Shown one piece after another: positions 1-64,000 of a stretch of DNA of 64,000 nucleotides; position 1 is the stretch's first letter; the number at the start of each line of letters is the position of its first letter. Below the pieces are notes generated by a model. It saw only the letters and a list, made by a program, of their open reading frames with translations. It was not told the origin of the DNA and searched no databases. Location of the stretch: contig NZ_JAJJBU010000004.1 in the NCBI RefSeq assembly GCF_020905375.1, positions 62,001 through 126,000 on the forward strand. Direction: 5' to 3'. The stretch comes from Arthrobacter cryoconiti (GTDB lineage: Bacteria > Actinomycetota > Actinomycetes > Actinomycetales > Micrococcaceae). The translations under genes were made by a program, and so were the position numbers.

Positions 1-192
1 GCGCCGGTTGCCCCGGGCCAGCAGATAGGGAATCGCATAGGCATCCAGTGCGCTACGCACAGCCAACAAGTCCACAGCCGCTGCCTGATCCTGCGTTAGG
101 GTCTCATTGATTAGCGCTAGTGTTCCATGATCCTTGAGGATGTCAGGCCGCTCAAGGATGCGGGCGCCCGCAGATGAAAGCTGGGAAGGCAA
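1..192 (-). CDS. Unidentified protein, N-terminal 64 residues only (possibly Stealth family)
   Basis: An open frame on the minus strand runs off the left edge of the window. It starts at a TTG at 192-190, preceded by a good ribosome binding site (AAGGAGA, complement of 197-203) at ideal spacing, which is the main reason to believe it. The 64 visible residues contain a segment LLAVRSALDAYAIPYLLARG that resembles the region before the catalytic part of actinobacterial Stealth-type capsule phosphotransferases, but that is recall, not a search. No signal peptide or membrane segment is visible. The start is well supported; the family is a guess. Confidence 0.5.
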   Translation of the reverse strand, partial: MPSQLSSAGARILERPDILKDHGTLALINETLTQDQAAAVDLLAVRSALDAYAIPYLLARGNRR

Positions 193-259
193 CGGGTCTC
201 CTTGGCACGCAAAAGCCGGCCCGGCGGGCTGACATGTTCCCTTGCAGTTTACCGCGTTA

Positions 260-281
260 GAAATTACGGCCCTGTAATTTC
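260..281. repeat. Short inverted repeat (8-bp arms) in intergenic space
   Basis: Between the partial gene (start 192) and the end of the DoxX-like gene (346), GAAATTAC (260-267) is mirrored by GTAATTTC (274-281) with a 6-nt centre. It lies upstream of the partial gene and downstream of the DoxX gene on the minus strand, so it could be an operator for the former or a weak terminator for the latter. There is no clear T-tract. Confidence 0.4.
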
Positions 282-345
282 GGGGCTCTGGTCCGAACCT
301 GGCCCCGGTGCCGTCCAGCGCGAGAAGAACCGTGCAGAAGTCCCG

Positions 346-756
346 CTACTTTCTTTTCTTGTGGAAGAGCAGCGCCACTGCAATGCCAACGAGCCAAAAG
401 TCCTTGGCCATGGCGGTGCCAGCAGTCGTGGGACGAATTCCGTCTGCCTCGGTCATGCCGGGGGACTTTAGGTAAGTAGCCACCAATGTCCCGGAGAAGG
501 CGCCCAACGCCAGGCCTGCCATCCGAGTAGGAATAAACGGGGTGAGAATGAAGGTTCCCAGGCCAATCTCCAGGGAGCTGAGGTAGCGCCCAAACTGGGT
601 TGGCTCCAGGCCACCTGCCTGTGGGATCACCCGGGCTGCCGCTTCTTGCAGGCCGGCCGCGTGCTCGGGGGCTATCGCGAGCTTTCCGATACCTGAATTG
701 AGGATGAATGCACCAGAAACAAGTCTGAGTGCTGCGTTGCCGATGCTAAAGCCCAT
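346..756 (-). CDS. DoxX-like integral membrane protein
   Basis: A 136-residue, strongly hydrophobic protein with about four membrane segments and a basic C-terminal tail (HKKRK). The layout (an N-terminal helix with ALRLVSGAFILNSGIGKL, central helices, a last helix before a short charged tail) fits the DoxX/DoxD-like family of small inner-membrane proteins, whose biochemical role is mostly unknown. The ATG start at 756 has AAGGGGA upstream. It stands alone: the TetR gene upstream is on the same strand 60 bp away, so the two could be co-transcribed. Family assignment is moderate; no function is claimed. Confidence 0.65.
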   Translation of the reverse strand: MGFSIGNAALRLVSGAFILNSGIGKLAIAPEHAAGLQEAAARVIPQAGGLEPTQFGRYLSSLEIGLGTFILTPFIPTRMAGLALGAFSGTLVATYLKSPGMTEADGIRPTTAGTAMAKDFWLVGIAVALLFHKKRK

Positions 757-816
757 GGTGTTCCCCTTGCTGATTGCCTATGTCAGTCCCAGCCTATGGA
801 CGGCGGCTGGCTATGG

Positions 817-1512
817 CTAGAGGGCTGGCTTTTGGATGGTGGCGGAGAGTCCGGCGATGAGGGCGGAAAGCCCTAGTTCAAAGGCTGCATCGGCGTCGTT
901 GGCGCCGTGCTGATTACTCCGGTGTGCGACGGCTGCCGTGAAGTTGGGTGTTTGCCCAGCCAGATCACCGGGGGAAAAGATGTCTGCGGGAGCGTTGACG
1001 TCGTAAGCGGAGCCGTAGATGAATGATTCCAGTGCCACGATGGCATCAATGATGTGTTCCTGCGGCCAGCCAGCTCGCAGGAAACCCTTGGTCACGGCGT
1101 CGTACATCAACAGAGTCTGCGAGGCATTGGTGACAGGCAGCAGGGCTATCACGGGGATCAAGGGAACGTGGGCGGAAAAGACGTTGCGGTAGGAGCGTGC
1201 CCAGACGCTGACCGCCTCAGCCCACGGCCGGTTTGCAAAAGCTGTGACGTCTACCCGGCCCATCAGAGCCTCCTCCACAAGGACCAAAACGTCCTGCTTA
1301 GAGCGGACGTGGTTGTACAGCGCGGAGGGCGCCACATTCAACGACTTGGCAAGACTGGACATGGTGAGGGCCTTATATCCGTCTTTTGAAACGAGCTTCA
1401 GCGCCGCCGACGTGATTTGTGCATGACCCAGAAGCGCGTGAAGTGGCCGGCCAGCCCGGCGCCGGGCTGACTTGGTGCTGACGGACTTGCGGGGCAGTAC
1501 GCCGTCGGGCAC
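817..1512 (-). CDS. TetR/AcrR-family transcriptional regulator
   Basis: A 231-residue protein with a basic N-terminal extension (RRRAGRP), then a TetR helix-turn-helix around residues 30-75 (ALKLVSKDGYKALTMSSLAK and SALYNHVRSKQDVLVLV) and a C-terminal ligand-binding half of the TetR_C type. The GTG start at 1512 has AAAGGAG 8 nt upstream. It is divergent from the amine oxidase operon, and a 23-bp palindrome lies in the shared promoter region (1606-1628). It is therefore probably the local repressor of the oxidase-Usp-permease operon and of itself, with an amine or its oxidation product as a plausible inducer (inference). Confidence 0.88.
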   Translation of the reverse strand: MPDGVLPRKSVSTKSARRRAGRPLHALLGHAQITSAALKLVSKDGYKALTMSSLAKSLNVAPSALYNHVRSKQDVLVLVEEALMGRVDVTAFANRPWAEAVSVWARSYRNVFSAHVPLIPVIALLPVTNASQTLLMYDAVTKGFLRAGWPQEHIIDAIVALESFIYGSAYDVNAPADIFSPGDLAGQTPNFTAAVAHRSNQHGANDADAAFELGLSALIAGLSATIQKPAL

Positions 1513-1605
1513 GTCACGATCTCCTTTACGATTCCGGCGCGCAGTGGCGCAAATTTATTATCGTCACCCCTTTACCAAACGCGGTGACGTCCGTTACAGT
1601 CTAAT

Positions 1606-1628
1606 CTAAATGAACGTCATTCATTTAG
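1606..1628. promoter_or_regulatory. Probable TetR operator between the divergent regulator and the amine oxidase operon
   Basis: CTAAATGAA (1606-1614) and TTCATTTAG (1620-1628) are exact reverse complements separated by 5 nt. This perfect palindrome with 9-bp arms lies 38 bp before the amine oxidase start and about 94 bp before the TetR start. Position, size and symmetry are typical of a TetR dimer site. No second full copy was found in the window. Confidence 0.65.
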
Positions 1629-1665
1629 TGAGCCGGATCACCTACGGTTTGCAGGAGAGGGAAAC

Positions 1666-3042
1666 ATGGCCAACATGCAACACATCGAGCGCGACGTCGT
1701 CATCATCGGGGCTGGTCCGTCAGGGATGAGCGCCGCACGCGAACTGCGCAAGGCGGGACTGAGCGTCGCCGTCGTCGAGGCGCGCGATCGTGTGGGTGGA
1801 CGCACTTGGTCTAACACGATCGACGGTGCCTGGCTGGAAATCGGGGGCCAGTGGGTCTCCCCCGACCAGACGGCACTGATTGGCCTGCTCGATGAACTTG
1901 GGCTTGAAACATATTCACGTTACCGCGACGGGGACAGCGTCTATGTGGCTCCGGATGGGACACGAACCCGCTACACGGGAGAAATGTTTCCCGTCTCCGC
2001 CACCACTGAGGCTGCGATGAATCAGCTCATTGAGACCTTGGATTCGCTCGCGGGTGCCATGGATCCAGAAAAGCCGTGGGCTCATCCGCAAGCCCGTGAA
2101 TTGGACATTATTTCCTTCCATCACTGGCTGCGGACCCAGTCCAGCGATGAAGAGGCCTGCAACAACATTGGGCTGTTCATCGCCGGAGGCATGCTCACCA
2201 AACCGGCCCATGCCTTCTCTGCCTTGCAGGCGGTGTTCATGGCCTCCTCCGCCGGCTCCTTCACCAACTTGGTGGACGATAACTTCATTCTCGACAAGCG
2301 CGTAGTGGGCGGTATGCAGGGAGTGTCGGTGAAGATGGCCGAAGAATTGGGGGAGGACGTCATCCTCAATTCCCCGGCCCGCACCATCCGCTGGGAAGAG
2401 ACCTCGGAGGGCTACCGGGTGAGTGTTATTTCCGATAAGGCAACGGTCACCGCTAAACGCGTTGTCATGGCGGTTCCGCCGAACCTCTACAACCGCGTTT
2501 CCTTCGAGCCCGCCTTGCCGCGACGCCAGCACCAGATGCATCAACACCAGTCGCTGGGTTTCGTCATCAAGGTCCATGCCGTCTACGACACCCCGTTCTG
2601 GCGTGAGGACGGACTCTCCGGTACAGGATTCTCTGCTTCTTCGCTAGTCCAAGAGGTGTATGACAACACCAATCACGATGATCCTTGCGGCACCTTGGTG
2701 GGATTCATCTCTGACGAGAAGGCAGACTACGCTTTTACACTTTCTCCCGAGCAGCGCAAAAAGGAAATCACGTCTGCGCTCGCCGATTTCCTGGGGCCGA
2801 AGGCCGCTGAGCCTGTGGTGTATTACGAATCTGATTGGGGAACTGAGGAATGGACCCGGGGAGCCTACGCGGCCTCGTATGACCTCGGCGGGCTGCACCG
2901 CTACGGAGCAGACCAGCTCACACCGGTTGGTCCCATCCACTGGTCCTGTTCCGACTTGGCCGCAGAAGGTTACCAACACGTCGATGGTGCAGTCCGGATG
3001 GGCCAATTTACTGCGGCGAAGTTGATCGCGGAACTGGCCTAG
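1666..3042 (+). CDS. Flavin-dependent amine oxidase, putrescine-oxidase-like
   Basis: A 458-residue FAD enzyme. The dinucleotide-binding motif GAGPSG is at residues 15-20, followed by the VEARDRVGGRTWS signature of flavin monoamine oxidases near 35-50, the LEIGGQWVSPDQ segment, and the C-terminal FAD-contacting stretch EGYQHVDGAVRMGQ. Members oxidise primary amines or polyamines to aldehydes with release of ammonia and hydrogen peroxide. Length and N-terminus resemble actinobacterial putrescine oxidases. The start has GGAGAGG upstream. The following Usp and APC permease genes form an apparent operon for uptake and oxidation of an amine or amino acid. Substrate is inferred; the enzyme class is secure. 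Confidence 0.87.
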   Translation: MANMQHIERDVVIIGAGPSGMSAARELRKAGLSVAVVEARDRVGGRTWSNTIDGAWLEIGGQWVSPDQTALIGLLDELGLETYSRYRDGDSVYVAPDGTRTRYTGEMFPVSATTEAAMNQLIETLDSLAGAMDPEKPWAHPQARELDIISFHHWLRTQSSDEEACNNIGLFIAGGMLTKPAHAFSALQAVFMASSAGSFTNLVDDNFILDKRVVGGMQGVSVKMAEELGEDVILNSPARTIRWEETSEGYRVSVISDKATVTAKRVVMAVPPNLYNRVSFEPALPRRQHQMHQHQSLGFVIKVHAVYDTPFWREDGLSGTGFSASSLVQEVYDNTNHDDPCGTLVGFISDEKADYAFTLSPEQRKKEITSALADFLGPKAAEPVVYYESDWGTEEWTRGAYAASYDLGGLHRYGADQLTPVGPIHWSCSDLAAEGYQHVDGAVRMGQFTAAKLIAELA

Positions 3043-3135
3043 AGTCCTGCACTTACGTGCGGCAGGGCTTCACCTTTAGCAATTATTTTTAGCAACTATT
3101 GCATTCTTTGACAATGACGTCCTGAGGAGAACCGT

Positions 3136-4068
3136 ATGCGTTACGTAGTGGGATATACGGCCAATGCCCGTGGCGGCGATGCCGTCAACCTGGCAGTGGC
3201 CCTTGCACGTAGACAGGGCGCCTCTTTGGATCTTGTCATGGTGTTGCCGGCGGATTCGCCGTACAACGGTGTTTATCCGCCGGAAGCCGGTTTTAAGAGC
3301 ATTCTGGCCGGCCAAGTAGCCGCATGGTTGGACGAAGGATTGGCCCTGATTCCGGCGGATGTGCCAGCCAAGGCACACATTTACCGTGGTGACTCCGAAG
3401 CGGGGGTACTCATCAATGCGGCGAGAGACCTCGGGGCGTCGGCCTTGATTATTGGGGCCAGCAGCGCAGGCTTGTTCAAGCGATTCAGTGTTGGCTCGGT
3501 GGCCAATGCGCTTTTGCACGCATCGCCGCTACCCGTGGTGCTGGCCCCCTCGGGGTACAGCCGCACCGAACCGATCACCCGCCTCACGTGCGCTGTGGGC
3601 ACCCGCGTTGGGGCAGAAGGGGTACTGACGGTTGCCGTTGCGTCGGCCAAGCGCCGTGGTCTTCCCCTGCGGGTGGTCTCCCTCATTGCGCTGGGCAACA
3701 ACGAAGCCGGTGCCACAGTCGAAGACGCCAAGGCTCATCTTCGCGCTGTGGTTGCTGCCAGCCAAGCTCTTCAGGGGAGTTCGCTGGAGAAACAAGCGAT
3801 CGACGTCGTGGTGGGAAGTGGACGGACCATCGAGGATGCGGTGGATGCGCTCAACTGGAAAAAGGGTGAGATCTTGTTGATCGGCTCCAGCCGCCTGGCA
3901 CACAACAACTCCATTTTCCTTGGCAGCACCGCCAATCGCATTTTGCGGGCACTGCCGGTTCCGATGATAGTGGTTCCCCGTAACTACGTGGGAAGCGCCG
4001 ATGACCTGCTGCAAACTACCCAGATCCCCGTCGTTGACGCGGACGGACCACGTGAGGCGAAAAAATGA
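3136..4068 (+). CDS. Universal stress protein with two Usp domains
   Basis: A 310-residue protein made of two UspA domains in tandem. Each ends in the ATP-binding pattern G-2x-G-9x-G(S/T): GASSAGLFKRFSVGS in the first half and GSSRLAHNNSIFLGS in the second. The ATG has a GAGGAGA ribosome binding site. It sits 93 bp after the amine oxidase and overlaps the permease by 4 bp (ATGA), so it is translationally coupled to a transporter. Usp domains often partner with transporters; a regulatory role on the permease, or protection from the peroxide made by the oxidase, is inference. Confidence 0.88.
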   Translation: MRYVVGYTANARGGDAVNLAVALARRQGASLDLVMVLPADSPYNGVYPPEAGFKSILAGQVAAWLDEGLALIPADVPAKAHIYRGDSEAGVLINAARDLGASALIIGASSAGLFKRFSVGSVANALLHASPLPVVLAPSGYSRTEPITRLTCAVGTRVGAEGVLTVAVASAKRRGLPLRVVSLIALGNNEAGATVEDAKAHLRAVVAASQALQGSSLEKQAIDVVVGSGRTIEDAVDALNWKKGEILLIGSSRLAHNNSIFLGSTANRILRALPVPMIVVPRNYVGSADDLLQTTQIPVVDADGPREAKK

Positions 4069-5597
4069 CTTCTCCGGACACAGTAAAGAATGCCGCCGGC
4101 GACCACGGGCTCAGTGAAAAGGGTCTCAAGGCTGGTTCGGTAGGCCTGATTGGCGCCGTCGTCATTGGAATTTCCTGCATTGCACCGGCTTACACGCTGA
4201 CAGCAGCGTTGGGCCCGACCGTTTCTGAAGTGGGGGTGCACCTGCCGGCCATTTTCTTGGTTGGTTTCATCCCGATGCTTCTGGTGGCACTTGGCTACCG
4301 TGAACTGAACAATGCCATGCCCGACGCCGGAACCTCCTTTACGTGGGCAACGCGCGCTTTCGGTCCGTGGCTTGGGTGGATGGGTGGCTGGGGCCTCATT
4401 GCTGCCACCATCATCGTCCTGTCCAACTTGGCCGCCGTGGCGGTGGACTTCTTTTACCTCATGCTGGCCCAAATATTTTCCAACCCGTCACTGGCCGATC
4501 TGACACGCAACTTACCGCTGAACATCGTCACAACACTTGTTTTCATTGCTGGCGCCTGTTGGATTTCTTACCGGGGGATGGAGACCACTAAGGCATTCCA
4601 GTACATTCTGGTGGCGTTCCAGTTGGTGATCCTGGGCTGGTTCTCCATTGCCGCCTTCGCCCATGTTGCCAATGGAACCGCGTTTGATGCCACGGCGATC
4701 TCGCCAGACTGGTTCAACCCCTTTGCCGTCGGCTCATTCTCGCAATTCGCGGCCGGGGTGTCCTTGTCCATTTTCATCTTCTGGGGCTGGGATGTGACCT
4801 TGACAATGAATGAGGAAACGAAAAACCCCAAAAAGACTCCGGGACGGGCGGCCACCGCAACGGTGGTGGTGATTGTGCTTATCTACATGACGGTTTCTCT
4901 GGCCACGTTGTCCTACGCAGGGATCGGGGAGACGGGGCTTGGCGCCGGGAACCCAGAGAATCAGGGCAGCATCTTTGCCGTCCTCGCCGGACCCATCATG
5001 GGACCGTTTGCAATTTTGATGTCGCTGGCCATTCTAAGTTCCTCCGCAGCTTCGCTGCAGTCCACGTTTGTCTCACCAGCTAGGACGCTGCTGTCCATGG
5101 GTCATTACCGCGCCCTGCCGAAGAGTTTTAGCAAGATCAGCCCCACTCATAAGTCGCCGGGCTATGCAACGATCGCGGCCGCTATTGCCGCTGCTGGCTT
5201 CTACATCGTCACCCGGACACTTTCAGAGAACGCGTTGTGGGACACCATTACGGCATTGGGGATGATGATCTGCTTCTACTACGGCATCACGGCGCTGGCG
5301 TGCGTTTGGTATTTCCGTGCTGAAGCCTTCCACGGGGTGCGCAACTTCCTGTACAAGTTCCTGGCTCCACTTATAGGCGGCGTGATCCTGCTCGTCATGT
5401 TCATCAAGACCGCTTACGATTCGATGGATCCGAGTTACGGTTCTGGCTCCAATATTGCCGGACTGGGCATGGTGTTCATTCTGGGCGCCGGGGTAATTCT
5501 GCTCGGTGTGGTGCTGATGTTCTTGATGTATCGGCGTCATCCGGAGTTCTTCAAGGGCGAAGTCCTCAGTCGCAGTAGCCAGATCTACAATCCCTAG
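4065..5597 (+). CDS. APC-superfamily amino acid/polyamine permease
   Basis: A 510-residue membrane protein with about 12 membrane helices. Its first helix carries the APC signature (GSVGLIGAVVIGISCIAPAY), and helix 6 holds the conserved FIFWGWDVTLTMNEETKNP. The family imports amino acids or amines by proton or sodium coupling or by exchange. It overlaps the usp gene by 4 bp and is the last gene of the amine oxidase operon, ending 24 bp before a strong terminator. The context suggests import of the amine oxidised by the first gene. The substrate cannot be read from sequence. Confidence 0.88.
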   Translation: MTSPDTVKNAAGDHGLSEKGLKAGSVGLIGAVVIGISCIAPAYTLTAALGPTVSEVGVHLPAIFLVGFIPMLLVALGYRELNNAMPDAGTSFTWATRAFGPWLGWMGGWGLIAATIIVLSNLAAVAVDFFYLMLAQIFSNPSLADLTRNLPLNIVTTLVFIAGACWISYRGMETTKAFQYILVAFQLVILGWFSIAAFAHVANGTAFDATAISPDWFNPFAVGSFSQFAAGVSLSIFIFWGWDVTLTMNEETKNPKKTPGRAATATVVVIVLIYMTVSLATLSYAGIGETGLGAGNPENQGSIFAVLAGPIMGPFAILMSLAILSSSAASLQSTFVSPARTLLSMGHYRALPKSFSKISPTHKSPGYATIAAAIAAAGFYIVTRTLSENALWDTITALGMMICFYYGITALACVWYFRAEAFHGVRNFLYKFLAPLIGGVILLVMFIKTAYDSMDPSYGSGSNIAGLGMVFILGAGVILLGVVLMFLMYRRHPEFFKGEVLSRSSQIYNP

Positions 5598-5620
5598 ACG
5601 GTTCCAGGGCCATTAAGCAC

Positions 5621-5688
5621 CGACGGCGTGCCGTACTGGCGAGGGCGTGTGTACTTTCACGCGCCCTCGCCAGTACGGCACGCCGTCG
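5621..5688. terminator. Bidirectional terminator with a 27-bp perfect stem
   Basis: Positions 5621-5647 and 5662-5688 are exact reverse complements (27 bp, no mismatch) around a 14-nt loop. The stem starts 24 bp after the permease stop and ends 12 bp before the stop of the convergent DUF5997 gene. A short TTGTTT follows on the plus strand. The stem is far longer than a usual intrinsic terminator. Confidence 0.85.
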
Positions 5689-5700
5689 CCTTGTTTGCTA

Positions 5701-6090
5701 CTAGGACTTCGGGCGTTTAGCCGCTTCGCGCTCCTTGGCCAACTTGGCTTCGGCCCGGGCGGTTGCGTGCACGGCGCGCTCCTGGACCAGCCATGCCGGC
5801 GGGCTCTTGAGGAGCTCGGTGATCTCCGACGTCGTCAGTGTTTCCGTAACCTCGGAACGGTTCAGCCCGCCAATTGAAATGTTCAGTTTCTGGGCAACAA
5901 CCTGGCGCGGGTGCGGGCCGCTGCGGCGCAGCTCGGCCAGCCATTCTGGCGGGTTCTCTTGAAGAGCTTTGAATGCCTCATGGGTCAGCGCGTTTTCCTG
6001 GAAATCAGTGGGGGCGGCAGGCAAATGGATGCCCAGCTTCTTAGCCGCAGTGGCGGGCTTCATGGCTTGGGATGAGGGTTCAATGGTCAT
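5701..6090 (-). CDS. DUF5997 family protein
   Basis: A roughly 130-residue soluble protein with the opening KPATAAKKLGIHLPA, a central LRRSGPHPRQVVAQKLNIS and LTTSEITELLKSPPAWLVQER, matching my memory of the actinobacterial DUF5997 family. The two PPEW/PPAWL repeats suggest a duplicated helical unit. The function is unknown. The frame stays open to a TTG at 6111; I prefer the ATG at 6090, though GGAGG abuts it with no spacing, and another ATG at 6063 begins exactly at the conserved region. It is divergent from a LysR effector-domain gene 62 bp away, a pairing that may be functional. Confidence 0.75.
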   Translation of the reverse strand: MTIEPSSQAMKPATAAKKLGIHLPAAPTDFQENALTHEAFKALQENPPEWLAELRRSGPHPRQVVAQKLNISIGGLNRSEVTETLTTSEITELLKSPPAWLVQERAVHATARAEAKLAKEREAAKRPKS

Positions 6091-6152
6091 CCTCCAAGGG
6101 TACCGGTGCAAAGACAGTGGTTTGCGGGAATACAGTGCGTTAGGGTGAACAA

Positions 6153-6971
6153 GTGCCAGAATCCCGCGAACTTAAAGTAACCTTTGTCCCTGGTGTGACT
6201 CCCGGAAAATGGATCCACCGGTGGGAAGAGCGGATGCCGCAGGTGAAACTGCTGGCTGTCCCCGCCACTGAGTCAGGGCAGCTCGACGCCGTTCGCGCAG
6301 GAACCGCCGACATGGCCTTCGTCCGTTTACCAGTTGAAAAAGACGGCCTAAACGTCATCCCGCTCTATACCGAATTGTCAGTGGTGGTGGCACCTAAGGA
6401 CCATCCGATTGCGGCGTTTGAGGAGATTGACGTCGCGGAACTCGCCGATGAGTATCTGCTCGCGCACCCGGAAGACTTCCCGCAATGGCGCGACGTCTCC
6501 TCTGAAATTCGGGAGGGAACGCGCAAACCGCTGCCAAAGATGCGCTCTGTAGAGGAAGCCTTAGACCTAGTGGAGGCGGGACTAGGCATCTTGATCCTGC
6601 CAATGTCCGTGGCTCGGCACTTCAACCGCAAGGAGTTGCGGGCTCGCATTCTCACAGGTGTTGACGAATCAGGGATCGGATTGGCATGGCTGCGCGCCGA
6701 TAAGCCGCTGGCGGACGATTTTGAGACTGTTATAGAGGAGTTCATTGGCGTAGTTCGCGGGCGCAGTGCCAATAGCTCCCGGCAGCCGTCGGTGTTGGCC
6801 AAACAGGCCGAAGCCCCCAAGAAAGGCTCGAGTACCTCGCGGACAAGTACCAACGGTAAGGGGGGCGGTAAGGGCGGGGCCGGTAAAGGTGCCGCCAAGA
6901 GCGGCCTGCACCTTCGTGGGGGTGGACGCCCTGGAGGTAAGGCGCGTGCACAAAAACGAGGACGACGCTAG
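6153..6971 (+). CDS. LysR-type substrate-binding domain protein lacking a DNA-binding domain
   Basis: A 272-residue protein whose first 190 residues are a LysR effector-binding domain (LKVTFVPGVTPGKWIHRWEE, then VEEALDLVEAGLGILILPMS). There is no N-terminal helix-turn-helix: the frame begins right at the effector domain with a GTG at 6153. After residue 200 comes a Lys/Gly/Ser-rich tail (GKGGGKGGAGKG) ending in KRGRR, which could bind nucleic acid or a partner non-specifically. It is divergent from the DUF5997 gene, and I recall the pair recurring in actinobacteria. It is an effector sensor without its own operator-reading domain; its role is unknown. Confidence 0.78.
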   Translation: MPESRELKVTFVPGVTPGKWIHRWEERMPQVKLLAVPATESGQLDAVRAGTADMAFVRLPVEKDGLNVIPLYTELSVVVAPKDHPIAAFEEIDVAELADEYLLAHPEDFPQWRDVSSEIREGTRKPLPKMRSVEEALDLVEAGLGILILPMSVARHFNRKELRARILTGVDESGIGLAWLRADKPLADDFETVIEEFIGVVRGRSANSSRQPSVLAKQAEAPKKGSSTSRTSTNGKGGGKGGAGKGAAKSGLHLRGGGRPGGKARAQKRGRR

Positions 6972-7302
6972 CGGACCCCTGTTGTTTGGGATAGCAAAGG
7001 TTAGTTGCGGTATCAATGAACTGTCAGGCTGCTGCGGGCAAGCCCTCAGCAGGGACGCACTGTTCTAGCGTTCCTTTGCCCTAGGTGCAAGGCGCGGACG
7101 GCGACATGGCGTCTCTAGCGCCGTTGGTTTCAGTCCGGTCTCGATTGTTCGCCTAGCCCGAAACATCGTTGACACGGCTGAACGTAACATGTCATATTTT
7201 ACACATCAAGACAGTGTGATCTATCTGACAGTAGCTGCCGTGACGGTGTTTGTGCGTCGCGTTTTTGGCTTGCATGTTGTCACGTCAAAGGAGATGCAGA
7301 CA
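6972..7302 (+). promoter_or_regulatory. Leader and promoter of the ABC importer operon
   Basis: This 331-bp gap has no credible gene. Its right half holds TTGACA at 7169-7174 and, 18 nt later, CATATT (7193-7198), a plausible -35/-10 pair. The -10 lies inside the 19-bp operator at 7184-7202. The true start of the binding-protein gene is at 7303, so the transcript would have a roughly 100-nt leader. Nothing recognisable as a riboswitch was seen. Confidence 0.5.
7184..7202. promoter_or_regulatory. Operator copy A of the hydroxyproline regulon (GntR/FCD candidate site)
   Basis: GTAACATGTCATATTTTAC has GTA/TAC outer arms and an ATGT-C-ATAT core. It aligns without gaps to three other sites in this window (12164, 16953, 20022), all at promoters of hydroxyproline genes. 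It overlaps the likely -10 of the importer operon, which points to repression. Confidence 0.7.
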
Positions 7303-8469
7303 ATGAAACTTCGAATTCCCAAGGTATTTGCTGTGGGCGCAGTGGCCGCAGCCATGCTCGCCACTACCGGGTGTGGCGGCATACTTGGCGGTGGAGGGGA
7401 CAAAACGGCGGATTCAGGGCCGATCAAAATTGCCGCCGTTATTCCGATGTCCGGTTCTAGTGCACCTACCGGCGTGTACATGAAGAATGGCATGCAACTG
7501 GCCGTTAATGAGATCAACGCAAAGGGCGGGGTCCTGGGCCGCCAGCTCGCCTTGGACCTTGAGGATGGCGCTTGCGATCCCACTCAGGCTGCTGCTGCTG
7601 CCAACAAGGCAGTCTCCAACGGTGCGGTTATCTCCGTAGGTGGATACTGCTCGGGGGCCACGCTTCCGACGCTGCCCATCTTCTCCAAGGCCAATATCCC
7701 CATGATTATCCCTGCTGCCAACTCGCAGGACCTGGTCAATCAGAAGCTACCCAACGTTTTTTTGATTAATGGCACCGGCGTCCAGCAGGCGGCAGCGGCC
7801 GTGAAGTTCATGGTCAAGGACGGTATGAAGACTGTGGCTTTGGTGGATGACAACACCAGCTATTCAAAGGACATTGCCGCCGAGACGAAGAAGGACCTGG
7901 CGAGCGAAGGCAGTGTCAAGACGGCGTTGGCCACCTCGGTGACTGCGGGTGAAAGCGACTACTCCTCAGTGGTCCACGACATCATGGGTGCCAAGCCCGA
8001 CATGGTTTACTGGACCGGCTACTACCAAGAGGGTGGGCTGATCATCAATCAGCTCAAGGCGGCTGGGTACCAGGGCAAAATTATGGTCGCTGATGGCAGC
8101 GTTGATCCGTCCCTCGTCACCATCGCTGGAGCAGCAAATGCCGAGGGTGTTCTCGCCACAATGACCCAGACCCCGGACACCATCAAGGGCGCCGAGACAT
8201 GGATTGCCGACTACACCAAAGCGTTCGGTGCGGCTCCCGGGCCATACTCCACGCAATCCTATGACGCTGTCCGAGTGGCAGCCGAAGCCATGAAGCAGGC
8301 CAAGAGCACCGACGGCGATGCCGTAACCAAAGCCTTGACCGCCATCGATGGTTTCCAGATATTCTCCGGTCCGCTGAAGTTCACCCCCGAGCACACGCTA
8401 AGCAACGGTGGCTTCCAAATCCTTGCGGTCCAAGGTGGAAAGTTCGTCTTGAAAGATACTTTGAACTAA
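7303..8469 (+). CDS. ABC transporter substrate-binding lipoprotein, branched-chain amino acid (LivK-like) type
   Basis: A 388-residue periplasmic-binding-protein-type lipoprotein. The start is the ATG at 7303, 10 nt after AAAGGAG; the frame extends upstream to 7189 but that part crosses the operator. An N-terminal signal peptide (KLRIPKVFAVGAVAAAMLA) ends at the lipobox-like TTGC, followed by a Gly-rich linker and a Peripla_BP_6 domain (IKIAAVIPMSGSSAPTG, VALVDDNTSYSKD, YSTQSYDAVRVA). It feeds the permease and ATPase genes downstream. The operator shared with hydroxyproline genes makes hydroxyproline or proline the likely ligand (inference). Confidence 0.9.
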   Translation: MKLRIPKVFAVGAVAAAMLATTGCGGILGGGGDKTADSGPIKIAAVIPMSGSSAPTGVYMKNGMQLAVNEINAKGGVLGRQLALDLEDGACDPTQAAAAANKAVSNGAVISVGGYCSGATLPTLPIFSKANIPMIIPAANSQDLVNQKLPNVFLINGTGVQQAAAAVKFMVKDGMKTVALVDDNTSYSKDIAAETKKDLASEGSVKTALATSVTAGESDYSSVVHDIMGAKPDMVYWTGYYQEGGLIINQLKAAGYQGKIMVADGSVDPSLVTIAGAANAEGVLATMTQTPDTIKGAETWIADYTKAFGAAPGPYSTQSYDAVRVAAEAMKQAKSTDGDAVTKALTAIDGFQIFSGPLKFTPEHTLSNGGFQILAVQGGKFVLKDTLN

Positions 8470-8491
8470 GACGTCTTGAGCTAATTTCTAG

Positions 8492-8528
8492 CAAGCAGCG
8501 GGCAGCCTAAACAACTGTCCGCTGCTTG
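8492..8528 (+). terminator. Intercistronic hairpin between binding protein and permease genes
   Basis: Positions 8492-8505 pair with 8515-8528 (14 bp with one G-U) around a 9-nt loop. There is no T-tract, so it is more likely an mRNA-stabilising or partial-attenuation hairpin, a common way to make more binding protein than permease. Confidence 0.55.
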
Positions 8529-8572
8529 GACCGCCCCTCACTGGAACCATTTTCACAGTCAAGGCAGGACGC

Positions 8573-9466
8573 ATGACACAGCTGATTTGGAATGGCCTTT
8601 TCGTAGGCTCTTTTTACGCACTCATCGCCTTAGGCTATTCAATGGTCTACGGCATCATCAAACTTCTCAACTTCGCCCACGGTGACATCTACATGGTCGG
8701 CGCCTTCATAGGTTTCGCCGTGCTGAGTTCTGTTGGCGTCATACCGGCTTCCATGTCGATCACAGCTCTATTGATAGTGCTGTTGCTGACAATGATCATC
8801 ACCGGCGGCATCGGAGTCGGTATTGAATACCTGGCCTATAGGCCGCTGCGAAACTCACCTCGACTGGCGGTGCTGATCACCGCAGTTGGAGCCTCCTTCA
8901 CGCTGGAATACGGCGTGAGCGCAATCGCTGGCCCTAACCCAAAGGTGTTCCCCGTAAGGCTTGAAGGGGAAAGCTTCGACTTCCTTGGCGCCCGCATTTC
9001 CGCACCACAAATCGTGCTCATGGTCATTGCCGTGGTGCTAATGCTGAGTCTGAACTCCTACATCCAACGCACTTCCATGGGCCGAGCGATGCGTGCCATT
9101 GCTTTGGATCCCAAGGGGGCTCTCCTGATGGGGGTGAACGTCAACAAAATCATTACGTGGACGTTCTTCATCGGCTCCGCACTTGCCGGAGCCGCCGGTG
9201 TCATGGCTGGCGCCTACTACGGCAAGATCGACTTTTTGATGGGTTTCATCATTGGGCTAAAGGCCTTCACCGCAGCAGTCATTGGTGGCATCGGCAATAT
9301 CAAGGGCGCCATGTTGGGCGGGCTACTGTTGGGCTTGCTGGAAGCTTTCGGTTCCCAGTGGCTCGGTGGCCAGTGGCGGGACGTCTTCACTTTTGGAGTT
9401 CTCATCGCATTCCTGACCTTGAAACCTACCGGCTTGCTGGGCGAACGAGTGACGGAGCGTGTCTAA
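8573..9466 (+). CDS. Branched-chain-type ABC transporter permease (LivH-like)
   Basis: A 297-residue membrane protein of the LivH family with about eight helices. It opens with the family motif NGLFVGSFYALIALGYSMVY and contains GIIKLLNFAHGDIYMVGAF and the cytoplasmic coupling segment SMGRAMRAIALDPKGALLMG. It forms the membrane channel with the LivM-like partner, whose ATG follows its stop codon directly (9467). Part of the five-gene importer operon under operator A. Confidence 0.92.
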   Translation: MTQLIWNGLFVGSFYALIALGYSMVYGIIKLLNFAHGDIYMVGAFIGFAVLSSVGVIPASMSITALLIVLLLTMIITGGIGVGIEYLAYRPLRNSPRLAVLITAVGASFTLEYGVSAIAGPNPKVFPVRLEGESFDFLGARISAPQIVLMVIAVVLMLSLNSYIQRTSMGRAMRAIALDPKGALLMGVNVNKIITWTFFIGSALAGAAGVMAGAYYGKIDFLMGFIIGLKAFTAAVIGGIGNIKGAMLGGLLLGLLEAFGSQWLGGQWRDVFTFGVLIAFLTLKPTGLLGERVTERV

Positions 9467-10531
9467 ATGAGTGAGAACGTAGACACAAGCCGCGCTCCGC
9501 GCCGCATCGGTAAGCCAGCGAGCCGCTTCTCACGTCTGTTTGAAAGCAAACAGCTTGGTTGGGGCGCCTTCGTGGTGGCAATAGTTTTCCCGTTTATCTT
9601 GGCCACGCCGTACGCCATGAACATTGGCACCACAGCCGTGATCTTCATCCTGCTCGCCTCAGGGTTGAACATTGTGGTGGGTTATTGCGGGCTTCTTGAC
9701 TTGGGCTACATCGCGTTCATGGCAGTGGGAGCCTATACCTCCGGGATTGTTTCCAAGGCGTGGGACCTACCTATCCTGTTCACCATTCCTGCGGTGTTGG
9801 TTATGTGCATTCTGGCCGGGTTGATCATCGGTGGGCCCACTCTGCGTTTGCGCAGTGACTACCTGGCGATCGTGACACTTGGATTTGGTGAGATTATTCG
9901 GCTTACCGCTAACAATCTTTCCATCACGGGTGGGCCATCCGGGATCTATGGCATCCCAGGCATCGAACTTTTCGGCCTGAAACTTTCCGACTCGGTCCCG
10001 TTCTACTACTTCTGTGTGGTGGTGGTCAGCCTGCTGGTGTTGGGCTCGGCTCGGTTAGGGAAGTCCCGTTTAGGCCGGGCGTGGCGCTTTGTCCGCGAGG
10101 ATGAAGATGCTGCCGAGGCCATGGGCATTCACACCTACAAGGTGAAATTGGCGGCTTACATCTTCGGGGCCATGTGGGGAGGTCTGGGAGGGATGCTGTT
10201 TGCTGCACACCTCTCCGCTATCTCTCCGCAGAGCTTCGTTTTCTTGCAGTCAGCACTTGTCTTGATGGCGGTCGTGCTCGGTGGCATGGGCAATACTCGA
10301 GGCGTGGTTGTCGGTGCCGTTGCTATCTCGCTCTTGCCTGAATTCCTGCGGGACATGGGAAATCTACGGTACGTGATTTTCGGCGTCGTGCTGGTAGCTG
10401 TGATGGTGCTGAGGCCCCAAGGTTTCTGGCCTAGCCGAGCTTTTGAGGTGGAACGCACGGACGGGGAGAGCGAGAACGCAGATCCTGGTCCGGGAGATTC
10501 CGTGAGCCCGGCGAAAGGTGGGACGCTATGA
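9467..10531 (+). CDS. Branched-chain-type ABC transporter permease (LivM-like)
   Basis: A 354-residue permease of the LivM family. After a roughly 30-residue hydrophilic N-terminus come about nine helices with the family landmarks GLNIVVGYCGLLDLGYIAFM, RLRSDYLAIVTLGFGEIIRL and GRAWRFVREDEDAAEAMG (the coupling helix to the ATPases). A hydrophilic C-terminal tail rich in Glu/Gly/Pro follows. It starts directly after the livH-like stop and overlaps the first ATPase gene by 4 bp, consistent with translational coupling. Confidence 0.92.
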   Translation: MSENVDTSRAPRRIGKPASRFSRLFESKQLGWGAFVVAIVFPFILATPYAMNIGTTAVIFILLASGLNIVVGYCGLLDLGYIAFMAVGAYTSGIVSKAWDLPILFTIPAVLVMCILAGLIIGGPTLRLRSDYLAIVTLGFGEIIRLTANNLSITGGPSGIYGIPGIELFGLKLSDSVPFYYFCVVVVSLLVLGSARLGKSRLGRAWRFVREDEDAAEAMGIHTYKVKLAAYIFGAMWGGLGGMLFAAHLSAISPQSFVFLQSALVLMAVVLGGMGNTRGVVVGAVAISLLPEFLRDMGNLRYVIFGVVLVAVMVLRPQGFWPSRAFEVERTDGESENADPGPGDSVSPAKGGTL

Positions 10532-11358
10532 GTCCGCTATTGGAAGTCAATGAACTCCAGATCGCCTTCGGCGGGGTCAAGGCAGTCAACGGACTCACTT
10601 TTTCAGCCGACGCCGGAGAGATCGTCTCGGTGATCGGCCCGAATGGGGCGGGGAAGACGAGTGCGTTCAACTGCATCACCGGATTTTATAAGCCGGTTAG
10701 CGGCACGGTTTTGGTGGACGGGCAGGATATTACGGGCAAACGTCCGGCCGCCATTGCAGCAACCGGAGTCACTCGTACGTTCCAGAACCTGCGCCTGTTC
10801 CCGGATTTGACGGTGCTGGATAATGTTCGCGGTGGTATGCATTTATATGGCGGACAGAATTTTGTGGACGCCCTCTTTCACACTCCTCGGTATCGCAAGA
10901 GCGAGGCGTACTACACGGACGAGGCGCACCGTTGGCTGGACTTCGTAGGATACCGGGGAGGGCGAGGGATTCCCGTCCGAAATCTGGCTTACGGGCAGCA
11001 ACGCCAAGTCGAAATGGCACGCGCCATGGCCCGCAAGGCCAAGCTCGTGCTTCTGGATGAGCCAGGGGCGGGTCTGAACCACTCCGAAAAACGCGAGCTA
11101 CTTCAGTTGTGCCGCAAGATTCGTGACCTTGGTGCCGCCGTCGTACTGATCGAACATGACATGAGCGTTGTCATGGAGGTCAGCGAACGGGTGGTAGTTA
11201 TGAACTTTGGTAAGGAAATTGCGGACGGGACCCCGGATGAAGTGAAAAAGAATCCACAAGTCATCGAGGCGTATCTTGGAAAAGCCGATGAACCGGCGGC
11301 TGATGAAGCGAAAGATGCTGCGGGCCGAGCGGAAAATCCGGACGGGGGCAAGCTCTGA
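10528..11358 (+). CDS. ABC transporter ATP-binding protein (LivG-like)
   Basis: A 276-residue ATPase. Walker A is GPNGAGKTS near residue 38; the signature position reads YGQQRQVEMARAMA (a LivG-type variant of LSGGQ); Walker B is KLVLLDEPGAGLN; the switch His is in VVLIEHDMSVV. The C-terminal GKADEPAADEAKDAAGRAE tail is acidic and longer than usual. It overlaps livM-like by 4 bp and livF-like by 1 bp (TGATG). It energises hydroxyproline/amino acid import with its LivF-like partner. Confidence 0.92.
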   Translation: MSPLLEVNELQIAFGGVKAVNGLTFSADAGEIVSVIGPNGAGKTSAFNCITGFYKPVSGTVLVDGQDITGKRPAAIAATGVTRTFQNLRLFPDLTVLDNVRGGMHLYGGQNFVDALFHTPRYRKSEAYYTDEAHRWLDFVGYRGGRGIPVRNLAYGQQRQVEMARAMARKAKLVLLDEPGAGLNHSEKRELLQLCRKIRDLGAAVVLIEHDMSVVMEVSERVVVMNFGKEIADGTPDEVKKNPQVIEAYLGKADEPAADEAKDAAGRAENPDGGKL

Positions 11359-12068
11359 TGTCAATGCTCAATTTTGAGAACGTTGAAGTCTTTTACGGCA
11401 AAATTCAAGCCCTGCGCGGAATCGATATCCGGGTCGAAGAGGGCGAGATCGTGGCCTTGTTGGGTAACAACGGTGCTGGGAAAACCACAACGTTATCCGC
11501 GGCGTCTGCCATTGTGAAAGTCCACTCCGGCGCCATCAGTTTTGCCGGAGCAGACATCACGCGGGCCAAGCCGTGGGACGTGGTTAATGCGGGGCTCATC
11601 CATGTGCCCGAAGGCCGGCGAATCTTCTCCACCCTGTCCGTTCTGGAAAATCTCCAGTTGGGTGGGTATCTGGTCAAGGACCGTTCCGCCGTGCAAAAAA
11701 GGCTCAAGGACGTCTTTGAGCTGCTTCCCCTGCTAGCGCAACGGCGCTCGCAGCAAGGTGGAACGCTCTCCGGTGGAGAGCAACAGATGCTCGCGATTGG
11801 ACGTGCGCTCATTGCAGGGCCGCGCATGCTGATGCTGGACGAGCCGTCTATGGGTTTGGCGCCGCTGATCGTCGCTCAGGTCATGGACGTTATCAAAGAG
11901 GTCAACGCCAACGGCACCACGGTGCTACTCGTGGAGCAAAATGCTCGTGCCGCTTTGAAGATTACGAGTCGTGGTTATGTCATTGAAAACGGTGTGACCA
12001 CCATGACCGGGACCGGTGCTGAACTCATGGCTGATTCCCGGATCGTCGAGGCCTACCTCGGCGCATAG
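11358..12068 (+). CDS. ABC transporter ATP-binding protein (LivF-like)
   Basis: A 236-residue ATPase with Walker A GNNGAGKTT, signature LSGGEQQMLAIGRAL, Walker B RMLMLDEPSMGLAP and switch His replaced by Gln in VLLVEQNARAAL, as is normal for LivF. It contains the family segment GLIHVPEGRRIFSTLSVLENL. It is the last gene of the importer operon and ends 12 bp before a 12-bp-stem terminator. Confidence 0.92.
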   Translation: MSMLNFENVEVFYGKIQALRGIDIRVEEGEIVALLGNNGAGKTTTLSAASAIVKVHSGAISFAGADITRAKPWDVVNAGLIHVPEGRRIFSTLSVLENLQLGGYLVKDRSAVQKRLKDVFELLPLLAQRRSQQGGTLSGGEQQMLAIGRALIAGPRMLMLDEPSMGLAPLIVAQVMDVIKEVNANGTTVLLVEQNARAALKITSRGYVIENGVTTMTGTGAELMADSRIVEAYLGA

Positions 12069-12080
12069 GGTTGGGGCTTC

Positions 12081-12116
12081 AACGGGGACCAGGGCACTAC
12101 TGCGCTGGTCCCCGTT
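12081..12116 (+). terminator. Terminator of the importer operon
   Basis: AACGGGGACCAG (12081-12092) pairs perfectly with CTGGTCCCCGTT (12105-12116) around a 12-nt loop, 12 bp after the livF-like stop. There is no long T-tract, as is common in high-GC actinobacteria. It separates the importer operon from the operator-controlled catabolic operon. Confidence 0.75.
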
Positions 12117-12163
12117 GGCGGCTTAAGTTCTGAGTTGGCGCTGCTGTGGCCACTTCTTCACTA

Positions 12164-12182
12164 GTATTATGTGACATTGTAC
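12164..12182. promoter_or_regulatory. Operator copy B of the hydroxyproline regulon
   Basis: GTATTATGTGACATTGTAC: the ATGT-G-ACAT core and GTA/TAC ends are perfectly symmetric. It lies 72 bp before the deaminase start (12255), in the 186-bp promoter region of the catabolic operon. It is the most symmetric of the four copies. Confidence 0.75.
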
Positions 12183-12254
12183 TGATAGTGTGAGCGTTAT
12201 CACTGCTCCTCTGGGGAGCCTGGATCACATTGCTTTTGGACAAAGGAGACCATC

Positions 12255-13160
12255 ATGACAAGTCGCACTCAGCCCTGGCAGGGCATCCACGTCGCTACCG
12301 CTCTGCAGTTCACGGCCGACGGCGCCGTTGACTATGCGGCCTACGGTGAGCATGTCGCTTGGCTGGCGGCAAATGGCTGCGACGGCGTTTGCCCCAACGG
12401 TTCCTTGGGCGAATATCAGACGTTGACGCTCGAGGAGCGGGCGAAGGTCGTGGAGACGGCCGTTGCGGCCGCACCCGCTGGGTTTACCGTCATGCCGGGT
12501 GTTGCGGCCTACGGCGCGGATGAGTCCCGTCGCTGGGCCGAGCAAGCACGCGATGCCGGTGCCGCTTCCGTGCTGGCGCTGCCCCCTAATACTTTCAAGG
12601 CCGACGACGAAGCCGTCGTGGCACATTACCGTGAGGTCGCTAAGGCCGGGCTGCCGATCGTTGCTTACAACAACCCGTATGACACCAAGGTCGATTTGAC
12701 GCCTGCGCTGCTGGCCCGCCTGCATGGTGAGGGCTTGATCGTGGCGGTGAAGGAATTTACTGGGGATGTTCGCCGTGCTTACGAAATTGCCGAGCTCGCT
12801 CCTGATCTGGATCTGTTGATCGGCTCCGATGACGTATTGCTAGAGCTTGGTCTAGCTGGTGCCGTGGGGTGGATTGCCGGCTACCCGAACGCGATCCCGG
12901 AAAGCACCGTGAAACTGTACAACCTGGCCACGAGTGGCGATGCCGCGGACATCATGGCAGCGCTTCCCATTTACCGTGACCTCCACTCACTGCTGCGCTG
13001 GGATTCCAAACCGGAGTTTGTGCAGTCCATCAAGCTCTCGATGGACATCGCAGGACGCAACGGCGGCGCCTGCCGTCAGCCTCGTCTGCCGTTGCCAGCC
13101 GAGCTAGCAGCGCGGATCACAGCTGACACCGAGGCCGTCCTGGCCAAGGGCTACAAGTAA
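12255..13160 (+). CDS. DapA-family aldolase/deaminase, probable 1-pyrroline-4-hydroxy-2-carboxylate deaminase
   Basis: A 301-residue TIM-barrel protein of the dihydrodipicolinate synthase family. The Schiff-base lysine is K166 (VAVKEFTGD) and the catalytic tyrosine Y138 (VAYNNPYDTK); PNGSLGEYQTL corresponds to the substrate-binding loop. In hydroxyproline clusters this family converts 1-pyrroline-4-hydroxy-2-carboxylate to 2-oxoglutarate semialdehyde plus ammonia. AAAGGAG precedes the ATG. First gene of the operon running through the epimerase, aconitase X and reductase. The specific reaction is inferred from neighbours; a lysine-biosynthetic DapA is unlikely here. Confidence 0.85.
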   Translation: MTSRTQPWQGIHVATALQFTADGAVDYAAYGEHVAWLAANGCDGVCPNGSLGEYQTLTLEERAKVVETAVAAAPAGFTVMPGVAAYGADESRRWAEQARDAGAASVLALPPNTFKADDEAVVAHYREVAKAGLPIVAYNNPYDTKVDLTPALLARLHGEGLIVAVKEFTGDVRRAYEIAELAPDLDLLIGSDDVLLELGLAGAVGWIAGYPNAIPESTVKLYNLATSGDAADIMAALPIYRDLHSLLRWDSKPEFVQSIKLSMDIAGRNGGACRQPRLPLPAELAARITADTEAVLAKGYK

Positions 13161-13170
13161 AGGCCAATCA

Positions 13171-14172
13171 ATGCGCTCCAAGCGTGTCTTTCATTCCGTA
13201 GAATCCCACACCGAGGGAATGCCCACCCGCGTCATCGTCGGCGGGGTGGGCACCATCCCAGGTGCCACTATGGCTGAACGCCGCCAGTGGTTCATGGAGA
13301 ACAGCGACGACGTCCGCACCCTGTTGATGTGCGAACCGCGCGGTCACGCGTCAATGAGTGGGGCAATCTTGCAGCCCCCTACCCGGGCCGACGCCGACTA
13401 TGGGGTCTTGTTCATTGAAGTCTCCGGGCTGTTGCCCATGTGTGGGCATGGCACCATCGGTGTGGCGACGGTGTTGGTGGAAACAGGAATGGTTGACGTG
13501 GTGGAGCCGGTCACTACGATTCGGCTGGATACACCTGCCGGGTTGGTGGTCGCTGAAGTCGCAGTGGAGGGTGGAAGCGCCAAATCCGTGACCATTACCA
13601 ACGTGCCCTCCTTTGTTTTAGCGCTTGATCAGAGCGTGCAGGTGGAAGCCTTTGGTGAAGTGCATTACGACATGGCGTTTGGTGGAAATTTTTACGCCAT
13701 CGTTGACCTGGATGAGCTGGGATTGCCATTTTCCCGGGTAGCCAAGGATCAGCTGCTGGATGCAGGATTGAAGATCATGGACGCCATCAACACCCAAAAC
13801 ATGCCCATCCACCCGGAGCGGGCGGACATCACGGGCTGTCACCACGTGTATTTGGCGGCTCCCGGATCCACAGCTCAGCATTCCCGTCATGCCATGGCCA
13901 TTTACCCGGGCTGGTTTGACCGTTCACCGTGCGGCACCGGCACCAGTGCTCGGATGGCCCAACTTCACGCTCGTGGAGCGTTGGCGCTCAATACTGACTT
14001 CGTCAACGAGTCCTTCATTGGCACAGCGTTCGTAGGCCAATTAGTAGCGGAAACGACGGTGGCTGGGCTTCCCGCGGTGATCCCCACCATCACTGGACGG
14101 GCCTGGATTACCGGGACCGCACAGTATCACCTGGACCCGGAGGACCCTTTCCAAGCGGGATTCCTCTTGTGA
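13171..14172 (+). CDS. Proline racemase family, probable 4-hydroxyproline 2-epimerase
   Basis: A 333-residue member of the proline racemase family. Both catalytic cysteines are present: C91 in LPMCGHGTIG and C254 in RSPCGTGTSAR. That pair marks racemases/epimerases; the related trans-3-hydroxyproline dehydratases have Thr at the second site. The family interconverts trans-4-hydroxy-L-proline and cis-4-hydroxy-D-proline, the first step of 4-hydroxyproline use. It starts 10 bp after the deaminase and overlaps the aconitase X gene by 4 bp. Proline racemase activity is a less likely alternative given the flanking genes. Confidence 0.87.
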   Translation: MRSKRVFHSVESHTEGMPTRVIVGGVGTIPGATMAERRQWFMENSDDVRTLLMCEPRGHASMSGAILQPPTRADADYGVLFIEVSGLLPMCGHGTIGVATVLVETGMVDVVEPVTTIRLDTPAGLVVAEVAVEGGSAKSVTITNVPSFVLALDQSVQVEAFGEVHYDMAFGGNFYAIVDLDELGLPFSRVAKDQLLDAGLKIMDAINTQNMPIHPERADITGCHHVYLAAPGSTAQHSRHAMAIYPGWFDRSPCGTGTSARMAQLHARGALALNTDFVNESFIGTAFVGQLVAETTVAGLPAVIPTITGRAWITGTAQYHLDPEDPFQAGFLL

Positions 14173-15446
14173 GTGCCCCGGTACTCGTGCTCAGGAGCGA
14201 GGAGGCTGCCATGCTGTGCGGCGATCGTGGTAACGGCACCGCCATGGCCATGCGCATGGTGGTGTCACTAGCTGGCGTGTTGGGGGCGACGCGGCTCATA
14301 CCCGTGACCAACGCGCACATTGATGGCTGTCTCTATCACGGGCAGGCGGGGCTCGATTTTGCCCAGAAGCTGGCCGGTCTTGGTGCGAAAGTGGCTGTTC
14401 CCACCACTTTGAATACCAGCTCATTGGACCTTTTGCACCCTGGCTTGGTAAGGCTGCCCCCGCAGGATGCCATCGACGCCCGGGCATTGATGGATGCGTA
14501 CCGTGCACTTGGTGCCCGCGCGACGTGGACGTGTGCGCCCTACCAGTCCGTGGAGCGTCCGGGATTCGGCGAAGACATCGCGTGGGCGGAATCGAACGCG
14601 ATCGTTTTCGCGAACTCTGTGTTGGGGGCACGGACCGAACGTTATGGGGACTTCATCGATATTTGTGCCGCTATCACCGGTCGAGTACCGCACGCCGGAC
14701 TGCATCTGGAAGGGAACAGGGTGCCCACAGTGGAGCTTGACTGCTCGGCGTTGTCTGTCCGGATGTTGGGTGAGGAGGCCATCTGGGCCGCACTCGGTGA
14801 CGTGGTCGGGCGCAGCTCGGGGTCCAGGGTTCCACTGCTGACGGGAATCAATCCAACTTTGGTGGACGAGGACAAACTCAAGGCATTGGGGGCTACCGCA
14901 GCGTCTTCCGGAGGAGTCGCACTCTTTCACGTAGCGGGTGTAACGCCTGAGGCGATTGCTGCCGCGGGGAATCCAGACTGGTTCGGTAAACCAAGGATTG
15001 CCATCACCGCGGCGATGTTGCGAGCGGCTCGCGATGAATTGACGACGGCGGACCCTTCAGCGCCGCTTGATGCCGTGGCTTTGGGCACACCGCACTTTTC
15101 CGTGCACGAATTTGAAAAACTCGCAGCTTCGCTTGAGGACTCAAGCGACTTCCATGCCGACTGCACGGTCTGGATCAACACTTCACGAGAGGTTTTGGCA
15201 CAAGCGCGCGAAAAAGGCTTTGTGCAAGCTGCGCAGGAACGTGGTGCCCGCATCGTGGTGGACACGTGCACGTACATCACGCCCATCTTGGCACCGGAGG
15301 AGCGGACAGTGATGACGCCGTCGGGCAAATGGGCTTGGTACGCTCCCATGAATCTTGGCGTTGACGTGGTGTTTGGCACGTTGGGGGAATGCCTAGCCTC
15401 AGCTCGCGCCGGAAAGGTGGTGCGCGATGATCGCCAGTGGGAATGA
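14169..15446 (+). CDS. Aconitase X catalytic (large) subunit, probable cis-3-hydroxy-L-proline dehydratase
   Basis: A 425-residue DUF521/AcnX protein (GTG start, 4-bp overlap with the epimerase). The N-terminus AAMLCGDRGNGTAMAMRMVV, the HIDGCLYHGQAGLDFAQKLA block and the late VVDTCTYITP carry conserved cysteines expected to hold the iron-sulfur cluster. Bacterial AcnX of the two-polypeptide type dehydrates cis-3-hydroxy-L-proline to pyrroline-2-carboxylate; archaeal relatives act on phosphomevalonate. The adjacent small subunit and pyrroline-2-carboxylate reductase candidate favour the hydroxyproline reaction. Confidence 0.87.
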   Translation: MSAPVLVLRSEEAAMLCGDRGNGTAMAMRMVVSLAGVLGATRLIPVTNAHIDGCLYHGQAGLDFAQKLAGLGAKVAVPTTLNTSSLDLLHPGLVRLPPQDAIDARALMDAYRALGARATWTCAPYQSVERPGFGEDIAWAESNAIVFANSVLGARTERYGDFIDICAAITGRVPHAGLHLEGNRVPTVELDCSALSVRMLGEEAIWAALGDVVGRSSGSRVPLLTGINPTLVDEDKLKALGATAASSGGVALFHVAGVTPEAIAAAGNPDWFGKPRIAITAAMLRAARDELTTADPSAPLDAVALGTPHFSVHEFEKLAASLEDSSDFHADCTVWINTSREVLAQAREKGFVQAAQERGARIVVDTCTYITPILAPEERTVMTPSGKWAWYAPMNLGVDVVFGTLGECLASARAGKVVRDDRQWE

Positions 15447-15987
15447 AGGCGCTGGGGAAGGATCAATGGGGTCTGTTCCACCTCCGCCTGATCATAACCT
15501 CGCTGATGCAAAGCTGTGTGGTCAAACAGTGAGTGGTCAAACTATGCGCGGTCTAACTTTGTGCTGCGGTGATGGCTGCGGCGCGCTGCTGGCGTTGGAT
15601 GAACCATTGTCTTTCTGGGGTGGCATGGATAGGAACACCGGCATGATCATTGACACCCACCATCCCCAGTCCGGAACATCGATGGCGGGAAGGGTTATCT
15701 TGATGGACGCCTCGCGGGGGTCGAGTTCATCATCGTCGGTGCTGGCAGAAGCGATACGTGCCGGCGTGGGCCCGGCCGCGATTTTGCTGCTGGTGCGAGA
15801 CGCCATTGTGGCCTTGGGCGTGATGGCTGCTGCGGAGCTTTACGGAACATTCGTGCCGGTCGTCCTGCTCGACGCGGAACAGTCTCAAGTCCTGCACGCA
15901 TCGGCGTCCGGCGTGCACATTTGCATAACGGCGCACGCGAGCGGACATGCCGACGTCGTGCTTTACTCACTTAAGAACCCCCACTGA
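15427..15987 (+). CDS. Aconitase X swivel-domain (small) subunit
   Basis: A DUF126 protein, the mobile swivel domain of aconitase X encoded separately. The family core is GALLALDEPLSFWGGMDRNTG followed by THHPQSGTSMAGRVILM and GSSSSSSVLAEAIRAGVGPAAIL. The frame opens at ATG 15427, overlapping the large subunit by 20 bp; an alternative ATG at 15466 has GGGGAAGG just upstream and would give 173 instead of 186 residues. The C-terminus extends beyond the minimal domain. It must pair with the preceding gene product to form the dehydratase. Confidence 0.87.
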   Translation: MIASGNEGAGEGSMGSVPPPPDHNLADAKLCGQTVSGQTMRGLTLCCGDGCGALLALDEPLSFWGGMDRNTGMIIDTHHPQSGTSMAGRVILMDASRGSSSSSSVLAEAIRAGVGPAAILLLVRDAIVALGVMAAAELYGTFVPVVLLDAEQSQVLHASASGVHICITAHASGHADVVLYSLKNPH

Positions 15988-16002
15988 ACAGAAGGAGCCT
16001 CC

Positions 16003-16956
16003 ATGGCCCTGCCATACATCGACGCCTCAGCTCTGAACGCGCTAATGTCCCCGACCGCGGCCGTCGCAGCTCTCGAGGAGGCTTTACGCGGTGGCCAGGA
16101 CCCGGAATCGGATTCGCCGCGCCTGTTTGCGCCGCTGGCTACCGGGGAATTCTTGTTCATGCCAGCGCAGTCTGCCAAGTATGCGGGGGTCAAAGTGGTC
16201 ACCGTGGCGCCGGAGAACCCCGCCAAGTCCCACCCCAAGATTCAGGGGACTTATCTGTTGCTCGATGGCGAATTTCTAACGCCGTTGGCGGCCCTTGACG
16301 GTGCCGAAATGACTCTGATCCGAACTCCCGCCGTGACCATTATGGCCGTCAAACACCTGCTGGCGTTGCGGGACGCGGATTCGGCGGGGAACGTGGTGGT
16401 TTTTGGCACCTCACTACAGGCGGATAGGCACATAGAGGCGCTGTTGGCTGTATGTGGAATCGACTCTCTGGTGGTGGTGGGTAGGCGTGCGGAGGCCGCG
16501 GCAGCGCTTGCTGACAGGTGGACGGAACGTGGGCTTTCGGCTAGGGCCGGTGAGCCGGCGGATGTTGCGCGAGCCGACGTCGTGCTGTGTGCGACTTCTT
16601 CATCGGTTCCGGTTTTTGATGGCGCTTTGGTCCAGGAATCAGCGGTGGTGGCGGCCATTGGATCTCACGGATTGGATGCGAGAGAGATTGATCCGGCCCT
16701 TGTATTAAGGGCTGAAGTGGTGGTGGAAGGGTATGGATCTGCTCTGCGTGAGGCAGGGGACTTGATTCCTGCGCGATCCGGACGGGAGTGGGAGGCGCGC
16801 GGGCTGGTGACACTGGCGGATCTTCTTAACGGACGTTTTGCGCCCGAGCCCGGCAAGCCGTTGCTGTACACCGGAGTGGGGATGTCATGGGAAGACATCG
16901 TGGTGGCCGGAAGGGCCTACGAACTCTTTACGGCAACAAGGGCTATCGTCGACTAA
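16003..16956 (+). CDS. Ornithine cyclodeaminase/mu-crystallin family, probable 1-pyrroline-2-carboxylate reductase
   Basis: A 317-residue NAD(P)-binding protein. It has the family N-terminus (DASALNALMSPTAAVAALEE), the substrate-binding GVKVVTVAPENP and LLLDGEFLTPLAALDGAEMT segments, a Rossmann motif around VVVFGTSLQADRHIEAL, and the CATSSSVPVFDG region. In hydroxyproline clusters this family reduces 1-pyrroline-2-carboxylate to L-proline. It follows the aconitase X subunits by 15 bp with GAAGGAG before its ATG. Its stop codon lies inside operator C, so the next gene's control region overlaps its end. Confidence 0.85.
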   Translation: MALPYIDASALNALMSPTAAVAALEEALRGGQDPESDSPRLFAPLATGEFLFMPAQSAKYAGVKVVTVAPENPAKSHPKIQGTYLLLDGEFLTPLAALDGAEMTLIRTPAVTIMAVKHLLALRDADSAGNVVVFGTSLQADRHIEALLAVCGIDSLVVVGRRAEAAAALADRWTERGLSARAGEPADVARADVVLCATSSSVPVFDGALVQESAVVAAIGSHGLDAREIDPALVLRAEVVVEGYGSALREAGDLIPARSGREWEARGLVTLADLLNGRFAPEPGKPLLYTGVGMSWEDIVVAGRAYELFTATRAIVD

Positions 16957-16971
16957 AATGTCATATTGTAG
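16953..16971. promoter_or_regulatory. Operator copy C of the hydroxyproline regulon, at the gntR promoter
   Basis: CTAAAATGTCATATTGTAG: the outer arms are CTA/TAG instead of GTA/TAC, again symmetric, with core ATGT-C-ATAT. It overlaps the reductase stop codon and precedes the gntR ATG (17021) by 49 bp. It suggests autoregulation of gntR. Confidence 0.68.
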
Positions 16972-17020
16972 TGGACATCAAGTTCCACTTCCATTGCTTT
17001 ATACGGGGAACGGAGGAGTC

Positions 17021-17689
17021 ATGAGCTCCCTGGAACATTCGCACCTGACCATGGTCAAAAAGAATGTCAGCCTGCGCGAGACCGTTACCCAAGCTCTCCG
17101 GGCTGCCGTCATCTCAGGCGAAATGAAGCCTGGCGAAGTGTATTCGGCGCCGACCCTAGGTAAGCGGTTTGGTGTTTCCCCCACCCCCGTTCGCGAAGCC
17201 ATGCTGGATCTGGCTAAAGAGGGACTGGTAGTTTCCTTGCCGAATAAAGGGTTTCGCGTCACGGAGGTTTCCGATGCGGACTTGGACGACATCACCGCCC
17301 TTCGACTATTGATTGAACCACCCACGGTTAGGGATGTAACTGCGCTCATCGACTCCGCCGGGTTGGTTCGACTACGTGAAATGGCGGACGCCATTGTCGA
17401 GTATGCCGGTGAGGGTGACTTGATTGCCTACACCGAAGCTGACCGTGCGTTCCACATCACCATCCTTGAGTACCGCGGAAACCGGAAACTCGTATCCTTG
17501 ATTTCGGATCTGCGCGCACACACGCGTCTGCTGGGTCTTGCGCCGCTGGCCGCCTCAGGAAAGCTGCGGGAAATGGCTTTGGAGCACGTGGAACTCGTTG
17601 ACTTGATAGGCGCCGGTAAAGCGAATGAAGCCCAGGCGCTAATGACCCGTCACATTGGGCACGTTCGTGGTGAATGGGCTAAGCACTGA
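17021..17689 (+). CDS. GntR-family (FCD/FadR subfamily) regulator of the hydroxyproline genes
   Basis: A 222-residue regulator: winged helix in the first 80 residues (LRETVTQALRAAVISGEMKP, RFGVSPTPVREAMLDLAKEG, LVVSLPNKGFRVTEVS) and a helical FCD ligand domain from about 95 (DITALRLLIEPPTV, ADRAFHITILEYRGNRKL, EHVELVDLIGAGKANEAQ). The ATG at 17021 has GGAGGAG upstream; the frame extends further but through operator C. Palindromes with TGT/ACA cores are typical FadR-type sites, and the four copies found here flank exactly the genes this protein would control. The ligand is probably a hydroxyproline or pathway intermediate. Confidence 0.9.
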   Translation: MSSLEHSHLTMVKKNVSLRETVTQALRAAVISGEMKPGEVYSAPTLGKRFGVSPTPVREAMLDLAKEGLVVSLPNKGFRVTEVSDADLDDITALRLLIEPPTVRDVTALIDSAGLVRLREMADAIVEYAGEGDLIAYTEADRAFHITILEYRGNRKLVSLISDLRAHTRLLGLAPLAASGKLREMALEHVELVDLIGAGKANEAQALMTRHIGHVRGEWAKH

Positions 17690-17767
17690 TACTTGAGCGA
17701 GCTGTTCGGGATTCAAGGGAACGGTTCGCGATCCAATTTGCCGCAAGGAAATGACGCCGGAGGCTCT

Positions 17768-19780
17768 TCAGCTGGTGACGAAGGGGACATGTGGACGGGA
17801 TGCGGCGCTGCTAGGCTCTGCGGTTTCCGGTTCATGCAGGGCTCGATTGATGGTGCGGCTGATGCATTGCTTAATCCACTTGGGATAGCTGGGTGCCCGG
17901 GTTTCATTGTTTAGGGGCGGATGGTATTTGCCGGACGGTGATCGCCATCCGACTCGCCCGTCGGGTGTGGTGCTGGGGGTCCAGCCACGGAGTTTGATGG
18001 CCGCACGACTAGGGTCGCGATCGGTGCGGTAACGGCCGTGTCGATCCTTGTCGTCTTTGAAGTGTTTGAGAATGTGGTGGCGTTTGCACGCAGGTCTACG
18101 ATTATCCGATGTGGACCTGCCGCCGTGGTCCCAGGAAGTGAGGTGGTCCAAATCGGTGTCCAGAACCGAGTTGGTGCAGCCGGGGAAATAGCAGCTGCCA
18201 GCTAGGGCGCGCAGAACAGCCTTCTCAACGTCGCGGCTCCGGTAGCGCTCCGGGTTCAAGTCCAGTGGTTTGTTGGACACGGGGTCGGTGAGAACACGCA
18301 GGAAAGTGCCACTATTGCCAAGGAGTTTGCGGGCGATCGATTCAGGGATAGGACCATAACCTGCCAGTTCTGCTGGTTCGTCAGTAATACCCAAGGCACC
18401 TAGGAACGGTACGGTGAGCAGGATCTGCGCTTCCGGGGAGGGTGGGTCCGCGATGACGGCGCCGTCGCGAATTGCATCCAACTGCTCAAGGTATTCCTGC
18501 AGTGGATCCTCTGGGATCCCGTCGACAATGCCGTCGACATAGCCTGAACCATCACTCGGTAGCGTCCCCACCAGTGGGCTATCACAGACCACGCCTACGA
18601 GTGGGCTCACGGTGCCGAAGTCCTGGCCCTCGGGAATGTGTTCGCTTCTATGCGCCCAATCCGGTACGACGCAGACCCCAAAATTCTCCGATGGCTCATT
18701 GTTGGGGGTTGGTGGGTCAAAAGGAGGGACGATGACGGAAGCGAATTCCTTTTCTGAAGGCGAGCGGTTGGGCCTTGGAGTGCTGATCTTTGAGGCCGTC
18801 GCCGTGGTGTCAGCTTTAGTCGGGAGGGGGTGTTGGCCTAGGAGGAGTGCCGCCGCGATGTCTACCCGAAGTTGGGACAGCGTCCGGTGCTCTCCAGCCC
18901 GGTGCTCTCCGCTGAGTCCGTTTTTACGGTGGTCGCCAGCTGCTTGGTACTTGAGGTTCCGGGCGCTGCGAGTGCAATTGACCCAGATGCCTTCAGCTGC
19001 CGGGGCTGGCAAATGCAGTGTCAGCCAAGACATCCCGTCCTTGCCGGGTTCAAGGATCATCTCACGCTTGGCATAGGCCAGTTTGGTACGAGTCACGAGG
19101 GATTCTGGATGGGTGGATTCCCTTGCCCGGCGTGCCTTTGACGCGAAGCCCGTGGCCGTCGTGTCAGGAGCCAAAGCGAGCAGGCGTTGCTCAAAACTGG
19201 CCGCCACGGCAGCGTCGAGACCGGGGGTCTCGGCCAAGATCGCTGACTCATCCATGATGATGACAGCATGTCGCCACGACAGCACACCGGCTTGTAGAGC
19301 TGTGTGCGTGTGCGGGTGACTAGCTATGAGTTCGGTGGACTGGTGGGCCAGGGCAGACGCAGTGCGCTCAGGCACACAAAGAGTGAGGGCAATGTCGGAA
19401 CAAGTGGAAGAATCACTGATCCCTGTCTGCCACTGATCCAATTCCAGAGCCACAGCTTCCAAGCGGGAAGCGCACATCATTCGATCCACCACGGAAGCCT
19501 TGCACGCGGCAGTAGCGTCCTCTAACCGTTTCAGTTCGGCCAACGTGGCAAGCGCGGCGTCATACACGCCTCGCGCCACAGAGACTATTGACGCAGGTAT
19601 TGGATCAGGCGTCGAGGCTGGCAAATATGCCGGTAGGCCGGTGAGGTCGGGATTGTCTGATCCGAAGGGTTCAATTGAAGGAAGAGCAATCGCGCGGATC
19701 ACCGAAGCCACATCGACCGCCGCCACATCGCCCGTAGCTTCAGTAGCCTGATCCAGCGGCATCCTCTCCCAATTGCTCAT
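17768..19780 (-). CDS. DUF222 / HNH endonuclease domain protein (13E12 repeat-family type)
   Basis: A 670-residue protein with an N-terminal DUF222 region (about 60-330: AAVASFEQRLLALAPDTTAT, LAYAKREMILEPGKDGMSWL), a Pro/Ser-rich variable middle, and a C-terminal HNH motif with CYFPGCTNSVLDTDLDHL and RRPACKRHHILKHF. These proteins occur in many dispersed copies in actinobacteria and behave as a mobile, SOS-linked family; their true activity is unclear. It is antisense to the hydroxyproline genes and splits them. Its upstream region is AT-rich and carries a LexA-type box at 19824-19837. ATG start at 19780. Confidence 0.88.
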   Translation of the reverse strand: MSNWERMPLDQATEATGDVAAVDVASVIRAIALPSIEPFGSDNPDLTGLPAYLPASTPDPIPASIVSVARGVYDAALATLAELKRLEDATAACKASVVDRMMCASRLEAVALELDQWQTGISDSSTCSDIALTLCVPERTASALAHQSTELIASHPHTHTALQAGVLSWRHAVIIMDESAILAETPGLDAAVAASFEQRLLALAPDTTATGFASKARRARESTHPESLVTRTKLAYAKREMILEPGKDGMSWLTLHLPAPAAEGIWVNCTRSARNLKYQAAGDHRKNGLSGEHRAGEHRTLSQLRVDIAAALLLGQHPLPTKADTTATASKISTPRPNRSPSEKEFASVIVPPFDPPTPNNEPSENFGVCVVPDWAHRSEHIPEGQDFGTVSPLVGVVCDSPLVGTLPSDGSGYVDGIVDGIPEDPLQEYLEQLDAIRDGAVIADPPSPEAQILLTVPFLGALGITDEPAELAGYGPIPESIARKLLGNSGTFLRVLTDPVSNKPLDLNPERYRSRDVEKAVLRALAGSCYFPGCTNSVLDTDLDHLTSWDHGGRSTSDNRRPACKRHHILKHFKDDKDRHGRYRTDRDPSRAAIKLRGWTPSTTPDGRVGWRSPSGKYHPPLNNETRAPSYPKWIKQCISRTINRALHEPETAEPSSAASRPHVPFVTS

Positions 19781-19823
19781 ATTGTCATTTTATCAAAATA
19801 GTATTCATTTAGATACAGTTATA

Positions 19824-19837
19824 CGAACATTAGTTCT
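19824..19837. promoter_or_regulatory. LexA (SOS) box upstream of the DUF222/HNH gene
   Basis: CGAACATTAGTTCT matches the actinobacterial SOS box pattern GAAC-N4-GTTC exactly in both half sites. It ends 44 bp upstream of the DUF222 start, with TATAAC (complement of 19818-19823) adjoining as a possible -10. The 264-bp gap 19781-20044 otherwise holds only AT-rich promoter DNA and, at its right end, operator D. Confidence 0.7.
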
Positions 19838-20021
19838 AATAATTCCGACGCGCTCTCCTCACTATTATTCGTGGCACGTGAGCAGGGTGAAGAGGTAAAT
19901 CGCTTAGCGATGGTTTTGGGCGATGGCCCCGGGTAGCAGCCTCGAAGCATGGCGTCAGCCTCATCTTTTGGTGGTAGTGGCCGGATGCCAACTCCGAGGA
20001 GGAAAGTCCTTTTCTGAACGG

Positions 20022-20040
20022 GTAGTGTGTGACATACTAC
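20022..20040. promoter_or_regulatory. Operator copy D of the hydroxyproline regulon, abutting a probable leaderless start
   Basis: GTAGTGTGTGACATACTAC: arms GTAGT/ACTAC are perfectly complementary, core TGT-G-ACA. It ends 4 bp before the dehydrogenase ATG (20045). CATACT (20033-20038) is a plausible -10 inside it, placing transcription start at about the ATG. No Shine-Dalgarno sequence lies between. Confidence 0.72.
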
Positions 20041-20044
20041 AGAT

Positions 20045-21214
20045 ATGAGCCTTCCCCAATCCGTTGACGTTGTGGTCATCGGCGCTGGTGCCGTCGGTGC
20101 GGCTTGCGCGTACTTTGCCGCGAAATCGGGACTGAAGGTCGCGGTCGTAGATAAGGGCGCCATTGCCAGCGGTACGTCAAGTGCGTGTGAGGGCAACATT
20201 TTGGTTTCTGACAAGGAAGCCGGGCCGGAACTGACGCTTGCTCAATACTCGCAGTCGTTATGGCGCGGTGAGCTAGCAGAATTCGGGCGCCTGTGGGAAT
20301 TTGAGTCCAAGGGCGGCTTGGTGGTTTCGGCGAAGCCCGGAACGCAAGCCAACTTGACGCAGCTGGCAAGCCGACAGCGTGCCTGCGGGATCGACGTCGA
20401 ACTTGTTCACGCGGATTATTTACATGACTTTGAACCCCGCCTCAACCCGGATATGGTCGGCGGCGCCTACTATTCGCAGGACGCTCAGGTTCAGCCAACT
20501 TTGGCGGCCGCCCACCTGCTCCGTCTGGCTCGAGGGATGGGAGCAACCGTGCACCCCGGCATGCGGGTCACCGGTTTTATCAGGAGCGGGGAAACTGTCA
20601 CGGGAACGGTCACGGACCGAGGCACCATTTTCGCCAAGGCCGTTGTCAATGCCGCCGGGACGTGGGGCGGGGTCATTGCGGAACTAGCTAATGTCAACGT
20701 TCCAGTTCTGCCTCGCAAGGGTTATGTCATGGTGACCGAGCCGCTTCCCTTACTTGTTCGCCATAAAGTGTATGCGGCCGAATATGTGGACAATGTGGCA
20801 AGTTCGGATGCGGGCTTGCAGACCTCTCCAGTCGTGGAGGGGACCGGTGGCGGGACTATCCTGATCGGTTCCAGCCGGGAACGTGTGGGCTTCGATAAAT
20901 CGTTCAGCGTCTTCGTGCTCGCGGAGATGGCACGCAAGGCGATAACGCTGTTCCCGTTCCTGCGGGACGTGAAGGCCCTGCGCAGCTATTCCGGGTTCCG
21001 GCCGTACTGCCCAGATCATTTGCCCGTCATCGGACCGGACCCGCGCGCGCCGGGCATGTGGCATGCGTGCGGCCACGAAGGCGCCGGAATTGGGCTCTCC
21101 GTGGGCACAGGTGCTCTGATAGCTGCATCGCTGACTGGGGCAAAAACCGACATGGATCTAGCGCCGTTTGCCCCTGAACGCTTCGAAAATCAGATGGAGG
21201 CAGCTCATGACTGA
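20045..21214 (+). CDS. FAD-dependent D-amino-acid-oxidase-like subunit, probable D-hydroxyproline dehydrogenase (catalytic subunit)
   Basis: A 389-residue DAO-family flavoprotein: the GAGAVGAACAYFAAKSGLKV dinucleotide fold at residues 12-31, a DKGAIASGTSSACEGNIL flavin loop, and a C-terminal FAD segment GHEGAGIGLSVGTG. Together with the next two genes it matches the three-subunit (alpha/beta/gamma) D-hydroxyproline dehydrogenase arrangement known from Pseudomonas, which oxidises cis-4-hydroxy-D-proline to 1-pyrroline-4-hydroxy-2-carboxylate. It is the first gene of a tightly overlapping operon under operator D. Glycine or opine oxidase-like alternatives share this architecture; context decides. 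Confidence 0.86.
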   Translation: MSLPQSVDVVVIGAGAVGAACAYFAAKSGLKVAVVDKGAIASGTSSACEGNILVSDKEAGPELTLAQYSQSLWRGELAEFGRLWEFESKGGLVVSAKPGTQANLTQLASRQRACGIDVELVHADYLHDFEPRLNPDMVGGAYYSQDAQVQPTLAAAHLLRLARGMGATVHPGMRVTGFIRSGETVTGTVTDRGTIFAKAVVNAAGTWGGVIAELANVNVPVLPRKGYVMVTEPLPLLVRHKVYAAEYVDNVASSDAGLQTSPVVEGTGGGTILIGSSRERVGFDKSFSVFVLAEMARKAITLFPFLRDVKALRSYSGFRPYCPDHLPVIGPDPRAPGMWHACGHEGAGIGLSVGTGALIAASLTGAKTDMDLAPFAPERFENQMEAAHD

Positions 21215-21533
21215 ATTGCACTTGACCCTTGACGGTGCGCCTATGTCCGCGCGGCCGGGACAAACCGTCGGTGCAGCACTGAGCGATGCCGGCATTACCT
21301 CCTGGCGTACTACTCGCATGGGTGGGCGGCCCCGCGGGTTGTTTTGCGGCATTGGTGTATGTTTTGACTGCCTCATAACGGCCGACGGCGTGCCCAACCA
21401 GCGCGCTTGTCTCATCCCCGCCCGGGCGGGCATGGCCTTAGAGACAGGTCATGCTGGTGCTGGCCTGGCCGGCGACAGCTGGGCCGAGATGGAAGGCGGG
21501 AGTGCCCCCGCGGCTGGGAGTGGAGATTCATGA
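21207..21533 (+). CDS. 2Fe-2S ferredoxin-like small subunit of the D-hydroxyproline dehydrogenase
   Basis: A 108-residue Fer2-type protein with C47, C52, C55 and C68 in CGIGVCFDC...RAC spacing, the plant-type 2Fe-2S pattern found in the small subunits of opine/sarcosine/hydroxyproline oxidase complexes. The start is the ATG at 21207, overlapping the catalytic subunit by 8 bp; the frame opens earlier (21168) but that is inside the previous gene. It overlaps the next gene by 4 bp. Its role is electron transfer between the two flavoprotein subunits. A short Gly/Ala-rich tail follows the domain. Confidence 0.87.
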   Translation: MTELHLTLDGAPMSARPGQTVGAALSDAGITSWRTTRMGGRPRGLFCGIGVCFDCLITADGVPNQRACLIPARAGMALETGHAGAGLAGDSWAEMEGGSAPAAGSGDS

Positions 21534-23464
21534 GTGACTCCACGAGCGTGTGCGTAAGCAAGAATTTTGATGTTGCCGTGGTGGGTGCCGGACCCGCAGG
21601 TTTGTCGGCAGCGGTTCACGGGGCAGAACATGGTCTCCGAGTAGTCCTGATTGACTCGAACTCTCAGCCAGGCGGTCAATTTTGGCGTCATGGCGAGGAA
21701 TCTGAGGCAGCATCAGATGGCTCAGGTCACCACGACTGGAAACGCTTTGCTGACATGCGAGCCAGGCTCTATAAGGCGGAGTCTCGTGGAAACGTTCTCT
21801 ATCTACGTAACACCATGGTGTGGCTCATTGAAACCGCTAATGGAGCTACGACGCTTCGATTGTCCCCGACGTCTGACGTCTACCCAGCTAGCAGGCCGGG
21901 TGTTGGGACAGAGCCGGGGAGTGATAAAACGCCGGATCCGGGCGGTGTGTCAGGGGCAGCCGGCACGTGGGGTGAAGGAACAGTGTCGGAATCGGCCGAA
22001 GGTTTGCACCTGGTCTCTGCTAATTGGGCAATTCTGTGCCCCGGAGGTTACGACCGCCAGCTGCCCATCCCAGGTTGGGATCTTCCCGGCGTTATGGCAG
22101 CGGGCGGCGTCCAGGCATTGCTGAAAAGCAGCGGAACAGCAGTTGGCAAGGTTGCTGTTGTGGCGGGAACGGGACCTTTCCTGCTGCCCGTTGCCACAGG
22201 GCTCGCGAAAGCCGGAGTGAAAGTTGCGGCGATTTGCGAAGCCAATAGTCCTACCGGATGGTTGCGGAACCTCCGTGGCGCCATCAGGGCACCAGGGAAG
22301 GCCCTCGAGGGTGGTGAATATGCGGTGCAGCTACTGAAGCACCGAATTTCATACAAGGTGCGTACTGCCGTTACGGAAATTCATGGTCGTGAACGGGTGG
22401 AATCGGTGACTCTGTCGAAGCTCGACGCAGACGGGGAAGTGGTGCCAAAAACTGGGCGACGCGTAGCGTGTGATGTGGTGGCGCTTGGCTGGGGTTTCAC
22501 TCCCCAGCTGGATCTAGTGCTGGCCGCAGGAGGCAAAACGGACGTTGACGTCGACGGTTCTTTGATTGCCGTGGTGGACGTGCGGCTGAGAACTTCGGTG
22601 CCTGGGATCAGTGTTGCCGGCGAGGCAACCGGCGTGGGTGGAGCCGCCATGGCGGTTTTGGAAGGCGAGCTGGCCGCTCTTGACGCCGCACTCTGCATTG
22701 CTGGAGAAGCTGGAGAAGCTGGAGAAGCTGGAGAAGCTGGGGAGTCTGGGCGAGCCTGGCTGGCCGGCCCGGAAGCTGCAGCTCTGGAGAAGCGCATCAT
22801 CGTTCTGCAACGCGATCGTGCCCGCTTGCGTGCTTTCGCAGTGGCAATGCACCTCGCCAACCCCGTCCCCGTCCGCTGGACAAGCTGGCTGACGCCGGAC
22901 ACGATTGTGTGCCGTTGCGAAGAGGTGAGTTATGGGGCTTTGTGTGCTGCTCACACAGAGCTGGGGGCTGCCGACGCGCGGAGTCTGAAATCGTTCGCCC
23001 GGCCCGGCATGGGTTGGTGTCAAGGAAGAGTTTGCGGATTCGCCACTTCTGAAATAGCTGCAGACTTTGCCGCTTGTGGCGACGGGCCACCGACGTCAAA
23101 CCGTGAAGGTGCCACCCGAGGTAGCTTCAACGGTATCCCCAGCTCAGCCAAAGTAGAACGAGCAGAGAAGCCTGGACGCTCAGCCAAAGTAGAACGCGCA
23201 GAGAAGCCTGGACGCTCAGCCAAAGTAGAACGCGCAGAGAAGCTTGGACGCTCAGCCGAACCTGGACGCCCCGCAAAAGTAGAACGCCCACGCGCATCCG
23301 CCGCTGACGTGCGTTCCATGGCTAAGCGCACTCTCATCGCACCCATAAGTTTGGGGACGTTGGCCGATCTTGAGTGTTCACGAGGACCGACAGCCCCTAT
23401 ACCCGCCGAACCGACATCAACCTTTGACGAACCATCCACCTCCGACGAAGGGCTAGCAACATGA
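21530..23464 (+). CDS. NAD(P)/FAD-dependent oxidoreductase subunit of the D-hydroxyproline dehydrogenase, with repeat-expanded linkers
   Basis: A 644-residue flavoprotein. N-terminal FAD motif GAGPAGLSAAVHGAEHGLRV (from about residue 16), a second nucleotide motif VAVVAGTGPFLLPVATGLAK near 210, and a C-terminal BFD-like iron-sulfur domain with CRCEEVSYGAL and GMGWCQGRVCG. The family tail (RTLIAPISLGTLADL) is displaced by a linker with a three-fold 12-residue repeat (AKVERAEKPGRS), and a GEA repeat interrupts about residue 395. Relatives are roughly 450-500 residues, so this one is enlarged by low-complexity inserts. The ATG at 21530 overlaps the small-subunit stop; the frame reaches 21407 but inside that gene. 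Confidence 0.86.
   Translation: MSDSTSVCVSKNFDVAVVGAGPAGLSAAVHGAEHGLRVVLIDSNSQPGGQFWRHGEESEAASDGSGHHDWKRFADMRARLYKAESRGNVLYLRNTMVWLIETANGATTLRLSPTSDVYPASRPGVGTEPGSDKTPDPGGVSGAAGTWGEGTVSESAEGLHLVSANWAILCPGGYDRQLPIPGWDLPGVMAAGGVQALLKSSGTAVGKVAVVAGTGPFLLPVATGLAKAGVKVAAICEANSPTGWLRNLRGAIRAPGKALEGGEYAVQLLKHRISYKVRTAVTEIHGRERVESVTLSKLDADGEVVPKTGRRVACDVVALGWGFTPQLDLVLAAGGKTDVDVDGSLIAVVDVRLRTSVPGISVAGEATGVGGAAMAVLEGELAALDAALCIAGEAGEAGEAGEAGESGRAWLAGPEAAALEKRIIVLQRDRARLRAFAVAMHLANPVPVRWTSWLTPDTIVCRCEEVSYGALCAAHTELGAADARSLKSFARPGMGWCQGRVCGFATSEIAADFAACGDGPPTSNREGATRGSFNGIPSSAKVERAEKPGRSAKVERAEKPGRSAKVERAEKLGRSAEPGRPAKVERPRASAADVRSMAKRTLIAPISLGTLADLECSRGPTAPIPAEPTSTFDEPSTSDEGLAT
22703..22747 (+). repeat. 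9-bp tandem repeat inside the oxidoreductase gene
   Basis: Four perfect copies of GGAGAAGCT (22703-22738) and one degenerate copy, encoding Gly-Glu-Ala units. The reading frame is kept. It sits between the second nucleotide-binding region and the BFD-like domain. Confidence 0.9.
23144..23251 (+). repeat. 36-bp tandem repeat inside the oxidoreductase gene
   Basis: Three near-identical 36-bp units begin at 23144, 23180 and 23216, followed by a rearranged fourth. Each encodes 12 residues of the type SAKVERAEKPGR, a highly charged, probably unstructured linker. The differences are single bases (one synonymous, one Pro to Leu). Confidence 0.9.
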
Positions 23465-24918
23465 GCGCTATCGACACAACAACCAACGCGGAACTTGAAA
23501 CTATCCTTGCCGCCTCTGACACCGCCGCCACACAGTGGGCGAAACGTCCAGCGACGAAGCGTGCTGAGGCCCTGACGTCGATGGCTGACGCGTTGGATGC
23601 CGCTGCCAGTGAGCTTGTCCCGATAGCTCAAGAGGAATCCAATTTGCCAGAAGGCAGGCTCAGCGGTGAGCTTAAGCGCACCACGTTCCAACTGCGTCTC
23701 TTTGCAGAGCTACTGACCGATGGCGGTTTCCTCGACGCCCGGATCGATCACGCCGATCAAGCGTGGCCCATGGGTGCCCGGCCCGACATCCGCCGTGTTT
23801 TGGAGCCGCTGGGTCCAGTGCTCGTTTTTGCGGCCAGCAATTTCCCGTTCGCCTTTAGCGTCGCTGGTGGGGACACTTGTTCAGCGCTCGCCGCCGGTTG
23901 CTCGGTAGTGGTCAAGGCACATCCCGGGCACCCACGTCTGTCCTCCGCCGTCGGGCGAGTAGCAGCGCAGGCACTTACTCAGGCTGGAGCGCCGGCCGGC
24001 CTGCTGCAACTGGTCTTTGGCACCCAAGTGGGCAAGGACGCGTTGTTGGATCCTCGCATCAAGGCCGGGGCGTTCACCGGGTCCATCCCTGGCGGCCGGG
24101 CCCTCTTTGACCTGGCAAATTCCCGCCCTGAACCAATCCCGTTTTATGGCGAGCTGGGAAGCGTGAATCCGGTCTTTGTCACAGCGGCCGCAGCGGCAGT
24201 CAGGGGTTCACAGATTGTTGCTGAGTTCGTAGCGTCTTACACGATGGGAGCCGGACAGTTCTGCACCAAGCCAGGTATTTTGCTGATCCCAGCGGCATCT
24301 TCCATGCTGGCGGAACTGGCCACTACGGCACGCCCCGACGCCGCCAAGTTGCTCAATGACCGTATCCAATTCGGTTACACGGAATCACTTGGCACTCTCC
24401 GCGGGCACAGCGCGGTGACTCCTTTGGGCGCCACGGAGGGTACAGTGGCGTCCCCTCCCGCCCCTGCTTTGAATGCCACATCCGCTGCGGAGATCTTGGC
24501 GGATCCCGCAGGCCTCATCACGGAGTGCTTCGGCCCCTCGGCCCTGGTGGCCACGTATGAATCCGAGGAGGAACTGTTGGCAGTAGCCCGCGCACTGGAT
24601 GGACAGCTAACTGCCACCATTCAGGGCGAAGAAGCGGATGAGGTTGCCCCGGAACTGGTACGCATACTGGCGACGAAGGCAGGACGTGTTTTATGGAACC
24701 AATGGCCCACGGGAGTCTCGGTCACCTACGCCCAGCAACATGGCGGCCCGTATCCGGCAACCACGGCACCCACCACCACCTCAGTAGGGACGGCCGGGAT
24801 TACCCGTTTCCTGCGCCCGGTTGCTTACCAGGGTTTTCCGTCCTATCTCCTCCCGGCAGCCTTGCAGGACGCCAACCCGCTAGGCGTGCCACAGCGCATC
24901 AACGGCCAGCTTGCCTAA
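23461..24918 (+). CDS. Aldehyde dehydrogenase, probable 2-oxoglutarate semialdehyde (2,5-dioxovalerate) dehydrogenase
   Basis: A 485-residue aldehyde dehydrogenase with the catalytic cysteine C268 in GAGQFCTKPG, the general-base region PFYGELGSVNPVF (Glu), and the cofactor segment VVVKAHPGHP. The N-terminus (AATQWAKRPATKRAEALTSM) and length fit the NADP-type ketoglutarate semialdehyde dehydrogenases of hydroxyproline and sugar-acid pathways. It would make 2-oxoglutarate from the product of the DapA-like deaminase, closing the pathway. It overlaps the oxidoreductase by 4 bp. Substrate assignment is by context. Confidence 0.87.
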   Translation: MSAIDTTTNAELETILAASDTAATQWAKRPATKRAEALTSMADALDAAASELVPIAQEESNLPEGRLSGELKRTTFQLRLFAELLTDGGFLDARIDHADQAWPMGARPDIRRVLEPLGPVLVFAASNFPFAFSVAGGDTCSALAAGCSVVVKAHPGHPRLSSAVGRVAAQALTQAGAPAGLLQLVFGTQVGKDALLDPRIKAGAFTGSIPGGRALFDLANSRPEPIPFYGELGSVNPVFVTAAAAAVRGSQIVAEFVASYTMGAGQFCTKPGILLIPAASSMLAELATTARPDAAKLLNDRIQFGYTESLGTLRGHSAVTPLGATEGTVASPPAPALNATSAAEILADPAGLITECFGPSALVATYESEEELLAVARALDGQLTATIQGEEADEVAPELVRILATKAGRVLWNQWPTGVSVTYAQQHGGPYPATTAPTTTSVGTAGITRFLRPVAYQGFPSYLLPAALQDANPLGVPQRINGQLA

Positions 24919-24981
24919 CTGATGCCGGGAGCCCTGGATGTAGAAACAAAAAATACAAAAGCACAAAAGAAAGTGAAGCAC

Positions 24982-26463
24982 ATGACCTCGAGCCAGAGCG
25001 CAGGTACGCGCTCCATGCCGATCGCAAGCACCCCAGATCCCCGCATGCCTCGCCTGGCCAACGTGCCGGCGTTCACCGAATATATGGGCACGGGCTGGGG
25101 TACTCCGGAGAGAACTCCACCAGTGGTTGCTGGCGCGGCGGGGGCAGCAGCGGATCACCGCACGCGGGCAACGGATCAGCTCCGCGGGCAGGCGTTGGTG
25201 ATCGGGGCAGGAACTGCTCCCGTTCGTAGCCACGATACCTACTACGACTTCCGCCCCGACTCTGACTTTTATTGGCTAACGGGTGCCTCAATCGACGGCG
25301 CAGTTTTGGTTATGGCACCCACGGCGTCTGGCCACGACGCCGTCCTGTATATCCCGGCGCCGTTCTACGCCGCGGACCCAGCGTTCTTCACCAACGCCGC
25401 GCACGGCGAAATGTGGGTCGGCTCGGCTCCGGACTTTTCTGACTGGGCGGCCGCACTCGGGCTCGCCGTCAAGTCGCTCACTGAGCTCGACGCCGGCATC
25501 ACTGCTGCTATGCGAGGAGCCACTGGCGCCGGCGGCGGCCCAATTCTAGGTGGCGGCAAGCTGCCCACAGGACTCGAGGCGCGCCACGGCATCGACGCCG
25601 GATCCCGCCTCGGGAATGTTCTTTCGGATCTGCGCATGGTCAAGGACGACTGGGAAATTGCCCAATTACGCGAAGCCGTGAACCATACTGTTGATGGTTT
25701 CGCCGCCGTTGTTCGGGAGGTTCCCGCCGCGATTAGAGTCGGTGGTGAGCGTTGGCTGCAGGGAACTTTTGATCGCCATGCCCGCACCTACGGCAACGGC
25801 GTCGGATATGCCACCATTGTTGGCAGCGGCAAGCATGCACCCACGCTGCACTGGGTTCGCTGTGACGGTCCTGTGTTGGAAGACAAGGTGCTTCTGCTTG
25901 ATATGGGGGTAGAGACAAACAGCTTCTACACAGCCGACGTCACACGCACTTTTCCGGGCTCGGGGACGTTTGATCCCACCCAGAGAATGGTGCACGACTT
26001 GGTGGAAAAGTCGCACCGTGCCGGGCTGGCTCAGGTGGGCCCTGGCAAATACTTTTCTGATTTCCACACGGCGTGCATGGAGGTAATTGCCAACGGGCTC
26101 AACGACTGGGGCCTACTTCCGGTCTCGGTGGACGAGGCGCTTTCGCCGGGTGGCCAGCACCACCGCCGTTATCTTGTCTGCGGCGTTGGCCACCACCTGG
26201 GCCTGGACTGCCACGACTGCGGCCAGTCAAGTTACGAAAGTTACCAGGGAGCCCCCATGGTTCCGGGAATGGTTCTGACTGTGGAGCCGGGTCTTTACTT
26301 CCACGAACACGACTTGACTCTCCCGCCAGAACTGCGCGGAATCGGTGTGCGCCTGGAGGACGATATTTTAGTGACCGGAACTGGCTCTTCCGTGCTCTCC
26401 GACGCCCTGCCGTTGGATGCTTCCGGCATCGAGAATTGGATGAAGCAGGTCCAGGGGAGCTAA
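24982..26463 (+). CDS. Aminopeptidase P (Xaa-Pro aminopeptidase), M24B family
   Basis: A 493-residue metallopeptidase (513 if the upstream ATG at 24922 is used). Residues 1-210 form the aminopeptidase P N-domain; the C-terminal pita-bread fold shows all five metal ligands: Asp in LLLDMGVETNSFYTADVTRT (two), His in GVGHHLGLDCHDCG, Glu in LTVEPGLYFH and Glu in GIGVRLEDDI. It removes the N-terminal residue before proline. I prefer the ATG at 24982, since the preceding 60 bp are A-rich leader. At the end of the hydroxyproline operon it plausibly processes collagen-type X-Pro peptides. Confidence 0.9.
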   Translation: MTSSQSAGTRSMPIASTPDPRMPRLANVPAFTEYMGTGWGTPERTPPVVAGAAGAAADHRTRATDQLRGQALVIGAGTAPVRSHDTYYDFRPDSDFYWLTGASIDGAVLVMAPTASGHDAVLYIPAPFYAADPAFFTNAAHGEMWVGSAPDFSDWAAALGLAVKSLTELDAGITAAMRGATGAGGGPILGGGKLPTGLEARHGIDAGSRLGNVLSDLRMVKDDWEIAQLREAVNHTVDGFAAVVREVPAAIRVGGERWLQGTFDRHARTYGNGVGYATIVGSGKHAPTLHWVRCDGPVLEDKVLLLDMGVETNSFYTADVTRTFPGSGTFDPTQRMVHDLVEKSHRAGLAQVGPGKYFSDFHTACMEVIANGLNDWGLLPVSVDEALSPGGQHHRRYLVCGVGHHLGLDCHDCGQSSYESYQGAPMVPGMVLTVEPGLYFHEHDLTLPPELRGIGVRLEDDILVTGTGSSVLSDALPLDASGIENWMKQVQGS

Positions 26464-26469
26464 AGGGCT

Positions 26470-27474
26470 TTACGGTATTAGCACCAGCTTCCCGTGCCCC
26501 GTGCCCGCCTCCAACAAGGCGTGCGCGGTGGCCGCTTGGGATAGGGGGAGCTGGTTGATGTGACGGGACCGCAGGCTACCGTCAACGAGCAGAGCATTAA
26601 CGGCGGCGGCAGCATCCGCCAACTCGGGGACCGTGGCGTTGCTGATGGCGAAGCCGCGAATACTCCCGTCGCGAGTGTAGAGCTTACCCAGCGGCACGGC
26701 GTTAGTGGCCGCGATCCCGGATAGTGCGATGATGCGTCCGCGCAGCGCCATCAGTTCCACTGTGAGTTCGAGATGGTGCCGCCCCGAAGTTTCAATATGC
26801 ACATCCAAGCCTCGTCCTTCGGTGAGCTGGTAAACAGCGGCTTTTAGCTCGTCGTCGAAGGTTTGAGAACTGTAGTCCAATGCAACGCAAGCGCCCAAGC
26901 TCCGGCAGTATTCGGCGTCGTCCGTTCGGGCGGAAACAATGACGCGGGCGCCGGCCCGGACTGCCGCAATGAGAAGTGCCGAGCCCACGGCACCCGCAGC
27001 GCCTCCCACAAAAACGCTTTCTGCCGCGCGGATCCGGGCGTGTCGGTGCAAAGCGAGCCAGGCGGTGGCCCCCGAATGAAGGACCGCGGCGGCCTCCACC
27101 GCGTCCACCGAATCTGGCAGCCGGTACAGGCGATCCAAGGGCACCACGGTGAATTCTGCCGCAGCCCCGGCCCGGCCGTCGAAGCCTGCGGAGTTTGACC
27201 AGACCGCGTCACCGGGGCTCCAGTGTGCGGGAGTTCCGGGGCCGACGGCGGCAACCGTGCCCACCAGGTCCCGGCCAAGGACCTGGGGAAATTTCAGTGA
27301 CGTGGCATAGCTACCGCTGCGCACAAATGTATCCACATGATTGACGGCGGAGGCGCGAACCCTGACCAGGGCGGTGCCAGGACCGGGCTGCGGAACGGGA
27401 AGTTGCGCGTACGTGATCACCCCTGCTTCGCCAACGTGGTTGAAGTAGGCGGCATTCATCATCCTCACAGTCAT
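26470..27474 (-). CDS. Zinc-independent MDR oxidoreductase (quinone reductase type)
   Basis: A 334-residue medium-chain dehydrogenase/reductase. It has the GroES-like N-domain (VRVRASAVNHVDTFVRSG, FPQVLGRDLVGTVAAVG) and the NADPH-binding Rossmann segment GGAAGAVGSALLIAAVRAGA; the structural and catalytic zinc cysteines are absent, which places it with quinone oxidoreductases. It ends with the family tail GHGKLVLIP. It converges on the aminopeptidase P gene with only 6 bp between stops and is not part of the hydroxyproline regulon. Substrate unknown. Confidence 0.85.
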   Translation of the reverse strand: MTVRMMNAAYFNHVGEAGVITYAQLPVPQPGPGTALVRVRASAVNHVDTFVRSGSYATSLKFPQVLGRDLVGTVAAVGPGTPAHWSPGDAVWSNSAGFDGRAGAAAEFTVVPLDRLYRLPDSVDAVEAAAVLHSGATAWLALHRHARIRAAESVFVGGAAGAVGSALLIAAVRAGARVIVSARTDDAEYCRSLGACVALDYSSQTFDDELKAAVYQLTEGRGLDVHIETSGRHHLELTVELMALRGRIIALSGIAATNAVPLGKLYTRDGSIRGFAISNATVPELADAAAAVNALLVDGSLRSRHINQLPLSQAATAHALLEAGTGHGKLVLIP

Positions 27475-27531
27475 GACTGGATTCTAAGCCTGCTGGCGAG
27501 GGAACACTTCACTGATGTGCACCTAAGCGAG

Positions 27532-27566
27532 AAGAGGCCCGGCATAAGATTCATGCCGGGCCTCTT
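27532..27566. terminator. Terminator after the WXG100 gene
   Basis: AAGAGGCCCGGCAT (27532-27545) pairs perfectly with ATGCCGGGCCTCTT (27553-27566) around a 7-nt loop. It lies 22 bp past the stop of the minus-strand WXG100 gene and separates it from the oxidoreductase promoter. Confidence 0.8.
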
Positions 27567-27588
27567 GGAAAAAGTGTTTCTGTGTGAC

Positions 27589-27855
27589 TTAAGCGGAAGC
27601 TGCTTCCTGCTGCTGCTTCTGCTTGAGCACAGTGGCCTTGACCGTCTCGAGGTCAGCTGCCACGCGGGTCAGTGAGCTCTTGTAGGAAGGCCAGTCGCTG
27701 GTCTTGAAGCGGCTAGCATCCGGACCCTGCCACTGAACGGAGTTTGCCTTGGAATCCAAGGTGCTCGTGATGGTGTGGATCTGATCGACTGCGTGGGCAA
27801 TCTTGCTTGCCAAATCCGCCATGTCCTGGGGGTCATTACCAATCAAACCGGCCAT
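27589..27855 (-). CDS. WXG100 family (ESAT-6-like) small secreted-type protein
   Basis: An 88-residue helical hairpin protein: Ala/Asp/Lys-rich helix (MADLASKIAHAVDQIHTI), the turn motif WQG in SVQWQGPDASRFK, then a second helix ending KQKQQQEAASA. This is the WXG100 pattern of Esx substrates. The ATG at 27855 is 8 nt after AAGGA; a codon-early ATG (27864) overlaps that site. No partner Esx gene, EccC ATPase or LXG toxin lies nearby, so it is an orphan. Export by a type VII-like system encoded elsewhere is possible but unproven. Confidence 0.82.
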   Translation of the reverse strand: MAGLIGNDPQDMADLASKIAHAVDQIHTITSTLDSKANSVQWQGPDASRFKTSDWPSYKSSLTRVAADLETVKATVLKQKQQQEAASA

Positions 27856-28012
27856 GATGCACATCCTTAGCGTAAGAGTTGTTTCCGAATGGCTTGTCCA
27901 TCCGGGCTACTAAGAGAAATCTAGCAAGGCTGTTAGCAGTTCGTCGATGGGGACAACTCCCCAGTGGCCTTGGACCGTTCCAAATGGCCGCCAGAAGCCC
28001 AGCCGTGGGTAG

Positions 28013-29119
28013 CTAGAAGCCCAGCGACTTACGGTATCGCTGCATTTGTTGGTGACGGCGAATGAGACTGTCACGGCGGGAGGTCTGATCGGCAGAGGCG
28101 TCCTCGGCGGTCAGCTCAATGTGCCGTTGGCCAAACTGCCACAACAACAAGTCATCGAGCAACCGGTCTGGGCCGGGGGAATACCTGTGATCCAGAGCCT
28201 TACGCACGTTGGAGATGATCTCCGGCTGCAAAAGAGCCGCCAGATCAATCGTCTTGGTCAGCCCATGCGCGGCAACCAATTCGGCAGCCCAGCCCCAGTC
28301 GTCGTCGGCCTTACGGTCAACGTGGGGCAGCAGCGTCTGCCACACCGCCTTGATTCGGTTGGGGGTCAGCGAGACCTTCCCTTCGCCGTCGGCATCCCAA
28401 AAGCTGGTGACCGTTTCATAGCGCTCATGCAGTTCTGAAAAAGCCTGTTCCACGGTTTCTAGCATGGCTGCAGTGGCAGTGAACTGCCGATCAAAGTAAG
28501 GGCTCCAGGCCCGTGGATCCTGAGCCTTGAACCGGATGTCATGCTCAATTTCGCTCCAGGCATGGGCAAAGACGGTGCGGATCTGACACTCAAAAAGATA
28601 GCTTCCGCTGTGCTTGTTGCCCGGATCTAATACTTCTTGGTAGGCGCGCACCACATCATTTTGAATGGTTCGCAGGATCAGGTGCCGGCTGGAATAACCG
28701 TACGTTCCGGATTCAATAGAGCCAATGTCCTTTTCCCGGTCGCCACGGCAGTCAAAGAGGCTGCGGCGGCGCTTGATCAAGTTGGCGGCCTGCGCGTTTT
28801 CGCTGGGCAAGGTGGTGATGACCCGCACGCCCACCATGTCCGTGAGGTTGCGCAGCGGCTCCGGGAACTGCAGTGCGGGTGCCACATCAGGTTCTGCGGC
28901 CACCATGCGCGAGGCTTTTTCGCGGAACGATTCCACGCTCTTGGTCCGGCTCGTGATAAACAAGGGGGCGTCGTCGGCCTCTCCCATGACCTGGCGCATG
29001 AGTGATTCCATCTCCGCGGTGACCCGAACAAGCTCCGGCAAAGCGCGTTCATAGCTTTCCACGGAGGCAATGACGGATGGCCGTAGAGATTCATCTAGGC
29101 GTTCCCAATAGCTGCTCAT
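28013..29119 (-). CDS. RelA/SpoT-domain (p)ppGpp synthetase-like protein without hydrolase domain
   Basis: A 368-residue protein. The RelA_SpoT synthetase fold spans roughly residues 60-200: LTDMVGVRVITTLPSENAQA, YGYSSRHLIL, and FECQIRTVFAHAWSEIEHD, which carries the EXQIRT and HAW...EH motifs of active synthetases. There is no HD hydrolase, TGS or ACT domain. A roughly 150-residue helical C-terminal extension is present. The frame runs on upstream to 29278, but the conserved start MSSYWERLD at 29119 fits better. It may be a small alarmone synthetase; substrate and activity are inferred. Confidence 0.82.
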   Translation of the reverse strand: MSSYWERLDESLRPSVIASVESYERALPELVRVTAEMESLMRQVMGEADDAPLFITSRTKSVESFREKASRMVAAEPDVAPALQFPEPLRNLTDMVGVRVITTLPSENAQAANLIKRRRSLFDCRGDREKDIGSIESGTYGYSSRHLILRTIQNDVVRAYQEVLDPGNKHSGSYLFECQIRTVFAHAWSEIEHDIRFKAQDPRAWSPYFDRQFTATAAMLETVEQAFSELHERYETVTSFWDADGEGKVSLTPNRIKAVWQTLLPHVDRKADDDWGWAAELVAAHGLTKTIDLAALLQPEIISNVRKALDHRYSPGPDRLLDDLLLWQFGQRHIELTAEDASADQTSRRDSLIRRHQQMQRYRKSLGF

Positions 29120-29209
29120 ATCCTTGAGCCTAAACGTACCGGCTGCACAGGGTCGAGCCGGAGACCTGCGTGTCAACGTTTTTCGCGGCTGTAGCCGTAG
29201 GCTGGTGGC

Positions 29210-30172
29210 ATGCTGACGATAATGGGCGAGGCCTTGATCGACGAAGTGGTCCGGGAGGGGCAGGACCCCATCCCGCACGTGGGCGGGAGCCCCCTGAATG
29301 TGGCCGTTGGCCTAGCGCGGCTGGGTCATCCCGTCCAGTTTCTGGGACGTTACGGTAAGGATCCTTACGGGGCCATGGTGGCGGCTCATCTGCAAAAAAA
29401 TGGCGTGCTGGTTCCTGTGGCACCCGACGATCTCCCGACGTCCGTCGCCCGGGCCGTCTTGGACACCGAGGGTGCGGCCGAGTACGAATTCGACCTTGAC
29501 TGGGAACTACCGGCGGCGGCCGCAGGTCCAGGCGGTGCCCCCAACTTCATGATGGCAGCCACCACGCTGGTTCACACGGGTTCAATTGCTGCAATGCTGG
29601 CACCAGGTGCGCAGCAGGTTCTGACCGCCGTGATTGCCGCACACCCGCGTGCCACAATTTCCTATGACCCCAACGTTCGGCCCACCATCATCCCTGACGT
29701 TGCTTACGCCCGCGAGCAAGCAGAGAAGTTCGTGGCCCTCTCTGATGTGGTCAAGGCCTCAGACGAGGACTTGGCCTGGCTCTATCCGGGAGTCGATCCC
29801 AAAAAATCGGCACGTGCCTGGCTGGAAATTGGCGGAACCGGAGCCAGCAGTGGCACGGAGGGTCCGGCGATGGTGGTGCTTACCCAGGGTGGACAAGGGC
29901 CTTGGGCGATCTGCGCGGCCGGCGAGGTCTCCTGCCAAGTACCAGCTGTGAACGTCGTGGACACTGTGGGGGCGGGGGACTCTTTCATGGCGGCGCTGCT
30001 AAGCGCACTGGTTGAGCGCGAACTTGACGGGGCGCAACGCCGCTCCGCTCTCCGGACCATCACCTGCGAACAGCTTCAGGAACTGCTCCATTACGCTGCC
30101 CAGGCCGCAGCCATCACCGTTTCCCGTGCCGGGGCTAACCCGCCCACACGTGCCGAACTACAGGAAGGTTAG
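29210..30172 (+). CDS. PfkB-family carbohydrate kinase (fructokinase-like)
   Basis: A 320-residue ribokinase-fold kinase. The first PfkB signature region is HVGGSPLNVAVGLARLGHPV with GRYGKDPYG; the second is VVDTVGAGDSFMAALLSAL, holding the catalytic Asp and anion hole GAGD. The lid residues near YEFDLDWELP are typical of fructokinases. It begins at an ATG 90 bp from the divergent alarmone synthetase gene and is followed 3 bp later by the PEBP-like gene. The sugar is not determined by the sequence. Confidence 0.87.
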   Translation: MLTIMGEALIDEVVREGQDPIPHVGGSPLNVAVGLARLGHPVQFLGRYGKDPYGAMVAAHLQKNGVLVPVAPDDLPTSVARAVLDTEGAAEYEFDLDWELPAAAAGPGGAPNFMMAATTLVHTGSIAAMLAPGAQQVLTAVIAAHPRATISYDPNVRPTIIPDVAYAREQAEKFVALSDVVKASDEDLAWLYPGVDPKKSARAWLEIGGTGASSGTEGPAMVVLTQGGQGPWAICAAGEVSCQVPAVNVVDTVGAGDSFMAALLSALVERELDGAQRRSALRTITCEQLQELLHYAAQAAAITVSRAGANPPTRAELQEG

Positions 30173-30175
30173 ACC

Positions 30176-30703
30176 ATGTACAACTATGACCCTTATGAGT
30201 TTCTTGCCCCCGTCCCGAAATTCACGTTGACCAGCGGATCGTTCGCAGATGGTGATGCCATGCCGCCGGCCCAGGTGAATCCGGGCGCTCACGCGGATGG
30301 AAAGGATCGGTCCCCGGCACTGAAATGGTCGGGGTTTCCGGCTGAGACAAAGAGTTTTGCCATCACCATGTTTGATCCTGACGCTCCTACGGCCAGTGGA
30401 TGGTGGCATTGGTCTGTGGCTAATGTGCCGGTCCAGGTCACAGAGTTATCGGAGGGCGCCGGTAGTGGTCCCGCTACCATGCCCACAGGTGCACTGCTGT
30501 TGAGGAACGACGCCGGTACCTCGGCCTATATGGGCTCGGCGCCTCCGCCCGGGCACGGGCCACACCGCTACATGGTGGTGGTGCACGCCGTCGACATCCC
30601 CACTTTGGATCTAAACGCTGACTCCACGCCAGCCGCTCTGGGTTTCAACTTGGCCTTCCATACCTTGGCTCGGGCCAGGATCACCGCCACGTTTGAGGTG
30701 TAG
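30176..30703 (+). CDS. YbhB/YbcL-type phosphatidylethanolamine-binding-like protein
   Basis: A 175-residue cytoplasmic protein of the PEBP (Raf kinase inhibitor-like) family. Family landmarks are SPALKWSGFPAETKSFAITM, FDPDAPTASGWWHWSVANVP (the DPDAP and WWHW ligand-binding residues) and PPPGHGPHRYMVVVHAVD. The biochemical role in bacteria is unknown. It is 3 bp downstream of the PfkB kinase with GAAGG before its ATG, so the two are probably co-transcribed. Confidence 0.9.
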   Translation: MYNYDPYEFLAPVPKFTLTSGSFADGDAMPPAQVNPGAHADGKDRSPALKWSGFPAETKSFAITMFDPDAPTASGWWHWSVANVPVQVTELSEGAGSGPATMPTGALLLRNDAGTSAYMGSAPPPGHGPHRYMVVVHAVDIPTLDLNADSTPAALGFNLAFHTLARARITATFEV

Positions 30704-30754
30704 CGTGCGGATCGCCGCGGCCGCCAACGGTGTGGAAGTTGGATAGCCTTGAGT

Positions 30755-31564
30755 ATGCGCTTAATTGCCAGTGACATCGATGGAACCATCCTGGGCCACG
30801 ACGGAAGCATCAGCTCCCGGACGATCAAGGCCTTTGCCGCTGCTGCCCAAGCAGGAGTTGAGATTGTTTTTGTAACGGGCCGTCCTCCGCGCTGGCTCGA
30901 TCCCATCCGTGAGCAGATCGGTCACACCGGAACCGTCATTTGTTCCAATGGCGCACTCACCTACAGCTTGGAAACCGAGACCGTGGTGAGCTCGCATTTA
31001 CTGGACTGGGCCACAGTGGAGAACGTCCGTAACACTATCTTGGGGTTGGTCCCGGAACCGCACTTTGCGTTAGAGTGCCTCAACGGATTCCATGTCGAGC
31101 CGGGCTTTTTCGGGGCATCGCGTCCGTCAGGAGTAGAGGGCGTGACGCCCGCGGAGCTCACAGCACAGCTGGCTCGCGACGGCATCGTGAAGATGCTTGC
31201 CGTGTTGCATAGTGGCAATGCCGACCAATTCATGGAGCTAGTCCGTCCACAGGTGGGTGCACTGATCTCAGTGACGCACTCCGCCCCGGAACTGGCCCTT
31301 TTAGAGATGGGCCCGTTGGGCGTGAACAAGGCAGTGACCTTGGCCGAATATGCGCGATCCCGCGGCATTGCTGCGGAGGAGGTCGTGGCATTTGGTGATA
31401 TGCCAAACGACATCGAGATGCTGGGCTGGGCAGGCGCCGGTTATGCGATGGCGAGCGGGCACCCGGACGCGCTAGCTGCGGCCTCGTTGAGGGCTCCCAG
31501 TTTTGCCGACGACGGCGTAGCCCAGGTCATCGAGGCCCGGCTGGCTGATCTTCGCCGGGTCTGA
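30755..31564 (+). CDS. HAD-superfamily Cof-type phosphatase
   Basis: A 269-residue HAD-IIB hydrolase. Motif I is ASDIDGTIL (nucleophile Asp), motif II VFVTGRPPR, motif III the Lys in GVNKAVTLAEYA, motif IV VAFGDMPNDIEMLGWAG. Such enzymes dephosphorylate small sugar or nucleotide phosphates. The start is the ATG at 30755; a TTG two codons earlier is possible. It may belong to the operon with the sugar kinase and the esterase that follows 19 bp later. Confidence 0.87.
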   Translation: MRLIASDIDGTILGHDGSISSRTIKAFAAAAQAGVEIVFVTGRPPRWLDPIREQIGHTGTVICSNGALTYSLETETVVSSHLLDWATVENVRNTILGLVPEPHFALECLNGFHVEPGFFGASRPSGVEGVTPAELTAQLARDGIVKMLAVLHSGNADQFMELVRPQVGALISVTHSAPELALLEMGPLGVNKAVTLAEYARSRGIAAEEVVAFGDMPNDIEMLGWAGAGYAMASGHPDALAAASLRAPSFADDGVAQVIEARLADLRRV

Positions 31565-31583
31565 GGACAGCGGGGGAACGGAT

Positions 31584-32369
31584 ATGAAACATCAGCGTCA
31601 GCCCGGTAAGCCGTTTCTGGAGTCATCCGTTCCGTTGGCGATCGCCCACCGAGGATTTAGCCGTGACGGTTTTGAAAATACCGTCATGGCCTTCAAAGCG
31701 GCTCAAGAACTTGGATACACGTATCTAGAAACTGATATCAACACTACGGTGGACGGTGTCACCATTGTCTTTCACGACGCCACTCTAGAACGGACCACAG
31801 GCCAATCCGGGCTGATAGCGCAACTGCCCTTTGATGTTGTGAAGAAGGCGCTTATTGGTGGGCAAGAACGCATCGCCACGCTGCCAGAACTCTTCGCAGC
31901 AATGCCGTCGGCACGGTTCAACATTGACGTCAAGGATGACGGATCGGTCGCAGCGTTGGCTCAACTCATTGAAGAACGCAGCCTTCATGAGAGGGTTTGC
32001 GTGGCGTCGTTCTCGGACAAGCGTCGGAAGGATGTGCTGGCCCGGCTGTCCAAACCGGTGGCCAGCTCCCCTGGCCAGTCACTCTTGGCGGCGTACTTTC
32101 TGCTCGGTTCGTGGCTGCCGGCGCGCTGGGTCGAAGCGATGATGGAGGGGGTGGACGTACTCCAGATCCCGCTTCGGTTCAAGGGCCTCAAACTCGTAAG
32201 CCGGAGGTCCCTGGAAAGAGCACATCGTTTGGGTCTGAAAGTGCATGTGTGGACTGTCAATGAGCCCGCGCTCGTGCATCGACTGTTCGATTTAGGGGTC
32301 GACGGCATCATGACGGACAGGGCTGATCTGCTGGCCGACGTCATGCGTGAGCGCGGATACTGGGCGTAA
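31584..32369 (+). CDS. Glycerophosphodiester phosphodiesterase family protein
   Basis: A 261-residue TIM-barrel enzyme of the GDPD family. The catalytic region is VPLAIAHRGFSRDGFENTVM (HRG and E of EN), then YLETDINTTVDGVTIVFHDATLERTT (the E-x-D metal ligands and catalytic HD) and FNIDVKDDGS. It cleaves glycerophosphodiesters to glycerol 3-phosphate and an alcohol. No signal peptide is seen, so it is probably cytoplasmic. It lies between a HAD phosphatase and a glycerate kinase. Confidence 0.9.
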   Translation: MKHQRQPGKPFLESSVPLAIAHRGFSRDGFENTVMAFKAAQELGYTYLETDINTTVDGVTIVFHDATLERTTGQSGLIAQLPFDVVKKALIGGQERIATLPELFAAMPSARFNIDVKDDGSVAALAQLIEERSLHERVCVASFSDKRRKDVLARLSKPVASSPGQSLLAAYFLLGSWLPARWVEAMMEGVDVLQIPLRFKGLKLVSRRSLERAHRLGLKVHVWTVNEPALVHRLFDLGVDGIMTDRADLLADVMRERGYWA

Positions 32370-32441
32370 CATGGCCGCCCAAACGCGTGACCGGGAGGCG
32401 CTTAGAAAGTCATTTCGCGTCAGGGCTGGCAGGATGGGAAC

Positions 32442-33557
32442 ATGCGAATCCTGATTGCACCTGACAAGTTCAAAGGCACCCTGACCGGCGTCGAAGCGGC
32501 AGCGGCGATGAGCGAAGGAGCCCTGCGCGTGTACCCGGAGGCGGTGGTGAGAACCCTGCCCGTTGCTGATGGTGGGGAAGGAACGCTGGAGGCGGCCGTT
32601 GCGGCTGGATATGACGAGCGGATAAACGCCGTTGTGGGCCCCATCATCAAGCCTGTTGGTGCGGCTTGGGCGTACAACGCGAAAACCCATACGGCCGTGA
32701 TTGAGACAGCCTTGGCCAGCGGCTATCTTCTGAGCGAACCCACGGTGGAGAACTCTTTGCGGGCGCACTCCTACGGTTCGGGCCAACTGATTGCGTCGGC
32801 CCTGGACGCGGGGGCCACTGAGATCGTGATTGGTCTTGGCGGTTCGGCCATGACGGATGCAGGATCCGGCGCGTTGCGTGCACTAGGGCTGAAGCTGCTG
32901 GATTCGCACGGGAATTTGGTGCCGTTGGGAGGGGGGTCGCTGCTGGATGTTGCCGCCGTCGATCCTTCCGGTTTAGACCCGCGCCTCACTAATGTCCGCC
33001 TGCGCATGGCCGTGGATGTGGATAATCCTCTGTTTGGTTACAACGGTGCCGCGCACGTCTTTGCCCCGCAAAAGGGTGCCGATGCGGATGCCGTGGAGAA
33101 GCTCGACGCCGGGCTGCGTCATCTTGCATCGCTGGTCCGGGAGTCTACCGGGGTGGATATTGACGTTTCCGGTGCCGGCGCGGCAGGCGGCTTCCCGGCA
33201 CTATTTTTGGCCTACACAAAAACCACTATTGAGCGCGGGTTTCTTCTGGTGGCCGAAATGGTGGGGCTGGACGCAGCGCTTGCCGACACTGATCTGGTCA
33301 TCACCGGTGAAGGTTCTCTGGACGCGCAATCACTCTCTGGCAAGGCTCCCATCGGCGTGGCTGACGCGGCGCACGCTCGGGGACTGCCCGTCGTCGTAGT
33401 GGCCGGGCACATTAGCGTGACTGCGGCCGAGCTTGCCAAGCACGGAGTTGTGGCTGCGGTCAGCGCAACGGACGTTGCCGGCTCATCCGAGGCGGCCTTG
33501 GCCGACGCCGCTCGTTATACGACCCGGGCCACCTCGGAAGCACTCAACGGTATCTAA
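32442..33557 (+). CDS. Glycerate kinase
   Basis: A 371-residue member of the GlxK/GarK glycerate kinase family. It starts MRILIAPDKFKGTLTGVEAA and shows LPVADGGEGTLEAAVAAGYD, IGLGGSAMTDAGSGALRALG and LVITGEGSLDAQSLSGKAP, all hallmark blocks. It phosphorylates glycerate (to 2-phosphoglycerate or 3-phosphoglycerate), feeding lower glycolysis. It ends 13 bp before a bidirectional terminator. Confidence 0.92.
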   Translation: MRILIAPDKFKGTLTGVEAAAAMSEGALRVYPEAVVRTLPVADGGEGTLEAAVAAGYDERINAVVGPIIKPVGAAWAYNAKTHTAVIETALASGYLLSEPTVENSLRAHSYGSGQLIASALDAGATEIVIGLGGSAMTDAGSGALRALGLKLLDSHGNLVPLGGGSLLDVAAVDPSGLDPRLTNVRLRMAVDVDNPLFGYNGAAHVFAPQKGADADAVEKLDAGLRHLASLVRESTGVDIDVSGAGAAGGFPALFLAYTKTTIERGFLLVAEMVGLDAALADTDLVITGEGSLDAQSLSGKAPIGVADAAHARGLPVVVVAGHISVTAAELAKHGVVAAVSATDVAGSSEAALADAARYTTRATSEALNGI

Positions 33558-33570
33558 TACCGACTTTCCA

Positions 33571-33603
33571 CTGGCGCAAAACCCAACTCCAGTTTTGCGC
33601 CAG
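33571..33603. terminator. Bidirectional terminator between glycerate kinase and the convergent permease
   Basis: CTGGCGCAAAAC (33571-33582) pairs perfectly with GTTTTGCGCCAG (33592-33603) around a 9-nt loop. The remaining bases to 33652 contain GCGCAC/GTGCGC fragments that could form a second weaker hairpin. Confidence 0.78.
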
Positions 33604-33652
33604 GTGCACTATGCGCACAACTGAGGCGCAATGGTGCGCCAGCAGGAAGCAC

Positions 33653-34957
33653 CTAGTGGGTGGCTGGGTCTTTTTCCGGCTCCAGCGGGTCCTCTGCGGT
33701 GCCGCGCCACTTCGCGAGGGCATGCATGCCGTGGTAGACCACCAATGCGGCGGTTGTACCAAGGGCAATGCCGGCAAACTGTAGCTGGCCAGCTACCCAG
33801 GTGAAGTCCGCTACGCCCACTATCAGTGCGACGGCGGCAGTGGTCAAGTTGATGTTGTTGGAGAAATCCACCTTGTTTTGCACCCAGATGCGCACGCCCA
33901 AAATGCCGATCATGCCGTAGAGCAAAGTGGCGGCTCCACCCAAGACCCCCACGGGGACGGTGGCTATGAGCTCGCCAAACTTAGGGGAGAAACTCAGTAG
34001 CAGCGCCGCCAATCCGGCCACATAATAGGCAGCTGTGGAATACACCTTGGTGGCCGCCATGACACCAATGTTCTCCGCGTAGGTGGTAGTACCGGAACCG
34101 CCACCAAAACCGGCAAGCGTCGTAGCTACGCCGTCGGCAATGATGGCCCGGCCGGCGTAAGGATCCAAATTCTCTCCCGTCATAAGGGCCACGGATTTCA
34201 CGTGTCCAATGTTCTCGGCGACGAGAACCAGCACCACAGGAATGAACAGGCCAAGAACGGCGAAGTGGAAGGTGGGGGATTGGAAGTGGGGTAGCCCGAT
34301 CCAGCCAGCGCCGTCGACAGTGGAAAAGTTCACTTCACCGCGCAGAACTGCCGTTAGATAACCTGCCGCGACGCCCACCAGAATGGCCAACCGGCCCAAA
34401 ATTCCGCGGAAGAGCACGCTGACGAGGATGATGACGCCAAGGGTGATGACAGCCGTGACTGGAGCCAGTTTGAAATTGTTCCATGCCGAGGGCGCTAGAT
34501 TGAGGCCGATCAGCGCCACAATGGTTCCGGTGACAGGTGCAGGCATGAGCCGGTTGATCCAAGTGGCCCCATACTTTTGCACGACCATGCCCAATACGGC
34601 CAGGGTCACACCGGCAATGACTACTCCGCCCAGCGCGCCCGCCACGCCAAACTCCTGCTGCGAGGCCAAAATAGGGGCGATGAAAGCAAAACTTGAGCCA
34701 AGATAGCTTGGCACCCGCCCGCGTGTGAGCAGCAAGAAGAAAATCGTGCCAATTCCGGAGAAAAATAGCGTGGTCGCTGGCGGCATATGAGTGAGGAGCG
34801 GAACTAAGAACGTGGCACCGAACATAGCCACGACGTGCTGGAGGCCGATCCCGATGGTGCGGGGCCAGCTCAGGCGCTCATCAGGGGAGACTACTTGCCC
34901 GGGTTTGATGGTCTTGCCGTCTCCATGGACGCGCCATTTGGTGCCCAACAAACTCAT
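33653..34957 (-). CDS. NCS2-family uracil/xanthine permease
   Basis: A 434-residue transporter with about 12-14 membrane helices. It opens with LSWPRTIGIGLQHVVAMFGATFLVP and has the NCS2 signature region with QEFGVAGALGGVV, VENIGHVKSVALMTGENLDP (the substrate Glu in AENIGH) and GFGGGSGTTTYAENIGVMA. That is the UraA/PyrP (uracil) type more than the xanthine type. The ATG at 34957 has AAGAGG upstream; the frame extends to 35059 without support. Confidence 0.9.
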   Translation of the reverse strand: MSLLGTKWRVHGDGKTIKPGQVVSPDERLSWPRTIGIGLQHVVAMFGATFLVPLLTHMPPATTLFFSGIGTIFFLLLTRGRVPSYLGSSFAFIAPILASQQEFGVAGALGGVVIAGVTLAVLGMVVQKYGATWINRLMPAPVTGTIVALIGLNLAPSAWNNFKLAPVTAVITLGVIILVSVLFRGILGRLAILVGVAAGYLTAVLRGEVNFSTVDGAGWIGLPHFQSPTFHFAVLGLFIPVVLVLVAENIGHVKSVALMTGENLDPYAGRAIIADGVATTLAGFGGGSGTTTYAENIGVMAATKVYSTAAYYVAGLAALLLSFSPKFGELIATVPVGVLGGAATLLYGMIGILGVRIWVQNKVDFSNNINLTTAAVALIVGVADFTWVAGQLQFAGIALGTTAALVVYHGMHALAKWRGTAEDPLEPEKDPATH

Positions 34958-35095
34958 TGAATGCCTCTTCTTGTGTGATGTGCCGCATGTACTGGGCCAC
35001 GCATAAGGATATAGGCACGGATCCGCGGGTGCGGAACTGCGAGCCCCGAGGGTGGTCACGCAAAGTTACGGTGGATCGGCGGGCATTGAGGTCAC

Positions 35096-35404
35096 TCAGT
35101 GCGGTTCGTGCCCGTCGTTGGCCAGCAGTACTACGCCCAGAAGGTCACCTAATGCGTGAGCCAAGGCCGGATGGGCCAGCTCATATCTTGAACGGCGCCC
35201 CTCTTGCACGGCAACAGCAAGTCCGCAGTCACGCAGGCATGAGAGGTGGTTGGAGATACTTTGGCGAGAAACCCCGAGCTTTTCCGCAAGCGCGGCCGGA
35301 TAGTTGGGTTCGGAAGCCAATTCCATGAGGATTTGTGCCCTGGTCGGGTCGGAAATGGCATAGCCAAAGCGCGCAAGGACAGCCGCGTTGCTAATGGTCT
35401 TCAT
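35096..35404 (-). CDS. ArsR/SmtB-family metal-responsive repressor (CmtR-like)
   Basis: A 102-residue winged-helix protein: RFGYAISDPTRAQILMELAS, the recognition helix region LAEKLGVSRQSISNHLSCLRD (Cys in the helix) and the wing GLAVAVQEGRRSRYELAHP. Cysteines at the CLRDCG position and the C-terminal His-rich end resemble CmtR-type cadmium/lead sensors. It is divergent from a CDF metal exporter 53 bp away, the classic sensor-exporter pair. The start is the ATG at 35404; TTG at 35410 is possible. Confidence 0.87.
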   Translation of the reverse strand: MKTISNAAVLARFGYAISDPTRAQILMELASEPNYPAALAEKLGVSRQSISNHLSCLRDCGLAVAVQEGRRSRYELAHPALAHALGDLLGVVLLANDGHEPH

Positions 35405-35423
35405 TCTCAATATGATACACCTT

Positions 35424-35451
35424 TTGGTGGATTCATCAATGGATGTACTAT
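35424..35451 (+). promoter_or_regulatory. Promoter and operator of the CDF exporter gene
   Basis: TTGGTG (35424-35429) and TACTAT (35446-35451) form a -35/-10 pair with 16-bp spacing. The spacer holds an imperfect palindrome ATTCATCAATGGAT (35431-35444), a likely ArsR site. Only 6 nt separate the -10 from the ATG at 35458, so the mRNA is probably leaderless. The opposite strand has TATCAT just before the arsR start. Confidence 0.5.
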
Positions 35452-35457
35452 TGGGGT

Positions 35458-36393
35458 ATGTCAGAACACAGTCACTCCCACAGCCACAGCCATGGCGGCG
35501 CCAGCGTTGAAACTCACCAGGGACGCATCACCATCGCCTTGTGCGTGACCTTGGCCGTCTTTGTTCTCCAGGTCATTGGATCGATCCTGACAGGCTCGCT
35601 AGCGCTGCTCTTCGACTCCGCCCACGTGCTCACCGACGCCGGAGGGTTGGCCATGGCCCTGGTGGCGGCGCGCCTCATGGGACGGCCCTCCACCAACAAA
35701 CGAACTTGGGGATTTGCCCGCGCGGAGATCCTGGCGGCCACGGCGCAAGCCGCTGTTCTGCTCGCTGTAGGTTTGGTGGTTCTTGTTGAGGGTGTGCAGC
35801 GACTCATGCACCCGGGCGAGATCGCCTCGCAGGAGCTGATCTACTTCGGTCTGATCGGGCTGGTGGGTAACGTCATATCCCTCTTCGTACTGTTGGGTGG
35901 TCGCAGCAACAATTTCAATATGCGTGCCGCGTTCCTGGAAGTGCTTAATGACGCGTTGGGATCCGTGGCCGTCATCGTCGCCGCTATCATCATCACCACA
36001 ACGGGATGGGTCCAAGCCGACGCCATTGTCGCGATGCTGATCGGAGTCTTGATCTTGCCGCGTACGGTGAAGTTGCTGCTGGAAACCATAGGTGTGCTGC
36101 TGGAATCAACCCCGGCAGGACTCAACTTGGACAAAGTCCGGGAGCACATTATGGCCATTGACCATGTCCGTGGCGTTCATGATCTCCATTCAAGTCAGAT
36201 CGCCACAGGCCTGCCGATCCTCTCCGCTCACGTCGTGGTGGATGAGGGGTGCTTCCATGACGGCCATGCACCTACAATGCTTGACGCCCTTCAATCCTGC
36301 GTGGCCGGTCACTTCTCCGTCAGCATCGAGCATTCCACATTCCAGTTGGAGCCCGTGGGGCACGCCGAACATGAGCTTGGCGCCCACCACTGA
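35458..36393 (+). CDS. Cation diffusion facilitator (CDF) metal efflux protein
   Basis: A 311-residue exporter. A His-rich N-terminus (HSHSHSHSHGG) precedes six membrane helices; helix 2 has the metal site SLALLFDSAHVLTDAGG (D-x3-H... type HxxxD) and helix 5 LNDALGSVAVIVAA. A cytoplasmic C-terminal domain follows. It exports zinc, cadmium or similar divalent metals by proton exchange. The upstream ATG at 35443 lies inside the promoter, so 35458 is chosen. Regulation by the divergent ArsR protein is expected. Confidence 0.9.
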   Translation: MSEHSHSHSHSHGGASVETHQGRITIALCVTLAVFVLQVIGSILTGSLALLFDSAHVLTDAGGLAMALVAARLMGRPSTNKRTWGFARAEILAATAQAAVLLAVGLVVLVEGVQRLMHPGEIASQELIYFGLIGLVGNVISLFVLLGGRSNNFNMRAAFLEVLNDALGSVAVIVAAIIITTTGWVQADAIVAMLIGVLILPRTVKLLLETIGVLLESTPAGLNLDKVREHIMAIDHVRGVHDLHSSQIATGLPILSAHVVVDEGCFHDGHAPTMLDALQSCVAGHFSVSIEHSTFQLEPVGHAEHELGAHH

Positions 36394-36471
36394 GCCTGAC
36401 GCGGGGAGCCCGCGCAGGGAGCCTGACGCGGGAAGCCCGCGCACACTAAGCCTGACGCGGGAAGCCCAGCC
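36394..36471. repeat. Three tandem palindromic repeats of 27-29 bp after the CDF gene
   Basis: Copies of GCCTGACGCGGGAAGCCCGC start at 36394, 36421 and 36450 (the last is truncated). Each contains GCGGG/CCCGC arms able to form a small hairpin. They follow the CDF stop codon directly and may act as terminator or mRNA-stability elements of REP type. The rest of 36472-36546 holds no other recognisable signal. Confidence 0.7.
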
Positions 36472-36546
36472 TCCCCGTTCGCGCGGCGAACACCCCAGCT
36501 GAACTGTCTTCAGGAAACTGCCAAAGTGTGGATGTAGCATGAGAAT

Positions 36547-38133
36547 ATGTTGCGGATCACAATGTTGGGTGCACTGTTCGTTCTCACTCTTGGCGCCGCC
36601 GCGCTTGCGTGGTTCGTCGGTCCGGGGTGGTGGGTAGCCGTAGCGGTTTTCCTCATACTGTTTCTGGTGGCGATCTATGACGTCACGCAGAAAAAGCACT
36701 CCATTCTGCGTAACTACCCGGTCCTTGGCCACATGCGTTTCATGCTGGAATACATCCGTCCCGAACTTCAGCAGTACTTCATTGAACGCAATTACGATGG
36801 CCGCCCGTATGACAGGGACACGCGTTCATTGATCTACGAACGGGCCAAGGGCACCAACGAGGAACAAGCGTTCGGTACCGAACGCGACGTCAACGCCGTC
36901 GGCTATGAATACCTGGTCCACAGCACGGCTCCACTGGAGCCGCCGGCGGAACAACCCCGGGTGCGTATAGGCGGGCCCGACTGCACGCAGCCCTATGACA
37001 TGGCGCTGCTGAACGTTTCCGCCATGAGCTTCGGCGCGTTGTCAGCCAATGCCTTGATGGCGATGAATAAGGGCGCTGCTATGGGTGGATTCGCCCACGA
37101 TACGGGCGAGGGCGGTTTGAGCGAGTACCACCTCAAACACGGTGGTGACCTTGTCTGGGAGATCGGCAGTGGCTACTTCGGGGCCCGTACCAAAGATGGG
37201 AATTTTGACCCTGACATATTTGCCGAGAAGGCGGCCCACCCGTCGGTGAAGTGTTTGAGTCTAAAACTGAGCCAAGGAGCGAAACCGGGTATCGGTGGGG
37301 TGCTCCCTGCGGGTAAAGTCACGGCTGAGATTGCGAAGACTCGTGGCGTCCCGGAAGGGGTGAAGTGCGTGAGCCCGCCCTCCCACAAGGTGTTCTCAAC
37401 TCCTAGGGAACTGATCTTGTTCATGGCCAAAATGCGTGCCCTAAGCCTTGGAAAGCCAGTGGGATTCAAGCTGTGCGTAGGCTCACGCAGTGAATTTCTG
37501 GGTATCTGCAAGGCGATGGTAGCCGAGGGAATCACCCCGGACTTCATCATCGTGGACGGTTCTGAAGGCGGTACCGGAGCCGCGCCCATGGAGTACGAAG
37601 ACCACGTGGGAACGCCCCTGACTGAAGGCCTCATGTTGGTCCACAACGCCCTCGTGGGTACGGGGCTGCGAGATCGTATTCGGATCGGCGCATCGGGGAA
37701 GGTCGCCACTGGTACCGACATCATCAAACGTGTCATTCAAGGTGCGGATTATACGAACGCGGCCAGGGCCATGATGATGGCCACTGGGTGTATTCAGTCC
37801 CAGCGTTGCCATACGAATCAGTGTCCGGTCGGTGTTGCCACCCAAGACCCGCGTAGGGCGTCTGCGCTCAACGTTGAGGATAAAAGCCACCGCGTTCAGC
37901 GCTATCAACACGCCACCGTGGCGGAGGCATTGCGCATGGCAGCATCGATGGGAGCGCATGATTTCTCCGAGTTGTCTCCAGCGATGCTCCGACGTCGGAT
38001 TGGCCATATGGACACCAAGTCGTATGCGGAGCTCTACAACTGGCTCCAGCCGGGTGAGCTTCTCCAACAGCCGCCCGAGTCTTGGGCGCAAGACTGGGCC
38101 GCGGCTAACGTAGACGCTTTCTCGCACAACTAG
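36547..38133 (+). CDS. FMN-binding glutamate synthase-like protein
   Basis: A 528-residue protein of the GltB-domain-2-like family. Two N-terminal membrane helices (residues 1-45) precede an FMN TIM barrel with NVSAMSFGALSANALMAMNK, IIVDGSEGGTGAAP, RIRIGASGKVATG and the cluster motif CIQSQRCHTNQCPVGVATQD, whose cysteines fit the 3Fe-4S site of glutamate synthases. The amidotransferase and central domains of true GOGAT are missing, so the ammonia source and reaction are unknown. The N-terminal helices suggest membrane attachment. Confidence 0.88.
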   Translation: MLRITMLGALFVLTLGAAALAWFVGPGWWVAVAVFLILFLVAIYDVTQKKHSILRNYPVLGHMRFMLEYIRPELQQYFIERNYDGRPYDRDTRSLIYERAKGTNEEQAFGTERDVNAVGYEYLVHSTAPLEPPAEQPRVRIGGPDCTQPYDMALLNVSAMSFGALSANALMAMNKGAAMGGFAHDTGEGGLSEYHLKHGGDLVWEIGSGYFGARTKDGNFDPDIFAEKAAHPSVKCLSLKLSQGAKPGIGGVLPAGKVTAEIAKTRGVPEGVKCVSPPSHKVFSTPRELILFMAKMRALSLGKPVGFKLCVGSRSEFLGICKAMVAEGITPDFIIVDGSEGGTGAAPMEYEDHVGTPLTEGLMLVHNALVGTGLRDRIRIGASGKVATGTDIIKRVIQGADYTNAARAMMMATGCIQSQRCHTNQCPVGVATQDPRRASALNVEDKSHRVQRYQHATVAEALRMAASMGAHDFSELSPAMLRRRIGHMDTKSYAELYNWLQPGELLQQPPESWAQDWAAANVDAFSHN

Positions 38134-38190
38134 GAATCCTCCAGAGGTCACTGGTACGGCCGGGGCCTTGGTTTAGACAGGGAGAAGACA

Positions 38191-39912
38191 ATGGACACTA
38201 TTGCCAAAATGATCGTCACGGCACTTGCGGATCTTGGGGTCAAGCAGATCTGGGGGGTGGTGGGAGATGCGCTGAACCCGCTCACTGACGCCATTCGTAC
38301 GGAGGACAGGCTGGACTGGATAGGGGTGCGCCACGAAGAAGTGGCCGCTTTTGCCGCCGGGGCGCAGTCGCAGCTCTCTGGAGAGTTGGGTGTGTGCATG
38401 GGGACCGTGGGGCCGGGCTCGATTCATTTGCTGAATGGCCTGTACGACGCTAAGAAGTCACGGACTCCCGTGCTGGCGATTTGTGGACAGGTACCCAGTG
38501 CTGAAATTGGCAGTGGATTCTTTCAAGAGGTCAATAACGACCAGCTTTTCGCCGACGTGGCCGTTTTTGCCAAGACAGTGACTAGCCCGGGGCAGCTGCC
38601 GTATCTGCTAGAACAGGCAGTCAACGCAGCCCGCGCGCTCTCCGGTGTGGCAGTGTTGAGTATTCCCGGAGACATTGGCTCCGCGCAGGTGCCAGATGAC
38701 GTGCGTCCTCATTTTGTTGATGTACGACGGCGGCAGGCACCGGAGCCGGACGCGGTGAGTGCCGCGGCGCAGGCACTTAACGACGCCGACACGGTCACGA
38801 TGCTAGTTGGTATGGGTGCCCGCGAGTCGCGGGAGGAAACGCTCGCCGCAGCACAAGCTCTGCAAGCGCCCATGGTTCTCACGCTGAAGGCCAAAGAAGG
38901 TTTAGAGAAAGACAATGATTTCCAAGTGGGCCAGAGCGGGTTGATTGGAAACCCGGCTGCTTTGCACGCGCTTGACTCCTGCGATGCCCTGCTGATGGTT
39001 GGCACGGACTTCCCCTACCGTGAGTGGCTCCCAGAGGGGAAAACGGTGATTCAGCTGGACGTGCGTGGAGAAAATATCGGCGCGCGCATCAATGTTGATC
39101 ACGGTGTGGTGGGGGACGCAGGGTTGTCGCTTCAGATGCTGCTGCCCCTGCTCCGTGAACGCTCCGACGGCGGCCATTTGGCGCAGGCGCGGAAGAAATA
39201 CGCTACATGGACTGCGGAACAGTCACGCCTTTCTGAACCAGGGTACGGGTCAACGTTGACTGGGCGCCTTCGCTCTACAGTGGATAATCCGGATGGTTTG
39301 ATTCGTCCGGAGGCCGTGGCGGCTGCCGTAAATACCCATGCGGCCAGCGATGCGATTTTTACCTCTGATACGGGGATGTCCACTGTGTGGCTTTCCCGCT
39401 TCGTGTCCATGGAAGGTGACAGGCGGCTCCTTGGCTCATACAATCTGGGTTCCATGGCGAATGCCATGCCGCAGGCCCTCGGGGCATCGGCATGGGACCG
39501 GTCCCGTCAAGTAATTGCGTTCTGCGGAGACGGTGGGCTGACCATGCTGCTTGGAGATTTGCTAACGGCAGTGGCCTACGAGCTCCCCGTGAAGCTGGTG
39601 GTGTTCAATAACGGCCGGCTGGGCATGGTGAAGCTTGAACAAGAGCAGGTGGGATTGCCCGAGTTTGGCACAGTTCTACACAATCCCGACTTGGCGCAGG
39701 TGGCACGTGCCTGCGGGCTGCATGGCATCAGGGTGGACGACGTCGGCGAGTTGGATGCCGCCATCCTTGAAGCTCTAGCTCATCCCGGCCCTGTGTTGGT
39801 AGACGTGCGCACTAATCCACAAGAGGTGTCGCTTCCGCCGCGGACTAGCATGCGCCAGGCCCTCGGGTTTGCCGCCGCAAAACTCAAGGAAACCCTGGAC
39901 TCAGCTGGCTAG
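38191..39912 (+). CDS. poxB: Pyruvate dehydrogenase (quinone) / pyruvate oxidase, ThDP-dependent
   Basis: A 573-residue thiamine diphosphate enzyme of the acetolactate synthase/pyruvate oxidase fold. The Glu that activates ThDP is in GVRHEEVAAFAAGAQSQLSG, and the ThDP motif GDGGLTMLLGDLLTAVAY...NN is near 450-480. Sequence style (LVKQIWGVVGDALNPL-type N-terminus, FFQEVNNDQLFADV) matches PoxB, which decarboxylates pyruvate to acetate and CO2 and passes electrons to quinone at the membrane. GGGAGAAG precedes the ATG. It ends 20 bp from the convergent pgm stop. Confidence 0.87.
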   Translation: MDTIAKMIVTALADLGVKQIWGVVGDALNPLTDAIRTEDRLDWIGVRHEEVAAFAAGAQSQLSGELGVCMGTVGPGSIHLLNGLYDAKKSRTPVLAICGQVPSAEIGSGFFQEVNNDQLFADVAVFAKTVTSPGQLPYLLEQAVNAARALSGVAVLSIPGDIGSAQVPDDVRPHFVDVRRRQAPEPDAVSAAAQALNDADTVTMLVGMGARESREETLAAAQALQAPMVLTLKAKEGLEKDNDFQVGQSGLIGNPAALHALDSCDALLMVGTDFPYREWLPEGKTVIQLDVRGENIGARINVDHGVVGDAGLSLQMLLPLLRERSDGGHLAQARKKYATWTAEQSRLSEPGYGSTLTGRLRSTVDNPDGLIRPEAVAAAVNTHAASDAIFTSDTGMSTVWLSRFVSMEGDRRLLGSYNLGSMANAMPQALGASAWDRSRQVIAFCGDGGLTMLLGDLLTAVAYELPVKLVVFNNGRLGMVKLEQEQVGLPEFGTVLHNPDLAQVARACGLHGIRVDDVGELDAAILEALAHPGPVLVDVRTNPQEVSLPPRTSMRQALGFAAAKLKETLDSAG

Positions 39913-39932
39913 AACCGGCTGGCTAGAGTCAA

Positions 39933-41576
39933 CTAGGAGATGACGCCGTCAACGAGGGCCTTAGCCTCGGCTTGGACTTGGGCTAGGTGTTCGGGGCCCT
40001 TGAAGGACTCCGCATAGATCTTGTATACGTCCTCAGTGCCGGAGGGACGGGCTGCGAACCAGGCATTTTCAGTGGTGACTTTGAGTCCACCGATGGCTGC
40101 TCCGTTGCCGGGGGCTTTTGTCAGCTTTGCCGTAATGGTTTCCCCTGCCAGGGTGTTGGCAGTGACATCGTCGGCGGCGAGATTCCCCAGGGCCGCCTTT
40201 TGTTCGCGAGTCGCGGCGGCGTCGATGCGTGCGTACGACGGCGAGCCAAAGCGGGCGGTCAGCTCACCGTAGTGAACCGAGGGTGACTTGCCGGTAACGG
40301 CTGTGATCTCAGAGGCGAGCAGCGCCAGCAAAATGCCGTCTTTGTCGGTGGTCCACACCGAACCGTCTTTCTTTACAAATGATGCACCGGCGGATTCCTC
40401 GCCACCAAAGACGCCCTCACCGGAGAGCAGACCGGGGACAAACCATTTGAAACCAACCGGTACCTCAACTAATTGGCGGCCCAGATCGGCGGCAACTCTG
40501 TCAATGATGGAAGAGGAAACAAGAGTCTTGCCGACGCTGGCCGTGGCGGGCCACTGGGATCGGTGCGTGTACAGGTACTGGATGGATACTGCCAAATAGT
40601 GGTTGGGATTCATGAGCCCGGCGTCCGGGGTGATAATTCCGTGCCGGTCGGCGTCGGCGTCGTTGCCCGTGGCAATGTCATAGGGTGCGCCCGCTGAAAG
40701 CTTGCTGATCAGAGAAGCCATCGCGTAGGGCGAGGAGCAATCCATCCGGATCTTCTCATCCCAGTCGAGAGTCATGAAGGCCCACTGCGGGTCAACTGTT
40801 GGGTTGACGACGCTCAAATCCAGGTGGTGGCGCTCGCCGATCTCTCCCCAATAGTCGACGGAGGCCCCGCCCATGGGGTCCGCCCCGATGCGGACACCGG
40901 CCGCCCGGATGGCGTCCAGGTCCAGGACAGAGGGGAGATCGTCGACGTAGCTGGAAAGAAAATCAAACTTGTCGGTGGTGTCCGCTGAAAGTGCATCGTT
41001 TAGTGGGACCCGCCGCACGCCACGGAGGGCGTTTTCCAATAATTCGTTGGCACGGTTTGCGATCGTGCCTGTGGCATCCGAATCCGCAGGGCCTCCGTGT
41101 GAGGGGTTGTATTTGAATCCGCCGTCGGCGGGAGGATTGTGCGAAGGGGTGATAACAATGCCATCAGCTAGTCCCTCTGTGCGACCAGCGTTGTACGTGA
41201 GGATGGCATGTGAGAGGGCGGGGGTGGGTGTGAAGCCGTGGCGGGCGTCAATGAGTACTTGAACACCGTTTCCGGCAAGTACTTCTAGTGCCGTGTTTTG
41301 GGCGGGCTCACTGAGCGCATGGGTGTCTTTGCCCATGAAGAGTGGTCCGGTGATGCCTTGGCCTGCCCGGTATTCGATGATGGCCTGTGTGATGGCGAGA
41401 ATATGAGCCTCGTTGAAGGATGATTTCAACGATGACCCCCGGTGCCCGGAGGTGCCAAACACTACGCGCTGGGCTGGATCGTTTAGGTCCGGGGACAGAT
41501 CGTAGTACGCATCCATCAACGCAGTGAGATCAACAAGGTCCTGGGGTAGGGCAACAGTGCCCGCGCGGCTAGCCAT
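39933..41576 (-). CDS. pgm: Phosphoglucomutase (alpha-D-glucose phosphate specific)
   Basis: A 547-residue phosphohexomutase. It has the N-terminal [20 protein letters not shown], the catalytic phosphoserine loop [15 protein letters not shown], the metal site [10 protein letters not shown] and the sugar-binding GEESAGASF. The C-terminal phosphate loop is [16 protein letters not shown]. Length and motifs match the E. coli-type Pgm that interconverts glucose 1- and 6-phosphate. The start is the ATG at 41576 (MASRAGTV); the frame extends 12 codons further with no ribosome site. Confidence 0.93.
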
Positions 41577-41769
41577 GTCCCCAGCATGCCAGAGTAAGGG
41601 ACGGTATCGCACTTATTTGTCACAGTATGGACGTGCAATTCGTAGTTTAAACCGGAGCCGATGCGCTTCGAGTGTCCCAGCGCGCGCATGCTGGACTACG
41701 ATGGGAGGCAAGTTTTCCGTAACCATTTCAGCTTGCCTTACCGCAGCCCAGCTACCGCAGGAGCCAGCA

Positions 41770-43344
41770 TTGTCCAACCAGCCGGATCAACCGCAGCCCC
41801 AACCCGACATCCCTGCGGGCTACACGCCCCCGGGCTACCTTCCCCAGACCGTCGATCAGGTCCGCGCCCAAGAACCGCAGCTCCCTCAGCCCAATCAGGA
41901 GCAGCAGGTTCCTCAGGCTCCACAGTATGGTCAGGAGCAGCAGGTTCCTCAGGCTCCACAGTATGGTCAGGAGCAGCAGGTTCCTCAGGCTCCACAGTAT
42001 GGTCAGGAGCAGCAGGTTCCTCAGGCTCCACAGTATGGTCAGGAGCAGCAGGTTCCTCAGGCTCCACAGTATGGTCAGGAGCAGCAGGTTCCTCAGGCTC
42101 CACAGTATGGTCAGGAGCAGCAGGTTCCTCAGGCTCCACAGTATGGTCAGGAGCAGCAGGTTCCTCAGGCTCCACAGTATGGTCAGGAGCAGCAGGTTCC
42201 TCAGGCTCCACAGTATGGTCAGGAGCAGCAGGTTCCTCAGGCTCCACAGTATGGTCAGGAGCAGCAGGTTCCTCAGGCTCCACAGTATGGTCAGGAGCAG
42301 CAGGTTCCTCAGGCTCCACAGTATGGTCAGGAGCAGCAGGTTCCTCAGGCTCCACAGTATGGTCAGGAGCAGCAGGTTCCTCAGGCTCCACAGTATGGTC
42401 AGGAGCAGCAGGTTCCTCAGGCTCCACAGTATGGTCAGGAGCAGCAGGTTCCTCAGGCTCCACAGTATGGTCAGGAGCAGCAGGTTCCTCAGGCTCCACA
42501 GTATGGTCAGGAGCAGCAGGTTCCTCAGGCTCCACAGTATGGTCAGGAGCAGCAGGTTCCTCAGGCTCCACAGTATGGTCAGGAGCAGCAGGTTCCTCAG
42601 GCTCCACAGTATGGTCAGGAGCAGCAGGTTCCTCAGGCTCCACAGTATGGTCAGGAGCAGCAGGTTCCTCAGGCTCCACAGTATGGTCAGGAGCAGCAGG
42701 TTCCTCAGGCTCCACAGTATGGTCAGGAGCAGCAGGTTCCTCAGGCTCCACAGTATGGTCAGGAGCAGCAGGTTCCTCAGGCTCCACAGTATGGTCAGGA
42801 GCAGCAGGTTCCTCAGGCTCCACAGTATGGTCAGGAGCAGCAGGTTCCTCAGGCTCCACAGTATGGTCAGGAGCAGCAGGCTCCACAGTACGGCCAGCAG
42901 CCGCAAACCCAGCCGCAGTACGGCCAATCCCCTTACGGGAAGGTCCCGTACGGACAGAATCCTTACGGTGCACCCCAAGGCGGGCAGTTCCAGCAGCCCC
43001 AATTCGCTGCACCTACGTACTATCAGGGTGGGCCCGGCTACGTAGACGCCACTAGTGGCCCACGTGGACTCAGCTTGGCCAGCATGATCATTGGTCTTAC
43101 ATCGTTATTCGTGGCTGGCTGGTTCATCATTCCGCAGATTGTGGGAATCGTGCTCGGTCACATGGGCGTGGCCAAAGAGAGCCCACAGGGAAAACCGTTT
43201 TCCATCACCGGCTTGATCACCAACTACCTGGCCTTAGTGATCTATGGCGGGCTGTATGCGTTCTTCATCTTCGGTTTGGCCATCATGGCCAATGACTCCG
43301 GTAGCTATAGCAGTGGATATTCGTCTATGCTCCCAGGGCTCTAA
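41770..43344 (+). CDS. Pro/Gln/Tyr-rich repeat membrane protein with a C-terminal DUF4190-type domain
   Basis: A 524-residue protein. The TTG start at 41770 has AGGAG at ideal spacing and begins MSNQPDQPQPQPDIPAGYTP; the frame extends upstream only through non-coding sequence. Residues 44-367 are 27 perfect copies of the 12-mer EQQVPQAPQYGQ, followed by a degenerate QYGQ-rich stretch (PQYGQSPYGKVPYGQNPYG). From about 435 come two membrane segments (LASMIIGLTSLFVAGWFIIP, ITGLITNYLALVIYGGLYAF) of the DUF4190 kind. The long tail is probably cytoplasmic and disordered, with a prion-like composition. Function unknown. Confidence 0.85.
   Translation: MSNQPDQPQPQPDIPAGYTPPGYLPQTVDQVRAQEPQLPQPNQEQQVPQAPQYGQEQQVPQAPQYGQEQQVPQAPQYGQEQQVPQAPQYGQEQQVPQAPQYGQEQQVPQAPQYGQEQQVPQAPQYGQEQQVPQAPQYGQEQQVPQAPQYGQEQQVPQAPQYGQEQQVPQAPQYGQEQQVPQAPQYGQEQQVPQAPQYGQEQQVPQAPQYGQEQQVPQAPQYGQEQQVPQAPQYGQEQQVPQAPQYGQEQQVPQAPQYGQEQQVPQAPQYGQEQQVPQAPQYGQEQQVPQAPQYGQEQQVPQAPQYGQEQQVPQAPQYGQEQQVPQAPQYGQEQQVPQAPQYGQEQQVPQAPQYGQEQQVPQAPQYGQEQQAPQYGQQPQTQPQYGQSPYGKVPYGQNPYGAPQGGQFQQPQFAAPTYYQGGPGYVDATSGPRGLSLASMIIGLTSLFVAGWFIIPQIVGIVLGHMGVAKESPQGKPFSITGLITNYLALVIYGGLYAFFIFGLAIMANDSGSYSSGYSSMLPGL
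41899..42870 (+). repeat. 27 perfect tandem copies of a 36-bp coding repeat
   Basis: The unit beginning GAGCAGCAGGTTCCTCAGGC recurs every 36 bp from 41899 to 42870 with no base change that I could see, so nucleotide identity is total, third positions included. A shortened unit lacking two codon groups follows at 42871. Such uniformity implies recent slippage or unequal crossover, and copy number should vary between isolates. Because 36 is a multiple of three, other frames also stay open across it. Confidence 0.97.
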
Positions 43345-43370
43345 ATTAGAGTTACACAACATCTATTCTT

Positions 43371-43430
43371 AAGTCCGACGGCGGCACCCCCCTTACGCAA
43401 ATACGTGAGGTGAGTGCCGCCGTCGGACTT
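43371..43430. terminator. Bidirectional terminator with a 17-bp perfect stem
   Basis: Positions 43371-43387 and 43414-43430 are exact reverse complements (AAGTCCGACGGCGGCAC and mirror) around a 26-nt loop. It lies between the repeat protein stop (43344) and the convergent peptide transporter stop (43441). Confidence 0.8.
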
Positions 43431-43440
43431 TAAAGTGGGC

Positions 43441-44919
43441 TTACATGATTCCGGCCATCAACTTCTTGATGGGCTTGTTTGCTGCGAAAACCAGTATGCC
43501 AAAAACAATCGCGACTAGACCTACCACGAGGAAGTACGGCGTCTCGTTAGCAGGGTTGTAATACTGCGCCAGCACACCGGACATGGCCGTACCCAGGGAG
43601 ACCGACAAAAAGAACAGCGCCACCATCTGCGTCTGGAACGCTGCCGGAGCCAACTTGGTCGCGAGGGACAGACCTACGGGTGAGAGCAGCAGCTCAGCCA
43701 TCGTGAACAGCAGCAAGATGATCACGATCGAATAAAGCGGCACGGAAACCAAACCCGCGAACGGGATGAATGTCAGATAAGCCAAGCCCATGACCACCAA
43801 AGACGCAGCGAACTTCAGCGGCGTGCCGGGCTGACGGCTGCCCCATTTTGTCCATAGTGCAGCAAACACACCGGCGAAGATGATGATGAAAACCGGGTTG
43901 ATCGAGGCAACCCAACTTGGCGGCATCTGCCACCCAAAGACGTTTAGGTCCAGACGTTTGTCCGCGTAGAGAGCCACCACCGTGAATTGTTGCTGGAACA
44001 AGGACCAGAACACGGCACTAGCCAAAAACAGTGGCATGAAAGAGTACACACGGCTGCGCTCAATGGCAGTCAGTGACTTGTTGGCGAGAATAACTGCAAA
44101 GTAGGCGATAGCGGCCACGATGACGACTGCCACGATCACCCATTTGAGGTTCTCCGCAGTGATGAACTTGAAGACCACAGCCAAAACAATAACGACGAGA
44201 GCCGCCGCTGCCAACAGACCGAACTTGAGGAATTGCTCCCGCGGAAGAGGATTGGCGATGTGGTGTGCGGACTCAGGCAGATTTTTGCGTGTCAAAGAGT
44301 ACTGGATGAGACCGAAGGCCATACCGACCGCGGCAGCACCGAAGCCCACATGGAACCCCCAATTCACTTGGAGCCAACCTGTCGCAAGCGGACCAATGAG
44401 TCCACCAATGTTGATACCCATGTAGAACAATGAGAAGCCTGCATCGCGGCGCTCATCGTCCTTGGCGTACAGTGTGCCGACCAACGAGGTGGCGTTGGCT
44501 TTCAAGCCACCGGAGCCGACACCGATCAGAATGAGACCAACGATCAGTCCAAACGCACCTGGGAGAAGAGCGAGGGAAAGGTGTCCGGCCATAATCAGAA
44601 TGGCGCTATAAAAAAGCACCCGTTCTGAACCCAAAAGACGATCGGCAATCCAAGCACCAAGAATGGTGGATAAGTAGACACCACCACCGTAGGCGCCGAC
44701 GATCCCGAGGGCCGTGGCCTCGGGGATACCAAGGCCACCTTTGGTGACGGTGTAGTACATGTAGTAGGCGAGAATGCCCTGCATGCCATAGAAGGAGAAG
44801 CGTTCCCACAGCTCGACGCTGAAGAGATTGAGCAGCATTTTCGGCTGTCCAAAGAACGATGTATCGCGGGGTTCTTGGCCGGACTGGGCGGTGCCAGCTG
44901 GGCTTTCGTTTGAGCTCAC
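43441..44919 (-). CDS. POT/PTR-family proton-coupled di- or tripeptide transporter
   Basis: A roughly 492-residue major-facilitator protein with about 14 helices. It has the POT signature ExxERFxxYG in VELWERFSFYGMQGILAYYM and the PTR2 block GGLKANATSLVGTLYAKDD...GFSLFYMGINIGGLIGPL. It imports short peptides with protons. The start is uncertain: GTG codons at 44919 and 44961 are both in frame and neither has a clear ribosome site; I chose the one nearest the family N-terminus. The upstream region carries a duplicated GC-rich element. Confidence 0.88.
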   Translation of the reverse strand: MSSNESPAGTAQSGQEPRDTSFFGQPKMLLNLFSVELWERFSFYGMQGILAYYMYYTVTKGGLGIPEATALGIVGAYGGGVYLSTILGAWIADRLLGSERVLFYSAILIMAGHLSLALLPGAFGLIVGLILIGVGSGGLKANATSLVGTLYAKDDERRDAGFSLFYMGINIGGLIGPLATGWLQVNWGFHVGFGAAAVGMAFGLIQYSLTRKNLPESAHHIANPLPREQFLKFGLLAAAALVVIVLAVVFKFITAENLKWVIVAVVIVAAIAYFAVILANKSLTAIERSRVYSFMPLFLASAVFWSLFQQQFTVVALYADKRLDLNVFGWQMPPSWVASINPVFIIIFAGVFAALWTKWGSRQPGTPLKFAASLVVMGLAYLTFIPFAGLVSVPLYSIVIILLLFTMAELLLSPVGLSLATKLAPAAFQTQMVALFFLSVSLGTAMSGVLAQYYNPANETPYFLVVGLVAIVFGILVFAANKPIKKLMAGIM

Positions 44920-44956
44920 TGACCAATTTTCGCACCAAAGTGCTTGCACAGCACAA

Positions 44957-45046
44957 CTCACTGCGCTCGCACCGGGCCCCTCGGGCGCTAGCGCCTACCG
45001 CCCTCCCAGCGCTCACTGCGCTCGCACCGGGCCCCTCGGGCGCTAG
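44957..45046. repeat. Perfect 35-bp direct repeat in the divergent promoter region
   Basis: Positions 44957-44991 and 45012-45046 are identical (start CTCACTGCGCTCGCACCGGG), 55 bp apart. Each contains CCGGGCCCC next to TCGGGC, which can fold on itself. They lie between the divergent peptide transporter and rhodanese genes. Confidence 0.85.
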
Positions 45047-45089
45047 GCTTGAACCAAAATCTGTTCCACAGAGCTGTAGGAGAAACTCC

Positions 45090-45416
45090 ATGTCTGAGAT
45101 CATGACCGTCACTGTTTCCGAGTTGGCGTCCGACGCCGTCATTCTGGACGTCCGTGAAGATTACGAGTGGGAAGCTGGGCACATCGACGGCGCCCTCCAT
45201 ATCCCCCTGGAGCAGCTCCCTGAACGCCTCGAGGACCTGGACCCGGATGTGGATGTCAACGTTATTTGCCGCACTGGTGGGCGCTCCTTCCGCGCTACTA
45301 CGTGGCTAAACGCAAATGGTTACAGTGCGTTCAACGTGGCGGGTGGAATGGGCGCGTGGTTCGAAGCGGATAAGCCCATGGTTTCCGGCAACGGCGAAAC
45401 CCCGCGTGTGCTCTAA
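45090..45416 (+). CDS. Rhodanese-like domain protein
   Basis: A 108-residue single rhodanese domain: ILDVREDYEWEAGHIDGALH, LEQLPERLEDLDPD and the active-site loop VICRTGGRSFRA with the persulfide cysteine (C66 approximately). It would carry or transfer sulfane sulfur. The ATG at 45090 has GTAGGAG upstream; the longer open frame upstream is in the repeat-rich promoter. It is followed by pheA 32 bp later, which may be co-transcribed. Confidence 0.9.
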   Translation: MSEIMTVTVSELASDAVILDVREDYEWEAGHIDGALHIPLEQLPERLEDLDPDVDVNVICRTGGRSFRATTWLNANGYSAFNVAGGMGAWFEADKPMVSGNGETPRVL

Positions 45417-45448
45417 ATTTCTGCATTCTCTTTTCAGATAGGTTGTCC

Positions 45449-46390
45449 ATGACCGACGTGCCCGGTATTTCCCCCCTGCCATATACCTTTTTGGGTCCCG
45501 AAGGGACGTTCACGGAGTCTGCACTACTTCTGGTGCCTGCTGCTGCTGATGCGCAGCGGGTTCCGTCTACGAATGCAGCCTCGGCGCTGTCAATGGTGCG
45601 CAGAGGGGAAGCCTTCGCCGCGATGCTGCCGATTGAGAACTCCATTGAGGGTGGCGTGCCGGCGACCCTGGACGCTATTTCCAACGGCGTGGAACTGCGG
45701 ATCTTGCACGAGGTGGTGGTGCCGGTCAGCTTCGTCCTAGTAGCCAAGGACGGCGTGCGCCTGGAGGACATCACCGACGTTGGCACGCACCCGCATGCTT
45801 GGGCGCAGACCCGCGATTGGTTTGGCGAGCATCTTCCCCATGCGGCTCATGTGGCGACGAATTCCACGGCGGCTGCTGCCTATGAACTACTCGGCGCCGC
45901 CCCAACGTTTCAGGGCGCAGTCTGTGCCTCCTTGGTGGCACAGCGTACGGGACTAAAGGTGCTGGCAGCAGGGATCGAAGACAACACAGGCGCTGTTACA
46001 AGGTTTGTGCTGGTAGGCGGGTCTGAGTTTTTGCCGGAGCCCACGGGCGCAGATAAAACTACGTTATCTATTCCGCTGCCAGAGGACCGACCTGGTGCCT
46101 TGATGGATATTCTGGAGCAGTTTGCCAGCCGGGGCGTGAACCTTAGCCGCATTGAATCCAGGCCAACGGGACAGTTTCTGGGCCACTACAACTTCAGCAT
46201 CGACGTGGATGGACATATCCGTGACGCTCGGGTGGCCGACGCCGTCCGTGGACTTCGCCGGGTCAGTCCGGGTATCCGGTTCCTGGGCTCATACCCGCGG
46301 GCTGACCAGCAGGCGCCGCTGATTCGCCCCTACGATTCCGACGAAGTCTTTGCCGAAGCCGACGCATGGGTGCAAAGTCTGCTGCGCTGA
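45449..46390 (+). CDS. pheA: Prephenate dehydratase
   Basis: A 313-residue protein with the prephenate dehydratase domain (TFLGPEGTFTESALLLVPA, AAMLPIENSIEGGVPATLDA, TRFVLVGG with the catalytic TRF) and a C-terminal ACT domain carrying the phenylalanine-binding ESRPTGQFLGHYNFSID. It converts prephenate to phenylpyruvate in phenylalanine synthesis and should be feedback-inhibited by phenylalanine. There is no fused chorismate mutase. The ATG at 45449 is used; a TTG two codons earlier is possible. Confidence 0.93.
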   Translation: MTDVPGISPLPYTFLGPEGTFTESALLLVPAAADAQRVPSTNAASALSMVRRGEAFAAMLPIENSIEGGVPATLDAISNGVELRILHEVVVPVSFVLVAKDGVRLEDITDVGTHPHAWAQTRDWFGEHLPHAAHVATNSTAAAAYELLGAAPTFQGAVCASLVAQRTGLKVLAAGIEDNTGAVTRFVLVGGSEFLPEPTGADKTTLSIPLPEDRPGALMDILEQFASRGVNLSRIESRPTGQFLGHYNFSIDVDGHIRDARVADAVRGLRRVSPGIRFLGSYPRADQQAPLIRPYDSDEVFAEADAWVQSLLR

Positions 46391-46552
46391 GCAGACGGTA
46401 TGGATTGCGTAAACGAGGTTTGCGCGGGCTCTTTCGATATCTCAAGTGCGAGCCTATGCTGTGGATAACCGTCCGGATGTTCTCTGGACGGCATCAGCTA
46501 GTCAATGTCGGCCAGATGGTTGCCGGTGCCAGTAGGGAAGAGGTGCATCATA

Positions 46553-46726
46553 ATGAATCCGCAGGGAATCAAGGATGGTAACGACGACGGAAAAATCGTC
46601 AATCCCGGTATCGACGAAGGCAGGGATACCTCGGTGGGCGATGAGGGCGATGAAGCCAACGAACTGCGCTTTGATGAGGAAGAACGCTTGATCAAGGAGC
46701 AGTCCTTACGCCCGGAAACCGACTAG
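46553..46726 (+). CDS. Small acidic hypothetical protein
   Basis: A 57-residue, strongly acidic protein (MNPQGIKDGNDDGKIVNPG... LRFDEEERLIKEQS) with GAAGAGG about 10 nt before its ATG. No hydrophobic segment or known motif is visible; it looks soluble and largely disordered apart from a possible C-terminal helix. It lies between pheA and the convergent lipid kinase. I do not recognise it. Confidence 0.55.
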   Translation: MNPQGIKDGNDDGKIVNPGIDEGRDTSVGDEGDEANELRFDEEERLIKEQSLRPETD

Positions 46727-46778
46727 TTTCAAAAACGTCTAGAGAATTGTCAACGCTGCGGGCGCAGTCTCCTGCGAT

Positions 46779-47846
46779 TTAGGCCGGCGTATTGGGAGCT
46801 GGCACTCTCACCAGCACGGCCTGATGTTCCACCCGGACCTTGACCAACGTGGCTTTTCCACAGGGATCGCCGTCTGCTTGGGTTTCCACCGGCATAACTG
46901 TGCGGATGACGAGTTGCTGCGATCGGTAGAAGTCAATGACAGGCAGGTGATTCTTGTGCTGGAATACGACCTTGCCCGCCATGGCGAGCCAGCCGATGGC
47001 ACTTCGCGGGCTGACAACCACCACGTCGAGAACACCATCATCAATGAGGGCCCCGGGAACGAAGTCAATCCCACCTGGCAGTAGTCCGCAGTTTGCGAAC
47101 AGCACGGAGCGTACCTTTCGCTGCTGCGCTGGCTGGTCGTCCAGTGCAATGCTGATCTTTTTGCGCCGCCCCGCCATGTGTCGCAGGCCCGCCTCGCTGT
47201 ACGCAAGCCACCCCACTGACTTCTTGAGCTTGCTATTGGTGTCATTCATGACCTCGGCATCCATGCCCAGTCCAGCTATAACCATAAAAGAGTGTTTAGA
47301 CACACTTCCCGTGACTTCGTTCTCAAGCTCCATCAGTCCGGAGTCGATGTGCCTTTGATGGCCAAACAGGGCAACCTGTACGTTGGCAGCAATATCGTTG
47401 ACATCCAACTTCAGGTTCCGGGCCAGCAAGTTACCCGTCCCTAGCGGAATGATCCCGAGCGGCACATCGGTGTGGCGCAGAGTTTCGCCAACCGCTCGCA
47501 CAGTTCCGTCTCCGCCGCCGGCAATGACAACGTCGGCCTTGGCCAGCAGAGCTGCCTTTGCCATGGCATGTCCTGGATCCTGGGCCGTCGTTTCCATGAA
47601 GATGGGCTCCGGCCAGCCAGCCAGGGACGTTGAACGCAGCAGTAGAGACTTAGCAGCTTCAGTGCCAGCTTTTAGGGGGTTGTAGACGAAAACTACTTGC
47701 TGGGCGAGCGTTTGGACCTTGTGCGGGGATTCCGCTACGGCACTTCGGGTGTGCTTTTGGGCAAGCTTGCGCACCCCCAACCAGCTGAAGCCAGCAATGA
47801 GTAGGAACGCGGCCACAATGATGATGACGAGGACTTCAGTAGGCAT
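46779..47846 (-). CDS. Diacylglycerol kinase-like lipid kinase
   Basis: A 355-residue protein. One N-terminal membrane helix (VLVIIIVAAFLLIAGFSWLG) anchors a DAGK catalytic domain with VFVYNPLKAG, the nucleotide motif VVIAGGGDGTVRAVGETL and PLGIIPLGTGNLLARNLKLD, and a C-terminal beta domain (FVPGALIDDGVLDVVVVSP). It is the DgkB/YegS-type architecture, phosphorylating diacylglycerol or a related lipid at the membrane. It diverges from serS 51 bp away. Confidence 0.9.
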   Translation of the reverse strand: MPTEVLVIIIVAAFLLIAGFSWLGVRKLAQKHTRSAVAESPHKVQTLAQQVVFVYNPLKAGTEAAKSLLLRSTSLAGWPEPIFMETTAQDPGHAMAKAALLAKADVVIAGGGDGTVRAVGETLRHTDVPLGIIPLGTGNLLARNLKLDVNDIAANVQVALFGHQRHIDSGLMELENEVTGSVSKHSFMVIAGLGMDAEVMNDTNSKLKKSVGWLAYSEAGLRHMAGRRKKISIALDDQPAQQRKVRSVLFANCGLLPGGIDFVPGALIDDGVLDVVVVSPRSAIGWLAMAGKVVFQHKNHLPVIDFYRSQQLVIRTVMPVETQADGDPCGKATLVKVRVEHQAVLVRVPAPNTPA

Positions 47847-47897
47847 GATTCTCTAACCATAGCGGTTCGGCTTGTTTTGATTGGATAGGCTTAGCAG

Positions 47898-49175
47898 GTG
47901 ATCGATGTAAGAGACCTCTGTGAAAACCCTGAAAAATTTCGTGACAGCCAGCGCGTGCGCGGTGCCGACGTGTCCGTTGTGGACGCGATCATCGCCGCAG
48001 ACGCTGAGCGGAAGTCCACGATCGGCTCCTTTGAATCCCTGCGTTCCGAGCAGAAAGTGTTCGGTAAGCGGGTTGCCGCAGCCAAGGGCGAGGAAAAACA
48101 GGCTCTACTAGCAGAGGTGAAGGAACTGGCTACGGCGGTCAAAGCAGCCTCCAGCGCATCGGAGGCGGCTAGTGCCACTGCGGACGCGCTTGTCCGGGCG
48201 CTGCCCAATTTGGTCTCCGACGGTGTCCCTGCAGGCGGTGAAGACGACTTCATAGTTGTCAAGACTGTTGGCACACCCCGTGAATTCCCCGATTTTGAGC
48301 CCCGTGACCACCTGGAAATTGGTGAGCTCATTGGTGCGATCGATATGGAACGCGGCGCCAAAGTCTCCGGATCACGTTTCTACTTCCTCAAAGGTGTGGG
48401 TGCGCGCTTGGAAATGGCGCTGCTACAGATGGCCATGGATCAGGCAATAGCTGCCGGGTTCACGCCCATGATCACGCCTACGTTGGTCCGTCCAGAAACC
48501 ATGGCTGGAACCGGTTTTGACGTCAAGCACGACGCCGAGATCTACCGTCTGGCGGAGGATGATCTTTACTTGGTGGGAACCTCCGAAGTCGCCCTGGCCG
48601 GCTATCACTCCGATGAAATCATCGACGTTGAAGAACCTATCCGGTTCGCAGGCTGGTCATCTTGCTACCGTCGCGAGGCTGGAGCATCTGGTAAGGACAC
48701 GCGCGGCATCATCCGCGTTCACCAGTTCAACAAGGTGGAAATGTTTGTCTACACCACCGTTGAAAAAGCGGCCGAGGAGCACCAGCGTTTGCTGGCTTGG
48801 GAAGAAGAGATGCTGGCGAAGGTTGAATTGCCCTACCGTGTCATTGACACGGCAGCCGGGGATCTGGGCAACTCCGCCGCCCGCAAGTTTGACTGCGAGG
48901 CGTGGGTTCCCACACAGTCCGCTTACCGTGAGCTGACGTCCACATCCAACTGCACCACGTACCAGGCGCGCCGGTTGAATATACGTGAACGCATGGCCGT
49001 GGACGACGGCGGCAAGGCTGGCACCCGCGCTGTTGCAACACTCAACGGGACGTTGGCTACGACGCGGTGGATCGTCGCAATCTTGGAGCATCACCAAAAC
49101 GCTGACGGTTCCGTCACCGTCCCCGTGGCACTGCGGAAGTACTTGGGCGGACTGGAAGTATTCCCCGTACTGTAA
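47898..49175 (+). CDS. serS: Seryl-tRNA synthetase
   Basis: A 425-residue class II synthetase. Residues 1-105 form the antiparallel coiled-coil arm ([20 protein letters not shown] to the Ala/Glu-rich helix), then the catalytic core with motif 2 [34 protein letters not shown] and motif 3 [18 protein letters not shown]. The acceptor motif and length match bacterial SerRS. GTG start at 47898 preceded by TTAGCAG. It ends 18 bp before a 31-bp stem terminator. Confidence 0.96.
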
Positions 49176-49193
49176 GCTCGTTCAAATTCACGA

Positions 49194-49267
49194 ACGAGTG
49201 AACGCCGGGTGAATATCCACAATGTGCACATCATTGTGGATATTCACCCGGCGTTCACTCGTTTTTT
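49194..49267. terminator. Bidirectional terminator with a 31-bp perfect stem and T-tract
   Basis: Positions 49194-49224 and 49232-49262 are exact reverse complements (31 bp) around a 7-nt loop, followed by six T (49262-49267). It separates convergent serS and the DHA2 exporter. The stem is unusually long and perfect. Confidence 0.92.
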
Positions 49268-49273
49268 GTATTC

Positions 49274-50698
49274 TTATGCGTCCACGCGTTCCTGGAGTTC
49301 GACTCCGGCCAGTTGCTCAGCGAGCTCCCGGGAACGGCGCAGGGAGGGCATCCAGAACGCGGCAACAAGAGCCAACCCCAGAACGGCGGAGCCTACCCAG
49401 ACTGCTGGGATGGCGGCATCGACGTAGCCCCCAGGGGTCAGCTGTCCGCCCGCGCCAGTAAATACTGCGCTCAGAACGGCCACGCCTAAGGCCACACCGA
49501 CCTCCCGTAAAACGGAGTTGGTACCGGATGCCTTGGCGTGATCATCCTCTTTCATATTTGCCAGGATCGCCGTCGCCATCGGGGCAAATGCTAGTCCCAT
49601 CCCCAGACCAGCCGCCACGAATCCGGGGACCAGGAGCGCATAAGGCGCATCGACGGACAGTGTGGTGGCCAGCCAAGCCATGGCGGCCGTCAGTAGTGCC
49701 ATTCCGGCGATGATGAGTGTGCGTGTCCCGAACCGTGGTGCTAGCATACCGGCCAACGGCGCCACCACCATGGGTGCCAGCGTCCACGGCATTGTCAGTA
49801 TTGCGGCCTCTAGCGGGCTATATCCCTGGACGACCTGTAGGAATTGGATCAGGATGAATACCGAGCCGAAGATACCGAAGCTGAAGGTCAGGCCCACAAT
49901 ATTTGCCACGGTGAAACTGCGGTCCCGGAAGAGCCGCAACGGCATTAGTGGGTTTGTGGTGTGGGATTCCCACAGTACGAACGCCACCAGCAGCACGCCA
50001 CCGCCCACCAAAGGTAGGACAACCTCGGTACTTGACCAGCCGGCGTCGTTCCCATGGACGATCCCGAAGACCAAGCCCAGAAGCCCAAAGCCGGAAAGGA
50101 GCAGGCCAACGACGTCGGCGCGAACCCGGGCGCCGAAACTGTTTGGCAGCGCCAGTAGCACCAGGGCGACCGAGATAACGCCGATGGGCACATTGATCCA
50201 GAAGATCGCCTGCCAGCTCCACCCCTCGACGACGGCCCCGCCGATCAGCGGCCCGAGCGCAACGCCTATTCCGGACACGCCGCCCCAAATACCAATGGCA
50301 AGTGGACGGAGCGCGGTACTTACGGAGCCTGCGAGCAGGGTCAGTGAAAGTGGCATGATCGCAGCTGCACCAAGGCCTTGGAAGGCGCGGGCAGCAATGA
50401 GTTGTGAGGGGTCGTGGCTAAGAGCGGATGCGGCTGAGGCGAGAGTGAATATCGCAATGCCAGCGACGAAGACGTGGCGGCGTCCAAATCTGTCGCCCAA
50501 TCCGACGGCGAGCATCATAAAAACCGCGAAACTCAGGGAGTAGGCGTTAACAATCCACTGCAATTCCTCCACGCTTGCGCCGATTTTTTCGTGGATGACG
50601 GGAAGGGCGTTGATGACCACCAAGTTATCCAATGAGGCCATGAAAACGGGGATTGAGGCAGCCGTGATTGCGAGCCAGGCGGGAATCGTACGTTTCAC
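49274..50698 (-). CDS. DHA2-family (14-helix) MFS drug exporter
   Basis: A 474-residue major facilitator with about 14 helices. MFS motif A is LGDRFGRRHVFVAG, and motif C of exporters is visible as GVSGIGVALGPLIGGAVVEG (gxxxGPxxGG). The N-terminus has PVFMASLDNLVVINALPVIH, where the motif D1 Asp is typical of EmrB/QacA-type pumps. It is divergent from a TetR gene with two matching operators between them, so it is probably a drug-inducible multidrug exporter. Substrate unknown. Confidence 0.9.
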   Translation of the reverse strand: MKRTIPAWLAITAASIPVFMASLDNLVVINALPVIHEKIGASVEELQWIVNAYSLSFAVFMMLAVGLGDRFGRRHVFVAGIAIFTLASAASALSHDPSQLIAARAFQGLGAAAIMPLSLTLLAGSVSTALRPLAIGIWGGVSGIGVALGPLIGGAVVEGWSWQAIFWINVPIGVISVALVLLALPNSFGARVRADVVGLLLSGFGLLGLVFGIVHGNDAGWSSTEVVLPLVGGGVLLVAFVLWESHTTNPLMPLRLFRDRSFTVANIVGLTFSFGIFGSVFILIQFLQVVQGYSPLEAAILTMPWTLAPMVVAPLAGMLAPRFGTRTLIIAGMALLTAAMAWLATTLSVDAPYALLVPGFVAAGLGMGLAFAPMATAILANMKEDDHAKASGTNSVLREVGVALGVAVLSAVFTGAGGQLTPGGYVDAAIPAVWVGSAVLGLALVAAFWMPSLRRSRELAEQLAGVELQERVDA

Positions 50699-50725
50699 GA
50701 GAAACCTAACGTCTCAAAGATTGAG

Positions 50726-50773
50726 GTAATCGAATGATTACTTAATTATCGAACTTAGTTATCAACTGATAAC
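50726..50773. promoter_or_regulatory. Two matching TetR operators between exporter and repressor genes
   Basis: GTAATCGAATGATTAC (50726-50741) and GTTATCAACTGATAAC (50758-50773) fit one pattern, GTWATC-N4-GATWAC, each with perfect arms. Their centres are 32 bp apart, about three helical turns, so two dimers would bind the same DNA face. The second site abuts the tetR ATG (50774), implying a leaderless mRNA and autoregulation. Confidence 0.7.
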
Positions 50774-51460
50774 ATGTCAAGTGTGGCCATCAAAAAAGTC
50801 GAAAATGTACCGACACCCCGGATGCCGGCGTCCGAGCGGCGCGAGCTGATCTTAGGCGCCGCGACGGTCGTCTTTGGCGAGCGTGGATATGCGGGAGCCA
50901 CGACGGACCAAGTGGCCCGTGCTGCAGCCATCAGCCAGCCCTACGTGGTGCGTATGTTCGGCACCAAAGAGAATCTGTTTCTGGAGGCCATGGACCGGGC
51001 GCTTGCGAAGCTCTTCACTCAGTTTCGTGCTGTCATTGCCGCCTACGACGCCGGAGAACTGGGCGTGCAAGTAGCTGAGTTGGACGGGGATCTTCTAGGC
51101 ACCAGGGCGGGAGAGCTTACGGGCCTACTAGCGCGTGCTTATGCCGACCTGATCCAGGACCGTGGCATCTTAATGGTGCTCATGCAGTCGTTCGTCACTG
51201 GACACGAACCGGTGATCGGCCCCCGTGCGCGAGCGGCATTTTTGGCACTTTACCGTCTAGTTTGCGACGAGGCTGGCCTGGGTTCGCAGGAGGCCAGCGA
51301 TTTCCTGGCCCAAGGCATGCTCATGAACACTCTCATCAGCTTGCGGCTACCTGAATTCTACGGATCGGATGCCACCGCCGATGACCTCCTTGAATGCACG
51401 CTAAAGTCCAAGCTGAGCATCGTACTATCCGCCAATCGGAACCAATCGACCCCGAACTGA
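50774..51460 (+). CDS. TetR/AcrR-family repressor of the adjacent exporter
   Basis: A 228-residue regulator with a TetR DNA-binding domain (RRELILGAATVVFGERGYAG, TTDQVARAAAISQPYVVRMF, GTKENLFLEAMDRALAKLF) and a helical ligand domain. The ATG at 50774 immediately follows operator 2 and has no ribosome site. The promoter is shared with the divergent DHA2 exporter, the usual QacR-like layout in which drug binding releases both genes. The ligand is unknown. Confidence 0.9.
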   Translation: MSSVAIKKVENVPTPRMPASERRELILGAATVVFGERGYAGATTDQVARAAAISQPYVVRMFGTKENLFLEAMDRALAKLFTQFRAVIAAYDAGELGVQVAELDGDLLGTRAGELTGLLARAYADLIQDRGILMVLMQSFVTGHEPVIGPRARAAFLALYRLVCDEAGLGSQEASDFLAQGMLMNTLISLRLPEFYGSDATADDLLECTLKSKLSIVLSANRNQSTPN

Positions 51461-51553
51461 CCCACCCTTGTGCAGCATTGATTCACCTGCCGTTCACGTA
51501 AACTGTGGGCTCTTTCATAGGGCAAGAGGGCTTCTCTCTGGTTCACTTGATAC

Positions 51554-52447
51554 ATGACAACGACATTTACAATCGCCGTTTCTGGCACCGATGACCAGAA
51601 AATCGCAGCCCCGGCCGCTGCAACATCCGCACACCGCCTCGTCGCTCTCGACGTGGATGGAACCTTAGTTGACCATGACGGCAACATGAGCGACGCCGTT
51701 CGTTTGGCAGCCCGCGCCGTGGTGGAGGCTGGACACGAGGTCATCATCGCCACCGGACGTTCTCTAGGCGCAGTGCTGCCCGTAGTTGAGCAGGTGGGGC
51801 TGGTTAGTGGCTATGCAGTCTGTTCCAACGGTGGTGTGACACTAAGGCTGGATCCATCCTTGGAACTTGGCTACGAGATCATCAACCGTGAGACTTTTAG
51901 CCCCCGCGCAGCCCTCACCACATTGCGGGAGAAGATTCCAGGTGCGCGTTTTGCGGTGGAGGATGCCAACGGCAACTTTCTCTCCACTTCCCGTTTTCAA
52001 GACCCTAGCTTTGGCATCATGGCCCGCGGCGTTGACTTTCACCACCTCTTAGAAGCGCAGGCAGTACGAGTGGTGGTCAACAGTGCTGAAGCGAGCACAG
52101 CCGAGTTCACAGCTGCCATCGAAGCTGCCGGACTGCAGGGCGTCACCTATGCCGTTGGGTGGAGCGCCTGGCTGGATATTGCCGCCGCCGGCATCACGAA
52201 GGCCACAGCGCTGGAAAAGCTGCGGGCCCATTTAGGCATTCACACCTCCCGGACAGTGGCGGTAGGCGACGGGTCAAATGACATAGAAATGCTGCGCTGG
52301 GCCAACCGAGGCGTGGCCATGGGCCAGGCGGAAGCCCATATTCAGGCTGCTGCTAACGAAGTTACGGCATCCGTCTACGACGACGGTGCCGCAACAGTCC
52401 TGCACAGCATCCTCAACCCCCACCCTGCCAACGCTCGGTTACTTTAG
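51554..52447 (+). CDS. HAD-superfamily Cof-type phosphatase
   Basis: A 297-residue HAD-IIB hydrolase with a roughly 25-residue non-conserved N-terminus. Motif I is VALDVDGTLVDHDG, motif II VIIATGRSLG, motif III ITKATALEKLRA (Lys), motif IV VAVGDGSNDIEMLRWANRG. It resembles the phosphatase at 30755 in type but is clearly a different paralogue. It probably acts on a small sugar phosphate or cofactor. Its last codons (PANARLL) fall in the first copy of a 32-bp-period repeat. Confidence 0.88.
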   Translation: MTTTFTIAVSGTDDQKIAAPAAATSAHRLVALDVDGTLVDHDGNMSDAVRLAARAVVEAGHEVIIATGRSLGAVLPVVEQVGLVSGYAVCSNGGVTLRLDPSLELGYEIINRETFSPRAALTTLREKIPGARFAVEDANGNFLSTSRFQDPSFGIMARGVDFHHLLEAQAVRVVVNSAEASTAEFTAAIEAAGLQGVTYAVGWSAWLDIAAAGITKATALEKLRAHLGIHTSRTVAVGDGSNDIEMLRWANRGVAMGQAEAHIQAAANEVTASVYDDGAATVLHSILNPHPANARLL

Positions 52448-52522
52448 GGCCACTTTCTGCCAACGCTCCCTCACCTTTGGGGGTGTTTTGGCCAACGCTC
52501 CCGCAATGTGGGGATCAGCTTG
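52427..52522. repeat. Three degenerate 32-bp-period repeats at the end of the HAD gene
   Basis: GCCAACGCTC occurs at 52427, 52459 and 52491, exactly 32 bp apart; units 2 and 3 share GCCAACGCTCCC. Between cores the sequence is loosely similar (T-rich, GGGG-containing). It is intergenic except for the first unit, which encodes the HAD C-terminus. Confidence 0.7.
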
Positions 52523-52544
52523 ATTCCCTAGGATGCGGCACGAA

Positions 52545-52578
52545 GAAGGACGGCACCCCAGTGGAGGCACCGTCCTTC
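52545..52578 (-). terminator. Terminator of the pyrophosphatase gene
   Basis: GAAGGACGG (52545-52553) pairs with CCGTCCTTC (52570-52578) around a 16-nt loop, 30 bp past the ppa stop on the minus strand. It may also end the convergent HAD transcript. Confidence 0.65.
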
Positions 52579-52608
52579 CTCGTTCACAATACTGTTCGCA
52601 ATAAGGGT

Positions 52609-53097
52609 TTAGTGCTCTTGCGTCCCAAAGCGCTTGATGGATGCTTCCAGCTCGGCCTCTGCGCCCGCACGGTCAGACCAGCCGTCTGCCTTGACCCACT
52701 TACCGGGCTCCAGATCCTTGTAGGAAGTAAAGAAGTGCTCGATTTCCTTGAGTAGGAAAGGGTCCAAGTCGCTGGCTTCTTGGATGTGATCGAAGCGTTT
52801 GTCGGCAGGCACACACAAGAGCTTTGCGTCTCCGCCAGCTTCGTCGTCCATGTTGAAAATTGCGATGGGACGGGCTTCCATGACAATTCCGGGGAACAGG
52901 TCGACGTCGGGGTACCAGACTAACGCGTCCAGAGGGTCGCCATCCTCGCCGAGGGTATTATCAAAAAAGCCGTAATGCGCGGGGTATTGCATGGAGGTGA
53001 AGAGCACACGATCCAGGCGCACGCGGCCGGTCTCGTGGTCGACTTCGTACTTGACGCGTGATCCACGCGGGATCTCAATGGTGACGTCGTGCTTCAT
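52609..53097 (-). CDS. ppa: Inorganic pyrophosphatase
   Basis: A 162-residue family I pyrophosphatase. It starts [20 protein letters not shown] and has the signature [12 protein letters not shown] (the D-G-D-P-L-D-A metal ligands), [18 protein letters not shown] and [19 protein letters not shown]. It hydrolyses pyrophosphate in the cytoplasm and pulls biosynthetic reactions forward. It diverges from dacB, as is common in actinobacteria. The 261-bp gap to dacB holds a 9-bp microsatellite and no gene. Confidence 0.96.
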
Positions 53098-53135
53098 CTA
53101 GTGCTCCTGATCATGTTGGCGGCCCTGTCTAGGCT

Positions 53136-53167
53136 GTGCTGGTCGTGCTGGTCGTGCTGGTCGTGCT
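53136..53167. repeat. 9-bp microsatellite upstream of ppa
   Basis: GTGCTGGTC is repeated three times from 53136 to 53162 with a partial fourth copy. It lies in the divergent ppa-dacB promoter region, 39 bp from the ppa start. Confidence 0.85.
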
Positions 53168-53358
53168 GTGCTGCTGGTGCGGCGACGGTGGCGCGGCCGC
53201 AAGCGTCCCATCGCGTAAACTAATCTCCATATCAGGATATAGGCCGACATTGCTGGGCCGAAACTCTGCCACTTTCCACCCGAGTCATTTGGCCGGGAGT
53301 AAATCTGCCTGTGCGCCGTGACTGCCGGGCCCCGCCATGAACAGGAAACAGCCGCTGT

Positions 53359-54753
53359 ATGGGACGCACGTCAAGAACCGTGACGAGTGCACTGTTGGTG
53401 CTTGCTCTAGCTGCGATCACGGTCCCGGTGGGTATCAACCTGGTCCCGGTGCTGCTGGCGAATGAGCCGGCGGTCGTGAGCGTCCTCCCCGCAGCTCAGT
53501 TAGCACCCACTTCCCTGAGCGCCATTCAGGGGATTTCCTCGGTCTCGCCGCAGGCTCCTCTTCCCGATCCCGCACAGTTGGCGAAGGACCTCAATACTGC
53601 GCTGGCGTTCGACGGCGGTACGTTTAGCGCGCAGGTCAGTGACGCCATCACAGGCCAGACTCTCTACAGCAAGGACGGCGAGGAGCCGGGCATACCGGCG
53701 TCGAACTTGAAACTGCTCACCTCGGCTGCGGCGCTGAAATCGCTTGGCGCCACCACACGCATGAGCACCACGGTCTTGGCGGGGACGACGCCGGGGAGCC
53801 TGGTGCTGCGAGCTGGCGGGGACGCGATGCTGGCTGAGGGCGAGAGCAAACCCTCCGCCGTGATGGGCCATGCCGGCCTCGAAACGCTGGCCCGGGAAAC
53901 CGCCGTCGCACTAGCAAAAACAGGAACTGCGGGACCTGTCACCTTGTCCATTGACGATTCCCTCTTTAGCGGTCCGGCGCTGAATCCGGGCTGGGATATC
54001 GAAGACGTCAATGCCGGGGAGATCGCCCCGATTTACCCCATGGCTCTTTACGCGGGAAGGACGGCACCAAACCAGCCGGCACCGCGTCCGGTGGACTCCG
54101 GTATTGCCGTGGCTACAGCTTTCGCCGCAGCGTTGGAAAAGGCGGGGGTCGCCACCACGGGTACCATCACACGCACCTCGACCGCCACGGACAACGTATT
54201 GGCCAAGGTGGAATCGGCGACAGTCGCCGCACAAGTGCAGTATCTACTCGTCGAATCAGATAATTACCTAGCTGAAGTGATGGGCCGGCTGGTGGCTGTG
54301 AAAGAAAAGCAACCGGGAAGCGCTGTTGGAGCCACCAAAGCCGTCCGCAGCGTCCTCACGGGGTTAGGACTGTCTTTAGACGCGGTGACCATGGTGGACA
54401 ATTGCGGGTTGGCGCTAGGGAATTTGATCAGCGCCCACGATCTTGTCAAAACTGTTTCTCTCCTGCTCGCGAGTGAGGGAACTGACGTGGGCCAGGCCGT
54501 GGCCGGCTTGCCGATCGCAGGATTGAATGGGACCTTGAACGGGCGATTCGCTTCGGCTCCTTCATTATCGGCCGCCGGAGTAGTCCGGGCGAAAACGGGG
54601 ACGTTGCGCACGGTCTCCGCCTTGAGCGGGTATGTGCTCAACGCCCAGGGGCGGTTGCTGGTGTTCTCCATCATGGGCAACAACCTGACTGCTGGGCCGG
54701 CATCCGCCATCCCCACCATCGACGCTGCCGCAACTGTTCTAGCCAAGAGCTAG
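53359..54753 (+). CDS. dacB: D-alanyl-D-alanine carboxypeptidase/endopeptidase (PBP4 type)
   Basis: A 464-residue secreted or membrane-anchored penicillin-binding protein. An N-terminal hydrophobic segment (ALLVLALAAITVPVGINLVP) acts as signal or anchor. The three catalytic motifs are SNLK (S115-K118), SDN (S300-N302) and KTG (K412). The large insert after SxxK marks the S13/PBP4 family, which trims and cleaves peptidoglycan cross-links outside the membrane. First gene of the cell-wall/tilS/hpt/ftsH block, 57 bp from the metalloprotease gene. Confidence 0.93.
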   Translation: MGRTSRTVTSALLVLALAAITVPVGINLVPVLLANEPAVVSVLPAAQLAPTSLSAIQGISSVSPQAPLPDPAQLAKDLNTALAFDGGTFSAQVSDAITGQTLYSKDGEEPGIPASNLKLLTSAAALKSLGATTRMSTTVLAGTTPGSLVLRAGGDAMLAEGESKPSAVMGHAGLETLARETAVALAKTGTAGPVTLSIDDSLFSGPALNPGWDIEDVNAGEIAPIYPMALYAGRTAPNQPAPRPVDSGIAVATAFAAALEKAGVATTGTITRTSTATDNVLAKVESATVAAQVQYLLVESDNYLAEVMGRLVAVKEKQPGSAVGATKAVRSVLTGLGLSLDAVTMVDNCGLALGNLISAHDLVKTVSLLLASEGTDVGQAVAGLPIAGLNGTLNGRFASAPSLSAAGVVRAKTGTLRTVSALSGYVLNAQGRLLVFSIMGNNLTAGPASAIPTIDAAATVLAKS

Positions 54754-54810
54754 CTCCAGGACTTAGCCGTTTGCGGCGCACTTGGGTTAGCGTGCGAGAA
54801 ATGTGATCTG

Positions 54811-56013
54811 ATGGGAAACATGAGCCCGCAATCGAGTGCACCGACATCCCCCTCTGCCACTGCTGGAATGGTCAATTGGGAGCTAGCCGCCGCTACCGCG
54901 GCGAAACTTTCCCCAGCAGGTCCGGTAATGACGGGCGTAGAAATTGCCAAAGCGGTGGAGAATCTGCATCTCATGGCCGAAAAATCCGTCCAGCACGTTC
55001 ATCAGATCAGTAAGTTGGATGCTGCACACGATCTGCGCGACTCCGAAGTGCTGGTGGTGGACCGTGCCTCGTGGGCCAAGGCCAATACACAAAGCTTCGC
55101 CGTCATGATGGACCCCATCATGGGTGCTCTGGCGGCCAAGGCGGCCACGACACAGAAAGGCACCGGACCCGCCGCTGTGGGTTCTACGATCACTGGTGCT
55201 CAACTGGGTGCCGCGCTCGCATTTCTTTCCAGCAAGGTCTTGGGCCAGTACGATCCCTTTTCCGCGCTAGGGCAACATGGGGGCAACAGCGCTGCCAGCG
55301 GTGTTGCCCCAACAGCGCCCGGCGGACGGTTGCTGCTGGTGGCGCCAAACATCATCACCGTGGAGCGCGAACTAAAAGTTGATACGAGCGACTTTCGCTT
55401 GTGGGTGTGCCTCCATGAACAAACGCACAGAGTGCAGTTCGCCGCCGCACCGTGGCTACGCCACTACATGCTCGGCGAAATCGAAAAGCTCGGCGGGTTG
55501 CTGGTCGGAGATTCGGATAATCTAGGCGAGCGGATTCGCCAGGCAGCCAAGTCGCTGGGCGGACAAATCGGCAAGGGTGATCACAAAGGATCCGGCGAGC
55601 CGGACCAGCAAGGCGAAAATGTGCCGAGCCGTGGCGGCGTCTTGGACTTACTTTCGGACCCCGCACAAATGGCGGCGCTTTCCCAAGTTACCGCAGTCAT
55701 GAGCCTGCTCGAAGGCCATGCCAACGTGGTCATGGACGGCGTGGACCAGCAGATAGTACCGTCGGTGCGCACCATCCGGCAGCGTTTTAACAGCCGAGGC
55801 AAGGACCGGGGCGTCATCGAGAAGTTCATTAGAAACCTCATGGGCCTCGATGCAAAAATGCGTCAATACAGTGATGGCGCGAAATTTGTCCGCGAGGTGG
55901 TGGCGCTGGTTGGCATGGATGGTTTTAATACCGTCTGGCGACAGGAGGGAAACCTCCCTACAGAAGCTGAAATCCACAGTGCCCGCCTGTGGGTGGACCG
56001 GATGGGGCTATAG
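54811..56013 (+). CDS. DUF2342 zinc metalloprotease-like protein (F420-biosynthesis-associated family)
   Basis: A 400-residue protein with a zincin motif HEQTH at residues 202-206 (LWVCLHEQTHRVQFAAAPWL) and the conserved EGHANVVMDGV segment, probably the third zinc ligand (Glu). The family is annotated as coenzyme F420 biosynthesis-associated or DUF2342 and sits between dacB and tilS in many actinobacteria. The proteolytic target is unknown, and the link to F420 is only nominal. It ends 3 bp before tilS. Confidence 0.88.
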   Translation: MGNMSPQSSAPTSPSATAGMVNWELAAATAAKLSPAGPVMTGVEIAKAVENLHLMAEKSVQHVHQISKLDAAHDLRDSEVLVVDRASWAKANTQSFAVMMDPIMGALAAKAATTQKGTGPAAVGSTITGAQLGAALAFLSSKVLGQYDPFSALGQHGGNSAASGVAPTAPGGRLLLVAPNIITVERELKVDTSDFRLWVCLHEQTHRVQFAAAPWLRHYMLGEIEKLGGLLVGDSDNLGERIRQAAKSLGGQIGKGDHKGSGEPDQQGENVPSRGGVLDLLSDPAQMAALSQVTAVMSLLEGHANVVMDGVDQQIVPSVRTIRQRFNSRGKDRGVIEKFIRNLMGLDAKMRQYSDGAKFVREVVALVGMDGFNTVWRQEGNLPTEAEIHSARLWVDRMGL

Positions 56014-56016
56014 ATC

Positions 56017-57114
56017 GTGGGATCTGAGAACGGCACGGCGCCGAGTCTTCCTCGCCGTCGGCTGGATCCAACGGTGGGCAAGGCCCGCAAAATGGTGGCT
56101 GAACTATTGGGACTGTCCACAACCGGAAAGTACACTCCAACACAGCACCCGCCGCTAGTTCTGGTGGGATGCAGCGGTGGTCCGGATTCCCTTGCGCTGG
56201 CTGCTGTCACCGCGTTCTTCGCTAGCCGTGGCGAGATCCAAGTGGGCGCCGTCGTCGTCGATCATCAAATGCAGGCCGGCAGCGCGGAAGTTGCCCAGCG
56301 CACGGCTGGCCAGTTGCGCAGCCTTGGCCTGGACCCGGTCCGGGTGAGCCAGGTGGAAGTGGAAAACCGCGGAGACGGACCAGAAGCCGCAGCACGAGCG
56401 GCACGCTTTACCGCGTTGGAAGAGGCTGCCAGGGATCTTGGCGCCGAGACGGTGCTGCTGGCTCACACCCAAAACGATCAGGCCGAATCAGTGTTGCTCG
56501 GCCTGGCGCGGGGTTCAGGCCCCCGATCGCTGGCTGGTATGCGAGAACGTCGTGGTCTATATGCCCGGCCTTTCCTAGGACTGCGCCGTGATGAGACATT
56601 GGCCATATGTGAGGCGCTGGATCTAGATCCGTGGCACGATCCTGCAAACAGCGATGAGAATTATTTGCGCGTACGTGTGCGCCATACTGTTTTGCCGTTT
56701 CTGCGGGCTGAGCTTGGTCCGGCTGTCACCGAGTCGCTGGCCCGCACCGCCTCAATCCTTGGCCACGATGCAGACTTCCTCGATGAGCTTGCAAGTGAGC
56801 AATACGCACGCATTAGCGAACATGTGCCCGCTTCGCAGGCCGATGACGCGCAAGTGCGATTGAACGAAGAGGCGTTGCGGGCGCTGGCCCCGGCCCTGCG
56901 AATGAGGGTCTTGGCACTGGCCGTGGTCGAACTGGGTGGGCTGCAGCCCAGCTATGAGAGGCTGGTTGGTGCCGCATCGCTACTGGAACGCAAGGGCTCG
57001 GCAGGTCCTGTGCAAATGGCGGGAAAAGTCAGTGTTTGGCGAATTTCACGCGCTAAGGGCGTTCTCCAAGATGCGTCAGGCTATGGGAAGCTAGTCTTTA
57101 GACGCAGTCCTTAG
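56017..57114 (+). CDS. tilS: tRNA(Ile)-lysidine synthetase
   Basis: A 365-residue PP-loop ATPase. The ATP motif is GCSGGPDSLAL near residues 48-58, and the catalytic region includes LAHTQNDQAESVLLGLARGSG and NSDENYLRVRVRHTVLPFLR. It converts cytidine 34 of tRNA-Ile(CAU) to lysidine, changing codon reading from AUG to AUA. The short actinobacterial form lacks the full C-terminal domain. GTG start at 56017, 3 bp after the DUF2342 stop. Confidence 0.93.
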   Translation: MGSENGTAPSLPRRRLDPTVGKARKMVAELLGLSTTGKYTPTQHPPLVLVGCSGGPDSLALAAVTAFFASRGEIQVGAVVVDHQMQAGSAEVAQRTAGQLRSLGLDPVRVSQVEVENRGDGPEAAARAARFTALEEAARDLGAETVLLAHTQNDQAESVLLGLARGSGPRSLAGMRERRGLYARPFLGLRRDETLAICEALDLDPWHDPANSDENYLRVRVRHTVLPFLRAELGPAVTESLARTASILGHDADFLDELASEQYARISEHVPASQADDAQVRLNEEALRALAPALRMRVLALAVVELGGLQPSYERLVGAASLLERKGSAGPVQMAGKVSVWRISRAKGVLQDASGYGKLVFRRSP

Positions 57115-57177
57115 ACGCTGCTGGAAATAGTAATCGTAAGTAAGTCAGTCATAAACCTTCACATTCAGGAGCCATTG

Positions 57178-57729
57178 GTGGATTCACAAGACGTCCAAGC
57201 CGATCTCAAGCACGTTCTCTACACCAAAGAGCAGATCCAGGGCCGGGTAGCGGAACTGGCAGCACAAATCGATGCGGACTACGCCGGTCGTGACGTTCTG
57301 CTCGTAGGCGTGCTCAAGGGTGCGGTGATGGTCATGGCCGATCTCTCCCGCGCACTGCACAGTCACGTAACCATGGACTGGATGGCCGTATCTTCCTACG
57401 GTTCCGGTACCCAGTCATCCGGAGTGGTTCGTATCTTGAAGGATCTGGAGACGGACCTCATGGGCAAGCACGTGCTGATCGTTGAGGACATCATCGATTC
57501 AGGTCTGACCTTGTCCTGGCTCAAAGCGAACCTCATTTCGCGCGGGCCAGCCTCGGTGGAGATCTGCGCACTTCTGCGCAAGCCCGACGCCGCCAAGGTT
57601 GAGATCGACGTCAAGTACGTTGGCTATGAGATCCCCAGTGAATTCGTTGTCGGCTACGGCCTGGACTTTGCCGAGAAGTACCGCAACCTGGACTTCATTG
57701 GTACGCTCGCGCCGCATATTTACGAGTAG
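57178..57729 (+). CDS. hpt: Hypoxanthine phosphoribosyltransferase
   Basis: A 183-residue type I phosphoribosyltransferase with the PRPP motif VLIVEDIIDSGLTLSWL, the PPi loop LLVGVLKGAVMVMADL and the C-terminal YVVGYGLDFAEKYRNL hood of bacterial Hpt. It salvages hypoxanthine and guanine to nucleotides. The GTG at 57178 is 6 nt after AGGAG; the TTG directly before it is too close. Conserved order tilS-hpt-ftsH. Confidence 0.95.
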   Translation: MDSQDVQADLKHVLYTKEQIQGRVAELAAQIDADYAGRDVLLVGVLKGAVMVMADLSRALHSHVTMDWMAVSSYGSGTQSSGVVRILKDLETDLMGKHVLIVEDIIDSGLTLSWLKANLISRGPASVEICALLRKPDAAKVEIDVKYVGYEIPSEFVVGYGLDFAEKYRNLDFIGTLAPHIYE

Positions 57730-57764
57730 TTCTTGGTAGAGAGCGCATAAATTTTTTGCCTGCG

Positions 57765-57834
57765 CCCGTCTCTGCTGTGCGCGCATGTTTGAACATTTGA
57801 ACAGGCGCGCACAGCAGAAACGGGTGCATTTTTT
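57765..57834 (+). terminator. Terminator after hpt
   Basis: TCTGCTGTGCGCGC (57771-57784) pairs perfectly with GCGCGCACAGCAGA (57805-57818); beyond one mismatch CCCGT (57765) pairs with ACGGG (57820). A T-run follows at 57829-57834. ftsH must therefore have its own promoter in 57835-58007; TTGCAC (57894) and TTGTAG (57917) with 17-bp spacing are one candidate. Confidence 0.82.
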
Positions 57835-58007
57835 CTTAGCGTTTCTAGAAATGCGTTATGCCCAGAGGGAACTATTGGCCGTTCCCGTACGTGTTGCACT
57901 CTGAACGGTGTAAAACTTGTAGCGCGCGCGTGCGGCTTAGTTTGTCTGCCGCAGTTCGTTTTTTCACATTTGGTTGAGCGGGAGGGACGGGGCCAGGCCC
58001 CGAACAC

Positions 58008-60116
58008 ATGAAAGTCAAGAAACTCTTCAAGGGTCCATTTATCTGGATCATTGTGGTGGTTGTCCTCATCGCGGCCGCTATGGCCACATTGACCGGCGGC
58101 GGCCCGAGCAAGATCAACACTTCAGACGCTTTGACTTTGCTCAAGAGCGACAAAGTGGTTTCCGCTAAGGTCTTTGGTTCTGAAGGCCGAGTGGACATGG
58201 TCCTCAAAGACGATTTCACTCCCGCCAACGGCAGCAACGTCGGAAAGAACGTGCAGTTCTTCTTTGGTGGCTACCGGGCTACGACCATGGTGGAAGCCAT
58301 TGATAATGCGAAGCTCACCACCTTCGATGACCAGCCTGCGTCCAATAACTTTTGGTCGAGCATACTTTCTTTGCTCATTCCGTTCGTACTGATCGGACTG
58401 ATCTTCTGGTTCCTGTTCTCCCGCATGCAAGGCGGCGGATCCAAGGTCATGCAGTTTGGCAAGTCCAAGGCGAAGTTGATCACTAAGGACAACCCGCAGG
58501 TGACATTCGACGACGTCGCTGGAGCCGACGAGGCCGTCGAAGAACTGCATGAAATCAAGGATTTCTTGCAGGATCCTGCCAAGTTCACCGCCGTGGGAGC
58601 CAAGATTCCCAAGGGTGTTCTGCTCTATGGCCCTCCCGGAACCGGTAAAACTCTCCTGGCGCGTGCAGTGGCGGGTGAAGCGGGTGTGCCGTTTTACTCG
58701 ATTTCCGGCTCAGACTTTGTTGAAATGTTTGTTGGTGTGGGAGCTTCGCGTGTCCGCGACCTCTTCGAGCAGGCCAAGAACAACTCTCCGGCCATCATTT
58801 TTGTTGACGAGATCGACGCCGTGGGCCGCCACCGCGGGGCCGGTATTGGTGGGGGAAATGACGAACGCGAGCAGACACTGAACCAACTCCTGGTGGAAAT
58901 GGACGGCTTCGACGTCAAGACAAACGTCATCCTGATCGCCGCGACCAACCGGCCAGACGTACTGGACCCCGCGCTGCTACGCCCGGGTCGTTTTGATCGA
59001 CAAATCCCTGTCGAGGCTCCGGACCGTCTGGGCCGTGAGCAAATCCTGGCCGTGCATGCAAAGGGCAAGCCGTTGGCTCCCGGTGTGGACCTGAACGCAG
59101 TGGCTAAGAAGACGCCTGGTTACACCGGCGCCGACCTGGCCAATGTTCTTAACGAAGCAGCGCTGCTGACCGCCCGCTCCAACGCCCAGCTCATCGATGA
59201 CCGGGCACTGGACGAGTCGATTGACCGGGTCATGGGTGGACCGCAAAAGCGCACCCGTGTCCAAAAGGAACGCGACCGTAAACTCACCGCCTACCATGAA
59301 GGCGGTCACGCTTTGGTGGCTGCTGCGCTCCACAATGCTCCGCCAGTGACGAAGGTCACCATCTTGCCCCGTGGTCGCGCTGGCGGCTACACCATGGTGG
59401 TCCCGGATGAGGACCCTCAGGGATACTCCCGCAATGAATTGCTTGACCGTATGGCGTGGGCCATGGGTGGCCGTGCCGCGGAGGAGATTGTCTTCCACGA
59501 CCCCACCACTGGCGCTTCAAGCGACATTGAACAAGCTACATCCACGGCTCGGCGAATGGTGACCGAGTTTGGCATGAGCGAACGCGTTGGCACCATCAAG
59601 GTTCATGGCGGTGGCGGGGATCCCATGTCCGGACGAGGCGGGGAGGCTGCATCCATCATTTCTAACCAGCTCGCTGCCATGGTCGATGATGAAGTCCGAC
59701 GTCTCCTCGACGAGGCCCACGACGAGGCTCATCACGTTCTCACCGTCAACCGTGAGATCTTGGACAGGATCGCACTGGAACTGCTGGAGCGAGAGACCTT
59801 GAATCAGGCAGATGTTGCCAGGCTCACAGCTGACGTTCAAAAACCCGTCGTGCGCCCCATCTGGTTGTCCAAGCAAACTCGACCGGTCCAGCACATTGCC
59901 CCTGTACAGTCCAGCCGGGAATTGGCGCAGATCGCTGGCGCCGCGGCTGCTGCTGCACTAGCGGAGACGGAAAATCAGGACCAGACATTGCCTCCTGCGG
60001 AGGCTCGCCCGGCCGTTGAGCGTCCTTATGACAGCGGGATTCCAGGAAATGAGCACCAGCGCCCATCAGGGACAGCGAGCTCAGACTCCGGAACAGATAC
60101 CCCGCTGGACGGCTAA
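58008..60116 (+). CDS. ftsH: ATP-dependent zinc metalloprotease FtsH
   Basis: A 702-residue AAA protease anchored by two membrane helices (residues about 9-27 and 115-135) flanking an extracytoplasmic domain. Walker A is GPPGTGKT near 208, Walker [13 protein letters not shown], the second region of homology [20 protein letters not shown], and the zinc site HEGGH at 430-434 (Gly at the third position, where E. coli has Ala). The C-terminal 80 residues are a non-conserved Ala/Glu/Pro tail. It degrades misfolded and regulatory membrane proteins. It leads the folate cluster and ends 10 bp before folE. Confidence 0.96.
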
Positions 60117-60126
60117 GCTGTCTGCT

Positions 60127-60756
60127 GTGACTGATTTTGATGACGAGCAACACGACTCTTTACCCGAGCATCCAACAGATGGTCAGGGTGGGTACATGGA
60201 CCTCCCCCGCATTGAGCGGGCGGTCCGTGAGATTCTGCTGGCAGTAGGGGAGGACCCGGAACGCAGCGGACTTACCGACACCCCGAAGAGGGTGGCTAAG
60301 GCCTATGCGGAAGTTTTTGCCGGGCTTCACCAGGATCCGGCGGATGTTCTGGGCACCACCTTTGATATCTCCCATGAGGAGATGGTGCTGGTGAAGGACA
60401 TTCCGTTTTACTCGACGTGTGAGCACCATCTGGTGCCGTTCCACGGGAGTGCTCACGTTGGATACATCCCTTCCTCTGATGGAAGGGTGACCGGGCTGAG
60501 CAAATTGGCCCGTTTGGTGGATATCTATGCCAAGCGTCCACAGGTCCAAGAACGTCTGACCAGCCAGATAGCTGACTCGTTGGTCCAGCATTTGAAGCCC
60601 CGTGGCGCCATAGTCGTCATTGAGTGCGAACACATGTGCATGTCGATGCGTGGTGTTCGCAAGCCAGGGGCAAAAACCGTCACCAGTGCCGTGCGCGGCA
60701 TACTTCATGAGCCCGCAACCCGGGCTGAAGCAATGAGCTTGATTCTTGGAAGGTAA
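60127..60756 (+). CDS. folE: GTP cyclohydrolase I
   Basis: A 209-residue enzyme with the zinc ligands in [14 protein letters not shown] and [18 protein letters not shown], and the signature [20 protein letters not shown]. It makes dihydroneopterin triphosphate from GTP, the first step of folate synthesis. The GTG at 60127 follows the ftsH stop by 10 bp; the frame reaches back to 60016 inside ftsH, but the protein start is after it. First of the folE-folP-folB-folK run. Confidence 0.95.
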
Positions 60757-60767
60757 CTAAACACACG

Positions 60768-61721
60768 ATGGATTCACTCGCAGCCGCCCCGGGCACAGGT
60801 CCGGCAACTTCTCCGCTACCCGTGCTCCGAGCTCGTTCCGCTAGGGCTACTTTCGCCTCCTTGCCGACCGAGCGAGCTGTTGTGATGGGGATACTTAATT
60901 GCACGCCTGATTCCTTTAGTGACGGCGGTGAGTACAACTCAACTGAGACCGCCATTGCCCATGGATTGCGCATGTTCTACGGCGGAGCAGACATCATCGA
61001 CGTGGGAGGCGAATCCACCCGTCCCGGGGCGCAGGAGGTCGACGAGGATGAGGAGCAGCGCCGCATTTTGGCCGTTGTGGAAGCCCTAGCCAAAGCGGGT
61101 GCGCTCGTCAGCGTGGACACACGTCATGCCACCACGGCAGCATTGGCGCTGGACGCTGGTGCTGGGCTGATAAATGATGTTTCCGGCGCGCATGTCCACC
61201 CGGAGATGATCGCACTAATTGCTGAACGTCATATCCCTTATGTGCTTATGCATAGCCGTGGAGATTCCCGCTCCATGGATTCATTGACCCAGTACGACGA
61301 CGTTGTGGACGACGTGATCCGTGAACTCTCCGAGACACGCCAGCGTCTCTACGACGCCGGAGTGTTGCCGGAAATGATCATTGTTGACCCGGGAATCGGG
61401 TTTTCTAAGAACGCCGAACAAAATTGGGAACTACTGGCCAATCTGGATCGTGTTGCGCAGATGGGTAACAAGGTTCTAGTTGGCACCTCGAGGAAACGCT
61501 TTTTGGGTTCGCTGCTGACTTCCGCTGGAAAAGCTGCTGCGCCGAAGGAGCGCGACGACGCGACGTCAGCCACCACTGCTCTTGCCGCGGCGCAGGGCGT
61601 GTGGGGTGTACGGGTGCACGACGTCGACGCCAGCCTGGACGCCACAAAAGTCGCCTCGCGATTGTTGATGGGCAAGCGGAACCGTGAAGCCCGCAAGCTT
61701 GTTCAAGCAGACACACTGTGA
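60768..61721 (+). CDS. folP: Dihydropteroate synthase
   Basis: A 317-residue TIM-barrel enzyme with MGILNCTPDSFSDGG, DVGGESTRPGAQEVDEDEE and the C-terminal VGTSRKRFLG signature. It condenses p-aminobenzoate with hydroxymethyl-dihydropterin pyrophosphate; it is the sulfonamide target. A non-conserved N-terminal stretch of about 35 residues precedes the domain. It overlaps folB by 4 bp (GTGA). Confidence 0.95.
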   Translation: MDSLAAAPGTGPATSPLPVLRARSARATFASLPTERAVVMGILNCTPDSFSDGGEYNSTETAIAHGLRMFYGGADIIDVGGESTRPGAQEVDEDEEQRRILAVVEALAKAGALVSVDTRHATTAALALDAGAGLINDVSGAHVHPEMIALIAERHIPYVLMHSRGDSRSMDSLTQYDDVVDDVIRELSETRQRLYDAGVLPEMIIVDPGIGFSKNAEQNWELLANLDRVAQMGNKVLVGTSRKRFLGSLLTSAGKAAAPKERDDATSATTALAAAQGVWGVRVHDVDASLDATKVASRLLMGKRNREARKLVQADTL

Positions 61722-62104
61722 CCCGGGACGACACCATCGCCCTGACGGGCATCACGGCAATTGGCTACCACGGGGTGTTCGAGTTCGAAAAGCGCGACGG
61801 TCAACCGTTTACGGTGGATGCAGTCTTGCACGCGGACCTTGGCCCGGCAGCTGCCAGTGACGAGCTGAGTAAGACGGCAAATTATGGTGAAGTGGCAGAA
61901 GACATCGCTGCCATGATCCGCGGCGATTCCTTTGACCTCATTGAGACACTCGCCGTGCGCATCGCGGAGAAAATTCTTGCCGGATACGCCATGGTGAACG
62001 CAGTTGAGGTCACCGTCCACAAACCCAAAGCTCCCATCCAGGTACCCTTTGGTGACGTCAGCATCAACGTTTTTCGTAGCAGGAATGACCAAGGAGCCAC
62101 ATGA
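61718..62104 (+). CDS. folB: Dihydroneopterin aldolase
   Basis: A 128-residue small aldolase: IALTGITAIGYHGVFEFEKRDGQPF, the catalytic and substrate residues in TANYGEVAEDI and FDLIETLAVRIAEKIL, and VTVHKPKAPIQVPFGDV. It splits dihydroneopterin into hydroxymethyl-dihydropterin and glycolaldehyde. GTG start, 4-bp overlaps on both sides with folP and folK, so it is translationally coupled. Confidence 0.94.
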   Translation: MTRDDTIALTGITAIGYHGVFEFEKRDGQPFTVDAVLHADLGPAAASDELSKTANYGEVAEDIAAMIRGDSFDLIETLAVRIAEKILAGYAMVNAVEVTVHKPKAPIQVPFGDVSINVFRSRNDQGAT

Positions 62105-62634
62105 ACGCCACCGGAGCTCTGACGCGTGTGATTCTGGCACTGGGCAGTAATTTAGGGGAACGGCGCGGCACTCTCGCCTCCGCCGTCGGCGATCTGGTGG
62201 ACCGCCCTGAGGTGCGTCTGGTGGACGTCTCCCCGGTGGTCTCCACGAAACCCGTGGGCGGCCCGGAAGGCCAACCCGATTTTTTGAATATGGTCATTGC
62301 CGTGGATACGACCCTGGATCCCTATGAACTTCTGGCTCATTGTCAGGGCGTGGAGCTGGCACACCACCGTGAACGCACGGTTCGCTGGGGGGCGCGCACG
62401 CTGGACATCGACATCATTAGCTATGGGGATCTCCATAGCGATGACCCCGAATTGACCCTTCCACACCCACGTGCTGCCGGACGAGCCTTTGTCATGTATC
62501 CGTGGTCCCTTATGGACCCTGGCGCCATGCTGGCTGGCCAGCCGGTGGTAGAACTCGCTGCCGTTGCAGGGGATATGTCGGGGATAGGGCATGCGGCCAT
62601 GGATGAGTTAGATGAAGAGTCACCGCTGGTCTGA
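62101..62634 (+). CDS. folK: Hydroxymethyl-dihydropterin pyrophosphokinase
   Basis: A 177-residue HPPK. Motifs are LALGSNLGERRGTLASAVGD, PDFLNMVIAVDTTLDPYELL and RWGARTLDIDIISYGDL (the two Asp metal ligands in DIDI). It transfers pyrophosphate from ATP to hydroxymethyl-dihydropterin, preparing the folP substrate. ATG start overlaps folB by 4 bp. A roughly 100-bp gap then leads to the DUF3180 gene. Confidence 0.94.
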   Translation: MNATGALTRVILALGSNLGERRGTLASAVGDLVDRPEVRLVDVSPVVSTKPVGGPEGQPDFLNMVIAVDTTLDPYELLAHCQGVELAHHRERTVRWGARTLDIDIISYGDLHSDDPELTLPHPRAAGRAFVMYPWSLMDPGAMLAGQPVVELAAVAGDMSGIGHAAMDELDEESPLV

Positions 62635-62739
62635 ACTAGGTAGCAAGTTTCTCCGTCTTCTCAAGGAACTAATCGAGCCGGAGCGGGAAATAAACGCTAC
62701 GGTTGGACCAGGGCAAGCAATCATAATGGTGAGGCAACG

Positions 62740-63255
62740 ATGAGGAGCACAATGCGGACCATTCGGCCTGCATGGCTGGGCGCCACCGCAGTGGTACTGG
62801 CGGTGGCCGGCTGGATCGCAACAGAATTGACGGCTCGGGCCAGCATGGCCTTGCCTGTGCTGCCGCTGAGCTCGTTGATCACTATGGGCCTGATTGTAGT
62901 GGTCTGTCTGTTTCTTGGTTTCAAGGTTCGTCGCTGGCGCGATGGCAAGCGCGACCGGCATCTAGACCCACTGTTGGCAGCCCGAACAGTGGTGCTGGCA
63001 CAGGCTTGTGCCTATGCCGGAGCGGTTCTGTTTGGCTGGCATGCCGGAATCCTTTTTGACCAGTTGCCCACCATTTCCTTGCGCGCTGAACTTGGCGTCA
63101 TCTGGCATATCGGCATCATGATGGCCGGTGGGCTGGTTATGGTGGTGACCGGGTTTGTGGTGGAACGCTTTTGCAAACTTCCCCCAGAGGACATGGAGCC
63201 TCCAGTAAAACCACGTGACAAGCGTGAAGGTCATGGTGAGGAAGAGTTTGCTTAA
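62740..63255 (+). CDS. DUF3180 family membrane protein
   Basis: A 171-residue protein with four predicted helices (about 10-30, 38-58, 88-106, 115-140) and a charged C-terminal tail (EDMEPPVKPRDKREGHGEEE). It matches the DUF3180 family that follows folK in actinobacteria; function unknown. The ATG at 62740 is used; another is four codons later. Its end overlaps the next gene. Confidence 0.85.
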   Translation: MRSTMRTIRPAWLGATAVVLAVAGWIATELTARASMALPVLPLSSLITMGLIVVVCLFLGFKVRRWRDGKRDRHLDPLLAARTVVLAQACAYAGAVLFGWHAGILFDQLPTISLRAELGVIWHIGIMMAGGLVMVVTGFVVERFCKLPPEDMEPPVKPRDKREGHGEEEFA

Positions 63256-63766
63256 ACGTCGCAGTGCCATTGATCCGAGTGATGTAGATTTTTTGCCGGT
63301 TTCGGAAAAACTGATCGCGGCCCGCCTCATTGAGAAAACGGGGGGTGCGCTGGTCTTTTTAGCGTTGCTCTCGCTGCCACTGATCCTGGCAACCACCGGC
63401 GTGTGGATGGGTTTCCCGGCGTGGCTGGCGTGGGGATTGCCTTCCGTGGTGTTGGTGATAGCTGTATGGACGCTTGTCTTGGTGCCGCGGCAGGTCCACG
63501 CAATTGGCTACGCCGAACGCAATGAGGATCTGCTGATCCGCGGAGGCATCATGTTCCACAAGCTCATGGTGGTTCCTTATGGGCGCATGCAATACGTCGA
63601 CGTCACGATGGGTCCGTTAGAACGCATGTTGGGGCTGAGCACAATTCACCTGCACACGGCGTCCACCGGTACCAACGCCCTGATCAATGGGCTCCCAGCG
63701 GCGGAGGCGGACAGGCTGCGCGAACAGCTCTCCGCCCTCGGTGAGGCGAAGCTGGCCGGACTGTGA
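63233..63766 (+). CDS. Bacterial PH-domain (bPH2, YdbS-like) membrane protein
   Basis: A roughly 177-residue protein: a short basic N-terminus, two membrane helices (ALVFLALLSLPLILATTGVW, GLPSVVLVIAVWTLVLVP), then a bPH2 domain with AIGYAERNEDLLIRGGIMFHKLMVVPYGRMQYVDVTMGPLERMLGLSTIHLHTAS features. The start is unclear: ATG 63233, GTG 63236 (best spaced to GAAGG), GTG 63215 and TTG 63248 are all in frame. It overlaps the DUF3180 gene and the next PH gene by 4 bp, forming the known YdbS-YdbT type pair. Confidence 0.82.
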   Translation: MVRKSLLKRRSAIDPSDVDFLPVSEKLIAARLIEKTGGALVFLALLSLPLILATTGVWMGFPAWLAWGLPSVVLVIAVWTLVLVPRQVHAIGYAERNEDLLIRGGIMFHKLMVVPYGRMQYVDVTMGPLERMLGLSTIHLHTASTGTNALINGLPAAEADRLREQLSALGEAKLAGL

Positions 63767-64000
63767 GCGGCACGCAAGGGCAGCCTCAACGCGATCTTCC
63801 TCCTTCGGGTACTCCTGGCCTGGCGGGGGGCTTCCATACCGACAGCGCCGACTTCTGGCACCGAGTACACCCCGTCTCACCGCTGGTCCGCGGCTGGGTG
63901 GCAGTGGTGGCCGTCTTGTTTATCTTTGGCCGTAACTCCTTAGAGCAAGTTTTTTTCAGGGGCGGTGGAAAGTCTTCTGGCGCCAGCATTGCCCCTACCC
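63763..64000 (+). CDS. Second PH-domain (YdbT-like) membrane protein, 5' part
   Basis: Begins at a GTG at 63763, overlapping the previous stop by 4 bp, and runs off the right edge. The 79 visible residues have a disordered N-terminus (SGTQGQPQRDLPPSGTPG), the conserved DFWHRVHPVSPLVRGW and a first membrane helix (VAVVAVLFIFG). This is the N-terminus of the larger bPH2 partner proteins that follow YdbS-like genes. Confidence 0.78.
   Translation, partial: MSGTQGQPQRDLPPSGTPGLAGGFHTDSADFWHRVHPVSPLVRGWVAVVAVLFIFGRNSLEQVFFRGGGKSSGASIAPT

Follow-up and report, generated by a model that had tools for sequence, protein, structure and literature searches.

A 19-bp palindrome at four promoters of an Arthrobacter hydroxyproline island, the predicted operator of an actinobacterial HypR repressor

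The hydroxyproline island of Arthrobacter cryoconiti lies within the 64-kb stretch of DNA analyzed here (64,000 nucleotides, hereafter the window), and all of the island genes described below are read from the forward strand. The first unit is an ABC transporter operon of the branched-chain-amino-acid type (7303 to 12068), whose open reading frames encode a binding protein, two permeases, and two ATPases, with NCBIfam matches for three of the five subunits. The second begins with a DapA-family protein that is likely a pyrroline-4-hydroxy-2-carboxylate deaminase, the counterpart of SCO6292 by family (12255 to 13160), and continues with four genes placed by family match: a member of the 4-hydroxyproline epimerase/proline racemase family (13171 to 14172), an open reading frame between the epimerase and the aconitase X swivel part (14169 to 15446), the swivel part itself (15427 to 15987), and an ornithine-cyclodeaminase family protein nearest to the pyrroline-2-carboxylate reductases (16003 to 16956). 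The gene for a 222-aa GntR/FCD regulator follows (17021 to 17689). Farther along stand an FAD-dependent oxidoreductase resembling the beta subunit of D-hydroxyproline dehydrogenase, the counterpart of SCO6289 by family (20045 to 21214), a gamma-like 2Fe-2S protein (21207 to 21533; family match), an alpha-like NAD(P)/FAD oxidoreductase whose start is not settled (21524 to 23464), an aldehyde dehydrogenase that, from its context, is likely an alpha-ketoglutarate semialdehyde dehydrogenase (23461 to 24918), and an Xaa-Pro aminopeptidase of the M24 type (24922 to 26463; family match). Every NCBIfam match shown for the island genes scored below its curated cutoff, and the exact substrates are therefore inferred from the cluster, in whose annotation the regulator gene is linked to the epimerase, deaminase, and three-part dehydrogenase genes. 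Plasmid NZ_CP012477.1 of Arthrobacter sp. ERGS1:01 is annotated with the same succession of genes, deaminase through aldehyde dehydrogenase, apart from aconitase X.

Four 19-mers, to which no strand is assigned, precede these units: predicted HypR operator 1 (7184 to 7202, GTAACATGTCATATTTTAC; predicted from sequence, genome scan, and relatives) before the ABC transporter operon, operator 2 (12164 to 12182, GTATTATGTGACATTGTAC) before the deaminase/epimerase operon, operator 3 (16953 to 16971, CTAAAATGTCATATTGTAG) before the regulator gene, and operator 4 (20022 to 20040, GTAGTGTGTGACATACTAC) before the D-hydroxyproline dehydrogenase operon, where it ends 4 nt ahead of the ATG. All four lie exactly at the coordinates given in the initial annotation. 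The predicted operator, GTRnnATGTSAYATnnYAC, is a 19-bp palindrome in which a single base separates GT from AC. Operators 1 to 4 have 7, 7, 7, and 8 self-complementary pairs out of 9, respectively, while at least 7 of 9 is reached by about 0.16% of 20,000 random 19-mers in the 64-kb window. When each site was left out in turn, a matrix built from the other three placed it right behind its three among all 19-mers of the window, four times out of four, with scores of 15.1 to 24.0 for the left-out site versus 7.4 to 10.5 for the best nonsite. In the whole genome (3,598,525 bases), STANNATGTSAYATNNTAS at no more than one mismatch occurs at the four island places only, and the reversed control gave 0 matches. 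The claim that the site lies nowhere outside the island promoters thus holds at high score, and the opposite outcome that had been named as evidence against the regulon, a motif common at unrelated promoters, was not what the scan returned. Two mismatches add six genome places, with matrix scores of 0.7 to 15.1 against 27.6 to 32.8 for the four sites, the best being C26:68141 (15.1) and C30:1649 (14.8). At three mismatches, the genome-wide scan gave 69 + 71 matches against 64 + 58 for the control, and because this barely exceeds the reversed control, weak extra sites are not claimed. The nine-base core ATGTNACAT was also considered as a signal by itself and was rejected, since at no more than one mismatch it occurs 13 times in the window against 14.7 expected, which is chance level; specificity is therefore carried by the outer letters. 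The left end of operator 3 (CTAA) holds the stop codon of the upstream gene (TAA, 16954 to 16956), so that conservation there is partly coding. That one motif marks four island promoters supports the prediction of a single regulon.

The protein encoded at 17021 to 17689 is, as judged from its Pfam domains, an alignment, and a tree, an actinobacterial HypR homologue. The GntR (53.3 bits) and FCD (79.3 bits) domains both score above the Pfam cutoff. When residues were mapped by the published numbers of Streptomyces coelicolor HypR, the metal-site residues E99, D141, H145, E188, H189, and H211 were all present and corresponded, at a constant offset of 3 by the paper's numbering, to E96, D138, H142, E185, H186, and H208. 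By the same mapping, four of the five DNA-contact positions are kept (S53, T55, R58, and N75, for S50, T52, R55, and N72 in S. coelicolor), with Pro74 in place of the arginine at position 71, a difference that counts against the HypR reading.

The initial annotation knew of no described operator of this sequence, which proved to be mistaken. Kotowska et al. (2019; PMC6608401) footprinted HypR (SCO6294) of S. coelicolor A3(2) on TACAATGTCAC, and this word sits inside operator 2, which reads GTACAATGTCACATAATAC on the other strand; the 21-bp footprint is consistent with the 19-bp palindrome. Six further fragments were bound by HypR in gel shifts, and reporters showed that in vivo HypR represses the hydroxyproline genes and L-Hyp induces them, with neither L-Hyp nor D-Hyp affecting binding in vitro (PMC6608401). 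The suggestion that the sites serve repression is accordingly supported, the Streptomyces homologue being documented as a repressor (PMC6608401). The operator word, TACAATGTCAC or TGCAATGTCAC, stands at the regulator's own and target promoters, in that the word lies in site 2 and the matrix from the genus transfers to Streptomyces promoters. The two systems further share a GntR/FCD repressor, the kept metal-site residues, and control over the regulator itself and the dehydrogenase (alpha, beta, and gamma), deaminase, and epimerase genes. They differ in the operator, for which the S. coelicolor authors gave a 14-nt consensus, CTNTGC(A/C)ATGTCAC, with a symmetry they called "not clear" and direct repeats in two cases (PMC6608401), whereas the window has a full 19-bp palindrome. 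In contrast to S. coelicolor, the genes under the four operators are gathered in one island here. Compared with Table 2 of PMC6608401, our predicted regulon has in addition a branched-chain-type ABC transporter, an aconitase X/pyrroline-carboxylate reductase branch, an aldehyde dehydrogenase, and an Xaa-Pro aminopeptidase; by taking in the transporter, the 3-hydroxyproline branch, and the peptidase, it is an extension of the described HypR regulon.

In the open-licence PMC literature, two regulon papers (PMC5343134 and PMC3223726) bear on the subject besides PMC6608401, and no paper on hydroxyproline in Arthrobacter was found. The HypR of Sinorhizobium meliloti and other proteobacteria is likewise a GntR-family repressor of hydroxyproline genes, with regulons that are often autoregulated (White et al. 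2012, as cited; PMC5343134). Compared by operator, it differs in having 2 nt between GT and AC, according to the operators given in PMC4494728, instead of the 1 nt in the window. LhpR of Pseudomonas aeruginosa also governs hydroxyproline catabolic genes but is an AraC-family activator and thus belongs to another protein family (cited in PMC6608401).

Within the genus, the STANNATGTSAYATNNTAS pattern occurs in 14 of 23 genomes, and these are the 14 that carry the regulator at E < 1e-60; the other nine have no motif match, and their best regulator matches lie at E 1e-13 to 1e-35. The epimerase is present in the same 14 of 23 genomes, and the co-occurrence therefore ties the motif to the system and cannot separate regulator from pathway. 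Absence of the motif at orthologous loci had been put forward as a result that would speak against the regulon, but the orthologous promoters do carry it. Using a matrix from the window's four sites only and taking the best 19-mer of each orthologous promoter in 12 relatives, we found scores of at least 18.2 at the dehydrogenase, deaminase, and hypR promoters in 12 of 12 relatives and at the transporter promoter in all 9 of those 12 for which this promoter was covered. Ranked by identity to the window among 182 19-mers, the site came first at the dehydrogenase promoter, sixth at the deaminase promoter, second at the hypR promoter, and third at the transporter promoter; where the site is not first, the 19-mer of highest identity overlaps it in the case of the deaminase and of hypR, but not in that of the transporter.

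Across the family, the motif was found in 34 of 295 genomes (reversed control, 7 of 295), including 20 of the 272 outside the genus. Eight of these 20 have a match no more than 8 kb from a HypR homologue on the same contig, and five of the eight are annotated as hyp loci. In one outside-genus genome (G267), the match is flanked by a 42% homologue and a transporter-like gene; another (G237) has two sites at transporter-like genes. Ten of the 20 have a lone match that is not near a listed homologue, which counts against the HypR reading. For the tree, 67 HypR-like rows from retrieved loci were used with a site threshold of 14 bits. At least three hyp genes lie nearby in 53 of the 67 rows, and all 53 loci hold a site of 14 bits; 6 of the 14 rows without nearby hyp genes also hold a site in the locus, which again counts against the HypR reading. 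The label "hyp genes and site" required 7 changes on the tree versus a shuffled mean of 13.0 and is thus clustered, not one clade. Motif and HypR-type loci go together across Actinomycetes families.

The transfer to Streptomyces was blind: the matrix drew on 25 distinct genus sites, without Streptomyces input, and a site was defined as at least 14 bits within 260 nt upstream. The matrix was applied to the best 80 of 554 HypR-homologue loci, of which 79 are titled Streptomyces, one is titled "Actinobacteria bacterium OV450", and none is S. coelicolor. Among these best 80 of 554 loci, all 49 dehydrogenase genes have a site upstream, as do 36 of 56 deaminase genes (20 being without a site of 14 bits) and 50 of 80 hypR genes (30 being without one), and T[AG]C[AC]ATGTCAC occurs in 68 of the 80 hypR promoters. 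In the same best 80 of 554 loci, genes expected to be operon internal or unrelated had no site before them: none of 60 epimerase, 46 alpha, 25 reductase, 27 ABC ATPase, or 21 trans-3-type genes. Random 275-nt windows, true sites included, held a site in 20 of 800 cases. The matrix had 178 matches in total, 43 of which fell away from all tested promoters; these, like the deaminase and hypR promoters without a site, count against the HypR reading. In Markov-shuffled copies of half of the loci (40 of 80), there were 0 matches, versus 111 in the real sequences. Collagenase is a published HypR target. We sought it as Peptidase_M9 in 41 Streptomyces-type genomes and obtained 30 loci from 35 listed places; at a threshold of 12 bits, a site lies 5' of the M9 domain in 27 of 30 loci and on the 3' side in 6 of 30, with 0 of 150 in Markov copies.

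The regulator belongs to the FadR family by its domains, though the gap between GT and AC is 1 nt in all four sites. FadR subfamily operators follow TKGT/ACMA, with 3 nt, or 2 nt in some groups, between GT and AC in the survey of PMC4494728, so the view that the palindrome is of the FadR type needs correction, as it is not the usual one. The outer boxes of the four sites lie 7 to 9 bases from the center; the survey places extra boxes at 7 to 12 (PMC4494728). Among the best 80 of 554 Streptomyces loci, the hypR sites have mean half scores of 0.7 bits upstream and 16.2 bits downstream (50 sites of at least 14 bits), and the upstream half is therefore nearly lost at hypR sites there. The genus values are 14.7/15.5 for the deaminase, 14.2/16.6 for the transporter, 12.7/16.0 for the dehydrogenase, and 14.0/11.4 for hypR, these sites being largely those behind the matrix and the 12 transporter rows counting some genomes twice. 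Both half-sites are thus kept in the genus, less well at the hypR promoter. At the collagenase loci, sites overlap at a 7-base shift in 8 of 30, consistent with a GTnnnAT unit that recurs at 7-base intervals.

Two of the sites had been thought to overlap likely -10 elements, and operators 1 and 4 do contain -10-like hexamers. A consensus scan of 6970 to 20100, which returned 10 promoter-like sites versus 4.6 expected, placed a sigma-70-like promoter, TTGACA-N18-CATATT, at 7169 to 7198 on the forward strand (10 of 12 matches), with its -10 inside operator 1. Operator 4 contains CATACT (20033 to 20038, forward strand), at -12 to -7 from the ATG, as the presumed -10 of a leaderless promoter. With the dehydrogenase start taken as the first in-frame start codon at or after the site, a choice that matches the annotated start in Arthrobacter sp. 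ERGS1:01, the operator ends 4 or 5 nt before the ATG in 13 of 13 genus dehydrogenase loci, window included; among the best 80 of 554 Streptomyces loci, it ends 4 or 5 nt before the GTG in 47 of 49 and 1 nt before it in the other two. A hexamer like CATACT or CATATT stands at -12 to -7, and its A and T keep the register to within one base in all 13 genus loci and in 47 of the 49 Streptomyces loci from the best 80 of 554. A Shine-Dalgarno-like word (GGAG, GAGG, or AGGA) at -18 to -4 is absent in 62 of 62 dehydrogenase loci, the Streptomyces part of which again comes from the best 80 of 554. The dehydrogenase mRNA is probably leaderless in the genus and in Streptomyces, with the downstream half of the operator as its -10. 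In S. coelicolor, the HypR site adjoins the SCO6289 transcription start (PMC6608401); the open-licence PMC literature yielded nothing relevant on leaderless hydroxyproline transcripts in Streptomyces.

We consider it highly probable (roughly 0.92) that the GntR/FCD protein encoded at 17021 to 17689 is an actinobacterial HypR and has the four palindromes as its operators, from which it would repress four units until released by an inducer. Binding and repression have been shown for S. coelicolor HypR (PMC6608401), and we infer that the window protein binds the four sites, as a dimer. When hydroxyproline is lacking, a HypR dimer on GTRnnATGTSAYATnnYAC, over or beside the core promoter, would exclude RNA polymerase from the ABC transporter, the deaminase/epimerase/3-hydroxyproline operon, hypR, and the D-hydroxyproline dehydrogenase operon. 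At the transporter, HypR would cover the -10 of TTGACA-N18-CATATT, and at the dehydrogenase it would cover the presumed -10. Once hydroxyproline is taken up, the inducer would enter the FCD pocket, and HypR would be released. A downstream metabolite would be a more likely inducer than L-Hyp itself; our guess is that a pyrroline carboxylate is a reasonable candidate, given that the 3-hydroxyproline branch and a pyrroline-carboxylate reductase stand under the same operator.

We consider it unlikely that some of the four promoters are activated by HypR, whether or not it also represses others or the same ones. In S. coelicolor, the activity of one divergent promoter (SCO6295) dropped in the mutant, and for one site the distance to the start site downstream of it exceeds 60 bp, but the authors deem the activation probably indirect (PMC6608401), and operators 1 and 4 overlap the -10 region. 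Another regulator could conceivably read the same true operators, since the genome holds 8 matches to the linked GntR/FCD protein at E <= 0.001 and the motif co-occurs with the pathway as well as with the regulator. The linked protein, however, is the HypR homologue, and its own gene is preceded by one of the sites; the word is also the one recognized by S. coelicolor HypR (PMC6608401), and the pairing of motif and HypR-type loci extends over Actinomycetes families, so we regard this as very unlikely. The motif might instead be a conserved core-promoter element, a -10 or an alternative-sigma element of coexpressed genes, and not a repressor operator. The hexamers in operators 1 and 4 would suit such an element, as would the better-kept downstream half of the dehydrogenase site in the genus and Streptomyces alike, yet the genus sites have two-fold symmetry and stand at widely varying distances from the start codon (4 to about 106 nt), S. 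coelicolor HypR has its footprint on this very word (PMC6608401), and the motif is missing from genus genomes without the regulator, which makes this highly improbable. Chance resemblance or a composition effect, for which the chance-level count of the nine-base core with one mismatch in the window might speak, is refuted by the conservation and the transfer to Streptomyces, as well as by the genome scan and the leave-one-out ranking, and its probability is negligible.

Under the HypR operator reading, what is new here is the clear 19-bp symmetry, the GT-AC geometry, the presumed leaderless overlap, and the wider regulon; the operator itself was already known from S. coelicolor. A single-species result with an unclear recognition sequence becomes a well-defined operator that comprises both half-sites and can be tested and applied to Arthrobacter-type and Streptomyces genomes, so that regulons for hydroxyproline from collagen and plant cell walls can be predicted in soil actinomycetes. 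The dehydrogenase promoter is also a clear example of a single 19-bp word that acts as an operator and probably supplies the -10 of a leaderless promoter as well. We are evenly divided on a broader joint reading, in which Actinomycetes HypR would read a 19-bp operator of unusual FadR-type geometry (an inner palindrome whose GT and AC flank a single base, outer GTR/YAC boxes, and GTnnnAT units every 7 bp), the downstream half-site at the dehydrogenase would double as the -10 of a leaderless promoter so that repressor and polymerase compete for the same letters, an arrangement kept from Arthrobacter to Streptomyces, and the regulon would join the 4- and 3-hydroxyproline pathways. A clue to the inducing intermediate may lie in the genes placed under this operator, which include a cis-3-hydroxyproline branch and, among relatives, a probable trans-3-hydroxyproline gene. 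Sites in relatives also lie upstream of trans-3-hydroxyproline-dehydratase-like genes, before a proline-iminopeptidase-like gene that adjoins an Xaa-Pro aminopeptidase gene (L052), and before an MFS-like gene (L054), the last two genes being named from a reading of their sequence.

The DUF222-family gene that lies between hypR and the dehydrogenase operon, on the opposite strand to both (window 17768-19780, minus strand), looks like an insertion, given that the gap from hypR to the dehydrogenase operon measures 2359 nt in the window compared to 73-197 nt in 11 of the 12 relatives. The only other long gap, of 1299 nt, was found in the 12th relative, G128 (6703-8001 of its locus, L040), and, by reading of its ORFs, this gap carries a putative RES-type toxin and antitoxin. 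Given this second long gap and its contents, the interval between hypR and the dehydrogenase operon may therefore be an insertion hotspot.

The operator was also present at further genes in the relatives. Two of them, G182 and G255, carry a second DapA-like gene remote from the island, 69-70% identical to the DapA-like gene of the window and with an operator of its own (L051 9567-9585 and L053 7769-7787). In four relatives, an operator is located upstream of a second proline-racemase-family gene (L034 3898-3916, L035 16317-16335, L042 14409-14427 and L064 7610-7628). The best-scoring neighbor of this gene in L034, the locus scanned, was trans-3-hydroxy-L-proline dehydratase, under the cut-off; no homologue of the gene was seen in the window's island.

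At 8 of the 30 collagenase loci (L222, L223, L226, L228, L229, L230, L233 and L245), there are overlapping operator matches offset from one another by 7 bases, a sequence arrangement that reads as if three half-sites were in use.

Aconitase X in the window is encoded by two overlapping genes (14169-15987), the second of which specifies the swivel part. In the NCBIfam cis-3-hydroxyproline dehydratase model, by contrast, the protein is a single chain in which the swivel part comes first. The hydroxyproline cluster of Arthrobacter sp. ERGS1:01 (L249, NZ_CP012477.1 103508-132173) is carried on a 754-kb replicon that is recorded as a plasmid.
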